Shown: piece after piece, positions 1 through 64,000 of the stretch
How positions within the stretch are numbered: position 1 is the first letter of the stretch
Layout of the letters: each line of letters opens with the position of its first letter
NCBI GenBank assembly: GCA_963971285.1
Contig: OZ020244.1
Coordinates: 10,292,001-10,356,000, forward strand
Direction of reading: 5' to 3'
From: Astropecten irregularis
Lineage: Eukaryota; Echinodermata; Asteroidea; Paxillosida; Astropectinidae
Length of the DNA stretch: 64,000 bases
Notes under the pieces: model-generated
Seen by the model: only the letters and a program-made list of their open reading frames with translations
Database searches by the model: none
What the model was told of the DNA's origin: nothing
Position numbers and translations under genes: made by a program

Positions 1-1728
1 GAAAGTGCGGGCGAGAGGGAAGGGTGATACTGCTGCATAGGCGGCCCATACAAACACGCAATTTGAATAGGCCTATGCCTATATTATTATTTTTATTTTT
101 TTATATATTAAAAAGCAACCATTGAATATAACAAAGTCTGGATTTTTGGAAAGTAAATATCAAATAGGCCCACTGTCGGATATTAGTCATGATATCAATT
201 TTTTTATGGTTATATAGAAAAGTATCAAGAATACATGTCATGCGCAAACATTTTGTTTTTGGCTGGTTTAGATTTGTGTTTCTTTTTTTGTCAGTCGTTC
301 CGAACGGCTATTTTTAATAAACAGTTCGCGTCCCGTCCTTTAGATCCTCGAGTTTGTTAAGGTGTGTCATTTCCAGGTTACACTATATCATGACAATAAG
401 CCAACAATTTCAGTATTCTGTCATGTCTGCGTGAACTATAATAAAACAAATTAAATTAAAGCTGATTTTAAATGTACTTTAATTCAATCGATGATTTTGC
501 AAACTATAGCGTTGGCTCCTCCTGGCGGCCCCTTTATCTGAGACTGAAAACCCAAGGGTCCATCCGAAGAAAAACAAGCGGAAATAATTGTTGTATTTCT
601 TACAATTATTATTATAAGTACAGTGGGCGAATTCTTTTGGAAAGTCAAGACGATAATCGAAAGGCTCGTGACAAGAATGGAGAGAAACATCAATACTTCT
701 AAAATACTTCTTCGGATGGCTTCCTGCAACACTTATTTAACAAAATTACTGAGCAAGGATATCGAAATATTGGATTTAAACATGTTTACATTTCAAATGA
801 GTTAATTTTTGATATAAAATCACACAATTTTGCATTTCTAAAATGTTGCCCAAACGACGAAAACATTTTAGGGTTGAGTACTATGTACTCGTACGCATTT
901 TCGTTGGGAAAAAATGAGAAATTCATGAAAAATTTAACTTTGATAAAAATGTTCGAATTGCTTAAAATATTGTTGTCCAGTATTTATTGTATAAAAAAAT
1001 GAAAAGTTATTTTATTTTAGGAGATGTTAAGTATTTAAATCATATTTTATTCGATTTAAAATAATGACTAAACGTTTATTATGCAAATATAAACGAATAG
1101 AGGGCGCTTTTAATTAAACTTGTGTCAGTCTGCAAGAGATTTGGTAGCTTACAAATCTTAACTCCCAGTTATTTCATCCTCGGATATACTTGTAATTGCT
1201 CACAAAAAGGGCATTCGCCATCATTTGATTGTTAAAGTAATCTTACTCCATTGCAGTGAAAATAATGAAGGGTGCATCATGCGAATTATAAACCTACAAC
1301 ATTAGTGGAAGGACACGTCAAGTTTAGGAATTATTGCAAGTTCGGCGCTTTCACAACAAAAATCTTCACAGATCTTAGTGTATGAAGATATGGTGATGGT
1401 AGAAACATACCATTAAAATATTTCTGCATGAAATGCTGTATTCATCCAGAAAAGAGTAAAACCAGTGACCAAAATATTTTTGATCTTTTAAAGGTCAAAA
1501 ATAAAAGAGAAGACGTAGAAATAATGTGGCCGTTAACACTGTTTTCTCAAAAAGTGGGCACCGTATAATGGGACTACCATTTTTCACAGATGACTGTTAA
1601 TTACTGTATCTTCCTCGATATTTTTGCCCATGATGAATCTGTATTTCTCTGACAAAACCCAAAGTATGATTATATTACCTATTTACTTAATGCACTCAGA
1701 ACATGTATATAGTAAAGGCGCGATACGT

Positions 1729-1759
<31 letters not shown>

Positions 1760-2699
1760 GATGCCAAACTTTATTTTCCAGTCCCAACTTGTCAGTTTAA
1801 TACAAATCAAGTCAAGTCAAACCTTGTTTTTTAATATACATTATAAATAGGCGATCATGTGAAGTACATGCAGGAGTTCAATGTTTGCCCTTCAATTTTC
1901 ACGGAGCACTCTTATTTCTTAATCTTCGGCTGTCCTCAAAATGACTACGCATACCAACCCAAACTTTCTTCCAAAATACTGTGGCCGTTTTTCACACTGT
2001 TTTCTCATAAAATGGGCATCGTATGGGACTCAATTATGTTCACACTCAGATGACTGTTACTGTATCGTCCATGTTACTGTATTTACAGTAACTTATAGCC
2101 AGGAAGCCTTGACCCTATTACCTGAGTATACACTGTAGCCCACTAGCCAATGAAAACACAGCATTATAAACGAACGACCGTTAGATTTTATTTGTGCGGG
2201 TAGCAAGTGGAACGTTTGTCGTGTCGGTGCAGTTGGCTCACGAATTCTTCATGATTCGGTGAAAACACGGCGAGTATTTTCGTGTTTTTGTGTATATCCA
2301 CACTTTCTTTTAAGTTTCTTGTATTTATATTCATCATAGATTCATCTGGTCGTCTTTCCTTCATCCATGTGTCTAGTAATGACAGTTATCACACGCAGGC
2401 CAACTCATGGAGGAATAAAAATACTGAAACCTACCCTGTACATGGTACTACCACTTGTACTAGTTTTCCAGTGTACAATTGGCAAAGTTATGGTGACTTA
2501 GTCGCACGTTACGCCTAGATTTCGATGTATACAGTTTTATACACGTTTTCAACTGAAAATAAAATCAAAATTAGTTTATGATTAGAAGGCACATCTTTTT
2601 ATGACAGGTTTTCTTTTAACTTTTGTCTTCCCTGGGTAGCACCTGCCAATGTATCTTTCACTCTTATACTTTTTTTAATGTCCAAAGATTTAAAATAAA
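1..2699. other. Unassigned non-coding DNA
   Basis: No coding region I can support. The small open frames here are short, have no recognisable domain and overlap one another on both strands. A T run followed by about 20 G residues lies near 1730-1758. Two diverged direct copies of a ~95-bp segment, each with GTGGCCGTT, then ACTGTTTTCTCA, then AGATGACTGTTA, lie near 1525-1615 and 1980-2070. The segment ends at the CTAG terminus of a Helitron-like repeat. Confidence 0.6.
1739..1758 (+). repeat. Poly-G tract next to a poly-T tract
   Basis: About 20 consecutive G residues directly follow a run of about 11 T. Such a tract can form G-quadruplexes and is error-prone in sequencing, so its exact length should not be trusted. 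Confidence 0.9.
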
Positions 2700-3590
2700 C
2701 TAGAAATTGTGGTTGTGGGAACAACCACTAGGTGTTCGGGGTCTCATTTCGTAGTTGAACTGTTATGTAAAGATGTTGGAACGTATGTGATCAATTAATG
2801 GCATATTGAAAGACACTTACACTGCGTGACTGAAATACTGATCATGCTGATTGCTTTATTCGTACACTTAACAGGCAGCTGAACGGTATAGAAAATGGCT
2901 TCACCTTTAAAAAAAATTATATTCAATGCATATTATGCATCACAAACAAAAATCTAGTGGCCCTTGTGTCTTTTATTTCTACCTCCATGCTCTGATCCAT
3001 ATACCAAAATTTAATTTTGTTCATCATTATTAGGACTTTCCTCAAACAATTTGATTTATGAGGTCTGAAAGAAATAAATCTCTACAGTTATCATTGTACA
3101 TCAGTCATCAGATGTATCCTGAGTTTCTTCATCATTTGAGTGTGTCTGTTTAAAACTTTAGCTCATAAAATGATATGCTCCCCCTTTGATTTTGTCTCCG
3201 TCATTTTCAAACATTGATAGTATTACCCAGTTTTTCGATATTAATACCACTTGACCAGTTCATCAAACGTGTCAGCACAAGCTTTGACAAGAGCACTACT
3301 CCCCAAAGGATATTTCATGGAGTTGAAAAACACTATCCAATAATGAAAATCAATGTCAATCTTTCAACCCGATTCTCACGGTGGATGGGATAAAGTTAAC
3401 TTTATAACAGCAGTCGCCTGTACATGCAACATCATCTTTCAATTCTCAACGTGTTTTGCATCACAAGAGGGCGCTGTTGTAAGGGCTCTATTCCAACAAC
3501 AGAGAAACGATCATCGAGCTTGAACGTTGGGTGTTTATGCAGTTGATATATCACACATTGTATAATTATCGCCATCACAGAGAACCAAAT
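2700..3590 (-). mobile_element. Helitron-like repeat, copy A, 3' part
   Basis: On the minus strand this segment ends with the family terminus: subterminal CCGAACACCTA, a hairpin with arms GTGGTTGT and ACAACCAC, then CTAG at 2700-2703. It is the reverse complement of about 10860-11734 (copy C) over nearly its whole length, including the internal part that copies B and D lack. The LINE at 3590-8500 separates it from its 5' part at 8501-8787. A hairpin followed by CTRR is the diagnostic Helitron 3' end. No Rep/helicase frame is present, so this is a non-autonomous copy. Confidence 0.72.
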
Positions 3591-3938
3591 TCAATTCAAT
3601 TCAATTCAAATAGACGTTTATTTCATACTCAAAACAATGCCGTTAGAGAGAACATCATCAGTACATATAGGGATATAAGAAACGTGAAGAAATAATTGTG
3701 ATAACAACTATGTACGATAATGGTAATACGAGAGAAAAAAAAAACAATAATAGAGTATGAGGCTGTTTAAGTAAGCCGAGGCTTGTAGGAAACAGCCTGT
3801 GACATAACAACTAACAGGGACAGACAGGACAGAACAGGGACAGGACAAGATACAGACAGGATAAATGACAAAGAACTGATATAAGAATGAAAGTAATGTA
3901 ATAAGACATAATATGCCTGATTAGATAAGGAGAGGAAG

Positions 3939-6903
3939 CTATGTTACATACTGAGAAAGAAGACAACGCTTAAATGAAGACTTAAATCGATCCACGGACG
4001 GCATCGTTCTAATGTCAGTTGAGATGGTGTTCCATAGGCGAGGACCTGAGTACCGAAGTGTATTAATGGAGTACAGGGTGCGGGTGAATGGAAGAAACAG
4101 ATTGTTACGTGATCTTGTAGAGTATCCGTGTATTTCATGAACTGGTGCGAAGAAAGAAGAAAATGTTCGAGGAAGGAGGTTGTTTGTGTATTTGAAGATC
4201 GCGGTATGGAGTTTATTTATGTCACGAAGAGTAAGTGTATGTAAGCGTGCGAAGAGAGGCGCAGAGTGCTCTCGAAGATGTGAGAAAGTGCAGATGCGAA
4301 CAGCCCGTTTTTGGATAATGAACAATGCATTCAGTTTGCTATTAGTATTACGGGCCCAGACGATATTACAGTAATTTAAGTAAGGGAGAATAATGGAGTT
4401 GTAAAGTAGCTTCATAGCGAAAATTGGAAGAAAGAAACGAAGCTTTGAAAGGACGCCAGTGTTGCGGGAGATGGTCTTGGTAATGGAAGAAATGTGTTCG
4501 GTCCAAGAGAGTTGTTCGTCGATGGTTACTCCAAGAAATTTTGCAGATGACACCCTATCTATAGGAGTATTGTCGATTAGAATTGGAGGTAAATGAATGT
4601 CTTGAGGACGAGGCGACTTGGTAAAAAGGATGAAATTTGTTTTGGAGTGATTTAAAGAAAGTTTGTTGGCTTTAAACCAGGAAGAGACTGAGATGAGTTC
4701 TGAATTTAGAGAGCTGATCAGAGAGGTGATGTCAAAGCTAGAGTGAAAGATTGTTGTATCATCTGCAAAAAGAGTAAAATTTAGAAGTGAAGACGAGTTG
4801 TGAAGATCATTGATATAGAGTAAGAAGAGGAGTGGACCAAGATTTGATCCTTGAGGGACAACATGTTTAATGTTAAGACGACTGGAGTCGCAGTTCATGA
4901 CGGAGGTGTATTGGTATCTGTCAGAAAGATAGTTTTTGAGCCAGAGAAGTGGAACACCCCTGATACCAGAGTGGTGGAGTTTAGCGAGAAGAATTGAATG
5001 ATCAAGAGTGTCAAAAGCCTTAGAAAGATCAATGAATACGCCGATGGCACACAATTTTTTACTATAGGGCACAGGTAATGTTATCAACAAGCTCGATGAG
5101 TGCCATGTCGGTAGAATGGTTTGATCTAAAGCCATATTGTTGGTCGAAGAGAATGTGGTTGTGAGAAATGAACTGAGAAAGACGATTGTAGGTTAGTCTT
5201 TCTAAGATTTTAGAAAAACATGGGAGAATGGAAATTGGCCGGTAGTTGGTGACGTTGTGTTTGTCGCCTTTTTTGAAAATAGGAATAATCTTAGCGACCT
5301 TAAGATTAAGAGGAACTGATGCGTTTAGAAAAGACAAGTTGAAGACATAGCTGAGTGGTTCGGCGATGAGAGGGAGAACAAATTTAACGACAGTAGAGCT
5401 GATACCATCGAAGCCACTGCTGCTTCCGTCCGTCAGTTCACTGCCAACCTTGATGATTTCTTGGTAGCTGGTGGGGGTTAGAAAGAATGAAGTAGGATTT
5501 GGAGAGCGCAAAGAGTCAGTGAAATGTGCATTGGTCGCAGAAATTTTGTTAGCAAGAGAATGACCGATATTAGTAAAGTAGCTGTTAAACGAATTGGCAA
5601 TATCTAGGGGACTTGAATGAAGAATATCACCATCCATGAGATGGTCAGGAAGAATATTATTTTTCTTTTTCCTACCAAGAATGCCATTAATTTCACGCCA
5701 TAAGCCTTTCATGTTATATTTGGTGCTGTCGAGCTTAGCGGCGAAGTACTTTCTTTTGGCGGAGCGGATGATAGTGGTAAGCTTGTTGCGGTAGGATTTA
5801 TAATACCGCTCGTTGGCAACTGTTGGATTGCGGAGAAATCGTCTGTGTAATCTATTTTTGAAATGACAAGAATTAATTATAGACTGAGTAATCCATGGCT
5901 GCTTATTCCCCCTGGATTTACCTGCTGTTTTAGGAGTAAGAGGAAAGTGAAGATTGTAGGACGAAAGGAAAATGGAAAGGAAGGAATCATATGCGGAATC
6001 TGGATCCTGACAGTGGTATACATCACGCCAGTCTACGCTATCAAGGTCTTGTTGGAAGAAGTTGAGGGAGGCGGTGTTAATATCCCTTGACAAAAAGCTT
6101 TTGGAGGGAGATTCAGAGCTTTGAAGACATGAAGTGGTAAACTGAAAGAGAGGATAATGATCAGAAATGTCGGAGTATAGTATCCCAGCTGTGGTGTCCA
6201 GATGAGAGTTGGTAAGTATATTGTCTATTAGTGTGGACGTGTTAGGAGTGATACGAGTAGGTTTAGTAATCAGGGGATGAAAGCCAGCAGCGAAAACAGT
6301 ATTGACGAAGTCGTCCGTGGGTTGATGATCTGCACAGTTGAGTAAATTGACGTTGAAATCACCCATTACGTAACATAGCTTACCCTCCTTTGTGATTTTG
6401 TCTAAACAATGGTCAAAGGCATTGCTAAAGGTATCAATAGAGGCTCCAGGAGCCCTGTAGACGTTTCCCACAATGAGATTGCTGGCTTTTTCTCGCTGGA
6501 TTTCTATGAAGATTGATTCACATTCATCCTGAGATGGCATGAGATTTTCACGGATATGAAAACGCAGCGAATTGCTTACAAACATGGCCGCCCCTCCACC
6601 GGCCCTTTGAGAACGAGAACAGTGAACTATACTGTAATTGTCCATGTGAATGTGAGGTGGAGGGGTGTCTCTAAACCAGGTTTCAGTGAACCCGTAGATG
6701 GTAAATGTATGGTTAAGACTGGCCAAGTAATCTTGGATATCATAGAAATGTCTACAGAGACTCCTGGAGTTCATGGAAAAGACACCTGCAGTGGTGGCGT
6801 TTAAGTCATTAAATTCGTTTGGCTCGAAATAATTACATTGGTTATCAGTGAAGGCATTGTCTTCGTCGGCAAAAACATCTTCAGCTACATCAGTAAAAGT
6901 CAT
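3939..6903 (-). pseudogene. LINE ORF2: endonuclease-reverse transcriptase, one frameshift
   Basis: Starting at 6903, the N-terminal part (613 codons) has an exonuclease-endonuclease-phosphatase fold: a start-proximal FSMNSRSL block, then TETWF (catalytic E) and a GDFNVN block, with an SDHYPLF block near residue 250. Reverse transcriptase begins around residue 490 (KIIPIFKKGD, NYRPISILP, QYGFRSNHST). The frame ends near 5062 and the rest of RT continues in another frame from about 5100: IDLSKAFDTLDH, VPQGSNLGPLLF and the catalytic FADDT, followed by a C-terminal region ending in a GPRLWN block typical of the CR1/L2 group. One net frameshift around 5055-5100 separates the two parts; otherwise both are open and similar in quality, suggesting a fairly recent insertion. 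Confidence 0.88.
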
Positions 6904-7564
6904 TTAACATATATTAACAAAATAACAGAACGACGGGACAGAATGAGTAATTAATTAACCAAAATGAAAAGAGAGCAAAGTAACTAAACAATATCAGCAG
7001 AGGTTGACTGAGTTAAAGCAGATGAATAATGGATAACTCAATGGAGCCTGAGTGGCCAAACATAATGTCAGAGCTATAAGACTTAAGCTGGGCATGAAGT
7101 GGAGCAATGTATAACAGCAAAGAAATAAATTATGATATAAGTGAAGTATATGCATAGGGAGAAAGCTGAAAATATGACATCATAATTAAAATAGGTATCT
7201 GAGTTAATTATTGAGTGAGACATATGTTGAAAAATGGGGATATGGTAGAGCAGAACAAAAGTGTTATACAGTAGAGATAATGGAAAATTATGACAAAAGC
7301 AAAGCGATATGAGAGCCAATGTAAACAACATAAACCAAATAAACACTGTTTTTATGAAGACAGGTGCGTGTGGAGAAATAAAAACACTGACCAACAGAAT
7401 ATAAATATAATTTCAAAAGCAAAAGAAATTAACATAACCATAAATCAGAGTAATAAATTAGGTAGTAATCGATGCAAAATTAATAAGAGCTTGGTGGAGT
7501 TTGTATGAACGAAAACGATGATTGACAGTTGAAAGCAGATGATAGATGACCTGGCATGCAGAAG
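6904..7564 (-). other. Long spacer between LINE ORF1 and ORF2
   Basis: About 660 bp with no supported coding frame between the two LINE ORFs. One 103-codon frame (7083-7394, minus) is hydrophobic and Phe/Ile/Tyr-rich with no recognisable motif; it looks like chance translation of AT-rich DNA. The spacer may be a real feature of this LINE family or a later insertion. Confidence 0.5.
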
Positions 7565-8329
7565 TCAGGACTTGTAGAAGTCGGCCAGGGACCCACTGGT
7601 GCCTTGCCACTTACCCGCCACGAACCTGTAGCGCTTGCCCTCCTGGTAGGCTTTGTGGACTTGGGTGGCCCATCGTCGCTTCTCCTGTAAGTCTTGCTGA
7701 GTCAGGTCTTCTACGAAGAAATATGGGCAGTCACCGAGGACTTGACGCTGGCACCGGGTTATCTTAACTTTGTCCTGGTAGGAGTTGAGTTTGACGAGTA
7801 GATGTTGGGGACGGCCTACGGTCTTGGGACCATCTCGATGCGCTCGCTCTAATTTAACATTGAACATGTTAAATTTGTCTTCTAGGATTTTGGTGACGAG
7901 GGCCAGGCAATCTTCGTTGTTTTCCTGGGGATGGCCGATTATTCGGATGTTATTGCGTCGACTGAACCTTTCAAGTTTATTTATCTTCTCAGAGTGTTCG
8001 GTCAGTTGTTTTTGCGTGATCTCCATTATTGGAACTAGCTTTTCCAACTCCTTCACTCGTTTCTCCAGAACACTGATGCGGTTAGCCTGGAACTCCAGAG
8101 AGACATTGAAGCTTTCCTCGAGCTTCACGATCCGTCTGTTGTGTTCGTCTTGTCCAAGGCGAATCTCAGTCAGGGCTTTTTTGACGAACTGCTGGAAGTC
8201 ATCAGTGGACTGTGGGGTTGCAGTGCGTGGTTCTGGGGAACGCGTTGGGCTATCTAGGGCTTTCTGAGGTGACAGCGTAGGTGGAGTGGACTCTGGTGAT
8301 TTCACCGATTTTTTACGTCCGCCAGGCAT
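7565..8329 (-). CDS. LINE ORF1: coiled-coil RNA-binding protein (L1 ORF1p type)
   Basis: A 254-residue protein starting at 8329. Residues 1-50 are Ser/Pro/Lys-rich. Residues ~55-125 are a predicted coiled coil (heptad-like SVLEKRVKELEKL). Residues ~125-235 match the Transposase_22 layout of RRM plus C-terminal domain: RFSRRNNIRIIG, then KLERAHRDG, then a basic KRRWATQVHKAYQEGKRYRF stretch. Such proteins trimerise and bind element RNA as a nucleic-acid chaperone. The frame is intact and the start codon sits after a ~170-bp presumed 5' UTR. A spacer of about 660 bp to ORF2 is longer than usual for such elements. Confidence 0.8.
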   Translation of the reverse strand: MPGGRKKSVKSPESTPPTLSPQKALDSPTRSPEPRTATPQSTDDFQQFVKKALTEIRLGQDEHNRRIVKLEESFNVSLEFQANRISVLEKRVKELEKLVPIMEITQKQLTEHSEKINKLERFSRRNNIRIIGHPQENNEDCLALVTKILEDKFNMFNVKLERAHRDGPKTVGRPQHLLVKLNSYQDKVKITRCQRQVLGDCPYFFVEDLTQQDLQEKRRWATQVHKAYQEGKRYRFVAGKWQGTSGSLADFYKS

Positions 8330-8500
8330 TTTGATGGTTGGATTTCCGCCTCAGATTCTTCTAAGATGAGTGATCTTTAACTTGGTTGAGATTTTGGTGG
8401 AATTACGAGGTCAGGAGTTTGAATTTGCAGTGAAATTCGGCGAGTTTTCCTCAGAGCTCACATGAGACACGTCCGGTGATCACTCAACCATGCTATATGA

Positions 8501-8787
8501 TGTACACAAGATTGAATATGTTAATTGTTGACATTCACGTGTTGAGTAACATATGTCAATATCAAAATCATAGGTCATGTGGTTCTCAAGTTATAAAGCA
8601 CCAAAGTTTTTCCTAAAAACGCGTGTAATTTGATACCCGACGACGTCATCATGACGTCAATCTTCTAGGTACAACTAGGCATCATGTCCGAACTTCCCAC
8701 CAAGTTTCATGTCGATATCTTGTACCTGTCACCAAGAAGTCCTGCTGACAAGTTTGGGATGAAAAAAACTAAAAAATAAAATTCGTA
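8501..8787 (-). mobile_element. Helitron-like repeat, copy A, 5' part
   Basis: Reverse complement of the first ~290 bp of copies B, C and D, including the AACTTGTCAGCAGGACTTC block, the duplicated GACGTCATGATGACGTCA dyad and the AAAACTTTGGTGC block. It starts right after a CTAG terminus at 8788-8791 and is cut by the LINE near 8500. Its 3' part lies beyond the LINE at 2700-3590. Compared with copy C, about 600 bp between the two parts is absent. Confidence 0.7.
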
Positions 8788-8836
8788 CTAGACATTGTGG
8801 TTGTGGGAACAACCACTAGGTGTTCGGGGTCTCATT
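8788..8836 (-). mobile_element. Isolated Helitron-like 3' terminus
   Basis: A 49-bp fragment carrying only the subterminal CCGAACACC block, the GTGGTTGT/ACAACCAC hairpin and CTAG on the minus strand. It stands immediately upstream (minus strand) of copy A and abuts the 5' end of copy B in the opposite orientation. The junction therefore joins a 3' end of one array to the 5' end of another. Confidence 0.65.
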
Positions 8837-8837
8837 A

Positions 8838-9919
8838 GTGTTCGGGTTTAAGCCGAACACCTATTGTTATTGTTCGAGTTTTTTTTAGGTGTTCGGGTTC
8901 AAGCCGAACACCTATTGTTATTGTTCGAGTTTTTTTTTTTTTTTTTTTTTTTTTCTCCTTCCGCTCAAACTTGTCAGCAGGACTTCTTGGTGACAGGTAC
9001 AAGATATTGACATGAAACTTGGTGGGAACTTCGGTAGTGATGCCAAGTTGTGCCTAGAAGATTGACGTCATGATGACGTCATCAGGTATCAAATTACGCG
9101 CGTTTTTAGGAAAAACTTTGGTGCTTTATAACTTGAGAACCACATGACCTACGATTTTGATATTGACATATGTTACTCAACACATGAATCTCAACAATTA
9201 ATATATTCAATGTTGTGTACAAATGACCTTCACTTCCGGTGTTACCGGAAGTTGACGTTTGACTCAAAATAACTCGAAAACGGAAGGATTTGGGCACATA
9301 AAACCTCGCGGGGTAAAAGATAGAGTAGGTCTTAAGCTTTCAGAAAATATAAACGATGACGTCATACGGGCTGAATAGCGCCCTCTATGGTGGATTAAAG
9401 ATATACAGTGATTACGTAATCCAAAAGTAAACAACGGATTTCCGCCAAATTTAGTGAGTGTGAAGCATTGATGCACCTCGACATACGTGTGAAGTTTGAA
9501 ATCTGTGACGTCATTCAACCGGAAGTTATGCGTTTTTAAAGGAAACATGATGTAATTATTCAAATACTGTTTATTCGGTAATTACATGACGTACATCGGT
9601 GCAAATTGCAAATTGTTTACATCTTACGCATTCGATGATTTCTGCAAATTTTCAGTTGTTTGTGATAAACTAAACGGAAGTTATCGCCCTGACAATTTTA
9701 CATTGTTTAAAGGTGACACGATTTTCTATACGCTATCAGTCAGTGTACTTGTACGAATACACTGTGCAATCAGCATGATCAGTATTTGCTCAGTCACACA
9801 ATTTAAGTGTATTTCAATATGCCATACATGCGTTCCATCAAACATTCTCATAACAACAGTTCCAGTACGAAATGAGACCCCGAACACCTAGTGGTTGTTC
9901 CCACAACCACAATGTCTAG
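8838..9919 (+). mobile_element. Helitron-like repeat, copy B
   Basis: Complete-looking non-autonomous unit. The 5' end carries a hairpin (arms AGGTGTTCGG and CCGAACACCT) followed by ATTGTTATTGTTCGAG and a T run; this 5' block is present twice in tandem (8838-8885 and 8887-8945). The body contains a TGACGTCATGATGACGTCA dyad and an ACTTCCGG-TGTTA-CCGGAAGT palindrome. The 3' end is CCGAACACCTA, hairpin GTGGTTGT-TCCC-ACAACCAC, spacer, CTAG at 9916-9919, followed by T. Hairpins at both ends with shared CCGAACACCT subterminal blocks suggest a Helentron/Helitron2-type (HINE) family. Confidence 0.75.
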
Positions 9920-11734
9920 TTTTTTTTAGGTGTTCGGGTTCAAGCCGAACACCTATTGTAATTGTTCGAGTTTTTTTTTTTTTTTCCATTTTTTTTCTTC
10001 CCAAACTTGTCAGCAGGACTTCTATATGACGGTTACAAGATATTGACTTGAAACTTGGTGGGAACTTCAGACATGATGCCAAGTTGTATTTAGAAGATTG
10101 ACGTCATGATGACGTCATCGGGTATCAAATTACACGCGTTTTTAGGAAAAACTTTGGTGCTCCATAACGTCAGAACCACATGACCTACGATTTTGATATT
10201 GACATATGTTACTCAACACGTAAATCTTAACAATTTATATATTCAGTGTTGTGTACAAATTACCTTCACTTCCGGTGTTACCGGAAGTTGAAGTTTGACT
10301 CAAAATAACTCGAAAACGGACGGATTTAGGCACAAAAAACCTCAATGGGTAAAAGATAGAGAAGGTCTTGGGCTTTCAGGAAATATAAACAATGACGTCA
10401 TGCGGGCTATATAGCGCCCTCTACGGTTGATAAGAGACATACAGTGATTACGTAATCCGAAAGTAAACAATGAATTTCCGCCAAATTTGGTAGGTGTAAA
10501 GCTCTTATGCACTGTGACATGTATGTGAAATTTGAAAGTGGTGACGTCATTCATCCGGAAGTTATGCTTTTTTAAAGGAGAACTTACATCATTATTCAAA
10601 TACTGTTTACTCAGTAATCACGTGACGTGCATCGATGAAAATTGCAAACTGTTTACAATGTACGCATAGAATCACGTCTGCAAACTTTGAGTTGTCTGTG
10701 ATGAACTAACCGGAAGTTATCGTCATGACAATAAAGCATATTTTAAAGGTGATGTACGCCATTGTGATTGAATTTTTTTTTCAAATATTGGAATAAATTG
10801 ATACAATGTATGTAATCCTGGACAATATACGTACCATTTCATGAATTAAACTTTTTAAAACTTAAATTTGGTTGTCTGTGATGGCATGGATGGCGATATA
10901 CAATGTGTGATATATCAACTTCAAAAGATCGATGATCGTTTCTCTGTTGTTTGAATAGAGTCCTTACAACAGCGCCCTCTTGTGATGCAGAACACGTTGC
11001 GAATTGAATGATGCTGTTGCATGTACAGGCGACTGCTGTTATAAAGTTAACTTTATCACATCCACCGTGAGAATCGGACTGAAAGTTTGACATTGATCTT
11101 CATTATTGGATAGTGTTGTTCAACTTCATGAAATATCCTTTGTATTGGGGAGTAGTGCTCTTGTCAAAGCTTGTGCTGACACGTTTGATAACTGGTCAAG
11201 TAGTGTTAATATCGAAAAACTGGGTAAAACTATCAATGTTTGAAAATAACGGAGACAAAATCAAAGGGGAGCATATCATTTTATGAGCTAAAGTTTTAAA
11301 CAGACATTTGACTCAAATGATGAAGAAACTCAGGATATATGACTGATGTACAATGATAACTGTAGAGATTTATTTCTTTCAGACCTCATCAATCAAATTG
11401 TTTGAGAAAAGTCCTAATAATGATGTACAAAATTAAACTTTGGTTTATGGATCAGAGCATGGAGGTAGAAATAAAAGACACAAGGGCCACTAGATTTTTG
11501 TTTGTGATGCATATATGCATTGCATATAATTGTTTTTAAAGGTGAAGCCATTTTCTGTACCGTTCAGTGTACAAATATAGCAATCAGCATGATCATTATT
11601 TCAGTCACGCAGTGTAAGTGTATAACAATATGCCATTAATTGATCACATACGTTCAAACATGTTCACATAACAGTTCAACTACGAACTGAGACCCCGAAC
11701 ACCTAGTGGTTGTTCCCACAACCACAATGTCTAG
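9920..11734 (+). mobile_element. Helitron-like repeat, copy C (long form)
   Basis: Directly follows copy B head to tail. It has the same 5' hairpin block and T run, the same body and the same 3' hairpin plus CTAG (11731-11734). It differs from B and D by about 790 extra bp (roughly 10750-11540), bordered on both sides by a TTTTAAAGGTGA-like sequence. This extra part is shared with copy A. No helicase, Rep or other protein domain is recognisable. Confidence 0.75.
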
Positions 11735-12729
11735 TTTTTTTTTTTTTCTCCTTCCGCTCAAACTTGTCAGCAGGACTTCTTGGTGACAGGTACAAGATAT
11801 TGACCTGAAACTTGGTGGGAACTTCGGTAGTGATGCCAAGTTGTGCCTAGAAGATTGACGTCGTGATGACGTCATCAGGTATCAAATTACGCGCGTTTTT
11901 AGGAAAAACTTTGGTGCTTTATAACTTGAGAACCACATGACCTACGATTTTGATATTGACATATGTTACTCACCACGTGAATGTGAACAATTAATATATT
12001 CAGTGTTGTGTACAAATGACCTTCACTTCCGGTGTTACCGGAAGTTGAAGTTTGACTCAAAATAACTCGAAAACGGAAGGATTTGGGCACATAAAACCTC
12101 TCTGGGTAAAAGATAGAGCAGGTCTTGGGCTTTCAGAAAATATAACCGATGACGTCATACGGGCTGTATACCGCCCTCTACGGTGGCTTAAAGATATACA
12201 GTGATTACGTAATCCGAAAGTAAACAACGGATTTCCACCAAATTTAGTGAGTGTTAAGAACTAATGCACCTTGACATATGTGTGAAGTTTGAAAACTGTG
12301 ACGTCATTCAACCGGAAGTTATGCATTTTTAAAGGAAACATGATGTAATAATTCAAATACTGTTTTTTCGGTAATAACATGACGTACATCAGTGAAAATT
12401 GAAAATTGTTTACATGGTACGCATTTGATGATTTCTGCTAATTTTCAGTTGTTTGTGATTAACTAATCGGAAGTTATCGTCCGGGCAATTTTACATTTTT
12501 TAAAGGTGACACCATATTCTCTATACGCTATCAGTCAGTGTACATATAATACGAATACACTGCACTCAGCATGATCAGTATTTGCTCAGTCACATAGTTT
12601 AAGTGTATTTCAATATGCCACACATGCGTTCCAACAGACATTCTCATAACAGTTATCTTTACATAACAGTTCAACTACGAAATGAGACCCCGAACACCTG
12701 GTGGTTGTTCCCACAACCACAATGTCTAG
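11735..12729 (+). mobile_element. Helitron-like repeat, copy D
   Basis: Third head-to-tail unit, closely similar to copy B. It begins at the T run directly after the CTAG of copy C, lacking the 5' hairpin, and ends with CCGAACACCTGG, the GTGGTTGT/ACAACCAC hairpin and CTAG at 12726-12729. Tandem arrays of this kind are known for Helitrons, where rolling-circle read-through can join copies. Confidence 0.75.
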
Positions 12730-12737
12730 TTTCGTTC

Positions 12738-12843
12738 TGGAACTGTTATGAGAATGTCTGTTGGAACGCATGTGTGGCATATTGAAATACACTTAAACTG
12801 TGTGACGGAGCAAATGATCATGCTGAGTGCAGTGTATTCGTAT
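12738..12843 (-). mobile_element. Inverted Helitron-like tail fragment
   Basis: About 105 bp that is the reverse complement of the ~110 bp preceding the 3' hairpin of copy D (12540-12660), e.g. TGTTATGAGAATGTCTG and GATCATGCTGAGTGC. It lies back to back with copy D and ends at the gypsy pol fragment. Confidence 0.6.
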
Positions 12844-13860
12844 GTTATACCAGAAGGATGTCTGTCTTACCTTTTGGAGGGTTCTTGTTATGCCTGGGTG
12901 CCCAGCCATTTTACAGTCATGACACAAACTTAGAATTTCACCTTTTAAAATGTGAGGGGTCAGGAACAGTAGTTTGACCGAGTGTACTTCATCCCATTTG
13001 TAATAAAGAACACCGTCTTTAATACACAAAAGTGAGGCATTCGACCAAAAATATTTCATGCTTGGTGAGCAGCTTTGCAATTCGCTTTGCTGTGGACAAA
13101 TGGAATCTTCCTTCCATTTCATTAATTTCCCTATATCATGATCGTCGTGCTGTAGCTTGCTTAATTGCCGTGTTGAATATTTAGTAAACAGAGAAACGTC
13201 TTCGTCGACCAACAAACGTCGGTCAGAATCAGTCTCCTCATTTACAGAGGCAGGGTTAGCGGACTGGTCAGATGGTTTTGGAATGCTAGCTTAGTTTCCA
13301 CTGTTTGTGAACACGCGTACAGTACTGACAACTGCCACAGGGAAGGTTTTCTAAGTCACAACCTGCATAGTAACAGTCGCAGAACGGTGTCGCGTTTGGA
13401 ATTCGTGTAAGGGAATCAGCATTAACATGTTTGGCCCCTTTTCTGTGGAGTATTATCATGTCATACTGGCTAAGTTCTTTTACCCATCTTGCTTACATTC
13501 CAGAAATAAGCTTAAATCTTGTTAGCCATTCTAAGCTACTGTGGTCCGTTCGTATGTGAAATTGGCGCCCCAGTAAATAATGGCGGAATTGGCGTGTAAA
13601 GCGTACCACTGCTAGTAGTTCCTTTCTAGTTGTGCAATATTTTCTTTGTGCTGAGGAAAGCACATAACTACCACAGCCTATCACTTTCTCAACACCGTCT
13701 TGCATTTGAAGCAGTTCTGCTCCAATTGTAGTATCTGAGGCGTCTGTATCTAACACAAAAACATCATTACTATTATTTCTTGGGAATGCTAGTAGAGGGC
13801 TGGACGTGAGCTTGTGTTTTAATGCTTGGAAACCAATCTCATGTTCATCTGACCACCAGT
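12793..13860 (-). mobile_element. Ty3/gypsy pol fragment (fossil)
   Basis: A broken piece of a gypsy-type retrotransposon in the usual RNase H then integrase order on the minus strand. RNase H is at about 13493-13756 (VLDTDASDTTIGAELLQ-type start, then an RTDHSSLEWL block). The integrase N-terminal zinc-finger region is at about 12850-13215 (H-x-x-x-GHPGITRT block). No LTR, gag or protease is seen. The fragment carries several breaks and looks old. It is distinct from the gypsy element at 25-29 kb, which has a different domain order. Confidence 0.8.
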
Positions 13861-14862
13861 TGTGACACTAAACGCGGAGTCCGCGGTTGCCGCGGCCTGG
13901 TCAAGAGTTGGTGCTGGGTTTCTCCCAACAAAGGGGGTTGGGGGAGACCGCTGCTGCCGCGGCCGCCTGTATTTCAGTTGCAATCAAAGGCAGAGAAAGG
14001 AAATGCCGCAGTGGACATCAGGGGTAGCTGCACTGGGTCGATCCCCATAGAAATCTTGTTAGTAATTGATGCTTCCACACAAGAGTGAACCCAAAGTGAC
14101 TTGCAAAACCTGACATGTAATGTCAAAGGCATATTAATTACTGCAAAATGTGTTGCTTTAGTGATGTCAAAAGCATTTCTGCGCTTAATTTGTACGCGAC
14201 CGGCCGTGATGATCCATCAGTACCATCCCCTACTTGACACCGCCGGAACGTATACATGTGCACACGGTGGTACATGGTGTGCGTTACGTTTGCAGCATGC
14301 CCTTTTTGGAATTGAAGGACGGTCAGACTATTTTAGTGGGATCTCGCACACAAATTTACAACGTCATATAGGCCTATTGATCTCGGAGCTCATTTACACA
14401 TACAACAACAAAAAACAGCTTAAAAAGAGAAGAGAAAAATATGACAAACATCGAACTGTAGGTTGCTTAATTTGACACAGCGAATTACATTATTTAGAAA
14501 TGTTATATAACGACTAAACCCAAATGAGTTTGCCGTTTCTGCTTTTGGAGCGCCATCTTTGAAATACGTTACAACAACTAAATGAGCGACATCAATGGTG
14601 ATTTTTATGTCCAAATTCCATGCTCAGTGATTTTGCATCACATTTGTATTTTTTTAGCAGTCAAGAGTTGGTGCATGTAGTCAAATTAAATGTCAAGTCG
14701 GAATAACTTTTTCCTATTGAATTAAATTCTTAAAAAGAAGACTGTAATTACTAATTACTCTTCGTATACTTTGTTATTTGTTTTCCTCCAAATCGTTTAG
14801 GTTATAAAATGACCAGGTCCGTAGTTTCACTTGGATAAATTCTCAACTTGAATGAGGGTATA
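13861..14862. other. Unassigned DNA with a 14-bp direct repeat
   Basis: No supported gene. A GC-rich, NotI-site-like stretch (13876-13975) is followed by AT-rich DNA. The 14-mer TCAAGAGTTGGTGC occurs at 13901-13914 and again at 14661-14674, which could be a target duplication flanking a ~746-bp insertion, but no element ends are recognisable. Confidence 0.45.
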
Positions 14863-15304
14863 GACTAGGCCTGGGCGATTAGTGCTTTTCACTAATCGAT
14901 TAATCGCGGAGGAAATAATCGCGATTAATCGATTAATCGCGATTACCCGGAACTGACTATACAAGCAGCATGTACCTTGTATTCATCATAGCGGCACTGC
15001 AGTAAACTGCACTAGCGTAATGCATTGATTCTTACAAGTTTCAACATCGATCAGTTCCGATTTCTGAGGCATTGAGCAATGCCATTTTTGTTCTGATAAG
15101 GTATAATGCAAAATTCGTGAAGCTAATATCGTCCATAATTATTGGTATGCCTTCAGTAAAGTAGGGTAATTTCGCGGAGTGTTGGCCGACAAGGCATGCA
15201 GTTACTGTCTCACGTACGTACACACAGACGTAGTCCCATACATGCATGTACAGGTCAACGATAGTACATGTACACGATGACACATTATGTACACCCCATG
15301 TAGG

Positions 15305-15390
15305 CTGAACAGTGAACACGATTATTATACAGTTCACGATTACTGAACAGTGAACACGATTATTACACAGCTCACGATTACTAAACACAT
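15305..15390 (+). repeat. 38-bp tandem duplication
   Basis: Two near-identical adjacent copies of a ~38-bp unit beginning TGAACAGTGAACACGATTAT and ending CTCACGATTAC. They lie just outside the nested MITE at 15399. Confidence 0.7.
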
Positions 15391-15398
15391 CGCGATTA

Positions 15399-16021
15399 GG
15401 CCACATAAAAAAATTACTTGTTTAGCGTCCCCGCCCGACCTCCGATATGAGCCTGACCTGTATTATTTTTTTATTTTTTATTTGTATCAAAAAAAAAAAT
15501 ATTGGGGGAAACAATTATTTCTTGTATGTAAAAACAGTGTGCGCTAATATCTACCGTAATTTTCGGACTAAACATCATGAAGGCCACCTGGGGTAGAAGC
15601 CGCAGCATGCGAAAAATGTATAAATTTAAGCGGAAGGGACATTTGATAATCAACGTTCCGGAAATTTGTACCGATGTGGCGGACTGAAGGAATATCAGCC
15701 GAGCGCATGACTAGAACTACCGTAACCCGACTTGAGTCAAGTCTACATACTTAGGTTTCTCTAGTCTACTGAAATTTAACTCAGTCAGTTTCCCTTGTGG
15801 TTATTTCACGAAATTTCCAATGGTCAGATATCTAGCTTGAAAGCTTCTATGGTCTTCAGTATCTTCCTAACATGTTTTCTGACCATGAACACCATGTATC
15901 TTTTCTTCCACAGGCATGTTCCCATTCTATCCTTAAAATAAAAAATAAAAATAAAAACCTCCCTCCCTACCTAGAAAATTTGGAAGAGGTGGACGCTAAA
16001 CAATTTTTTTTTTATGTGGCC
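15399..16021. mobile_element. 623-bp MITE, TTA target duplication (PIF/Harbinger-like)
   Basis: Ends are inverted repeats of about 30 bp: GGCCACATAAAAAAATT...GTTTAGCGTCC on the left and its reverse complement on the right (GGACGCTAAACAA...TTTATGTGGCC). It is flanked by TTA on both sides (15396-15398 and 16022-16024). TTA/TAA duplications with GG-starting TIRs are typical of PIF/Harbinger. There is no transposase frame, so it is non-autonomous. It is nested in the larger TIR element. Confidence 0.7.
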
Positions 16022-16139
16022 TTATTTTACATTTCACGATTACTCCACGTGTTCACTTCACGATTATCATACGATACGATACAGTAGTCCAGTACAGTAA
16101 TCGTATAATCGAGTAGCGTCTGTACTCGAGTAGTTGAAT

Positions 16140-17160
16140 GCCATCGCGCCTAGTCTTGGTCCACGACTATGTTATTACCGTACTCGAACGTACGAACCGA
16201 TTATCCGCACTGACACGCACGTACGTACACCCATTCGTAAAGGCCTTCGATAACATAGTCTTGGGAGTCGTGTAAGGGCTGTGAGTTGCGCGCACACTGT
16301 TGAATATGTATGATATATAAGAATGACGCTGGTCATATATGGTCATTCCCCTTAGGCAAAACCTGAACTTCGAGGCCTGCGGTCAGCTCCCATGGCAACG
16401 CCCGGGTCAAACAATGCAGAGATCGCTGCATTCCCACGGCCGACCTGTGGGTATTGATATGCATGCGGTGTACAGGTGTATGTACCATGCACGTTGTATC
16501 ATGGAGGTAGAAATCTATTTCTACCTCCATGGATGGTTGTATACAGTGTGAATTATCAAAGAGCTACAAATTATGAACAGTGTAAATGTTTTTGTTTATA
16601 GGCCTACATGCCTACATGTAACTTAAAATGGAGTGTTTCACTGTAGGCCTCGGGCTAAATAATACTTAAATAGCACGTTTAAAACTCCTTGCTTCGTGTT
16701 TGTTTTTACCAAATGCAATGGAATTATAGTATTACAAGGTACAATAATTCAGCAACCGTGGATTTCTACATTATGTTGTAAATTAGCCACTGAAATACAC
16801 AGTCATATATCTCCCAAACTTTCGCCCAGTCACATCGTCGAAATGGTAACCAAAAGGCACGTATACAGTACCATACTATTGTAACTGTACCATATTGTGT
16901 AACTTCACGGGGTGCCTTGTTTACGTGTAAGCACGTGCGTGACCAGAAAATGGGCAGCGCCCGACCTTTAGATGCAACGCATGCGCAGTGTGTTTCCCCC
17001 CGATTTTGGGGGGAGATTTTACACGATTCCCAAGACTGTATTAGTGACAGGTCCGTGCGTACGTGTGTGCGGATTACCTGTACGTACACACGTATGGTCA
17101 GTGCGGTTCGAGTATCCACACCAATACAGTCTTGAACCAAGACTACATCGCGCCGTGCGC
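16140..17160. mobile_element. Fold-back element with ~130-bp inverted arms
   Basis: The segment at about 16140-16290 matches the reverse complement of about 17015-17160: ATCGCGC, TAGTCTTGGT, ACTCGAAC, CACTGAC, TACGTAC and CAGTCTTGGGA-like blocks in the same order, with moderate divergence. About 720 bp lies between the arms. No coding frame is supported. It may be a long-TIR MITE nested in the surrounding 3.1-kb element. Confidence 0.55.
16500..16531. repeat. Perfect 15-bp-arm palindrome
   Basis: The arms CATGGAGGTAGAAAT and ATTTCTACCTCCATG are separated by only two bases. The half-site GGAGGTAGAAATA also occurs in Helitron-like copies A (near 2985) and C (near 11460), so the palindrome may be a pair of inverted short repeats rather than a unique site. 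Confidence 0.85.
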
Positions 17161-17965
17161 CAAGCCTCGCTGGCCGGCCATGGTAACCGAATCCATTGTA
17201 AACACGTGGGCCTAAGAAGTTGAGAAAAACTTCGCTGTCAGCTGTCAGGCTTGAATAAATATTCACCCCGACACGTTTAAACTGTATGTATCCAAAAACT
17301 CATGTGTGCGTTTTATTACTAAGTGAGATAAATAGTATTTATTGAAAATGCTACATAACTAAATGTACCTCAATAAACAGCGAAATGGTATAGCCCTCAT
17401 TCATGCCTCATCCACGTTGACCATATAAGGCAGTTTTATTAGAAGGGCTACTGGCCAATTACAGTTTAATCTCAAAATGTTGTCATGGTGCTGTCACAAT
17501 TGGGCGGGCATCCGGTGCACGTGCAGCAAGCAGACGTGATATCAAGTCGGTAATTGTATCGCTACACCAGGGGTACGGTGTTCGTGTTCACATTACACTG
17601 TGTACGTCCTGCATAATGTCCAACATGCGGGGACGCGACCGCGGTACATAAACACCCTCGACCCCTACTGAATTAAGATTACGTTGCCTCACTATACGAA
17701 CGATGCATGATATTGACGGACGGATGGACAAAACACGAATGTCTAACGACTTGTCATCAAGTCTATGCAGCTGCTCCATGCAACACACACGGCATGGCTG
17801 TTGATCGAATGAGAATAGTAGTAACTCATGGAATTAATCGCAACTCGAAGGCACTAATCGCGCTGGCACGATTAATCGAGTAGTTCAGAATTTACTAATC
17901 GAGTAATCGACACAGGAATGTAATCGCGATTAATCGATTAATCGAGTTAATCGCCCGGCCTAGTC

Positions 17966-19477
17966 CTAACCTTCATTGACCTCTGACGTACCAGAGGTAA
18001 TGGATGGTATTTGTTATTAGCAAATTACATGAAATAAGATATATTGGAACCTGGTTCAGAAGATGAATGAAACCCGCCTCCGGATTATTATGTGAAGTTA
18101 TCATGAAAGAATGAAGTAGATATTTTGGGCTCTTTAGCGAGGCATACATGGTGGCGTTCTGGCCGCTCGTATTTAGAATGATTTCAGGTATATAAGGAGA
18201 TGGTTTCAAGAAGGTTCAGGGCTAGGGGGCTTGATGACCAGGGATGATAATAAGTTGCGCTTAGAAGCATATGGTATTGAGCTCTATAAATGTAGTCATT
18301 ATTATTATTATTGTAGTGGTATGTCTTATCGCTGGGTGGGATTTGCCCACGGCAGAGAAAGTTTTGTCTTCCTCTTACATCGGTCTAACCTCAGGTCTGA
18401 CAGTGCTCATAGCCTTTAGAGCTTTAGGGCCTCAAGGATGCGGTGACATGCACTGAGTAAACCCTATAATTATTATGAGTAGGCCTAATCATAGAAGGGT
18501 GCTGATTAAAATTGGATCCGGCACTGTGGCACATTTTCAGGGTTTTTGTACTCGTATTAAAGGCACATACATATATAGGTGTCTGTATAAGCACATAGGT
18601 GTGTAGCCATATTTTGGGACGCATGTGCATTTTCACATTATTTGGGGTTTTGTGTTGATCGTGTTTACTGTCCGGTTAATCAAATCACTGATTACCTTAT
18701 GATCCTTTTAGGAGGACGCTGGGGCCTATGGCGATGTCAGCGAGCCTGTTAATGCTCCAAGGAAATGGCTTTCTATGCGCTAAAGATATCGACGAACATT
18801 GAGGTTCTCAGGTCTTGCGTCTAGGGCAGTGGGATGATGTGAGTCAGTACGGTTGGACGAAGGCGTGGCAGGGGCGCGCCTTAGCCTTGCCCTAAGTGGA
18901 GGCAAGCAAGAGAAGGGGAAAGCGCCCAAGGAAAGACGCCGCCATGAAGGGATGGATGCGCCAGTAGCAACGGGGGCACGTCACGTCATAGTCACGTTCC
19001 TGTAACGGATGCCTGGACCGGGTGTTCGTCTAGGTTGTTGCCAGTTTGTACAAGAAATACAGAACATTCAGGGATCAAGTTGAGGGCGCTTTAAGGATAT
19101 GATTCAAGGGAAGAAGGGTAGCGGTTTGGAAATTGGAGTAGAGCCAGTGGATAGAGCGTTGGCCTAATATGGGGGAAAGGCCCCAATGGCCAGAAACAGC
19201 CGTAGGTGGCAAGCCCCGGTGCGGCTCAGCGGTATGTTTGAACGGGGCAAAGCATGAATATATACAGCTACATGCGAGGCCTGGATGAAGGGCAGTAGCT
19301 TGATGTGTCAGCGAGGTTCCCGGTGGGGCGTACCTTGTATATAAAGGCCGTAGATTCACCCATCAGCCATTTTGTGGCGCTGCCGCGTGTTGCAGGAATC
19401 GTAGGAGCGACAGAGAGAAAAAAAAAATACGTCCAGCTCCAGTGTGTTTAGCCCTTCCGGGTGTGGGCCCCACGTAT
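17966..19477. other. Unassigned DNA
   Basis: No supported gene. The sequence becomes GC-richer from about 18700. A weak tRNA-like stretch (AGTGGATAGAGCGTTGG) occurs near 19145, but no matching B box is convincing. The segment leads into the 68-bp tandem array. Confidence 0.5.
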
Positions 19478-21500
19478 GAGGCGGCGAGGTGACCTGCAGA
19501 GGGAGTATCACTCGATGGAATTGACATGGGTTTGGCCCCGAGCAGGAAATTTGCAGTTTGAACTGCGGAGTGAATATCCCTTGGAGTATTTATGTGGGTT
19601 TACCCCAGGGCGGGAAATTGCAGTGTGTACTGCGGAGGGCGTATCCTTCGGTGGTATTTACAGGGGGTTAGCCCTGAGCTGGGAATTGTAGTGTCTACTG
19701 CGGGGGGCGTGTTCGTCGTTGGAATTTGCAGGGGGTTAGCCCCGAGCAGGGAATTGCAATGTCTACTGCGGAGGGCGTGTCCGTCGGTGGAATTTGCAGG
19801 GCGTTAGCCCTGAGCAGGAAATTGCAGTGTTTACTGCGGAGGGCGTGTCCCTCGGTGGAATTTGCAGGGGGTTAGCCCTGAGCGGGAAATTGCAGTATGT
19901 ATTGCGGAGGGCGTGTCCCTCGGTAAAATTTACTGGCCGTTAGTCCTGAGCAGGGAATTGCAGTGTGTGCTGCGGAGGGCATGTCCGTCGGTGGAATTTA
20001 CTGGCCGTTTGTCCTGAGCAGGGAATTGCAGTGTCTACTGCGGAGGGCGTGTCCCTCGGTGAAATTTGCAGGGGGTTAGCCATGAGCGGGAAATTGCAGT
20101 GTGTATTGCGGAGGGCGTATCCCTCGGTGAAATTTGTAGGGGGTTAGCCCCGAGCAGGGAATTGCAATGTCTACTGCGGAGGGCGTGTCCGTCGGTGGAA
20201 TTTGCAGGGCGTTAGCCCTGAGCAGGAAATTGCAGTGTCTACTGCGGAGGGCGTGTCCCTCGGTGGAATTTGCAGGGGGTTAGCCATGAGCAGGACTGAA
20301 TTGCAGAGTGTACTGCGGAGGGCGTGCCCGTCGGTGGAATTTACTGGCCGTTTGTCCTGAGCAGGGAATTGCAGTGTCTACTGCGGAGGGCGTGTCCGTC
20401 GGTGGAATTTACTGGCCGTTAGTCCTGAGCAGGGAATTGCAGAGTCTACTGCGGAGGGCGTGTCTCTCGGTAAAATTTACTGGCCGTTAGTCCTTAGCAG
20501 GGAATTGCAGTGTTGTGCTGCGGAGGGCATGTCCGTCGGTGGAATTTACTGGCCGTTTGTCCTGAGCAGGGAATTGCAGTGTCTACTGCGGAGGGCGTGT
20601 CCCTCGGTGAAATTTGCAGGGGGTTAGCCATGAGCGGGAAATTGCAGTGTGTATTGCGGAGGGCGTATCCCTCGGTGAAATTCGTAGGGGGTTAGCCCCG
20701 AGCAGGGAATTGCAATGTCTACTGCGGAGGGCGTGTCCGTCGGTGGAATTTGCAGGGCGTTAGCCCTGAGCAGGAAATTGCAGTGTCTACTGCGGAGGGC
20801 GTGTCCCTCGGTGGAATTTGCAGGGGGTTAGCCATGAGCAGGACTGAATTGCAGAGTGTACTGCGGAGGGCGTGCCCGTCGGTGGAATTTACTGGCCGTT
20901 TGTCCTGAGCAGGGAATTGCAGTGTCTACTGCGGAGGGCGTGTCCGTCGGTGGAATTTACTGGCCGTTAGTCCTGAGCAGGGAATTGCAGAGTCTACTGC
21001 GGAGGGCGTGTCTCTCGGTAAAATTTACTGGCCGTTAGTCCTTAGCAGGGAATTGCAGTGTTGTGCTGCGGAGGGCATGTCCGTCGGTGGAATTTACTGG
21101 CCGTTTGTCCTGAGCAGGGAATTGCAGTGTCTACTGCGGAGGGCGTGTCCCTCGGTCAAATTTGCAGGAGGTTAGCCCTGAGCGGGAAATTGCAGTGTGA
21201 ATTGCGGAGGGCGTATCCCTCGGTGAAATTTGCTGGGGGTTCACCTTGAGCAGGAGATTGCAGTGTGTACTGCGGAGGGCGTGTCCCTCGGTGGAATTTA
21301 CAGGGGTTTAGCCCTAGGCAGGAGTGTGTCCTGCGGAGTGCCGGTATGCCCCTCGGTGGATTTTCAGGGGTTTAGCCCCGGGCAGGAGTGTGTCCTGCGG
21401 AGGGTATTGTCCCTCGGTGGATTTTACGGGGTAGTAGCCCCGGTCAGGAATGTGTAGTGTGTCCTGCGGTCGAGGGAATATCCCTCGGTGTATTTTAAGG
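19478..21500 (+). repeat. 68-bp tandem array with a 548-bp higher-order period
   Basis: About 29 copies of a ~68-bp monomer whose core is ACTGCGGAGGGCGTGTCC, then CTCGGTGGAATTT, then TTAGCCCTGAGCAGG and GAATTGCAGTGT. Monomers alternate between types (CAGGGGGTTAGCC and CTGGCCGTTAGTCC). In the middle, an eight-monomer block repeats nearly exactly with a 547-548-bp period (starts near 19961, 20507 and 21055). The outer monomers on the right (after 21300) are diverged and shortened. Short open frames across it are products of the repeat and not genes. Confidence 0.92.
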
Positions 21501-24500
21501 GGTTTAGGCCCGGATAGGTGGCTGAATGTGTACTATGGAATTACAGGGGTTAATCAGAGGGTGTATTCCATGGGGTGTTAAGTCCAAGGGGTACGGAATG
21601 ATTGGATGTGGCTCGCTGCATCACATATTTTAAGGGAAGGCCCTTAAAGGGGAAAAAAGAAGGAAAGAAAAAGAAGAAGAAAAAACAAAACAAAACAAAG
21701 AAGAAGTATGCAAGCGTATTAAAATTGTGCAGATTTCAATAAAGAAGGGTACCGGTACGGTGCCGGGAGAGGATCAATGAGTCAGTGTGTAATATTTAAT
21801 TAATTGCGGGCCGAATCTGCTCTGGAGGTCCACAGGTTGAGATGGCTGGGGTACCAAAAGCATGCACAGAGACCGGCTGCGACACTAACCTTATGTGGCA
21901 TGCGTCATGTCCCTTCTGAGGAATTACGTGTGAGTCTCCCCCCGTGAGCGCCGAGGACGTCAAGGAGAGGCGGCTCTACAATGGCCCGATTGTAGAATGC
22001 ACAAAACTTAATACCGAGGCCAAGACAGAGGGGATGCATGGCGATGTTTATTTACAAGATCATTACGGGGGAAGCCTCCGACACTCGGTTTGACGGCTTC
22101 GTCCTCCGAGGGGCATGGGGGCTCAAGGGAAAAAGGAAAAGCAGAACCAAAACCAAAATACAAAACAAAAAGGAAAAGGAAAAGATAATTTTGCTTTGAA
22201 GAAGAGGTAATAAGTATTTGGCAGGTTAAATAAACGCATGGCAAATGATGGTTGCATCAATGAAAGGCCCTAATTTATGGTGCAAGGATACACCGTTTTC
22301 TAGGGTGCCGCTTGGTAACATCGCAAAGTTGATAGACTGGGTACGGATGAGGCGCAGTGTATTAAAAAAAAAAAAAAAATCTCCTCGGCCCAAAGATCAA
22401 GAATATTTTGTGGTTTCGAGTTGGCAGGGTTTTATTTCATTGACTCGGCGCTGCTTTTTGGTTTTAAGAACAGTGCCTACGGCTGTCCCACAATTGGGTT
22501 TTGCCTATCCACATGGTTGAATCATAGGGGTGTGCACTCCGAGGTTTATAGGCGAATGTAGTGCAGAAGGGGGAAGAAAGGCTCACAGTTGGTGTACAAA
22601 TAGTGATCACTTAATTATTGCTTTCAGTATACATGTAGTAGCGGGAGCATTCAGATGGAGGGGCCTATCTGAGGGCGGCAGGGGCGCTATACGCAGTGTG
22701 TCATATATGCAGACACGACCAGGTTGCTTTCGAGTTTCTCTAGGTGTCAGTACGAGGCGGATCATCCACCAGGGTTTGGGAATATGCTCTGCGACTGGAT
22801 AAGAAGAAGAAGCTGTCCTTCGCCCAAGTCCGGGAGGAAGTCATATCGGAACCCAGACGGCCGTCCTGAACCTTAGGCATCGTTTTGTGGGAAAGTGCCA
22901 AGTGCCTACGCCGCTGTCTGCTGCGGCGAGGGATGGGCCCTCTTTTGGCGCTTTGTTGTTGGTTTTTTCGGGACTCATCTCCGGGAAACTTGGAACGGCA
23001 TTTATGGTTGCGCTTGAACTCAGGCGCGTCGGGTTTCAAATGGGATGGTGCGAAGTTGATGGAGCGCACACGTAATACCTCCTTCGGTGGTCTACTGGCC
23101 GGCGGAGATACAGACATCGGCAGGCATCTGGGACGCTTGCTTCGCATTGATCGTTCGCTAGCGGTAGTAGATCATTTGTGGGACCACAAGGTGGATGTAC
23201 GTGGACTTCGAGGCTTTATTGAAGGGCGATGTCTGTCACCTTAGCCAGAGTGCTGAAGCTCATATTTTCTTTGACGTCAGGGGAGAATTTCTCTTTGGAG
23301 TTTGGTTTTGGTTCCGTCGGGCGCCAACTCGGCTGATGGGCCTTCCAGGCAGTTGTTCTCCGCAGATTTATAGTCCCCTCTCTTTGGGTGTTCGTCCAGA
23401 GGGAGTTTGGTGGTCAAACGGGCTTCACGTGGGGTCTGATGGTGGCCGGTGCTAAGGCCGTTCATACAGCGTTTCCTGCACGTACAGCAGAGCCGTTTGC
23501 AATGCGGAGCGCTTGAAAGCCATTCGCGCAGTTCAAATTCCATTTCGCGGTGAAGGAGGTGCTAGTTTGAAGGAAGCTTGTGGGACCTAGGTGTCTGCCT
23601 GCTGGGTGAGGAGGCCAGATGCCGTGGCTCTTCATACAGGAATCAACGATTTCGGTTTTCAGAATAGCGTCCGGCAGGCCGCGCGGAGAGCTACCACGAT
23701 GTAAGCTGGCATATCATGTCGATTCCCCTCTTTCAACATCAACGTTTCAAGGAACAAGTGGGCCAGACTGTCAGGGCGGTACGGGACATCACCATGATCG
23801 GATGCAGACGCTTCTGATGGCGTTTAGTGTGGCGGGCGCCCGACGGTAGTCAGTGTCAGTAGGCCTACCGATCTAGCGTATCTATGTTGGTCTCTTCTTC
23901 ACGCAGCTCACGGGAACGAAACCTAGGCTGGAGAGGCTTGGCCGGAATTTTTGGAGGAACAATACATACAATAGGAGGAACGAGGCTGTTTGGTCAAGCT
24001 GTGACGCGTTCGTTCGTCACCCGGATGTCATCGTCAATAGGCCAGGGCTCAAGAGGGATGATCCAAATCCACGATGTTGGTAGATGTCCGGAGCGGCCCA
24101 GTGGGAGAGACAAGGCCTGCATTTTTTGCAAGCGTCAACCTTACTTGGCAGCATACACGGTGGACTCAGAGGGGACACGGTATTTGTCTTCATTGTAGTT
24201 GGGTACAGGCGGTCGCGGCATCCAAACGCCAGGGAGGGGAACCCGTGCATCGGACTGGCTCAGTGTAAGCGGCTATAAATTCGGAGCAGGCCGAGGTGTG
24301 CTTCTCCCCGGGCCATGCAATGAAATTTTCTCTGACGGGCGCGATGGTTGGTGGGTGAGATATGGGTGGGCATCGTGACTTTGGCTGCGGCAGCGGATCC
24401 AAGCGATTTTGTATGGATTATACAGGAACATTTCATTTTCTAGGCTGTGGTGTGCAGGGGTCCGCGTGGCAAACTGGAATCATAAAGGGCGGTGTCGGAG

Positions 24501-25122
24501 GCATTTCTTTCAACCACACAAACGAAAGGCATTAAAGGGGGACTTTCCCTCTAAGGTCTAGACAATGAGGCAATGCCTACCGGTTCGTGGATCTGGCCCG
24601 TGATGATTAATGCAGTTGCCTAGGAGCTTCAAATGGCCGTACCGTCCATCGTACCAGGCCGCAGGTGGTTAGTGGATAGACCGTCCGCGGTAGGCAACCT
24701 TGTCGACCGGAGCGGCCGAGCCCCGTGAGGACTTGGGGGCGAGACTGGGGAGGTTCCCACATTGGGGGTTCAGCATATGCTGAATATTCAAGCACTATGC
24801 CGAGTTTCAACGGACAACGAGGAAACAAGGCACAGATGAAGTGCCCCGCGATGGAGTCGTAATTAAAATGGAAGCAGATGGCCTTCGGCGGCGGGCTTTG
24901 CTGCTGGCGTTTTCTGCCGTCCTCGAGTTGTGACTTTAAAGCCACTAGATCGGATTCGCAGCAGTCCAGACAAGCCTACAGTATATCGGGTACGAGGTCT
25001 AAAGGCCCATGGCCAGGAATAAACTGACGGCTGAGAAATAACAACAGGTCTTCTCAGCTTATAGAAGAGAGAGCGGATAAGGAATGGGAGTGAGAGATGG
25101 GGTGGTTTAGGGGGGGGGGGGG
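21501..25122. other. Unassigned GC-rich region
   Basis: About 3.6 kb with GC-rich composition and many short overlapping frames on both strands, none with a domain I recognise. A purine-rich tract (GGAAAAAAGAAGGAAAGAAAAAG-type) lies near 21650-21700 and an A run near 22365. It could be the rest of an old, heavily mutated element that owns the tandem array, but nothing I see proves it. It ends at a 13-G run (25110-25122) where the gypsy element begins. Confidence 0.5.
25110..25122 (+). repeat. Poly-G tract at an element junction
   Basis: Thirteen consecutive G residues lie exactly at the boundary between the GC-rich unassigned DNA and the truncated end of the gypsy element. This could be a true junction tract or an assembly weak point. 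Confidence 0.85.
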
Positions 25123-25452
25123 TTACTTTGAGGAGACGCGCAGTTTGGTGGGTGCCCGGAACCGAAATCCTTTCAACCCATACCTCAATCCATGTAGAAT
25201 CCAGAGCCCGAGAAATATACAGCGATGCAAATAGTTTACTATTACAATTGGTGATGCAAATGGCGACTCTGACTTCTCTACAACACCTAGTTTCATCATG
25301 GACTCTATTTCACTTTTGATTGTTTCTTGCATCGAGTGTGGTACTGTGTATGCCTTACAACGCACTGGGTTATTACTAGTCAACTGTACACTGTGTTGAA
25401 TTAAGGTTGTACGCCCTGGTACATCAGTGAGGACATCAGCGCAATCATGCAA
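25123..25452 (-). pseudogene. Gypsy reverse transcriptase, N-terminal part only (fossil)
   Basis: A block reading PVRCKAYTVPHSMQETIKSE then LGVVEKSESPFASPIVIV is the N-terminal fingers region of gypsy RT. It lies downstream of integrase on the same strand. The palm with YxDD, and RNase H, are not present because the element stops at the poly-G junction. Confidence 0.85.
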
Positions 25453-27038
25453 TAGCTCACGAACTTGGCATTTCTCGTCTTCTGTTCTGTTCTGTTCTCA
25501 CATATGTCTACATCCTGATAATTTTGAGTCTGCTCTACAGACAGGAAATTAATTTCCATTAAACTGTCATCATCTTCAATGATACTGGTAGATGCGCAGA
25601 TAAGGCTCGCCGCAGCGTGAACGATTTCAGCATTATTGTGCTCCTTGTCCTCGTTCCTACTAACATACTTCTTTAGAAGGTTTGCGTGAAATGTTTTGGG
25701 TTTTCCCTTAACAACTATGGCATAGTCATGTTTTGCAACTTTTTTCACTACCTCATACGGCCCCTTCCACTGCATTTTCAGTTTATTATTGTTAGTGAGC
25801 CGCAAGACTAGTACCTTGTCTCCAACTACAAACCTACGATCCCAAGTTCTAGTATCGTAATACTGTTTGTGTCTCTTGGACGCCTTAGCAAGTTCTTGCC
25901 TCGCTAGCTCACAAGTAGAGTCAAGACGGTCACGTAAATCTACTACATATTTATACGTGGTTTTGACCTCTTCCTCATTATTGTCACCTGTCTACAACTC
26001 CTTAAGTATGGCCAAAGGGCCTCTTACAGTCCTACCATACATTAACTCAAAGGGGGAGAAGTTGAGGCTTTCTTGTGGAGCTTCCCTATACGCAAACAAG
26101 AGCGCTGGCAAAAAGCGGTCCCAGTCCTTGGGCCGTTCCGCACACATTTTTCGCAGCATTTTCTTAAGCGTGCCATTGAACTTCTCAACTAAGCCATTGC
26201 ACATAGGATGATACGGTGTCGTAGTCAATTGTTTTAGAGACAGCAGACGCCCTACTTCTCTCATCATCTCGGAGGTGAAGTGACTACCCTTATCGCTCAA
26301 AATTTCTTGCGGTACGCCCATGCGAGAAAATATTTCAACTAAAGCCTCCGCCACGCGCTCAGTTTCGATGCGGGGAAGTGCCACAGCCTCGGGGTACCCT
26401 GTAGCATAATCAACCAGCGTAAGAATATATCTATTCCTACGCTCAGTGATGGGGTCAATCGGGCCTACAAAGTCGACTGCTACCCGTCGGAAAGGGGTAT
26501 CGATAAGCGGCATTTGCCCTAACGGCACCTTACTGACACTACCCTTAGTAACTGTGCGCTGGCAGATGTCACAGGAAATGCAATGTCTTTGTACATCCCC
26601 GTTAACACCCGGCCAGTAGAAGTGAGCTTGAACTCGATCTAGAGTTTTCATAACCCTCATATGGCCCGCCATTGCTGAATCATGAGCCAGTTCTAACACT
26701 TGAGTTCTATAGCGCTGAGGAACTACCAACTGTTTAGTAGGTTTCCCACTCTCTAGACTACATGATGATTTGTACTCCCTATACAGTAAATTATCTTTCA
26801 CAACATACCGGCTCTCATTACCCGCACCCGTGACTTTTACCGTGCCTACCTTAGCCAAATCCCATAACTTAGACAAAGTTAAGTCTGACCTCTGGGCATT
26901 TTCTATGTCGGTTTTGGACACAGACAGACCATTACTCCCCGGCACTTTCAGAGGGCAAAGAGGTTTTTCTCTCTTTGCTTTTGTGGGCTCTTGTCTCCAC
27001 AGCCGCAACGGACTGACTTCTAATTTGACTCTCAACAT
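25401..27038 (-). pseudogene. Gypsy integrase region (fossil)
   Basis: An N-terminal H2C2 zinc-binding part (H-D-SAMAGHMRVMKTL then C-ISCDICQ) is followed by the catalytic core: VAVDFVGPIDP, the downstream ILSDKGSHFTS block and a GLVEKFNGTLKKM block carrying D, D and E. A C-terminal chromo/GPY-like part (KMQWKGPYEVVKKV) follows at about 25700-25805. This enzyme inserts the cDNA copy. It sits upstream of RT, which defines the Gmr1-type order. Confidence 0.88.
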
Positions 27039-27249
27039 CGTGTGTAATTTTCACACAACGAGGTTTCCACTGGGGGTTGGGGTCGTTTGGATCCCTTACA
27101 CCCGTTACAAAAAAACAAGATCATAAAGTGGGTTTTCCAAGCAAAGTGCTTTGTCTATGTTAATCTCTGCAACAGGGAAGCAACGAACCGTGCCATCCAA
27201 CAAGACACAATGTTCACTGGACCCCAACATTTGGTCTTCTTAGACCAGA

Positions 27250-27340
27250 CTCTTTTTTACCACTACGGTACTACAACCACTGTCCATGAGAACGTCTACT
27301 TCTTTATCTTCCATGTACCCTTTCAAAACTGGCATTGTAT
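27250..27340 (-). pseudogene. Gypsy aspartic protease active-site region (fossil)
   Basis: A VDVLMDSGCSTVVV stretch on the minus strand near 27265-27310 carries the DSG catalytic triad signature of retroviral-type aspartic proteases. It lies between the gag zinc-knuckle region and integrase, the expected place for protease. Confidence 0.7.
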
Positions 27341-27517
27341 GCTGTGTCATACACGCGGCACTAACTACAGGCAGCGTGTGACCACAGGCAAGCTTTATGC
27401 TATCTGCATTCTGGCCGACGCAGCCGAATGGGTTTTTGGCATGCAGCTGAATTTATCCCAACGCAAGCAACCACTTTGTGCTCATCATCGCCAGGCTTAG
27501 TTTCCAGCGCAGCCCCT

Positions 27518-28511
27518 TTATTCGCCTTGCTTGTGAGTGAGGTGTGCCCTGAAATCTGTTTCGACATTCTCGCGCAACATGCCCTCGCCTGCCGCAAACA
27601 TAGCATCGCCTAGCCTCACCGTCAGCATTCTGCGTGGTAGGTTTTGAATCGGGCCTGGACCTACTCTGACCTTCACTAACATTGGGTTTACCCTTAGAGT
27701 TCCTGAAATCTCTTTTAGGTTATACATACCTATGTTTACTATGAGCCTCTACATAGCGATCAGCCATATCTGCCATTTAATCAACATTTGTAAGGTTTCT
27801 TTCTCTCAAGAACAATCCTAGTTCCTTATCACAAATATTAAGCAGTTGTTCCCTAAGCAACAGGTCTTTCAACGATTCAAATGTGTGGGGTGTGTTCCCC
27901 AGATCCATCCATCTATTTAAGTGTGATTGCAACCGTTCAACAAACTGTGTGTACCTTTCGCCTTGCTTTGGTTTGGTATTTCGAAATTTCAATCTAAAAC
28001 CTTCCTCTGTCAGTTGGAATCTATGGAGCAGCGCTGTTTTAACTTCCTTATAATCACTAGCTTGTTCTAACGACAGACGCGAATACACTTCTAATGCTTT
28101 ACCAGTAAGCAATGCACTGAGAGACATAGACCATTCCGATGCGGGCCAACCCATAGAGTTTGCAAACCGCTCGAAACGTCGCAAGTAAGCATCCATATCA
28201 TCCTTCTGCTCATTAAAATATGGTAATTTAGGCATTTTGGATTTCATGATTGAGCCTGTTGAATGGGTTTTAATCTCAACCTTACTATCTAGATCTTTAG
28301 GCTTAGAATTTTGTTCCTGATTAATTTTCAGCTCAAACTCTCTCTTTTCTTTTTCATGTTCCCGCTGCCTAAGTCCTTCTTCCCTTTCAAAATTTTGCGT
28401 TGCCGTTCTTTCTTCGGCTATAGCTTGTTCTCGCTCTTTAATGAAGTCGTACAACTCTTGACCAGAAAGGCCAATTTCCTTACCAAGGGCAACCATTTTT
28501 TCGGTCTCCAT
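27518..28511 (-). pseudogene. Gmr1-type gypsy gag region (fossil)
   Basis: The gag-type N-terminal part begins at 28511: a charged Glu/Arg/Lys-rich stretch (about 90 residues), then LPYFNEQKDDMDAYLRRFE and a GKALEVYSRL block, which match the retrotransposon gag (capsid) family, followed by a helical C-terminal domain. A zinc-knuckle-type region follows toward 27518. Gag would assemble the cytoplasmic particle. The start codon lies about 170 bp inside the primer-binding site, as expected for a leader. Confidence 0.8.
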
Positions 28512-28680
28512 TTTGCTCGGTAAAATATTAGCGAAAACTAAACACCCAACTTAGATATCGATTTTAGGGAGAACACAATGAACTGAGCCCTTACAGCTAT
28601 GCAAACCTATGATCAAACACTGTGCGTAAGAGTAGGCCCCCTACTCTAGATAATTAGTCTGTGGCTCCGTACCGACGAAT

Positions 28681-28702
28681 CGGTTTCCCGGACAAGCCCC
28701 CA
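28681..28702 (-). promoter_or_regulatory. Primer-binding site, tRNA-Pro type
   Basis: On the minus strand TGGGGGCTTGTCCGGGA matches the tRNA-Pro primer site known from gammaretroviruses (TGGGGGCTCGTCCGGGA) with one difference. It lies two bases from the presumed LTR edge (plus-strand TGTCGC at 28705), as expected. Confidence 0.78.
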
Positions 28703-28704
28703 AA

Positions 28705-29489
28705 TGTCGCAGGCCGGACCCTTGCACCAGCCCACTCAGACCAAAAATCAAGAAATAGCTCAAACGGACAGGAATGATATCAAAGGACAAAGTGGTTACG
28801 ATGCAAGAAATTAAATATTTAATTCAACAATTAAAGAAAAACAAAGATTATATACATTGGTTTGGTTTCAATAATTTTACGGGTCCCAACTTTAGAACAT
28901 AGTAGGAATTCTCAGCACAAGTCAATTGTATAAATGGCTACAACTCGTATATATACGGGTTGTTCGCGGATTCTGCTTAGCATAAATTAAATAGTCCACA
29001 GCTCAGTTTAGTACAATATGAGTTTCTTGAGACGTGACAACATCAGGCGAATACTGGAATTAAGTAGTATGGAACATCATGGATTTAGAGCGACATCATC
29101 AGGACGTCAGTACACATTGGTAGCGGTTAGAACCCCGACATGGTAGCAGTGACTCGAGTGATTCAGAGGGACAGTGGCCGTCATCAAACGGCTCATCGGC
29201 CGTACGGGATTACGGGAAGCCCTGTGAATACAAGGCAGTAAGGTGCATCTAAGAACACGGTCCCATGTTTTTATAAAAATTGGCAAACACAAATATACTC
29301 AAAAGTATTTGTATCGAGATAACACACTAGACAATCTATTCCATATCTTCAGTTTCTAATAAATTGGCACTATTTTTGGAAGTATGCTTTCTCAAGTCAT
29401 AGCATATCAATTTAATGCACAGTCTTTAGTTTCAACGAAATAGAGTCGGCGTAACTAGCTTACACATTATTTAGCAGATTGTCAATTTG
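28705..29489 (-). repeat. Gypsy LTR, U5-side part
   Basis: The LTR edge TG..CA is at 28705 next to the primer site. The sequence from 28803 to 29489 reappears, diverged by several indels, at 50031-50695 on the other side of the Polinton in the same orientation. The Polinton TIR starts at 29490. Confidence 0.7.
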
Positions 29490-29731
29490 AGTAGTGTGAT
29501 TATACCAATCCTATTGCAAAATGAAAAATTGTGACATTCAGAACTATTATTTTTCAATATTATTAGTATTTTCAGTAGTGTGATTATACACCCCCATTTT
29601 TCCGCGTTATTTCTCAATATTCTTGGAAAATTATAAAATGGGGAATTCCTCATTTATCCCGGTCATTGAAAATTTTTGAAATGAATCGGAAAAAAATGAA
29701 ATAATGAAATAATATTATTTTATATTATAAT
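29490..29731 (+). repeat. Polinton left terminal inverted repeat
   Basis: About 241 bp matching the reverse complement of 49790-50030 at roughly 95%. It begins AGTAGTGTGATTATACC and holds a second AGTAGTGTGATTAT-like block ~80 bp inside, so the tip is duplicated within the TIR. Confidence 0.92.
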
Positions 29732-29751
29732 AAGAAAGAGAAAGAGAAAAC

Positions 29752-30219
29752 ATGATGAAAGAAAACCTAAAACCAACATATTTTGTAACTCAAAATTTTG
29801 AAAAATATAACGCCATTAACAAAAATGAGAATCATTATTACGGATTGTTTGAAAAGAAAAATTTAATCATCCATCCAGCCGTTAAAAATACAATAAACGG
29901 TTATAATTTAGTATTTATAATGCCACCCAGCTTTTGCCTCGGTATTTATGTCAATTATAAATTTCTTGAAACAAAAGTTTTAGATAATGCAACGGGATAT
30001 AAAATTTGTTACAGTTGGAACCAAAATGAGATGACAAAAGATTTTGATGATATAAGATCGCAAGTGATCAAATTTATTAACAATGAAAAAGAAACTTTAC
30101 CAAAAATAGCTACTAGCTTATTTACAAACATGGGTAAAGAATGTGTAAAACCAATTTATCAAGAACTAAACACCGCCGACAATTCAACTAAAAGAATGTA
30201 TATTAAACTTAAAACATAA
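29752..30219 (+). pseudogene. Polinton small gene, unknown product (fossil)
   Basis: A 155-codon frame just inside the left TIR, preceded by a purine-rich AAGAAAGAGAAAGAGAAAAC leader. The product is Lys/Asn/Tyr-rich, soluble in character, with no domain I recognise. It is clearly not an integrase: there is no D,D-E core or zinc finger. A further frame follows up to about 30483. It runs toward the convergent minus-strand genes starting at 38744. Confidence 0.5.
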
Positions 30220-30435
30220 GGAAAATGAAAATATATCAAACATTCTACTAAACTAATTAACAAAAATAGAGAAACAATTTTAAACATAAACGAATACGTT
30301 AATAAACCGTGTAAAATTACTCCGTACGTTTCATGCAAGGATGTATACTGGGGAACTCACGGTAAAACAGATTATTGTGCTAGTATTAGGTTTGAAGTAG
30401 AACAAGCCATTATCGTTTTAAAAGATAATCACCCT

Positions 30436-30547
30436 ATTGATATCGATACGGATTTATCATTTGATATTGAAGACATTAACTAAAATAAATTTAAAAATGT
30501 TATAAAACTTAAATATTAATAAACCAACAAAAACACCTTGTCTAATT
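30436..30547 (+). repeat. 112-bp Polinton segment duplicated left of the Ngaro element
   Basis: This segment (ATTGATATCGATACGG through CTTGTCTAATT) recurs at 37805-37916 with about one difference. The two copies border the Ngaro element exactly. Both end at the centre of the palindrome described at 37899-37930. Confidence 0.9.
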
Positions 30548-30965
30548 CCACAAGTGTAGGCCTACACATCAATTTTCCATTTGTTTCCGGTCGCTGCGAT
30601 CCGCGAAACAACACAGTGCCAATAATTATTCCATGCCTTCCGGTCGCTGCGATCCGCGAAGGCCCAATTAATACATGTTTCAAATCCAAAAATGTGCAAC
30701 TGTAACACCTTTCAGTTGGTCTCCGGTCGCTGCGATCCGCGAGACAATCTTATATAATATACAAAGGCTGAGTCCCGGCGTAACTTGTGCCGTGGAATCA
30801 TTTGCATGTATATGCATACCCATGCATGCATAACAAAAACAGTTTAAGCGTATATATAATATTGTTTAACCGCAAGGCCTTGGGAGGCTAGTTCCGGAAC
30901 TTGCAATAAGAAACCATCTTGGGGGCAATAAACTCTTTGAAGCAACATGTGCCTCAAAGGGATTA
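30548..30965 (-). repeat. Extra partial A and B unit at the Ngaro 3' end
   Basis: Beyond B2 on the minus strand lie ~95 bp of A (about 30870-30965) and then ~320 bp of B (30548-30868) with three hairpins (30581, 30635 and 30719 starts). The canonical layout ends at B2, so the 3' end has grown by a further partial repeat. Confidence 0.8.
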
Positions 30966-31725
30966 TTACCCCATGCGACAAGACGGGAAGAAATATCAGA
31001 CATTGACAAATTTTATTTCTTTGTTTAGTACGGCCAGAGCAGTTTATTACCAGATAGATTGATTACCATAGGTAATTGCATGTGTCTCCGATCGCTGCGA
31101 GTCGCGAAACACGGATTTTCCGGTCGCTGCGACCCGGGAAAATCACAACTCAATATAAAACTCAACATCATAATCCAATTTGGCTTCCGGTCGCTGCGAT
31201 CCGCGAAGCCCCATAACATTCCACAAGTGTAGGCCTACACATCAATTTTCCATTTGTTTCCGGTCGCTGCGATCCGCGAAACAACACAGTGCCAATAATT
31301 ATTCCATGCCTTCCGGTCGCTGCGATCCGCGAAGGCCCAATTAATACATGTTTCAAATCCAAAAATGTGCAACTGTAACACCTTTCAGTTGGTCTCCGGT
31401 CGCTGCGATCCGCGAGACAATCTTATATAATATACAAAGGCTGAGTCCCGGCGTAACTTGTGCCGTGGAATCATTTGCATGTATATGCATACCCATGCAT
31501 GCATAACAAAAACAGTTTAAGCGTATATATAATATTGTTTAATGATTTCATTTAACCAGACAACTGGCATAAATGTCCATCTTCACTTAAGGCTTGACCA
31601 AGAGCAAGATCAGTGAAAGAAAATGTGCACCAAAATATACTTAAAGTAAACATTTCGAGATGTTAAAATGCGGTAAATAAAAAGCCTTAATAGGGCTATG
31701 ATGGCGTTCAGAATGTAATTCCGTC
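30966..31725 (-). repeat. Ngaro split direct repeat B2
   Basis: Second copy of B1, near-identical, with six hairpins (31082, 31114, 31182, 31254, 31308 and 31392 starts). Confidence 0.85.
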
Positions 31726-31943
31726 AACACTGGGGGAAAACCAATTCAGGGGAGGGCGAAAAACTCCTGCAAAAACTCAATATCATTGCTCTGACGAAAT
31801 TTGAGGAAAACAGGAGGAAATTCCCTTCCGGCTCCATAATGGCAGCCAAGCATTGTGTAACTCCAGAACTGGATTCCCGTGAATTAACCACAAGACATGT
31901 AATGAATCAACTGAACAGGCGGCAGAAAAGGGGAGGCGGCGGG

Positions 31944-32238
31944 CTCAAAAATAATTTTTGTTAAGAACCGCACAACCGACTGGCTAAACTGCTCGGACAA
32001 AAGTGAGTGATAATTCACTAGGGTTCTGGCTATATTGACCGTCCATCTACATGTGGTATTCCGATTAATTAACTCAGTCCAGTCTTTCTGACTACAACCA
32101 TTATTTATGATCACTAGCTGGAATACCACCACTGTGGCCAGAACCGCAAGGCCTTGGGAGGCTAGTTCCGGAACTTGCAATAAGAAACCATCTTGGGGGC
32201 AATAAACTCTTTGAAGCAACATGTGCCTCAAAGGGATT
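31944..32238 (-). repeat. Ngaro split direct repeat A2
   Basis: Internal copy of A1. On the minus strand it follows B1 and precedes a 218-bp spacer (31726-31943), which is not repeated elsewhere in the window. Confidence 0.88.
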
Positions 32239-32998
32239 ATTACCCCATGCGACAAGACGGGAAGAAATATCAGACATTGACAAATTTTATTTCTTTGTTT
32301 AGTACGGCCAGAGCAGTTTATTACCAGATAGATTGATTACCATAGGTAATTGCATGTGTCTCCGATCGCTGCGAGTCGCGAAACACGGATTTTCCGGTCG
32401 CTGCGACCCGGGAAAATCACAACTCAATATAAAACTCAACATCATAATCCAATTTGGCTTCCGGTCGCTGCGATCCGCGAAGCCCCATAACATTCCACAA
32501 GTGTAGGCCTACACATCAATTTTCCATTTGTTTCCGGTCGCTGCGATCCGCGAAACAACACAGTGCCAATAATTATTCCATGCCTTCCGGTCGCTGCGAT
32601 CCGCGAAGGCCCAATTAATACATGTTTCAAATCCAAAAATGTGCAACTGTAACACCTTAAAGTTGGTCTCCGGTCGCTGCGATCCGCGAGACAATCTTAT
32701 ATAATATACAAAGGCTGAGTCCCGGCGTAACTTGTGCCGTGGAATCATGTGCATGTATATGCATACCCATGCATGCATAACAAAAACAGTTTAAGCGTAT
32801 ATATAATATTGTTTAATGATTTCATTTAACCAGACAACTGGCATAAATGTCCATCTTCACTTAAGGCTTGACCAAGAGCAAGATCAGTGAAAGAAAATGT
32901 GCACCAAAATATACTTAAAGTAAACATTTCGAGATGTTAAAATGCGGTAAATAAAAAGCCTTAATAGGGCTATGATGGCGTTCAGAATGTAATTCCGC
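32239..32998 (-). repeat. Ngaro split direct repeat B1
   Basis: Lies between the hydrolase gene and A2. It is repeated as B2 at about 30966-31725. It carries six of the fifteen hairpins (32356, 32388, 32456, 32528, 32582 and 32666 starts). Confidence 0.85.
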
Positions 32999-33071
32999 CA
33001 AACGGTCATAATTATGACCGCCGCCAAATAGCCTATGAGGCCTTGAGGACGGTATACCCGTTCTCGCGAAA

Positions 33072-33659
33072 TTAGGAATAAATGTACGTGGAAACAGCAA
33101 GTGAAAGAGCCCGTCGAAAATTTTCAATTAAAATTTGAGAACTTGCATCAGTGAGATGCACGCCATCTGGCATGTAGTGGTTGCTGTTCCACTCGATCTG
33201 GGGATGGTGGATGACACCACCTGGCGCACCCCGCATGAGGTTGTCCACCCCACGATTTATGGCCCGTCGGGCTCGCTCAACCTTGTGTTGGCGGAGTGCG
33301 CCAGTGTAGCTGACCCTTGGTAAAATGTCCGACCAAAACATGACAGCCTGAGGCAACAAGGTCCTCGTGACTGTCAAAACGTTTTTTATCAAGTCGGACA
33401 CTATTAATTTGGGAAGCATCCCCAGATCGTTTGAGCCAACATGAATTATTATCATGTGTGGCTTCTTGTCTTCTGCAATCCAACATGCATGTAGGTGGTC
33501 GTTAAAACGCCCCAAGGTGAGGCCTGCCTTGCCCAGCCAGCGGACATCCACCAGCTCTCGCAAAAGATCCCCAGCCCACGTGTCTGCTACCCGGGAGGTC
33601 CAATGAACGAAGGAGTCCCCGACCACCCACACCAGAGGCTTGTATGCCGGTCGCACCAT
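33072..33659 (-). pseudogene. Ngaro SGNH/GDSL hydrolase region (fossil)
   Basis: A 195-residue frame. Block I is WVVGDSFVHW (catalytic Ser in GDS), the block III-type motif is HVGSNDLG (GxND) and block V is PDGVHLTD (Asp and His). These match SGNH-fold esterases, known as an accessory gene in Ngaro elements. The substrate is unknown. It is the last gene before the split direct repeats. Confidence 0.85.
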
Positions 33660-33764
33660 AGCTCATGTTCATAAACGGAAGGAAACAGAAATGGAAATAA
33701 ACCCATGAGAAGGACCCACAATTGAAAAGACTAGCAAAGTCATATAGCCTATTAGTGAGAAAGT

Positions 33765-34517
33765 TCAGGTGCAATACGAATATAACGGCGAAACACGCCC
33801 GACCGCCAGCGACCCATCGATCCTTTGTATGTCTTGTTCTGAAATACCAGCCATAGCAGCAGACGTGGCTGCGCCAATACGAAAGGAATGTGATGTAAAG
33901 CGGGGGTCGTGTACACCAATGAATTGCAGGGACCGTTTTAATATTGATGTGAATTGATATCGAGTCAAGGGCGAACCATCAAAGTGAGATAAAAAATGGT
34001 TATGATTTGCTGAGCTGTCGCGCAAATATTCCGTTGCGGAAAGGACCGGGCACAACAAAATTTCACCATTGGAGACAGAGGGAATGCATAATACACAGCC
34101 CCGGCCAAATTGATCCGTCTTGGAAAAACGGACATTAACTTCCAGAACGCCCCCAGTAGGAAGATGTCTAAGTGTGACATCTGACCTCTTTAAAGGGGAA
34201 CTCGCATTACGGGATGTCGCAGTAAGCTCCCCCACGCGCATAAAACCGAAAAATGCCAAAAGAAAGGCTACACGGAACAGTAACGCTTCAAACTGATTGG
34301 TACAAACAGACTGCAATGCAGGAATAATACGACGGAGAAGGTCAAATGTAATAGGACGTCGTGTATCCCGACGGCTGTTACGTCGTCGACAACCAGTTAA
34401 CAACCGTTTGACAATGAAATGCTGGGTTATATCTGGCAAACTATGTAGACGTAAAGTACAAGCAATTCCCGTAACATACGATGTTATTGTTGCAGGAGAA
34501 TAACTATTAACAGACAT
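33765..34517 (-). pseudogene. Ngaro tyrosine recombinase region (fossil)
   Basis: About 250 residues. An N-terminal SAM-like helical part (YSPATITSYVTGI) is followed by the catalytic domain with FLLAFFGFMRVGELT (first Arg), a beta-sheet SDVTLRHL/KTDQFGRG part and a SHSFRIGAATSAAMAG box (H-x-x-R). It would integrate a circular DNA intermediate, without the target duplication that D,D-E integrases make. It sits between RT-RNase H and the hydrolase. Confidence 0.88.
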
Positions 34518-34654
34518 AAATGCAATAAATTGAACAAGTTGATGTAAGGAACAATGAGAACCAGGAGAACTTGGACCATGATGGGAAACAAACCAACAAA
34601 AGAAATTCCAAGCACGTTGGTAAAGCGAATGAGTGTGGGGAGCGACAGAATCTA

Positions 34655-36330
34655 CTAGGAGGCCGTGAACTTCAAGCCGAAGTCGTTCCAGAGATCTGGG
34701 GGCAAGGGTGTCATACTGGGGTCTGCCTCGGGCGCCAACTGGAAGAATTTCTTCATCTGTAGGCGCGATAATGAATCTGCGATAGAGTTAGCAATGCCGG
34801 GAACATGACGTGCTTTAAATGTAATATTCAATGTCAAACAACGGACAACAAACATTCGGACCAGTTGCATAATATGCGGACAGCGAGAAGTCTGACGATT
34901 AATTATAGCCACTACTGCTTCATTATCCGTCCAGAAAATAACTCGCTTATTCTGCAACGTAAGGCCCCATAATTGAAGTGCTAAGACAATTGGGAAAAAT
35001 TCAAGGAAAGCAATGGAAAACTTCCTTGAACGAATCTCCATGGGCCATCTACCGTGCGTCCATTTACCATTAAAGAATGCACCAAAGCCTATTTCTGCCG
35101 AAGCGTCTGTAAACAAATGCAAATTATCACTTGAATGCCAAACGTCCTCAGTGAAAATGACCGCACCATTAAAATGTGCCAAGAATTGCCTCCATACCAA
35201 CATGTCAGCACGGGCCCCCGAAGAAATACGGACTCGAAGGTGTGGCTTTTGAACGCCAGTAGTCAAGTCAAACAAACGACGCAAAAAAGCGCGACCAGGA
35301 CGCACAGCCTTACAAATAAAATTCAAACTGCCTAACAGCGACTGGAGCTCTCGTAGTGTAAGTTTGTGTTTGCCTAAAGCAGAATCTAATTTCATCAAAA
35401 TCGAAGCTAGTTTGTTCGATGGAATCAAAATTTTCTGACTGACAGTATCAATCGCTAAACCAAGAAAAGTGATGAGAGTGGCTGGTCCTTCGGTTTTGTC
35501 CATGGCCAAGGGAACCCCAAACTCCTTACATAATATTGTAAATGACTGAAGTGCACGAGCACAGTCCAGGGACTGAGCACTACCAACAAAAAGGAAATCG
35601 TCAAGGTAGTGTATGATGTTATCTGACACTGCCACTTTGCGAGCACAATATTCAAGGAAAGAGCTAAAACGCTCGAACGTTACACAGGATATAGAACAGC
35701 CCATTGGCATACATTTATCATAATAATATGACCCATTGACGCAGAAACCTAACAGATTAAAGTCATGCGGGTGCACTGGTAATAATCGGAACGCTGACTT
35801 AATATCTGATTTTGCCATGCATAAGGGCACCGGGACCTAGGCGAGAAACTAAGGTAACAGCATCATCAAAACTGGTATCATTAACAGCAGTAAGAGATGG
35901 GTCAATGTGATCATTAACAGAATCACCAATAGGGGAGGATAGATTGTGAATCAAGCGAAACTGACCCGGGGTTTGTTTTGGTACTAGACCAACAGGAGAA
36001 CAACGCAAATCCGGCAAGGGGGGGCTGGAATAAGGCCCAGCAACGCGGCCCAAACGCACCTCACGGGCAATTTTGTCAAGTAACAGTGTGTGATTTTCAC
36101 GTGCTGATAATAGATTACGAGCCGAGGAACTGACACGTGGCCCGGAATAACCCAAACGAAACCCGTAAGTGAAACCATCTATTAATGCAAGTGCATCTTG
36201 TTGCGCTGGGTATGAGCGGAGAAAGGGAATCATTCTACTTAGAATTATTGGGGTTGGCAAGTGTGGTTGAGTTGGCTGTACTCCGCGCATTGCGGGAACT
36301 ACCCCTGCAAGTATTGGCGGAGTGGCCAAG
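34655..36330 (-). pseudogene. Ngaro reverse transcriptase-RNase H region (fossil)
   Basis: The DIRS-type RT starts with SRMIPFLRSYPAQQDALALI and a GFRLGY block, then PVGLVPKQTPGQFRLIHNLS. The palm follows with SDIKSAFRLLPVHP and the YLDDFLFVG catalytic block. RNase H follows with LFTDASAEIGFGA, a WTDNEAVVAIIN block and ADSLSR near the C terminus. The order and motif wording match the DIRS/Ngaro family and not gypsy. Confidence 0.88.
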
Positions 36331-37396
36331 GGACATGCATGCGGAACATTTGTGCAAGAATCGACAGGCCGGTCGGAGGCACTGACCGCGGTTGAAATCG
36401 AAACAGATACCGACGGTGGTGGATCGCTGATCTTGGGAAGAGGCACGAAAAGTGCCGGCGCGCTGCTGAGTAGGCTTAGAGGAGAAGGGACGAAAATTAT
36501 GTTGGGCCGGGGGGCCAACAAGCATTAGCCACAACTCTGCATCAATGCTAGCCCATGAACGTGCCGGCATCCGTGCTTGCCGTAAGCGAAACTGAATATC
36601 ATAGTCCCGCCAACCATAACCTACGCGGCGAAAGGCAGCGGACCTGATGGTATCGGCATATTTGAGCAACTGACGCGCACGGTCCGGCTGGCGCATCAGG
36701 TAAATAGATGTAAAAAATTAAGAACGCCGACGTCCACTGCTCGATGGACGTAATACGCGCATTGGGGGTATGAGGCCGAATTTGCCATGCAGGTGACTCT
36801 TGAGAACCGACCATCAGCACACAATCGGTGGAAGAATACGGACCCAAACTTGTACGAGCCGGCCGTAGTAAAGAGCCGAATTCAACGAATTCGCCATTCC
36901 AAATTTTGTCGCGAATTTGTTGTGGAACCCCCAATCCCAGGTCATCGCAGACGCTTGTTAAAGCCGATTGAGAATGGTCAAGTGAAGATGCGGGTTGAAC
37001 GGACAGAGGTGGCATGTTGATGGGCAAAGTAGCCTGGCTAGTACTAGTGCTAGACAAAGTGGTAGTGGTAGCTGGACAATTATTATTGGTCAAAGTAAGT
37101 GAAGGACTGAACGGATTTAACTCACCCAATCCCGATGCGACGGGTTGAGGCAGAACAGGATCGGTAGAACCAGGGGGGCCCGGCACCATCGAAGGGCCAG
37201 CCGAAGAAGTGCCTGTAGCTGACGGTAAGGTCGGCGGTGGTCCAACCACCGAGGCATCAGACGCCGACGTGGACACGGGAGCTTCGGCCGGCCCAGGCCG
37301 AACGGTGCGAGGCCTCCCCCGCGTCCTCCTTCCCTGGAGGACCGGTCCAGTTGATGTCCTCTTACTTTTTGACTTAGGCATCACGTTAACACACAA
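36235..37396 (-). pseudogene. Ngaro gag region (fossil)
   Basis: It begins at 37396 after the A1 repeat. The N-terminal ~150 residues are Pro/Ser/Thr-rich and disordered, with a basic KSKSKRTSTG start. A helical domain follows. The C-terminal part has a zinc-binding CFDFNRGQC-x4-C-x3-HKC-x2-C-x4-GHSANTC arrangement characteristic of DIRS/Ngaro Gag. The product would package element RNA. Confidence 0.75.
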
Positions 37397-37512
37397 TTAA
37401 GTTGTATATTCAATTGAAATGAATAAGAGCAATAAAGTAACAACTTAAATAAATTGAAGAATTTAGCACAGAGAGTATTACTAAAAAACGGCGAATAAGA
37501 TAGGAACAAGGT

Positions 37513-37804
37513 CTCAAAAATAATTTTTGTTAAGAACCGCACAACCGACTGGCTAAACTGCTCGGACAAAAGTGAGTGATAATTCACTAGGGTTCTGGCT
37601 ATATTGACCGTCCATCTACATGTGGTATTCCGATTAATTAACTCAGTCCAGTCTTTCTGACTACAACCATTATTTATGATCACAAGCTGGAATACCACCA
37701 CTGTGGCCAGAACCGCAAGGCCTTGGGAGGCTAGTTCCGGACCTTGCAATAAGAAACCATCTTGGGGGCAATAAACTCTTTGAAGCAACATGTGCCTCAA
37801 AGGG
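37513..37804 (-). repeat. Ngaro split direct repeat A1
   Basis: The 5' terminal repeat (minus strand), about 99% like A2 at 31944-32238. It contains none of the covarying hairpins. Confidence 0.88.
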
Positions 37805-37916
37805 ATTGATATCGATACGGATTTATCATTTGATATTGAAGACATTAACTAAAATAAATTTTAAAATGTTATAAAACTTAAATATTAATAAACCAACAAA
37901 AACACCTTGTCTAATT
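37805..37916 (+). repeat. 112-bp Polinton segment duplicated right of the Ngaro element
   Basis: Second copy of 30436-30547. After it, native Polinton sequence continues through the other arm of the palindrome. Confidence 0.9.
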
Positions 37917-37930
37917 AGATAAGGTGTTTT
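37899..37930. terminator. Palindrome between convergent Polinton genes, Ngaro target site
   Basis: The arms AAAACACCTTGTCT and AGATAAGGTGTTTT surround a central AATT, with one G/T mismatch in 14 pairs. It lies between the plus-strand gene that ends near 30483 and the minus-strand gene that ends at 37956, so a shared transcription-end or RNA-processing hairpin is plausible. The Ngaro junction falls right after the central AATT. Confidence 0.7.
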
Positions 37931-37955
37931 AATTACGTTATTTTTTAAAAACTAA

Positions 37956-38744
37956 CTATTTTAAATGTTTTTGTAAATAAACTAAAATTAACCCCCCAAT
38001 ACCGATTAACATAGCCCAAACGTGACCGGCTAAAAATCCCACCCCTTTACCCAAAAGATTAAACAACCAACTGGCGATACTCCCTAAAATACCCGGTAAA
38101 GCAACTAATAATTTACCTCCAATTTTTTTAAGTAAACTCGCTAAATTTGTTAAATGCTCTTCCATCCATTCTTTTACACCACCACACCACTTTGGATCGG
38201 GTGTTGGTGGTTTTGGAGTAACCGCTGTGGCACCCCCACCCACAGCCGCAACCACGCTACTAATAAGGGTACTTATAGCCAAACTAAAAGCGGCTAAAAT
38301 ACTAACAATCGTCACACCTTGTTCTCTAAACAACGCTCTAATTTTTTCAATTAAAGTTCTATCGGAATTTAAAATACTTCTTATCGATTCATTAAATTTA
38401 GTATTATATTTTTTTAAAGAGTCATCAATATTACTAATAGCCGAATTTTCAAAATCTATATTTCCATTAATAGACGTTAAATCATCATTTAATTTTCTCT
38501 TTTCTTCATCGGGTAGGGTATTATCTTTTAATTTTTCTTCAAAATCAATACGATCGCTTTTAAATTTATCTAATCTAATTTGATGGTCTTCACGAGCACC
38601 ATTTAATGTTGCCATTTTATTAAGATAACCATTAAACTCTCTAGCTTCTTGTTCAAATCCTTCGCTTATAAGAATCTCATTGACTCTAGCGATGCGCTCT
38701 TCTTCGGTTAGATTTTTATCTAACAGCCCTTTTTCTAAAGACAC
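37956..38744 (-). pseudogene. Polinton membrane-associated protein, unknown (fossil; frame looks whole)
   Basis: 262 residues. Residues 1-140 are charged and coiled-coil-like. Residues ~143-170 form a hydrophobic segment (TIVSILAAFSLAISTLISSVVAAV), followed by a Pro-rich linker. Residues ~205-260 hold two more hydrophobic segments, LLVALPGILGSIASWLFNLL and VWAMLIGIGGLILVYL. Long Polintons commonly carry such hydrophobic virion-type proteins, but I do not recognise this one. The function could be membrane binding or penetration; this is inference only. Confidence 0.6.
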
Positions 38745-38778
38745 GCTTACTTTTTTACTTACTTTTCTATTATAATCG

Positions 38779-39168
38779 CTAATCCCAAGAACCCTTTGTA
38801 ATGAATTCTACACCATTTTTATTTTGTTTAATAGTTGATAATGCTAAAAACTTTTTTGAATTATTTGCATGCGTTAATTGAACATATTTACTACCATATT
38901 TACATAAAAGGTTATCTTTAGCATCTAAGATAAAATCACTTGGGATTATAAGGCCTGGGGTATATCCATATTCTTCTTTTATAAACTTATAAAAGTCATC
39001 AACTTTTAATTTAGTCAATTCTTTACGTTGTTGATCAAGGTTGGTAAAGCTTGTTTCTTGTTGATTTGTCTCATTGTAGGTGGGGTCCAAAATCGTATCT
39101 TCTTGTTGATTTTCAATATCTTCATCTTGTTCAGGCTCGTCATCACCAGGTGGATCAAAACCTTCCAT
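38779..39168 (-). pseudogene. Polinton small acidic protein, unknown (fossil)
   Basis: 129 residues. The N-terminal 45 are strongly acidic and Gln-rich. A compact domain follows (KLKVDDFYKFIKEEYGYTPG and DAKDNLLCKYGSKYVQLTH). No family is recognised. It lies immediately upstream of the 262-residue membrane protein on the same strand. Confidence 0.5.
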
Positions 39169-39219
39169 CTGAATGTCTTTTTCCTCCTTCAGCCATTTTT
39201 ATTATTATACATTATTTTA

Positions 39220-39459
39220 TTAAACTGTAGAATTAGTAATTATATTTGGTGGCAGTATACCCTGTGATACTAAAAATGATTGCGTGGCTATAGCGCCACC
39301 AACGGTTACCGAAATTTTTGCGGTATCTTCAATATCTAACTTATCTAAATTAGCCGGTTTTATTTTTAAAAGCTTTTTACCTAACATCGTATAACCCATC
39401 GTTAACAAACTCAAAACCGCACCGTGATAAAGATTATTAGCAATCGTTTTTGTGTCCAT
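39220..39459 (-). pseudogene. Polinton small hydrophobic protein (fossil)
   Basis: 79 residues with two modest hydrophobic stretches (GAVLSLLTMGYTMLG and ISVTVGGAIATQSFLV). No family is recognised. It is one of a run of small co-oriented minus-strand genes. Confidence 0.45.
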
Positions 39460-39503
39460 TTTTAATTAACCAAAAGAATTATTATTATTTTTTTTTAAAT
39501 TTT

Positions 39504-39713
39504 TTATTCCATATCTCCCGGTGTAACTACTGAATCAGTTTTTGGTTTTTTAGTTTTTAAAATTATTGGGGCGCTAGTTATTTTTGTTTTTTGTTTGTAA
39601 AAATAAATCCCAGCAGTAACCACAACCGCTATTATACCTAGACCTAACAAGTTTTTGTTATCGAATCTCGAATCCCGATGGTTGTCTTCCGGTTCAATTT
39701 CAGCATTTTTCAT
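39504..39713 (-). pseudogene. Polinton single-pass membrane protein (fossil)
   Basis: 69 residues with one clear membrane segment (LLGLGIIAVVVTAGIYFY, residues ~22-40) followed by a Lys-rich tail. Small single-span proteins are common among virion components of Polinton-like viruses. The identity is unknown. Confidence 0.5.
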
Positions 39714-39792
39714 TTTATATAATTGTCCTTTTATTTTTTTATTTCTTGCTGCTAATTTTTTACCTTGTTCAACTCTTTTTGGATTTTTAATT

Positions 39793-40179
39793 TTAGTTTA
39801 AGTCACTGTTGTTATCGGCTTGCTCGTCATTTCCATCGGTTGTCCCTTGGGCTTCTCCGTTTGGTTTTCCGTTTGATCTGTGGGGTTTTCCATTTATAAT
39901 AATAGGATTAAAATACTTTTTAAAAGTTAAATGTTTACTCGTTATCATTGTCATCATTGGCGGTGATAAATAGAATCCGTAGTTGTAATAAATTTCACAA
40001 AGTACGTTACGTAGACCAATAGAAATAAATGGATCATCTTCAAGATCACTTGTAAGATCATCTTCTGAATCTAACTCCAGTTGGTAACCATCGGGTAAAG
40101 CTTGCGAAAGAATAGGTAGACTCACACCTAACGCTTTAGAATATAATCTAAATACGCAAGAACCCATACTTTTTATCAT
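39793..40179 (-). pseudogene. Polinton small protein with acidic patch (fossil)
   Basis: 128 residues with an acidic LELDSEDDLTSDLEDD patch in the middle, a Tyr-rich YYNYGFYLSPP block and a polar Gly/Asn/Asp-rich tail. No family is recognised. Confidence 0.45.
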
Positions 40180-40191
40180 TTCTTTACTCAG

Positions 40192-40398
40192 TTAAGCTTC
40201 ATAATTTCTATACAACTTTTCTAGTTTTTCTTTATATAGTTTTTCAATCTCATCAACTGAATAATCTTTACCTAAATAATGTTTAGATTTACCGCTCGAG
40301 ACAATCGCCAATAATCTATTTTTATGAAGAGATTCAGATGTTGTCTCTGGTGAGCTTGCTGTTGTTGCCAAGTCGTTTAATTTTACTATGCCACTCAT
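40192..40398 (-). pseudogene. Polinton small protein (fossil)
   Basis: 68 residues, polar, ending in a helical KLYKEKLEKLYRNYEA tail. No family is recognised. It is the first gene downstream of the GCTAGC array on the minus strand. Confidence 0.4.
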
Positions 40399-40540
40399 TT
40401 ATATTAACAAAATATTTTTTTAAGTAAGTTCTAATTGTTAAATAATCATAAGTCAAAAAACTTAATAGTATCATTAAAATAGTTTTATTAAAAATATCTA
40501 TAATTTCAATAATTTATAATAAAACAGAATTTTTTTTTAA

Positions 40541-40690
40541 AGCTAGCTATTTAACAAATTACAGTTAGCTATACAGCAATTTACAGCTAGCTTTACAGCA
40601 AATTACAGCTAGCTATACAGCAAATTACAGCAAAATATCAACAAATTACAGCTAGCTATACAGCAAATTACAGCTAGCTACAGCAAAATT
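40541..40690. repeat. GCTAGC palindromic short tandem array in the Polinton
   Basis: Six to seven copies of a ~22-bp unit (TTACAGCTAGCTATACAGCA) with the 8-bp palindrome AGCTAGCT in most units. It lies in the only sizeable gene-free gap of the minus-strand gene block, between the packaging ATPase (ends 40724) and the small-gene cluster (starts 40398). Confidence 0.85.
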
Positions 40691-40723
40691 ATTTATTTAT
40701 ATATAAACTTAAATTTAAAAAAC

Positions 40724-41335
40724 TTAAAACAATTTCCACCAAATAGGCGGATCTGTTTTTATAATCAATTTACTATACGGTACATTTTTTAAATGATTTT
40801 TAATGTGAACGATCTCTTCTACAGAAACCCCATAATTTTCATCTAAACACTGATCAAAACTCTTTTTATCTTTACAATAAAATAACGCGACGAATTGAGT
40901 TTGCTCGCGGTAATCTTTCAAAACGTTGTTATATTTTTGCGTTAATAACCAACAACTATGATTATCGTGTCGACCTGAATACGCTAGTTTTGTTAACTCA
41001 CACTTTTCTCGTCGATATTTAATTTCTTGTAATGCGCTACAATCATCTATAATGAATAAAACGCTAATATCTTTTAATGCTTTTCGATAAATACCTAAGG
41101 CTGTATTGAGGGTCACATTTTCAGAATCAATGTCGCATAAAAAAATATTTTCATCTCCCCAAAGCCACAATCTATCTTTATACGTTTTATTATTTCCTAA
41201 AGTGGGGCAAATAATGACAATTTTTTCAAAGTTGTTTTTATACTCGTTTTCTAACATGTCTAAAATAAATTTAGTTTTACCGCAATTTGTTCTTCCACAA
41301 ATCAAGGCACAATGATGATTTTTAGGTAACTCCAT
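40724..41335 (-). pseudogene. Polinton packaging ATPase, FtsK/HerA type (fossil; frame looks whole)
   Basis: 203 residues. Walker A is ICGRTNCGKTKFILDML near residues 13-29. Walker B is VLFIIDDCS near residue 95. A downstream sensor-type block reads SGRHDNHSCWLLTQKYN. This matches the poxvirus A32/adenovirus IVa2-like genome-packaging ATPases of Polintons, adintoviruses and virophages, which pump DNA into the capsid. It lies next to the capsid gene region, as is usual. Confidence 0.9.
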
Positions 41336-41352
41336 ATTTTAAATAAACTATT

Positions 41353-41985
41353 TTAATATTGTACTCTACTATTCTACGGTATAGGTACTCGCATGACCAG
41401 AACCCTTGGGAGGATCGGGGGGACCAAACCCCATATAAGTAGCCCCCGCGTAACGACCAAAATTTGTTAAAACGTGAGCGTCGTAATTTTTACCCGGTAC
41501 CACTAGACCAGCACCGTAATAAGCGGTACCTAAACACCCCCCGAAGTTTTATCCACGGTTTGTTTCCAATTATGATTTTGATCTACGTCAAAAAATCTAC
41601 AAGTATCGACGTAAGCTTCGTGATCTATATTGTTGTTAATCGGGTTAAAAATATTATCACCTGGAATTGGGCATTTTAAGAATTCTTATATTTTTCTAAT
41701 CGTAAAATAAACGTGAAATTTAAATAAATTGGCTATCGTTAAATCCCCCGATGATAAAATATCTATCCCCACACCACATCCTGAAGTAGCGCACCAAACT
41801 GCAAAATTTAATTGATTTTGATAAAAATTTAACGGGTGAGTTTCGTAACGGTTAATATCTTCATCGGTCCTAATATCCGGTAAAAGATACGCGCTAAATA
41901 TATCTTTAAAATTGGCTTGAAATGTTTCTCCTTCTTTCGATTTTACTACGATTACCGGTTTATTCAAATAATTTTTCACACTCAT
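41353..41985 (-). pseudogene. Polinton major-capsid-type protein region (fossil)
   Basis: The reading starts at 41985 with SVKNYLNKPVIVVKSKEGE and reaches a LFKFHVYFTIRKI strand, a wording seen at the N terminus or in the middle of jelly-roll capsid proteins of Maverick elements. The C-terminal-looking part ends in a PPKGSGHAS-type tail near 41390. The region is broken and much shorter than an intact double-jelly-roll capsid gene. Position beside the packaging ATPase supports the call. Confidence 0.55.
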
Positions 41986-42015
41986 TTTTATTTAATATTA
42001 ATATAAATAAAAAAA

Positions 42016-42780
42016 ATGAAACCTTTAATGTCGCATTCGTTTAGGATGACAGAAAATGAAGAAACGTTTAAGTTAGCGAGACCGATTAATACGGAGGATC
42101 GAGATGTATGGATCGGTTTAAAAAATGTTTATTTAACTGTGGGGATCTTTAATATACGATCGCGTACTTTTATTCAACCTGCAACATTAGGAAAGAACGG
42201 TGAACGCCTATTTTTATCGGAAAAAGAAAACAAAATTTTTATCGAACCTGGTCTTTATCCTATTGATTATTTTGTTAATTTATTTAAAGATATTATAGCG
42301 AGTAGCGCTACTTGGTTAGATGTAGAACTAGATTATGCAGCCTCAAAAATTACGTTAACATTAACACCACCTTATATATTACTTTTGGAGGAACCCCTTT
42401 TAAAAATATTAGGTTTTAAAACCTTACCCTTAGGAGGTGTTAATGTGGGTTATTATAAAATCAATCCTAAACATGTTTTATACCTTTATTGTGAACAGAT
42501 TAAAAAAGAAACACATTTTTTTAATGGTCACTCTTCCGATCTTTTATCCATAGTTCAAACCGCTAAAAATAATAAGTTACCAAAGCGATTTATATATGAA
42601 CCTATCATTGCGAAATTTGATGAAAAAATGAAAAAACTCGTAAATGATCAAATCAATGAGTTCACGTTTAGCGTACGAGACTGCAAAGGTAGAATCCTTA
42701 ACAATCGAGGAAAACAAATTATGTTAAATGTTGATATTTATTTTAAAAAATTAATAAACGATAAATATAAATCTAAATAA
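42016..42780 (+). pseudogene. Polinton virion-type protein, minor-capsid candidate (fossil; frame looks whole)
   Basis: 254 residues on the plus strand, divergent from the capsid region 30 bp away. An N-terminal WIGLKNVYLTVGIFNI block, a middle LDVELDYAASKITLTL block, and a C-terminal QINEFTFSVRDCKGRILNNR block with a beta-rich tail match proteins found beside capsid genes in Polintons. A single-jelly-roll minor capsid (penton) role is my best guess. A diverged second copy follows directly. Confidence 0.55.
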
Positions 42781-42784
42781 TAAA

Positions 42785-43486
42785 ATGAAACCTTTAATGT
42801 CACATTCGTTTAGGATGGCAGAAAACGAAGAAACGTTTAAGTTGGATGAACCCATAAATACAACGAATAAAGAGGCGTGGATGAGTTAAAAAAATGTTCA
42901 CATCGATGTAGGGGTTTTAAATATTAAACATAAATCGAAAATAAGTTTGACTCAATTTACCGATAAAGAACCATTAGACAATCCGATTCGTACGTTATAT
43001 TGTATCGATCCTGGTCGTTATTCTATTGATTATTTCAAAGATTTACTCAAAGATATAGAACGGTTAGAGATAGAACTAGATTATAATGAGTCAAAAATTA
43101 CGATAACAAACAACTCCGATAGTCATTATTTAGTTTTAGACCCATCTATTAAAAAAAATTATTAGGTTTTAGTTATTCCGAGTTATCAAGTGGTGAATAT
43201 GTAGGTTATTATAAAAACGTAGAACGAGTGTACCATCTTTGTTGTGAACAAATCGAGAAAGATTTTTAATTTTTATAACGGAAACCCCTGTTGTCTTTTA
43301 GCCATTGTTCCGATCGTAGAAACTGACTACGATCCTGCCCCCTTTTTATACTTTAAATTTAAATCTCAATTGAAGCAACTCGTAAATGATCAAATCAATG
43401 AGTTCACGTTTAGCTTACGAGATTGCGAAGGAAAAATTATTAATAATAGAGGAAGAGAAATTATTTTAGATGTAGAAATGTATTAA
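42785..43486 (+). pseudogene. Tandem second copy of the virion-type gene (fossil, broken)
   Basis: It begins with the same KPLMSHSFRM start 4 bp after the stop of the first copy and ends with the same NDQINEFTFSLRDCEGKI block. It is clearly paralogous, diverged, slightly shorter and broken in several places. Confidence 0.75.
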
Positions 43487-43516
43487 TTTAAAAAAAGTTT
43501 TGTGTTATTATTTAAA

Positions 43517-43766
43517 ATGACGAAGACGATTACGAATGCAAATACAAGCGCTATAAGTTCAGCGGGGTCCACAGCAGACCTAAGACCCACTATAAACCTT
43601 TGTCCACAGTTACCTCCTAAACCAGACCCGGTTGATACGACCGATGTTAGTAAAATCTATATATTAAAAAAAATAGAAAGCATTAAATCCCAAATAACCA
43701 AAGAGAGGGATAACAGAGAAAGACAACATAAAAAGATAAAAAGAATTATAACAGCGATTCATTACG
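43517..43766 (+). pseudogene. Polinton gene, 5' part before the hAT-like insertion (fossil)
   Basis: A Thr/Ser-rich start and a Pro-rich QLPPKPDP segment lead into a basic helical region (KKIESIKSQITKERDNRERQ). The native sequence is interrupted at 43767 by the hAT-like element; Polinton sequence resumes at 44776. No family is recognised. Confidence 0.5.
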
Positions 43767-44769
43767 CAGAGATGCAACTGACCTATGCAAAAAAAATCGG
43801 AAAATGACCGCGAGTATGAATATTTTGTGCGCTGCACCGCGGCGCGCGTGTAGACACACGGCACAACCCAATGGAGTGAATGTACATGTGTGTACATGCT
43901 GTGCAGTCGGCTAGGATATGGAGACGAAAGTTTATCGATATTCACTGGTCTTTCATGATGTCAGTTGCAGCATGAGTTACATTTTACTCAAGAATTACGA
44001 ACGTACGTGACAAACTTTTCAGCCCTAGAACTAAGGCAGCGTCCTACCTGGCATGCCTGGCAAACGAAGTTGTCTTTCGTGGTAGGCCCATGATAATGGA
44101 GGAAGGAAGGCCTGACGTTGCGTTAGGCCTAAAACTTAACTTAACTTCCTTTTCTTCAAGCCGTATCTTCATTATAATTTGCCTTTGATATCTTTTTCGA
44201 TACCATAAAGATAATTTTTTTCTGTCGACAATTAGATGTTGCATTCTTTAATTCTGTAGTGAAGGCCTGTTGGTTTGATATGAACGAAAAGTGACAGCGC
44301 GAATGAATCAGCAGCATAAATCCCACGTGCACGAAACAACGTACAGTAGGACTACGTGTAAACATGTGCTGTTATGTGCATGCATTCGTTGTGTGCATCG
44401 CATCGAGTGAGCCCATGAGATCACGCGCTATTGGTCATTTACTTGTGTCAAAGGTCAATATATAAACGTATTTCCAGTCACTGACGGCTCCACACAACAC
44501 CTGCCTTCGTATTCTCATACCGCAATTACTCTGTACGACTGACGTTAACACTGGAATGGCGACTACGCGTGAGATTTAATACTCATTCGCGCAGTGCAGG
44601 CCGTGCGTGCATGATAGTTTGGTTTCGATCTTTAGTTTTTTTTTCAAAATAAATTGTAAAATTCAAAGCATTTTACGAGAGTAGCCTGATGCTGAACAAA
44701 ATCGGAAATGGTGTGGAAAATAGGAAAAAGTCGGATTTCCGATTAAAATCGGCAAAAGTTGCATCTCTG
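43767..44769. mobile_element. 1003-bp non-autonomous hAT-like transposon, 6-bp target duplication
   Basis: Terminal inverted repeats CAGAGATGCAACT at both ends (43767-43779 and 44757-44769), with exact ATTACG duplications outside (43761-43766 and 44770-44775). CAGRG-type TIR ends are hAT-like. A 6-bp duplication fits the hAT6 variant rather than the usual 8 bp. It is GC-richer than the Polinton around it and has no transposase frame. Confidence 0.85.
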
Positions 44770-44775
44770 ATTACG

Positions 44776-45254
44776 TAGAAACTGGCATGGGTTTAGTCAG
44801 TGGAGTTTCAGCGGGTATGAGTATCTCCTCACTCTTAGGGGTGATAACAGCTCCAGTGGGATTGGTTTTATCCGGTATGACCATAGGAGTGTGTAGTATG
44901 ATGATGGGGCTAAAATATGTATCAAAAAGATTAACGTATAAAACTAAAAAACACGATCAAATACGAACATTAGCCGATGCTAAACTTAACACGATAGAAG
45001 AATACGTGTCAAAAGCTATCGATGATGGTGATATCTCGCACGAAGAATTTTTATTAATCACTGCGGAACTAAAGAAATTTAACGAACTTAAAGAAAAATT
45101 TAGAAGTAAAACAGCAACCGCGCTTAAGCAAAATCAAGATATCGAAGCGCAGGTTAAAAAAAAAGTAGAAGAGAAATTAGCCGAACAAAAAAAAAAGATC
45201 TTATCGCAAATTTTGGAAATTAGAGTTCACGAGAGAACGAGTCTTATTAGATAA
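44776..45254 (+). pseudogene. Polinton gene, 3' part after the hAT-like insertion (fossil)
   Basis: About 155 residues. A glycine-rich hydrophobic GMSISSLLGVITAPVGLVLSG stretch, probably membrane-interacting, is followed by a long charged coiled-coil region (KKHDQIRTLADAKLN through QVKKKVEEKLAEQ). It runs convergently toward the polymerase gene. The product is unknown. Confidence 0.5.
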
Positions 45255-45269
45255 TGAACAGCCACCTAA

Positions 45270-48200
45270 TTACACGGTTGCCACGGCGCCGCCTATAGAG
45301 TAGTGATCATAAGCCAAAGTGTCACTTCCATTAGATAGGATATATCTTTTTCCATCATAAGGACTCAATGAAGTTTTGGTTTTCACTTGCGTATAAATTT
45401 GATGTTTGTTAGATTGAATTATATTCATTTGATGTTCTTGAAATTTTTTTTTTTTTAAACAATTATAAAAATTTTCAAAGTTAATATTTTTTTCAGTCAC
45501 GGTTTTTGTTATACCTTTAATTTTTTTAACCTCTTTATCATCTTGTATTAAGATCACATACATTTTTGATCTTAAACAAATGGCTTGTTTTACTACTTGG
45601 CCACCGTATTCATCTTTCATTTTTCCAATTACTTTTTTGTTTTTAGGGTCAAATAAAGGGTGAGTGGGTAAATAATTAGATAGATCGTAAATTTCTGAGT
45701 CTCGTTTAATATCCTCGTAAACATCGTTGGTTTTAACGATCAATAATAAACTATCGGTATCGGTATACATGAGATTTATGTTATCGTTATATTTTTTCTT
45801 CAATTGATTATAATAAAATTCATACATAAAAGATTTGCTTAAATATTTAAATACGTTTTTTCTTTATACCTTTCGAAGAAACCTATATTAGAATATGTAA
45901 ATTTAGTCGATGTTTTATAATTAGGTTTGGATGCTAGTTTTAATACTTTTTTTACCGATAAATCGCTATCATCGTCTATAATAATATTTCCATCTATTCT
46001 ATTTCGAACATTTTCCATTGTTTTACCAAAAACGGAATTGTTCATGAGTTTAAAAAAATCTTTTTCAAAATCTGATTTGGCCATTTTTCTGAGTTGTGTA
46101 TTTTTATCAATGTAAGACCGCATCCAAGGTTTTTGCTTAAATCGTAAAACACGATGTACGCGCCTGAGTTTTAATCCTAGTTGTAAATACAGTTTTAACG
46201 TTTTATAATGAATGACATATTTTTTACGAGGTCCTAAATGAGCGATGAGTCTGTCATCTCGCGAAGCTTTTTCTCCGTGAGATAACAATTCTTTTTGATA
46301 AGGGCTCAACCGTTCAGCCGATACGGTTATGTTCTCTGGGGCTAAGGGTAAGTCGTTGTGTAAGTCGTGAAGCTCTTTAGGATAGTATAGATCTACTTCC
46401 AACGTAAATCCGTGGTTGTCGTCATCAGCTAAACCTAAAATGTGATCGGTCGTAAAGTTAGCGACTTGGTCATCGGTTAACCATTTAAAATCACCGTAGG
46501 GTAACGATTGACTCATTGCCCAACCGTATAAATTGTTAGCGTCTAAATAAAGTAATTAAGAAGATTCTTTCTTAGGGTCGTAATCTTTTAAATATTTATT
46601 GTTGGCTTTGTGATGCCTACAACTTCCGACGCTAGAATAACCACCTCTTTTACCTTTTTCAAAAAATAAATATTGTTCGATATCGGTTAAAAGTTCTAAT
46701 TCTATTTTAGAATGCAGTAACAAAGCATCCCAAGACAATCCCGGTAACGTGAGATATTTCGCTGGATCTAAACGATAGTTTTTCTTACAAACGGATCTAA
46801 AGTTTTGAAACACATCGGCGAGTAACAACGTATCAGTGGTCACGTATAAGTCGTGATAATCACCTAGAGTTTTACAGTTGAAAGTTTTCCAAACCAACTC
46901 CGCGTGAGTATATTCTTCTTGCGTAATACCTTTGAGTTTTATCTTACTATAAAACTTTTCAATGGGTGGTAATTGAGTTTCTTTAAATTTATCAAAGGAA
47001 TCCATATATTCGTATGGATAGCACCCCTTTTTTAATAAAAGATCAACATCATCCTTATTATAATCTTTAAAATGTTTTTTAAATAAATTAAATGCATCTT
47101 TGGGGCAATTTTTCCAATGAAGAGTTCATAAAATTTAAATAATCTATAAAACAGAGTTGACCTATACTAATACTTATGTATTTTTCCGAGTTTTGAGGAA
47201 TACAAAATATATTATTGAATACGTTTTTTTCCTTTTGATAATAATTTAATATACTTAAAACCTCTTTTAGTTCATCGATTTTAACATTAATTTTTTCATC
47301 GATTATTTTTAGTTTTTCATTAATTAGTTTTATTTTTTCTCTCTTACAACGTTCGCTTTTGATTGCTTTTTGGTTAATTTTTATATTAAGTTTCTTATCG
47401 AATGTAACCCCGTATTTTTCTTCAAACGTTTTTATTTTTGAATTACCGCCTTTTCTTATATTTCGACGAAACTCGTTAAAAATTTCACGTTTTTCTTTTA
47501 CGTATCTAATTTTTTCGCGGAGTTTTATTTCTTGCGTTTCAAGTTTTTCTTTATACGTTTCGATTTTATCTATACGCGTTTCGATTTTTTCTATACGCGT
47601 TTCGCGTTTTTTAATTTTATTATTTAACGTTTCGACGCAAGCGCTTACCCCCTGCATGATCAAATGACCGTCGTAATTTTTTAAATTATGAAAAAAACCC
47701 GGTATTTTTGTGCGAGTTGTTACTTTAAGTTTTAAGTTACAATAATCGTGTGCAACTCCTCTAAATTTACCCGTGATGTGGCAGTGATCTCTAACTTTTC
47801 TAAATTTATTAATTTTTTTTACCGCATTCTAAACACAAAAAATCTGTATAACCTTTACTGTTCGTGACTGTGTTTTCTAATTTTTCGATTTCGGTTTTGG
47901 GTTCACGAGGTACAGGTATGTCACATTTACAATGTAAACAAGAACTTGGATATATTTCCTTTTCACAAATCCAACACTTGTTACTCATCATTAATGATTC
48001 ATCGATCTCTTCTATCGGTTTAGGATTACTAAATATCCGTTTAATTTTACGTTGTTCAAAGAACAATGAATTAATTAAATGCTCGCTAGCGTTACACCCT
48101 CTATAGGTTTTTTGCTTCATTAGTTTTCCATCAAATCTTACCACAACGTAAGAATAACCGCTTGGTTTATGAACGCTCAACTTTTGAGTTTTTTTCATCT

Positions 48201-48748
48201 TTTCTACATTGTATTTTTCTAAAATACATTCAAAATCCGCGTAAATCACAAACGGTGCATCTTGAAAATTTTTAAAGTTTTTAAATTTTAAAATATTTTT
48301 ATCTTCTTCTGGAAGGATGACTCTTGAAGGATGATCGGTTAATCCTTGACATATTTCATTGTGAATTTGTAATGTTCGCGGCGTATAAAAATGAGATAGA
48401 CATCTGTAACAAAAATATAATTTATGTCCATCTTTACTTTTACCATTGCTAAAAAGAGCCGAAAAATTCTTAATCCAACAATAGTGCTTTTTTTATTATT
48501 TTGTTTCCTTCTTCTTCTACTTCTCTAGTAATTAATAATAGATTTATGTGAATATCGTTCATTTCTTCAGAGATATATAATGGATAAGGAAATTCTTCTT
48601 TTTCATCGTTGCAATCTAACCCAAACACGTTAATATTTAAATTATTTTGTTTTTCTATTTTAGGAATCTGCTTTAAAGGTGTTGGAAAATATATACCGGT
48701 GAAGTCTAACCCATCATTTAACTTATAGGTGGTGGTTCTTGCTTCCAT
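45270..48748 (-). pseudogene. POLB: Polinton protein-primed family-B DNA polymerase region (fossil)
   Basis: Minus strand. In order from the N-terminal side: a FPTPLKQIPKIEKQN block, the exonuclease I YADFE block (48245), a zinc-type CWICEKEIYPSSCLHC block, the exonuclease II HNLKNYDGHLIMQ block (near 47660), an unusual ~120-residue Lys/Glu-rich coiled coil, the CIPQNSEKYIS and FIDYLNFMNSSLEKL exonuclease-side block, TPR-type sequences, the motif B-like MNNSVFGKTMENVRNR block and the catalytic YTDTDSLL (motif C, near 45760). This is the Polinton replicase. It carries about five breaks. It is the largest gene and lies at the usual end of the element. Confidence 0.9.
47130..47620 (-). other. 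Coiled-coil insertion in the polymerase exonuclease domain (fossil)
   Basis: Between the exonuclease II block and the FIDYLNFMNSS block, the frame stays open through repeated KKRETRIEKIETRIDKIETY-type heptads and KLKIIDEKINVKIDE. Polinton polymerases I know have a short loop here. The plus-strand DNA shows the repeated unit TACGCGTTTCGATTTT, so the insert grew by local tandem duplication. Confidence 0.65.
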
Positions 48749-48968
48749 TATTCAATATTTTGGATTGTTCTTTTTCTTTTCTTTGATTTTATCCTTGTAT
48801 AAACCTAACGCAGATCTGATAGCCCATCTAACGCATTTTTTGATCGTCTTTATTTTGTACGTTAACAACGGCCTTTTTATATTTAATAAATGGCGTAAGT
48901 TCAATATAAGAACTACCAGCAACATAAGTATATTTAATAAAGTTCATATAAAACGCTAATATTTTATT

Positions 48969-49202
48969 TTAAGTTAAACCCGAGGGTCCAAAATCTTTTG
49001 ATTCCACTACATTTATTAGCTCGTTAAAAATTTCACTAACCTTTTCTGTTATTTCAGCTTCCCTTAAAATAAGATGTTGATTGGATGGAAAAGTAAATTC
49101 ATATAATGTATCATCTGATTCTTTTATATATTCGAGTTTTATCCTAAATTCAAGCTTAAATTGCCCCTTTTCTCTAAAGATCTTTGTTACTTCTTTAATC
49201 AT
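48969..49202 (-). pseudogene. Polinton small frame upstream of polymerase (fossil)
   Basis: 77 residues rich in beta-prone and charged residues (KLEFRIKLEYIKESDDTLYEF). Similar stretches are found at the N terminus of Maverick polymerase frames, so it may belong to that gene. Uncertain. Confidence 0.4.
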
Positions 49203-49206
49203 ATTT

Positions 49207-49539
49207 TTACGATGATAATATAAAAAATGTATTTAGATCGGAATATTGTCTTTGCAGAATTATTTCTAAATTTATAAGATTACTACGAAAAGATTTCACT
49301 TGTTTCCAGTTTGTCGCTTCACGAATTTCCTCCGATGATAAATTGTCTTTAATCGTTTTGATAAAATCTCCTTTTAATACTTGCCCTCTTTGACCCGATG
49401 GAACAACATTGAGGTTAAATTTTCTAGCTAATTCTCCAAGTTCTTGATTAGTTTTTTTTTTTTTTTTTTTTAATTGATTTTGGGAAGCTTTAATCGCTTT
49501 AATATATTCACGCCTAGTGTGATCGAGTTTGTTAGACAA
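49207..49539 (-). pseudogene. Polinton SAP/HeH-like small protein (fossil)
   Basis: 110 residues. A poly-Lys run is followed by NQELGELARKFNLNVVPSG and KGDFIKTIKDNLSSEE, resembling the helix-extended-helix (SAP/HeH) DNA-binding pattern. A similar short frame lies at 49560-49790. Both are near the right TIR. Assignment is tentative. Confidence 0.45.
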
Positions 49540-49789
49540 ATTTAACCTAATATATTATCTTGAACATATTTTTTTAATTTTAAATAACCCCATCTTTTAT
49601 ACCCACTCGGGGTGGGTTCTATGCGTGTAATAGCATTTATATATTCACTTTTAGTATAATCCGTTTCTGGATCTTCTATTGGAATTTTGGTTTCTTCAAC
49701 AAAATGTTTTAAGTTATCTTTTTTCCAATGGCTAAATAATTTGCAATAATTAGCCGATGACTCGTTGCTTGTTCAGTCATTATCCTTTA

Positions 49790-50030
49790 ATTATAATATA
49801 AAATAATATTATTTCATTTTTTAATTTTTTTCATTTCATTTCAAAAAATTTCAATGACCGGGATAAATGGGGAATTCCCCATTTTATAATTTTCCAAGAA
49901 TATTGAGAAATAACGCGGAAAAATGGGGGTGAATAATCACACTACTGATAATACTAATAATATTGTAAAATAATAGTTCTGAATGTCACAATTTTTCATT
50001 TTGCAATAGTATTGGTATTATCACACTACT
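49790..50030 (-). repeat. Polinton right terminal inverted repeat
   Basis: Inverted copy of the left TIR ending in ATCACACTACT at 50030. The internal second copy of the tip motif is also present. The flank continues directly into gypsy LTR sequence. Confidence 0.92.
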
Positions 50031-50882
50031 GCAAGAATTAATAATTTAATTCAACAAATAAAGAAAAACAAAGATTATTTACATTGGTTTGGTTTCAATC
50101 ATTTTACGGGTCCCAACTAAAATAGTCCACAGCTCATTTTAGTATAATATAAGTTTGCCACAGCTCTGTTTAGTACAATATAAGTTTCTTGAGACGCGAC
50201 AACAACAGGCGAATACTGGAATTGAGTAGTATGGAACATCATGGATTTAGAGCGACATCATCAGGACGTCAGTACACATTGGTAGCTGTTAGAACCCCGA
50301 CATGGTAGCAGTGACTCGAGTGATTCAGAGGGACAGTGGCCGTCATCAAACGGCTCATCGGCCGTACGGAATTACGGGAAGCCCTGTGAATACAAGGCAG
50401 TAAGGTGCATCTAAGAACACGGTCCCATGTTTTTATAAAAATTGGCAAACACAAATATACTCAAAAAGTATTTGTATCGAGATAACACACTAGTCAATCT
50501 ATTCCATATCTTGAACTAACTTTTGCTGTAATAAATTTGGTTTGCAAAACACTTAAGTTTCTAATAAATTCGCACTATTTATGGAAGTATACTTTCTCAA
50601 GTCAAAGCAGTTCAATTAAATGCACAGTCCTTAGTTTCAACGAAATGGAGTCGGCGTAACTAGCTTTACACATTATTTTGCAGATTTTCAATTTGCAACA
50701 TAAGTATAGAATATTTATTCATGCACAATTCACAAATTATTCAATTGAAAAATCAACTTCGGCTTCGTCCGAGCCTATCCTAGGGTCTGGCGTTCCCGGG
50801 AGAATGCAGTGCGGTGTACACAAGTGGGCCTCAATTGCCCTTTCGCGGAACTTTAAACGCCCCTCTCAACAGGGTACTAATA

Positions 50883-51065
50883 GGCTGCGTTCGAGCGGTT
50901 ACTCCCGGTAACACGAGTGTGATGCGCGCGCAATACTCTCCGGTGCAGGAGTGTACTCCCCAACGATGGAGAGTATACTCTCGCTGACCCGAGTGTCGTA
51001 CTCCGGCCGTTCGAGCGCTCAGGAGTATACTCGTGTTAACACGAGTAGCTCGCTCGAACGCAGCC
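50883..51065. mobile_element. 183-bp MITE in the gypsy LTR
   Basis: The terminal inverted repeats GGCTGCGTTCGAGCG / CGCTCGAACGCAGCC are flanked by ATA on both sides (50880-50882 and 51066-51068). The interior has further inverted GTAACACGAGT and ACTCGTGTTAAC blocks. Superfamily not assigned. Confidence 0.75.
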
Positions 51066-51230
51066 ATAGGGAACTTAGTCTGCCCGGCAAAAGCCCTCGG
51101 CGACCCCCCGACTCGACAGCCTCAGCGCTGAAGGTTCTCACAGACCGCTGGCGAACACCCAACCCGGCGAGACACACTCACTCCGGCTCCCGCACCGCAA
51201 AACTCAACTCCCAAAAAGGTGGGTGAGGGT

Positions 51231-51236
51231 TTTATA
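51231..51236 (-). promoter_or_regulatory. Candidate LTR TATA box
   Basis: Minus-strand GGAGTATAAAACCC lies in the GC-rich outer half of the LTR, oriented toward the gag gene. Position and context fit a U3 core promoter; no direct evidence of use. Confidence 0.45.
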
Positions 51237-51339
51237 CTCCTCGGAACGGCCAGGGCCCCCATTTCTTGTGTTACGCATTCCGGAATTCCCGGAAGGCACT
51301 TGCCCGTAACTGGGGCATCTAGTATTCCGTGCACGGACA

Positions 51340-52418
51340 AACGAACAAAAGAATTACCTTAACAAGGGGCAACTCAACTTAAAGGAATAATTTAAACTCT
51401 GCTTGCGACAAGTGCAAATAGTATGAAACCACACAAAACATTTATCACATTCTTTCGTCCTTTTATCACAAAGCCAACACACATTTTGCATCATAATTTT
51501 CTGTTTGCAGTTCCTTGACTTTCTCTTTTGTCACTTCACAGGTCTTAATTCTCTAGATGCCTCCTTTGGAAATGTTACAGACATTGCCCCGTCCCCTCTT
51601 TCTGTTTACAGTCTGTCTCACATTGTAGCCTTAGAAACATTCTCTGTACTACATAAGATGAAATAGTCCCATCATGAACGCACCACACAGTATTGTTGAT
51701 TGAATATGAGGCAGCAATTATTTATTAAACGATATCGCAGACACATTTACTCTGGAGAATCAGTTCTATGAATATTAATAAGTGAAGTTGGTGAAGCTGG
51801 TACTTGTAGCATTGTGTAACGGTGGTTCACTGCAAATAACAAAACATAACACACAATACTTAACCATTTCAAATCCCAATAAATCACTGAAAAGTGGAAA
51901 AAAAAAAAAAAAGTGAATGAGCATATACTTCGCCAGTTCCCATGCACTGATAAAATAACTTAAGTTTTCCGACCACCAACTAAATGAAACTTTAGACAAG
52001 ATTTACCCACAAAAATCCCGAATTTATCATAATTTCCCACCTCAAATAAATCAATAAACTTACCGATTGTGTTGGACCTAACATGACTGAAATTGGGACC
52101 TTATAACCTTGTTAATTTTGACATTAATTATGGGAAATCACGAAACATGGCATTTGTTTACGGATCATCAGAATCAATGAGGAATTTCAACTTTGACCTC
52201 TCAAAAGTTTGCATTGTCAACAGAGGGCGCCCTAACAAATGCTGCAAGAAATAATCTGTTGATTAAATCACTTAGGCGAACCTCAACAAAATAACAACAA
52301 CAATGTCCAGAATAACAATAATAGTTTAACAATCAAAACAATAACATCTTGCCGCTACACACATGTATAATTTTGCTAATACATCTTCTTGTATGAAAAA
52401 ATGTAGATTTCCTTAATA
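51340..52418. other. Unassigned AT-rich DNA
   Basis: No supported gene or element ends. Short overlapping frames near 51750-52000 are hydrophobic and repetitive (poly-Phe from an A run) and are judged chance. Confidence 0.55.
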
Positions 52419-52616
52419 CACGGGTTTACACTTCCCAAAAAGCGCATGCGTGATAGTGCTTCGTTTTGAAGTCGCGATCAAAACTGCCGAAGTGTAAACC
52501 CGTGTATTGTCTTCGACAATGGACGGGCTTACACTTAGAAAAGTGGGCACGCGTGGAAGTGCCTCGTTTTGAAGTTGTGATCAAAATCCAAGATGGCCGC
52601 CATGGTGTAAACCCTT
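52419..52616 (-). mobile_element. 198-bp dimeric MITE, TA target (copy 1)
   Basis: Ends CACGGGTTTACACTTC and an imperfect inverse (GGTGTAAACCCTTG), flanked by TA on both sides. It consists of two palindromic-ended halves separated by the palindrome ATTGTC-TTC-GACAAT. It is the same length as, and inverted relative to, copy 2 at 59423-59620, roughly 90% alike. TA duplication fits Tc1/mariner-type MITEs. Confidence 0.82.
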
Positions 52617-53841
52617 GTATTCTTCATGTATTTGCCTGTCCTCCTTTGACATACGCTGCTCAATTGATTTCCCATTTCTTCTGTAATTATACATCACATG
52701 TTTCCTGGCCTTTCTTGTCATTCTTACTCGCTTTGGAACCGTGTTTCCAGTTTTTTGGCACCTTGGAGTCTTTCGAATTCTCTGTTGACGGCACTTCCAA
52801 CTATAAACATGTACATATTACTATCACTTGTCTCTTCAATGTACGATGACACTTCTGCTTCAATGGTATTGTGAATACACCTCTCACCTGGTTCTTACAC
52901 TTATCCTGACCTCTCCTGTATCTTCTCATATGGCTCTTATCATGACTTCTTCTAAACCTCAACTTACATCTCTTCTCACAGCCCATCATATGCATCATTT
53001 CACAGCTGCTTACCTCATGACTGCTTACCTCATGACCGCTCACATGACTCTTCTTACATCCATCCTCAAGGCATGTCTTATGAATCGTCTCAAACTTCAC
53101 CTCACCGTTGGTCTCATGGCTCATCTCAGGTTTCTTGAAACTCGTTCTTTCAACATATTTCTGATAACATATCGTATAACCATGACATAAACAACACTTT
53201 AAAGCCTGGGACGAACGCTTTATAGTTTGGGACGAACGTTTTTATCATTCAACTTCATTCTCCTTTTACTTGCATGGCTGTTGCTGAGAACCACAGGAGC
53301 CTGGTTCTCAGCAACGTCCTCAAGCAAGAGTGCTTGAGTCACAAGCCCAGTGTGGACTTGAGTGGGAAAGGAAAGGAAAGAGGAATAGACAGAAATAGAG
53401 TGAGAAACAAAAGAGCTGAGAAAAGAAAGTCTAGAGAAGTCAGACACAAACATGTAAGTGTGAGAGAAAACATACACTCCCCCAACGGGCCTCCTCATCC
53501 TCCGGAACTGCACTCCATCCTTCAACGTCTTAGATCTGGAACTTTGCTGGAACTTTGGCATTTTGTCCTGAAAACAAATTGAAAAGAAAAACACAAACAT
53601 TTAACGTCAGAAGACAGACAACACATTAAAGGGATGTTTTCCTAACCCACACTACTCACACTGTAGCAAGATGGCCCATTCACTGAGGGATGTCTTTTAT
53701 ATTATTTTTTAATCATTTATGTTTTTCAGGTTCAACTGCTTCAGTCAGTGGTTTGATCTTCTTTAAACGACTTCAATCAGTATTTTCAGTTTCCTGAATA
53801 TCAATTAATGTCAGTTGCCGTCCCAGTTTATTTGAAAGTGT
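52617..53841. other. Unassigned DNA with a pyrimidine-rich tract and stacked hairpins
   Basis: 52840-53130 is strand-biased toward T and C with repeated CTCAT/CTTACCTCATGAC units and yields overlapping open frames on both strands with no domain. At 53280-53338 two adjacent perfect hairpins occur. A repeated GGGACGAACG pair lies at 53208-53236. No gene is supported. Confidence 0.5.
53280..53338. repeat. Two adjacent perfect hairpins
   Basis: Hairpin 1: arms GTTGCTGAGAACCA and TGGTTCTCAGCAAC with an 8-base loop (53280-53315). Hairpin 2: arms CTCAAGCA and TGCTTGAG with a 4-base loop (53319-53338). A weaker CAAG/CTTG pair follows at about 53343-53360. Confidence 0.8.
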
Positions 53842-54641
53842 TGTCACCGACGTGTAGAGGCATTAATGATGACACTGGGCTAGGCGTACTTCAATGATTT
53901 ATTGCTTACTCAGCACCCAGTAAGGGTATAGGTAAAACTAGAACAAATAAAGAAATAAAGACATAAATATACAAATACAGTAGGTGTACATATTACTTAA
54001 ATAACACTTCAAAGATCACAGCACGGTCAACGATAAATCCACGATTAGATAAATACGTTCACAAGCCGAGAATTACAACACCACAAATCCATAATCAATG
54101 CACAATAAAAAGAGTATCTATAGTAGACCGAGAATGCTATGTGAATATATATAATTCCACAATCGACATATATTACGGCACTTCCAACAATTCAAGCAGT
54201 GTTACAAATTCAATATTCTTACTATTATAAACAAGTGGTATAAATATAACAAACTTACAATCGTATGCGGGAAAGATGGCCCTCGATACACGGGTGAACA
54301 TTAGTGAGTATTCTGGAGCATGCTGGAGTAACGGGAAATTAATGTGTGAGGTTATCTGAGGTCTTCCAGGTGAGTCTTCCCGGGTTACGGCATCGTGGCT
54401 TAGACTGGCTAAGTAATTACGCTGTATTAGCTTAAATACCAGGTTCAGGCAAGGCGCCACACCCGTGGGCTGTGTGCTAATTGGACAACTACTACATATG
54501 ACCCACTGAATGAAGAAGAGTGCGGTGAAGCATTATATGTAAATGAGACACCTGTGCATGTGGAGCGCCAGGTATGCTCAATGACTGACTATAATCTCTA
54601 TACGACTAACTTGGACAAAGAACTTATCGGGGACGATAACA
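53842..54641 (-). repeat. BEL/Pao 3' LTR
   Basis: 800 bp, TGTCACCGAC...GGACGATAACA, complete TG..CA edges. On the minus strand a polypurine tract (CATTAGGGGGAG, about 54642-54655) precedes it directly. Confidence 0.9.
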
Positions 54642-55059
54642 CTCCCCCTAATGAGGCATCGTTAAATTAGCCTTAATTACGAATAAACTTGAAATAACAC
54701 ATTTAAACACGCTAAACTTTAAGGTACATAGTGATCTCAACAACAATCATTAAGCTTCGAATAAAACAGCAATCAAGTACATCAAATTCAAATACATAAT
54801 AATCTCGACAACAATCAGTTTAGAACAATACAGTAGCCAAATACATTAAATTTAAGTACATAATCTCGACAACGACCATAAGATACAAAGAGCACACATC
54901 AACACAAAAATAATACAAAAATATAAATAGTACTTAAGTATTGGATATAGATGAGTCTTTCGCCGTGCCACGGCCACTAAAAGAACACCATAAAAAATTG
55001 TACATCATAATTCAATTTATCTAGATTCAAATACACAGTAAAAGGGTTCTTAGAGGCAA
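54642..55059 (-). other. BEL/Pao 3' untranslated region
   Basis: Non-coding AT-rich sequence between integrase and the 3' LTR, with four diverged copies of a CATAATCTCGACAACAATCA-like unit at about 54727-54870. It ends in the polypurine tract. Confidence 0.7.
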
Positions 55060-56475
55060 TCAGGGCCGACTCGATCCACCCTCTAACAACATAATTTTAG
55101 TGACTGGGCGTACGAGCTCAGTAGCCCGGGTTTTCAACTTGGCCGATCTCACCAGACCGTCTCTGCCATACGTGACTTCTTTGACAATGGCTAATGGCCA
55201 TAGATTTCTTGGTGTGGTCTCATCCGCAATTAAGACGAGATCACCTTTACATATATTAACAACAGGGTTGACCCACTTTGACCTCCGTTGTAACTCTGGC
55301 AGGTAAAATTTCAACCACAAACGCCAAAATTGATTAGCCAAATGTTGCACGTGCCTCCAGCGATTACGCAGGTGCTCGTGACTAAACCTACCAGGTGGAT
55401 GACTGGAACTGTTTCTCAAGAGCAACAAGTGATTAGGCGTAATAGAAGAAGGGTAATTAGGATCATCATTTAACTTAGTCAACGGTCTACCGTTAATAAT
55501 GGCCTCTATCTCACAAAATATGGTTTCTAGGATTTCATCTGTCAACCTGGTTGTCCTAGGGAGTATTGCCACCATAACTCTCTTAATTGTACCGATTAGT
55601 CGATCCCAGACTCCCCCCATGTGAGGTGCCTTAGGCGGGTTGAAGTGCCACATAATATTCTGTCTAACGGCATAGGCATTGATAACCTTCTGGGAAAGTT
55701 CCTTGATAGTATTTTTCAGCTCGGTCGCACCGCCAACAAAATTTGTACCATTAACAGAAAATACTTTCTCTGGGTGACCACTGCGGGCAATAAAACGTCT
55801 GAGAGCATTCAGGAATGAAAGTGTCTAGGGAGTCTATTTTCTCAATGTGAACAGCTCTTGTTGTAAAGCAAGTAAATAAACAACCGTAACGTTTAACCTC
55901 TGACCTGTTATACTTCACATAAAATGGCCCAAACACATCTATGCCAACAAAAGAGAAAGCTGGTTTATCAGCCTCGATACGTTCTTTAGGTAAATCTGCC
56001 ATAAGTTGAGGAGACGGTTTAGAATAAAGGCGCTTACATGTTACACAGGACTTAATAAGTTTCTTAATTAGAGGTCTTGCCTTAGTGATCCAAAACATTC
56101 TCCTGACAAAACTCAATACCCATTCCACACCTAGATGGGCAACACCGTGAATATCATTAACTATGGCTCTGGCAATGGCATGATCACTAGATATATTGCA
56201 AACATTACGATTCTTCACTCCATCTAAACGACCATTCATTCTAAGTATACCTTCAGTGTCAAGATAAGGATTAAACACTCTAAGGGAACTTGAAGCCTTA
56301 ACGAACTTCCCAGTTTCCAATTTTTTTTTATCTCAGAGGCATATGACTGCGATTGGGCTTTACGGACGAGGATATTCCCGGCGTGATTGACTGCACTAAC
56401 AGTTAATTGACCTTCAGATTTGTTCCCTCTAAGATATTCCCGGAATCTCAACAACCACCCTAAGGCTCGTTTCAT
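55060..56475 (-). pseudogene. BEL/Pao integrase region (fossil)
   Basis: An N-terminal H2C2-type zinc part (HLGVEWVLSFVRRMFWI then CVTCKR), a catalytic core with FVGIDVFGPFYVKYNRSE, and a downstream HFNPPKAPHMGGVWDRLIGTIK block containing the integrase Glu region. The C-terminal domain of the type found in Pao integrases (WRHVQHLANQFWRLWLKFYL then GDLVLIADETTPRNLWPLA) follows. Confidence 0.88.
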
Positions 56476-56484
56476 CTTGTACCA

Positions 56485-57192
56485 CTAAGAATAATGGGAC
56501 ATAATTTGGTCTAATGGATCATTCATGACAGCCTTATTCAAATTGCACACATCATCCTCGCCAGTAGCACCATGACACTGAGCAGCAACGACATTGACAG
56601 CTGCAAGTGAAGGAGACTTGCGGACTTCTTTGGTCCTATCTAAATCCCAATCATGTTTATGTTTGCGCAGAATATCTGGACCACAGAACCACACATCTCC
56701 ACTGAGACGAGAGTGTGGCCTCGTCACTGCATCAGCTGGATTAGACTCCCCATCAATATGGTGCCACTGCTTCGGATCTGACAACTGTCTGATAACACTG
56801 ACTCTATTCCCTACAAAAACATGAAATCTCCTACTCTCATTATTAATATATTTCAACACGATCTCGGAGTCTGTCCAAAAAAATTAACCAGAAATATCTA
56901 TGTCTAATTCTCTTGTAAGTAACGCATTAACCTTAGTGGCTAAAACAGCAGCTTGATGTTCAAGGCGAGGTATAGTACATGACTTCAAAGGGGCAACCTT
57001 ATTCTTACTGACAATCAATTGTACATGTATCATACCGTGTTTATTAATGCACCTAATATAGCTACAACAACCATAGGCTTTGGAACTAGCATCGGCAAAG
57101 TGGTGAAGTTCAATAAACGCATCATCAAAATCACGAGGTTTCATGTAACGCGGAATTTGAGCTGAATCACAGCATAACAAGACTGCATCCAA
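56485..57192 (-). pseudogene. BEL/Pao RNase H region (fossil)
   Basis: A FIELHHFADASSKAYGCCSYIR block and IPRLEHQAAVLATKVNALL are the characteristic Pao-family RNase H start. The downstream half has WHHIDGESNPADAVTRPHS. It lies between RT and integrase. Confidence 0.85.
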
Positions 57193-58147
57193 GTATCCCA
57201 GGCTTTCTCCAAGTGCAAAGGAACCGCTTCATCCCAAGATAATTTATCAGCTGTGGCTTCTTGGAACAGAAGTTTGCCAGTGAGTATCACGGGACCTAGC
57301 AGACCGAGGGGATCGAACATGGAGGACACTGTGCTCAACATCTTCTTCCTGGTAATAGGACTCTTGTTGTCACGCCAAACATCGAAGAAGAACTCGTCGG
57401 TGGGGATCTTCCATCTTATTCCAAGAGTGCGGCTTTCACAGGAACCCAGGTACGGACTTCTTCAGCTATACAATCTCCGGGCACTTCCTTCAGCAAGTCC
57501 TCTCTATTGGCAACAAACTTCTTCAAACTAAATCCACTTGAACTCAGAACTCTAGGAGTTTCCCTGATTATGATCTTGGCATCAGTATGTGACATAACAG
57601 AACTGAGGCAATCATCGACATAAAATGACTTGTCAACAGTGTACTCTACCAAAGGAGGATCATCCGGGGCATCAATAACGGTACGGCTGAGAGCGTAACT
57701 TGAGCTAGCAGCACACCAAATGCCACCAAACAAATGAGACGTCATCCTATAGTAAGCCAGCTGACCGTCATACCACACGAACCTGAGTGCATCCCTATCC
57801 TTAAGACGAATTTTGACCTGATTATACATTGCCTCGATGTCTGCTTGAATGGCTAGGCTATGCTGTCTGAAACGCAATACGACTGGTAACAATTTATTAA
57901 TCAGATTCGGGCCTTGGAGACAACGCTCGTTAAGTGACTTCCCTCTGAACTTAGAGGCACAATCAAAGACGACCCTAAGTTTGTCAGACTTCTTGTCAGT
58001 GACTACCGCATGATGAGGAAGGTACCAGATCCTATCACCTCCGACTATCTCACAATATCTCCGACTATCTTTTTTGCATAACCTTTGTCGACCAGCATAT
58101 CGATCTCTGCACTATATTTAGGAAATCTCCCAGTCTCGGACAAGCGC
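57141..58147 (-). pseudogene. BEL/Pao reverse transcriptase region (fossil)
   Basis: ADIEAMYNQVKIRLKDRDALRF, MTSHLFGGIWCAASSSYALSR and SFYVDDCLSSV (catalytic YVDD) are Pao-type RT palm motifs. A MLSTVSSMFDPLGLLGPV block marks the thumb/connection. Confidence 0.88.
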
Positions 58148-59119
58148 TTAAGCAAGGAATTTGTTAGGTAATGGAATGGACCTGTCTTTCCATGGTATAG
58201 GTAACTCATAATGTCCATCTACCTTACGGTGTTCCTGATCCCACAACTTTATCACTGATTTATCTTCCTGCGACCATGAGGTACACTCTAAACCATCATC
58301 TTCAAGTTTCCACAACCTAGATACATCATCATCGGTGGGGAGACAAGACACGAAATTGGAAATAACCTTGCGACTGACTTGACCAATTGGGGACTGACCA
58401 TTCACACACCAGCCGAACAATGTACGGACTGCAAATGGCTGACCTGGATTTCCACGTCTGGCTTCCAACGGTACAAAGGCCTCTGCTCCATCTTGACCAA
58501 TAAGTAAATCAACAACTAAATCACCACAGGTATAAGCAGGTAAGGGGCCAATATCATTAAAATGGGCATACGCAGAAACGTCAATTGAAGTAGACATAAA
58601 AGGTATGTTTTGAACAATGCAGACATTATTCATTTTCAAATCCTGCCCATTATCTGATTTGAGTGACAAGTCAACAATCTTGGATTCATGAACTTCAGAC
58701 AAATTTAGCGTACTCAACTGAAATTGTGATGATTTCCCCTGCACCCCCAATTTCTTAACTGAATTCTGGGTGCAAAATGAATTGCTCGAACCACTATCCA
58801 GTAAGGCAAATACTCTACATGTATTGTTAACAATCACTTCTACTATAGGCATATAGGTCCCTTTGTTAGCATGCAAAGTTACATTTGACACTTGAGGTTG
58901 AGGTGGTGCAGTATCAGAACAATGGATGTACAGAGTATGTTTCCTGCCACAACCCTGTACCCCACAAACTGAACGTTTTCCACAATTTTCAGTGCTGTGT
59001 GATGCAAGCAAACAATTATGAAAGAGTTTGTTAACGGTCACAACATTCAATCTATCTCTAGGGCTTAATTGCTTGAATTTCTCACAGTGCCACAAACGAT
59101 GAAGTTGACTGCACAACAC
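58148..59119 (-). pseudogene. BEL/Pao aspartic protease region (fossil)
   Basis: The start has a CxxH-type knuckle stretch (LWHCEKFKQLSPRDR) followed by the peptidase domain with RVFALLDSGSSNSFC (DSG), then HFNDIGPLPAYTCGDLVVDLLIGQD, the conserved protease-domain wording of Pao elements. It would mature Gag-Pol. Confidence 0.85.
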
Positions 59120-60397
59120 ACACGTGGTTCAGGTTTGGCATATGACCTAGTATTTTTAGATGGGCATGATTGTTGGGTAGGTTTGTGTTGGGATGGAGAC
59201 GATACTGATGAATTGAGTGAAACGCTCTGATTAGTGCTCTTAGGTCGATCAAAAGTCTTAAAATGCATGTTACCATATACGGGATCATTTACTTCACTAG
59301 CGACATTACCCACAAAGTCTACCAAATCTCTCAACCCTGGGTATAATTCCTTTTCCTTTTTGAATTTCAATGCGTATTTCTTCCACCTCAAGCGGATATA
59401 ATTGGGCAATCTGTTCACTATACACGGGTTTACACTTCGGAGGCCATCTTGGATTTTATCGCAACTTCAAAACGAGGCACTTCTACGCATGCGCACTTTT
59501 CGAAGTGTAAGCCCGTCCATTGTCGAAGACAATACACGTGTTTACACTTCTGCGGTTTTTATCGCGACTTCGAAACGAGGCAATATCACGCATGCGCACT
59601 TTTGGAAGTGTAAACCCGTGTATTTCAACAATAAATGACTGTGACTTAACTTCATCAAGAGCGTCTAGCTGGTTAAGTGTGAGCAAGGTAGTCTTCATTT
59701 CATCTGCAAATTGTTGTATCTGAAGAGGGAGTCGCAAGCTTTTACCAGATCTGAGTTTAATAAGACGCTCAGTGACTAGATATCTATTGCCAAAACGTGT
59801 GTCTAAAATGCCAAGAGCCTGATTGTACCCAACGCTGCCCCCCGTTAACTGACAACTCCTTATTGCTTCCTTAGCTTGGCCTGATGTGTAATTGATAAGT
59901 CTAGCTAACTTAAGGTCATCATCTTCGCATGTTTTATCAACATTAACCTCGAAAGCTTTACGAAATTGGTGATAATGTTATGGGTTACCCTCAAACACTT
60001 GTAAGTCAACTTTGGGTAAGTTTAACAAATCTTTAAACTGTTCTCTAGAAAGATCGCCAAGGGAGCTTTGTTTAGGCTGTGTAGGGTTATCATAATTAGC
60101 TTCTACCTTAATACCTTTAGAAATACCCTTGACTAATTCAAGGACAGATATGTATAGGTTCTGTTCTTCGTAATAATAATTATCGCTATCTTCAATATCA
60201 TCTTCATCAGTCAACAAATCTTGATACTCATTATAAACGGATGTAAAATTACTAAAAAGATGTTTTAGTTTGTTTACATGGTCTTCTTTCAAAGATAAAT
60301 CATCTTCTACAATTGCTTGTCTTATCTGATTTGCTTGCTTGGTGACCGCTCGCTTGGCTGAAGTCCTTCCCGTCTTCAACTGAGCCGCTGTGGACAT
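59065..60397 (-). pseudogene. BEL/Pao gag region (fossil)
   Basis: It starts near 60397 (STAAQLKTGRTSAKRAVTKQ), then an acidic helical part and LPKVDLQVFEGNP, a signature of Pao gag. The second half (MNRLPNYIRLRWKKYALKF) lies beyond the MITE inserted at 59423-59620. Confidence 0.85.
59423..59620 (+). mobile_element. 198-bp dimeric MITE, TA target (copy 2), inside BEL gag
   Basis: The perfect inverted ends CACGGGTTTACACTTC / GAAGTGTAAACCCGTG are flanked by TA (59421-59422 and 59621-59622). It has the same two-halves structure with a central ATTGTC-GAA-GACAAT palindrome as copy 1. Because it sits inside the BEL element, it is younger than that insertion. Confidence 0.88.
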
Positions 60398-60611
60398 GTC
60401 TGGTCCCCTTCAGTTCAAGTTCGTGAAATGGATGACCGGGGATGGATGTGGGCGTGGTCCACAGGACGGAAGAGGGTGCGGTGATAGTGGCACCGAGGAT
60501 GGTAGCGGTGGCTGCGGTGAGAGGTAGCTGGAGCGATGACCAATCAAGCCGATGTACATGTACATCGAGTAGTGGTGAACTGGATCTGCTGGGTAGGCCA
60601 CGATTTTTTAC

Positions 60612-61257
60612 TGTCACCGACGTGTAGAGGCATTAATGATGACACTGGGCTAGGCGTACTTTTCCTTCAATGATTTATTGCATACTCAGCACCAAGTAAG
60701 GGTACATGTAAAACTAAAACAAATAAAGAAATAAAGACATAAATATACAAATACAGTAGGTGTACATATTACTTAAATAACACTTCAAAGATCACAGCAC
60801 GGTAAACGATAAATCCACGATTAAATAAATACGTTCACAAGCCGAGAATTACAACACCACAAATCCATAATCAATGCACAATAAATAGAGTATCTATAGT
60901 AGACCGAGAATGCAATGTGAATATATATAATTCCACAATCGACATATATTACGGCACTTCCAACAATTCAAGCAGTGTTACAAATTAAATATTCTTACTA
61001 TTATAAACAAGTGATATAAATATAACATAAACTTACAATCGTATGCGGGACAGATGGCCCTCGATACACGGGTGAACATTAGTGAGTATTCTGGAGCATG
61101 CTGGAGTAACGGGAAATTAATGTGTGAGGTTATCTGAGGTCTTCCAGGTGAGTCTTCCCGGGTTACGGCATCGTGGCTAAGACTGGCTAAGTAATTACGC
61201 TGTACTAGCTTAAATTCCAGGTTCAGGCAAGGCGCCACACCCGTGGGCTGTGTGCTA
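60612..61257 (-). repeat. BEL/Pao 5' LTR, truncated
   Basis: Matches the 3' LTR from TGTCACCGAC to GGGCTGTGTGCTA (about 646 of 800 bp). Beyond 61257 the sequence is unrelated, so the U3-side end with its promoter is missing or was replaced. Confidence 0.88.
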
Positions 61258-61666
61258 CTAGTGTTCTTTCGTTTTATACCGTAGGCCAGATGCGTTAGAC
61301 CGTTGACGTTCAGTATCCAATTAGAATTCAGGGCAGACAAAAGAGACCGCCCATCGGAACGTGTCCAATCATATACGTGCGTTGCGCCTGCGTCAGACCG
61401 TATTTAAATATTCACGAAGTGTGGGCTGTTCAATATTGAACAGGTTGTGAGTCAAGCCTGAAATCAGCCAAGCGTGTTTGGAAATTTAGCTACAACTTGA
61501 AGAACATCGGGTCTTATGCAATTTCAAGTCGCAGCCAAGACTAACGGTGGAAAGTAATATGGCTGCGGCTTCAATAGGGCGTGGAGCATGCAAGTGAGGT
61601 TAACGTGAAGTCATTGTTCGTCTGAACAATGGCGCACAGGGAGCAGGATATTCAAGTAGAATAGGG
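61258..61666. other. Unassigned DNA before the Harbinger fragment
   Basis: No supported gene. A GTATTTAAATATT stretch lies near 61390. This could be the 5' part of the Harbinger element or intron-like sequence, but no splice structure can be shown. Confidence 0.45.
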
Positions 61667-61981
61667 ATGCATCTGCCGTTTCCAAATGAAACATACCTTC
61701 TTGGTGACAACGGATATGCAAATCGCTACCCCATTATGACCAAATTCAGAGCAAACCAAATACAACAGGTTCTCAACAATGATGACCGCATCGCCATGCG
61801 TATCTTCAACGAGGAATACGCCAGATATAGAATTTACGTCGAGCATGTCATGGCATACTTCAAATCATATAGCGCTGTGAAGGATGTGTACCGACACCCA
61901 CGTTGGATGTTGCCTATTGTAACAGAATTGTGTGTCTTTTTGGCACAAAGACACATCACTTTGTCTGAGGAAATCCATTAA
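61667..61981 (+). pseudogene. PIF/Harbinger-type transposase C-terminal fragment
   Basis: 104 residues. LLGDNGYANRYPIMTKF carries the second catalytic Asp region of the DDE_Tnp_4 (HARBI1-like) nuclease. The FNEEYARYRIYVEHVMAYFKSY block carries the final Glu, and a PIVTELCVFLAQRHI helix follows. The first Asp domain and the N-terminal part are missing, so the fragment is too short to be active. It ends in a normal stop. It may be a single exon of a split gene, or a truncated copy. Confidence 0.75.
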
Positions 61982-62512
61982 ATGAAGATGAGAATCTGAA
62001 ACGTTTTGAGCTTCTTGTTTGTAATTATTATGACTTTCTTACACATGATAATGTTTATTCTAAGTGACCCAACAACATTAAGAGTAATACAAAATCTTTA
62101 TAAAACAGTAACAGTTGGAAAAAAGCACTTGTCATTAACGATCTAATAATTATGACATCTTTCAGGTTAACTTAGTCGTTGAGGAATGTTTCCTCATGTT
62201 ATTAGCAACCTTCGACCTAAAATGCAAAATAGCGCAAAAAACAACTTACTTTACTCACAATACAGTCGCTCCCCCGGTTGTAAACTATTTGGACCAAGTC
62301 TTCATAAATCTACACAAACTAAACTAAAGGTACTGTTTTGGAAGTATCGCAACTTCGGCTATAGTTAAAAGGAACGGCTCAATTTCAAAGGATTTAAAAG
62401 TGGCCGCTTGGAGAATCTGTATTTGTGGCCGTACATTGTACATGAATTCTTTTTTTTTAAGCCGTAAAATTATTATATTCTTTCACTCTTTTCAAATGCA
62501 GCGACCTCAAAT
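61982..62512. other. Unassigned AT-rich DNA
   Basis: No supported gene or element ends. It connects the Harbinger fragment to the 61-bp satellite; the first diverged satellite monomer begins near 62513. Confidence 0.55.
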
Positions 62513-63760
62513 GTCGATGCGTATTAATAGATGCGACGGCTTTCCCTGTCCGTCCTTTATTACTGAACCGTCGATGCTCATTGATATTTAGATGCGACGG
62601 TTCTCCTCGTCGTTCCTTTATCAGTTAACCGTCGATGCTCATTGATATTTAGATGCGACGGTTCTCCTCGTGGTTCCTTTATCAGTGAACCGTCGATGCT
62701 CATTGATATTTAGATGCGACGGTTCTCCTCGTGGTCCCTTTATCAGTTAACCGTCGATGCTCATTGATATTTAGATGCGACGGTTCTCCTCGTGGTCCCT
62801 TTATCAGTTAACCGTCGATGCTCATTGATATTAAGATGCGACGGTTCTCCTCGTGGTTCCTTTATCAGTGAACCGTCGATGCTCATTGATATTTAGATGC
62901 GACGGTTCTCCTCGTGGTCCCTTTATCAGTTAACCGTCGATGCTCATTGATATTTAGATGCGACGGTTCTCCTCGTGGTCCCTTTATCAGTTAACCGTCG
63001 ATGCTCATTGATATTAAGATGCGACGGTTCTCCTCGTGGTTCCTTTATCAGTGAACCGTCGATGCTCATTGATATTTAGATGCGACGGTTCTCCTCGTCG
63101 TTCCTTTATCAGTGAGCAGTCGATGCTCATTGATATTTAGATGCGACGGTTCTCCTCGTCGTTCCTTTATCAGTGAACCGTCGATGCTCATTGATATTTA
63201 GATGCGACGGTTCTCCTCGTGGTCCCTTTATCAGTGAACCGTCGATGCTCATTGATATTTAGATGCGACGGTTCTCCTCGTCGTTCCTTTATCAGTGAAC
63301 CGTCGATGCTAATTGATATTTAGATGCGACGGTTCTCCTCGTCGTTCCTTTATCAGTGAACCGTCGATGCTAATTGATATTTAGATGCGACGGTTCTCCT
63401 CGTCGTTCCTTTATCAGTGAGCAGTCGATGCTCATTGATATTTAGATGCGACGGTTCTCCTCGTCGTTCCTTTATCAGTGAACCGTCGATGCTCATTGAT
63501 ATTTAGATGCGACGGTTCTCCTCGTGGTTCCTTTATCAGTTAACCGTCGATGCTCATTGATATTTAGATGCGACGGTTCTCCTCGTCGTTCCTTTATCAG
63601 TGAACCGTCGATGCTAATTGATATTTAGATGCGACGGTTCTCCTCGTGGTCCCTTTATCAGTTAACCGTCGATGCTCATTGGTATTAAGATGCGACGGTT
63701 CTCCTCGTGGTTCCTTTATCAGTGAACCGTCGATGCTCATTGGTATTTAGGTGCAACCGT
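62513..63760 (+). repeat. 61-bp satellite with an internal dyad
   Basis: About 20 monomers of 61 bp: GATGCGACGGTTCTCCTCGT, a GGTCCC or CGTTCC variant, TTTATCAGT, GAACCGTC or TAACCGTC, then GATGCTCATTGATATTTA. Each monomer has inverted GACGGTT and AACCGTC, so each can form a 7-8-bp-stem hairpin. Variant types recur in order: the three-monomer block starting near 62652 is repeated near 62835, giving a ~183-bp higher-order unit. The outermost monomers on both sides are diverged. Confidence 0.93.
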
Positions 63761-64000
63761 ATAATCATTTTAAATGCAAATAATTGTCGATGCTCATTGA
63801 TATTGGACGCCCGTTTTCCCCACCTGGCTTTTAATCAGTGTGCATTTATGTGACGTACATGTATTAGATGTAATAAAAAGAAAGATTTGGAAAGTTACTA
63901 AATTGATGTCAATGTTTGTCTTTATTTTCAAATTGTCAATTTTACAGACTAAATAATAGTGCTTACCCGATATGAAGAGCTTTTTTTTCATATAACATAC
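63761..64000. other. Unassigned AT-rich DNA
   Basis: A last degraded satellite trace (GTCGATGCTCATTGATATT at 63786-63804) and then AT-rich sequence without a supported gene. Confidence 0.55.

Follow-up and report, generated by a model that had tools for sequence, protein, structure and literature searches.

The 64-kb window, the whole stretch of DNA analysed, carries on its minus strand, at about 30548-37807, a retrotransposon with an array of small hairpins in its 3′ repeats (Table 1). Read in the sense direction, the plan is of Ngaro type and comprises an A1 repeat, a Gag-like region, a reverse transcriptase (RT), a tyrosine recombinase and a GDSL/SGNH-type hydrolase, followed by 3′ repeats in the order B1, A2, a 213-nt unrepeated stretch, B2 and a further partial A plus partial B unit. 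The repeat copies are 99-100% identical, and the 860-nt direct repeat that holds B1 and B2 (30868-31727 and 32142-33001) is 99.5% identical. Within the Gag-like region, the zinc knuckle of the CX2CX4HX4C form reads CSACMSLGHSANTC, and the CCCH finger also matched PF22628 (E 3e-5, under the cut-off of that family). RVT_1 was matched with an E-value of 3.5e-11, while the RNase H part of the RT region was recognised by eye only. The tyrosine recombinase matched PF00589 with 25.7 bits, just under the Pfam curated cut-off of 27.1, at an E-value that is itself significant. A Pfam scan of six element ORFs at E 0.001 produced no match to an rve integrase and none to the methyltransferase-like domain that is a trait of DIRS/PAT elements. 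With split repeats, an RT and a tyrosine recombinase that scores below the curated cut-off, and without rve or methyltransferase, the element is Ngaro-like. This copy looks decayed, as its RT region is divided between two frames with a junction near 35.8 kb; given repeat identities of 99-100%, it is probably a young element, or else sequencing accounts for some of the frame errors.

In the available portions of PMC8547959 and PMC9210276 the Ngaro plan is given as A1-[ORFs]-B1A2B2, which the present element matches, with the partial A-B unit and the 213-nt stretch in addition. According to the accessible sections of PMC9210276, Ngaro elements with a hydrolase ORF following the recombinase are found in amphibians, and DIRS-53_XT of Xenopus likewise combines gag, RT, tyrosine recombinase and an SGNH hydrolase ORF with split repeats A1 ... 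B1A2B2. In contrast to DIRS-53_XT, our element has the two additions just named and is flanked by a 112-bp duplication. The recipient of the insertion contains an A32-like ATPase and is Maverick/Polinton-like by eye. An endogenous virophage Ngaro of Cafeteria burkhardae is likewise nested in a DNA-virus-like element, according to excerpts of PMC8547959, the ATPase and the Maverick/Polinton-like character setting the recipient described here apart from those virophages.

Table 1. Features of the Ngaro-like element and its hairpins (positions in the window)
Feature	Positions	Strand	Remarks
A1 repeat, 5′ end of the element	37510-37807	-	repeat comparison
Gag-like region	36235-37396	-	two frames; CCCH finger and CX2CX4HX4C zinc knuckle
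Reverse transcriptase region	34655-36521	-	two frames; RVT_1 in 34655-35830
Tyrosine recombinase	33765-34517	-	PF00589, E 1.1e-5
GDSL/SGNH-type hydrolase ORF	33072-33659	-	PF13472, E 5.2e-9
B1 repeat	32239-33001	-	matches 30965-31727
Two sense AATAAA hexamers	32286-32322	-	32286-32291 and 32317-32322; 64 and 33 nt after the last B1 hairpin
A2 repeat	31941-32238	-	99% identical to A1 (298 nt)
Stretch between A2 and B2	31728-31940	-	213 nt; no second copy in 30400-38100
B2 repeat	30965-31727	-
Extra partial A and partial B, 3′ end	30545-30964	-	partial A 30868-30964, partial B 30545-30869; holds types 1-3
Hairpin type 3, B1 copy	32666-32692	-	outer GTCTC/GAGAC
Hairpin type 2, B1 copy	32582-32610	-	outer GCCTTC/GAAGGC
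Hairpin type 1, B1 copy	32528-32558	-	outer TTGTTTC/GAAACAA
Hairpin type 6, B1 copy	32456-32484	-	outer GGCTTC/GAAGCC
Hairpin type 5, B1 copy	32388-32418	-	outer GATTTTC/GAAAATC; lowest-energy fold with one 2-nt bulge
Hairpin type 4, B1 copy	32356-32386	-	outer GTGTTTC/GAGACAC, one U.G on sense; middle CGA/TCG
Hairpin type 3, B2 copy	31392-31418	-	as above
Hairpin type 2, B2 copy	31308-31336	-	as above
Hairpin type 1, B2 copy	31254-31284	-	as above
Hairpin type 6, B2 copy	31182-31210	-	as above
Hairpin type 5, B2 copy	31114-31144	-	as above
Hairpin type 4, B2 copy	31082-31112	-	as above
Hairpin type 3, terminal copy	30719-30745	-	as above
Hairpin type 2, terminal copy	30635-30663	-	as above
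Hairpin type 1, terminal copy	30581-30611	-	as above

The first-pass annotation had described fifteen hairpins of six types in the B-type repeats, and a scan with their core pattern found all of them again, types 1-3 being present three times each and types 4-6 twice. Within the hairpins the repeat copies are identical, and the few differences between copies fall outside them. We therefore rejected the use of the 15 copies as 15 independent cases: there are six types, and the other nine hairpins are exact repeat copies that add no covariation. All six types have, in the sense orientation, an identical CAG triloop and TCG/CGA tip, as had been annotated. Five types have CGG/CCG as their middle helix, and type 4 has CGA/TCG; the difference amounts to a two-sided change at one pair and bears out the compensatory substitution proposed for type 4. 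The outer helix measures 5 bp in type 3, 6 bp in types 2 and 6, and 7 bp in types 1, 4 and 5, and all six types carry their unpaired extra bases on the sense 5′ arm only. The annotation had placed two one-base bulges at fixed positions in every type. This is true of five types, where the stem below the triloop runs for 3 bp before the first extra base, but not of type 5, whose lowest-energy fold, the same as RNA and as DNA, is predicted to have an 8-bp outer helix, a single 2-nt bulge and a 5-bp inner helix. Hairpins of types 4 and 5 abut.

The core pattern, derived from these same hairpins, matched the window 15 times when up to three mismatches were allowed, always inside the element, compared with 0.03 matches expected in shuffled sequence. 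Simulated windows contained about 2.25 instances per strand of the architecture alone, any sequence being admitted, and one unrelated architecture-only match lies at about 31872. In a shuffle test that related sequences may exceed without any structure, paired cells made up 96.2% of 78 in the six types compared with a shuffled mean of 84.0%, 11 cells were changed on both sides compared with 4.2, and the covariation score was 0.415 compared with 0.171, values that none of 500 shuffles reached; two-sided changes at 6 of the 13 stem pairs, against 3.3 in shuffles, were reached by 7 of the 500. Sliding one arm by 1-3 columns lowered pairing to 23-51%, and the true matching of arms was the single best among 720 permutations. 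Over 11 stem pairs, the two outermost pairs of the outer helix being left out, five types differed from the reference, type 1, by 13 base changes (six two-sided changes and one U.G) with none of 55 cells broken. Random placement of the 13 changes over those pairs broke 10.0 cells on average and at least 2 in 100,000 trials. Outer pairs 3-5 were paired in 18 of 18 cells, for which independent cells with the base composition of the spacers would give a probability of about 1e-7. Unpaired cells occurred in the two outermost pairs, where they numbered 3 of 12. The earlier statement that the outer helix differs between types and yet stays paired in each holds above the controls, but not as far as the outermost pairs. 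The stability of single hairpins was modestly above that of dinucleotide shuffles (z -1.76 to -2.66 as sense RNA). The data set consists of six sequences from one element copy, and on these six types the maintenance of the fold by compensatory change is supported. Chance or pattern-picking, which the frequency of the bare architecture and the origin of the core pattern might suggest, is refuted as far as counts allow by the 15 core matches and the complete pairing of outer pairs 3-5, and we give it practically no weight. All in all, these results indicate that the hairpins probably represent a selected fold of some single strand.

We then considered kinship among the six types. The 30-nt flanks of different types were not significantly alike, none of 20 comparisons falling below P 0.1 (lowest 0.132); these were 20 of the 30 possible pairs, the left flank of type 5 and the right flank of type 4 being left out because those hairpins abut. 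Unlike flanks are what would be seen if each hairpin were a small mobile or dispersed hairpin that had landed separately in the repeat. However, with as many as three mismatches allowed, the rest of the 64-kb window contained no copy, the arms differ in matched pairs, a result that simple copying does not produce, and the outer 5′ arms of different types share 27 of 60 identities compared with 16.7 for random spacer words (P 0.02), so that separate insertion appears improbable. Using blastn, stretches spanning several hairpins aligned at 68-69% with many gaps, and types 1 and 6 together with some left flank aligned at 84%; some kinship of the spacers is possible. At the inner five pairs, a single pair-step separates each type from some other type. 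This closeness and the likeness of the outer arms argue against arms that were copied anew, site by site, from unrelated sequence. Our reading is that the types descend from a hairpin unit and changed by compensation in one pair after another, the spacers losing most of their likeness meanwhile.

The same comparisons bear on whether mutation, and not selection, matched the arms, through short template switches in DNA or cDNA synthesis that copy one arm onto the other. Template switching is described as creating and maintaining hairpins and as giving compensatory changes (PMC8794818, in the part of the article available). The differences between types 1 and 5, at three adjacent outer pairs, would fit one such copying event, and the finding of one half-way state only, the U.G of type 4, also agrees with template switching. 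In contrast, full copying of an arm should erase bulges, yet every one of the six types retains its extra bases, always on one arm, so template switching alone is not an easy explanation. The single pair-steps between types at the inner pairs and an apex kept nearly letter for letter also speak against it, and we consider this origin of the matched arms unlikely.

The first-pass annotation had proposed, more specifically, a selected RNA fold. The compensatory pairing of the six types agrees with selection on a fold; the evidence on the strand was divided. Type 4 has a U.G pair on the sense strand where the antisense strand has C.A, as annotated, and this is the only half-way state seen. Folded on its own, type 4 reached -13.3 kcal/mol as sense RNA (z -1.97) compared with -9.5 kcal/mol as antisense RNA (z -0.63). 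In contrast, type 1 gave z -3.22 as antisense and -1.76 as sense RNA, and type 5 gave z -3.11 and -2.37, respectively, single-hairpin antisense folds having been computed for three of the six types (1, 4 and 5). Local folding in context, which also left out the two outermost pairs, assigned the hairpin a higher probability on the antisense strand in 11 of the 15 copies, with mean pair probabilities of 0.34-0.82 on the antisense and 0.13-0.64 on the sense strand. The antisense preference of these 11 copies and the z-scores of types 1 and 5 count against sense RNA, whereas the U.G pair, the sense-RNA fold of type 4 and the position of the array count for it. The higher scores that the hairpin model R1 gave on the sense strand were rejected as strand evidence because R1 was built on that strand. 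We lean to RNA of the sense strand, mainly on account of one U.G pair, and rate it slightly better than an even call.

Single-stranded DNA was weighed alongside RNA. As DNA, five of the six types beat most shuffles on either strand (z -2.1 to -3.6), and the element encodes a tyrosine recombinase. Folded as single-stranded DNA, the hairpins could, for example, help to prime the second strand, help the B repeats to anneal or serve the tyrosine recombinase as sites. Against this, the DNA folds of type 4 did not surpass shuffles (z -0.51 and 0.00 on the two strands), no hairpin was found at any repeat junction or element end, and it is the tip that is conserved, not the stem base; we regard a role as folded DNA as distinctly unlikely. 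The attC sites of integrons, where recombination uses a folded single strand, have RYYYAAC/GTTRRRY boxes and carry extra-helical bases on one arm. The present hairpins have in common with them the extra-helical bases on one arm, in an element that itself encodes a tyrosine recombinase; they differ in being much smaller and in being conserved at the tip instead of the base. Identity with attC was rejected, as the RYYYAAC/GTTRRRY boxes occurred in none of the six types (70-nt sense context). Sites whose folded single strand is read by structure, by the tyrosine recombinase or the RT during circle formation, would be a eukaryotic counterpart of structure-read recombination sites, in which the fixed tip and the extra-helical bases might set the strand used. 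We hold this version to be very unlikely.

The position of the array is that of a presumed 3′ UTR: it lies after the last ORF and just before sense AATAAA hexamers. In 30501-38000, sense AATAAA occurs only as the B1 pair and its B2 copies, which start at 31012 and 31043, and 15 such hexamers lie on the other strand. The number of sense hexamers was rejected as a signal, since two were found and 1.2 are expected by chance (32142-37807); only their place counts, and it is suggestive. An ATTAAA in the sense direction at 32812, with a copy at 31538, counts against sense RNA: most of the array, if not the whole, lies downstream, and transcripts could thus also terminate before reaching it. Position in a presumed 3′ UTR would also suit a host triloop reader of 3′ UTRs, such as Roquin, that binds the array and controls the element mRNA. 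The sense CAG, present in all six types, fits the YRN triloop of constitutive decay elements as given in the accessible text of PMC6294493, and the antisense CUG does not. The relaxed consensus in the same portion of that article nevertheless has a stem of 6-8 bp with G.U left out, whereas the stem here is interrupted after 3 bp in five types and type 4 has a U.G, so that the hairpins were rejected as constitutive decay elements: the triloop fits and the stem does not. A transposon would moreover hardly gain by keeping decay signals, and regulation through a reader of the Roquin kind seems to us a poor prospect.

Known RNA families and possible relatives were then searched. Against Rfam, iron-responsive element included, no hairpin was matched at E up to 5 in 30400-38000, and the sole match listed, at 37205-37305, was under its gathering score. 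In the viral contig collection, the core pattern had one match, whose outer arms did not match by eye, and which gave no relative; the RT pieces, the tyrosine recombinase and the hydrolase found no Ngaro relative there; a loosened hairpin pattern hit 22 stretches with one match each, again with no Ngaro relative; and the packaging ATPase of the surrounding element had no relative in this collection. In prokaryote genome contigs there was one match, on a Shinella contig (24.4 bits with R1), and the RT region had no blastn match among plasmids. Run over 24 pattern-chosen loci, R1 returned 27 matches at E up to 1, with a best score of 30.0 bits, E-values that are not fair because the loci had been chosen by nearly the same pattern. 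The best of them lies inside a 170-aa ORF that adjoins a topoisomerase-subunit-like ORF (by eye), and the 24 loci were counted as chance and not as relatives. In the literature, the word hairpin is absent from the main texts of four papers on Ngaro or other tyrosine-recombinase elements (PMC8547959, PMC4157794, PMC9210276 and PMC6681497), and searches for Ngaro together with hairpin, stem-loop, palindrome, secondary structure or packaging showed no such array among the titles listed, subscription papers lying outside them.

With regard to function, all hairpins would share an apex, in which TCG-CAG-CGA sits on a short CGG/CCG helix and one arm has the extra bases, while the lower helix would be free in sequence and need only to pair. 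Hairpins read by a protein are expected to conserve the apex and to let the lower stem vary, and the retention of the apex while the 30-nt flanks of the types are unlike supports such a reading. The MS2 operator and the GACG hairpins of MLV are packaging hairpins read by coat protein or Gag. They have in common with the present array fixed loop and bulge features on a stem of free sequence; they differ from it in loop and architecture and in having an established protein partner. We propose that selection on the folded RNA may keep the stems paired, that a protein may read the apex, and that the likeliest reader would be the element's own zinc-knuckle Gag, whose binding might gather the transcript for packaging through many weak sites acting together. 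The available part of PMC6681497 links the CX2CX4HX4C motif to RNA packaging, in the Gag of retroviruses and of some tyrosine-recombinase retrotransposons. A cis-acting array of recognition hairpins in the Ngaro 3′ UTR, its apex read by a protein, most likely Gag, for packaging, is our tentative interpretation, put at somewhat less than an even chance, and Gag as the putative reader we hold more tentatively still.

If the arms prove to be kept by template switching, the array would be a clear warning that covariation alone is not proof of RNA function. The means by which tyrosine-recombinase retrotransposons prime, and by which they tag their RNA for reverse transcription and packaging, are to our knowledge unsettled. 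If relatives share the covariation, the array would offer a ready-made candidate for such a cis signal, with a small conserved apex that could be tested against Gag, RT and recombinase.

The Ngaro-type retrotransposon on the minus strand is nested within what looks like a Maverick/Polinton-type element (about 29750-30480 and 37956-47660), and the point of insertion lies between two ORFs, one on the plus strand ending at 30219 and one on the minus strand ending at 37956. The recipient carries an A32-like packaging ATPase, for which no relatives were found in our scan of a collection of viral contigs. The ORFs at 45270-46516 look, by eye, like a type B DNA polymerase; a Pfam search of these ORFs gave no polymerase match. 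According to a report on Cafeteria virophages (PMC8547959), Ngaro is found there too, which provides a comparison case for the nesting described here.

On either side of the Ngaro element stand copies of the same 112-bp flanking DNA (30436-30547 and 37805-37916; 99% identity), a duplication that resembles a very long target-site duplication. To our knowledge, target-site duplication is not expected from YR elements. At both junctions, ATT is common to the element end and the flank, and the middle of a near-perfect palindrome at about 37899-37930 coincides with the insertion point.

Compared with the textbook plan, in which the ORFs are followed by B1A2B2, the 3′ end of the element (30545-30964) holds a surplus unit, a partial A repeat (97 nt) fused to a partial B repeat (325 nt). 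At their joint lies ACCGCAAGG, and the same letters are present in A1 and A2. A perfect palindrome, GTGTAGGCCTACAC, is located near this end at 30554-30567, with further copies. The A repeat also has a long imperfect stem of its own (32022-32145, and 37591-37714 in A1), formed by GGTTCTGGC.../GCCAGAACC around GTGGTATTCC/GGAATACCAC.

Further features of the window
Feature	Position	Match or unit
A32-like packaging ATPase, in recipient element	40724-41335	PF04665, E 2.1e-6
Long satellite array	19494-21455	about 68 (and 64) nt
Long satellite array	62528-63754	about 61 nt
ORF with LTR-type integrase domains	25992-27038	rve, H2C2
LINE-type endonuclease/RT ORF	5062-6903	

Elsewhere, a 51-nt tandem repeat at 8838-8937 has its own hairpin, GTGTTCGGGTTCAAGCCGAACAC, and the model built from the Ngaro hairpins matched weakly near 9925 (9925-9957), equally on both strands. 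With an LTR-type integrase ORF and a LINE-type endonuclease/RT ORF also present, the window holds a high density of mobile elements.
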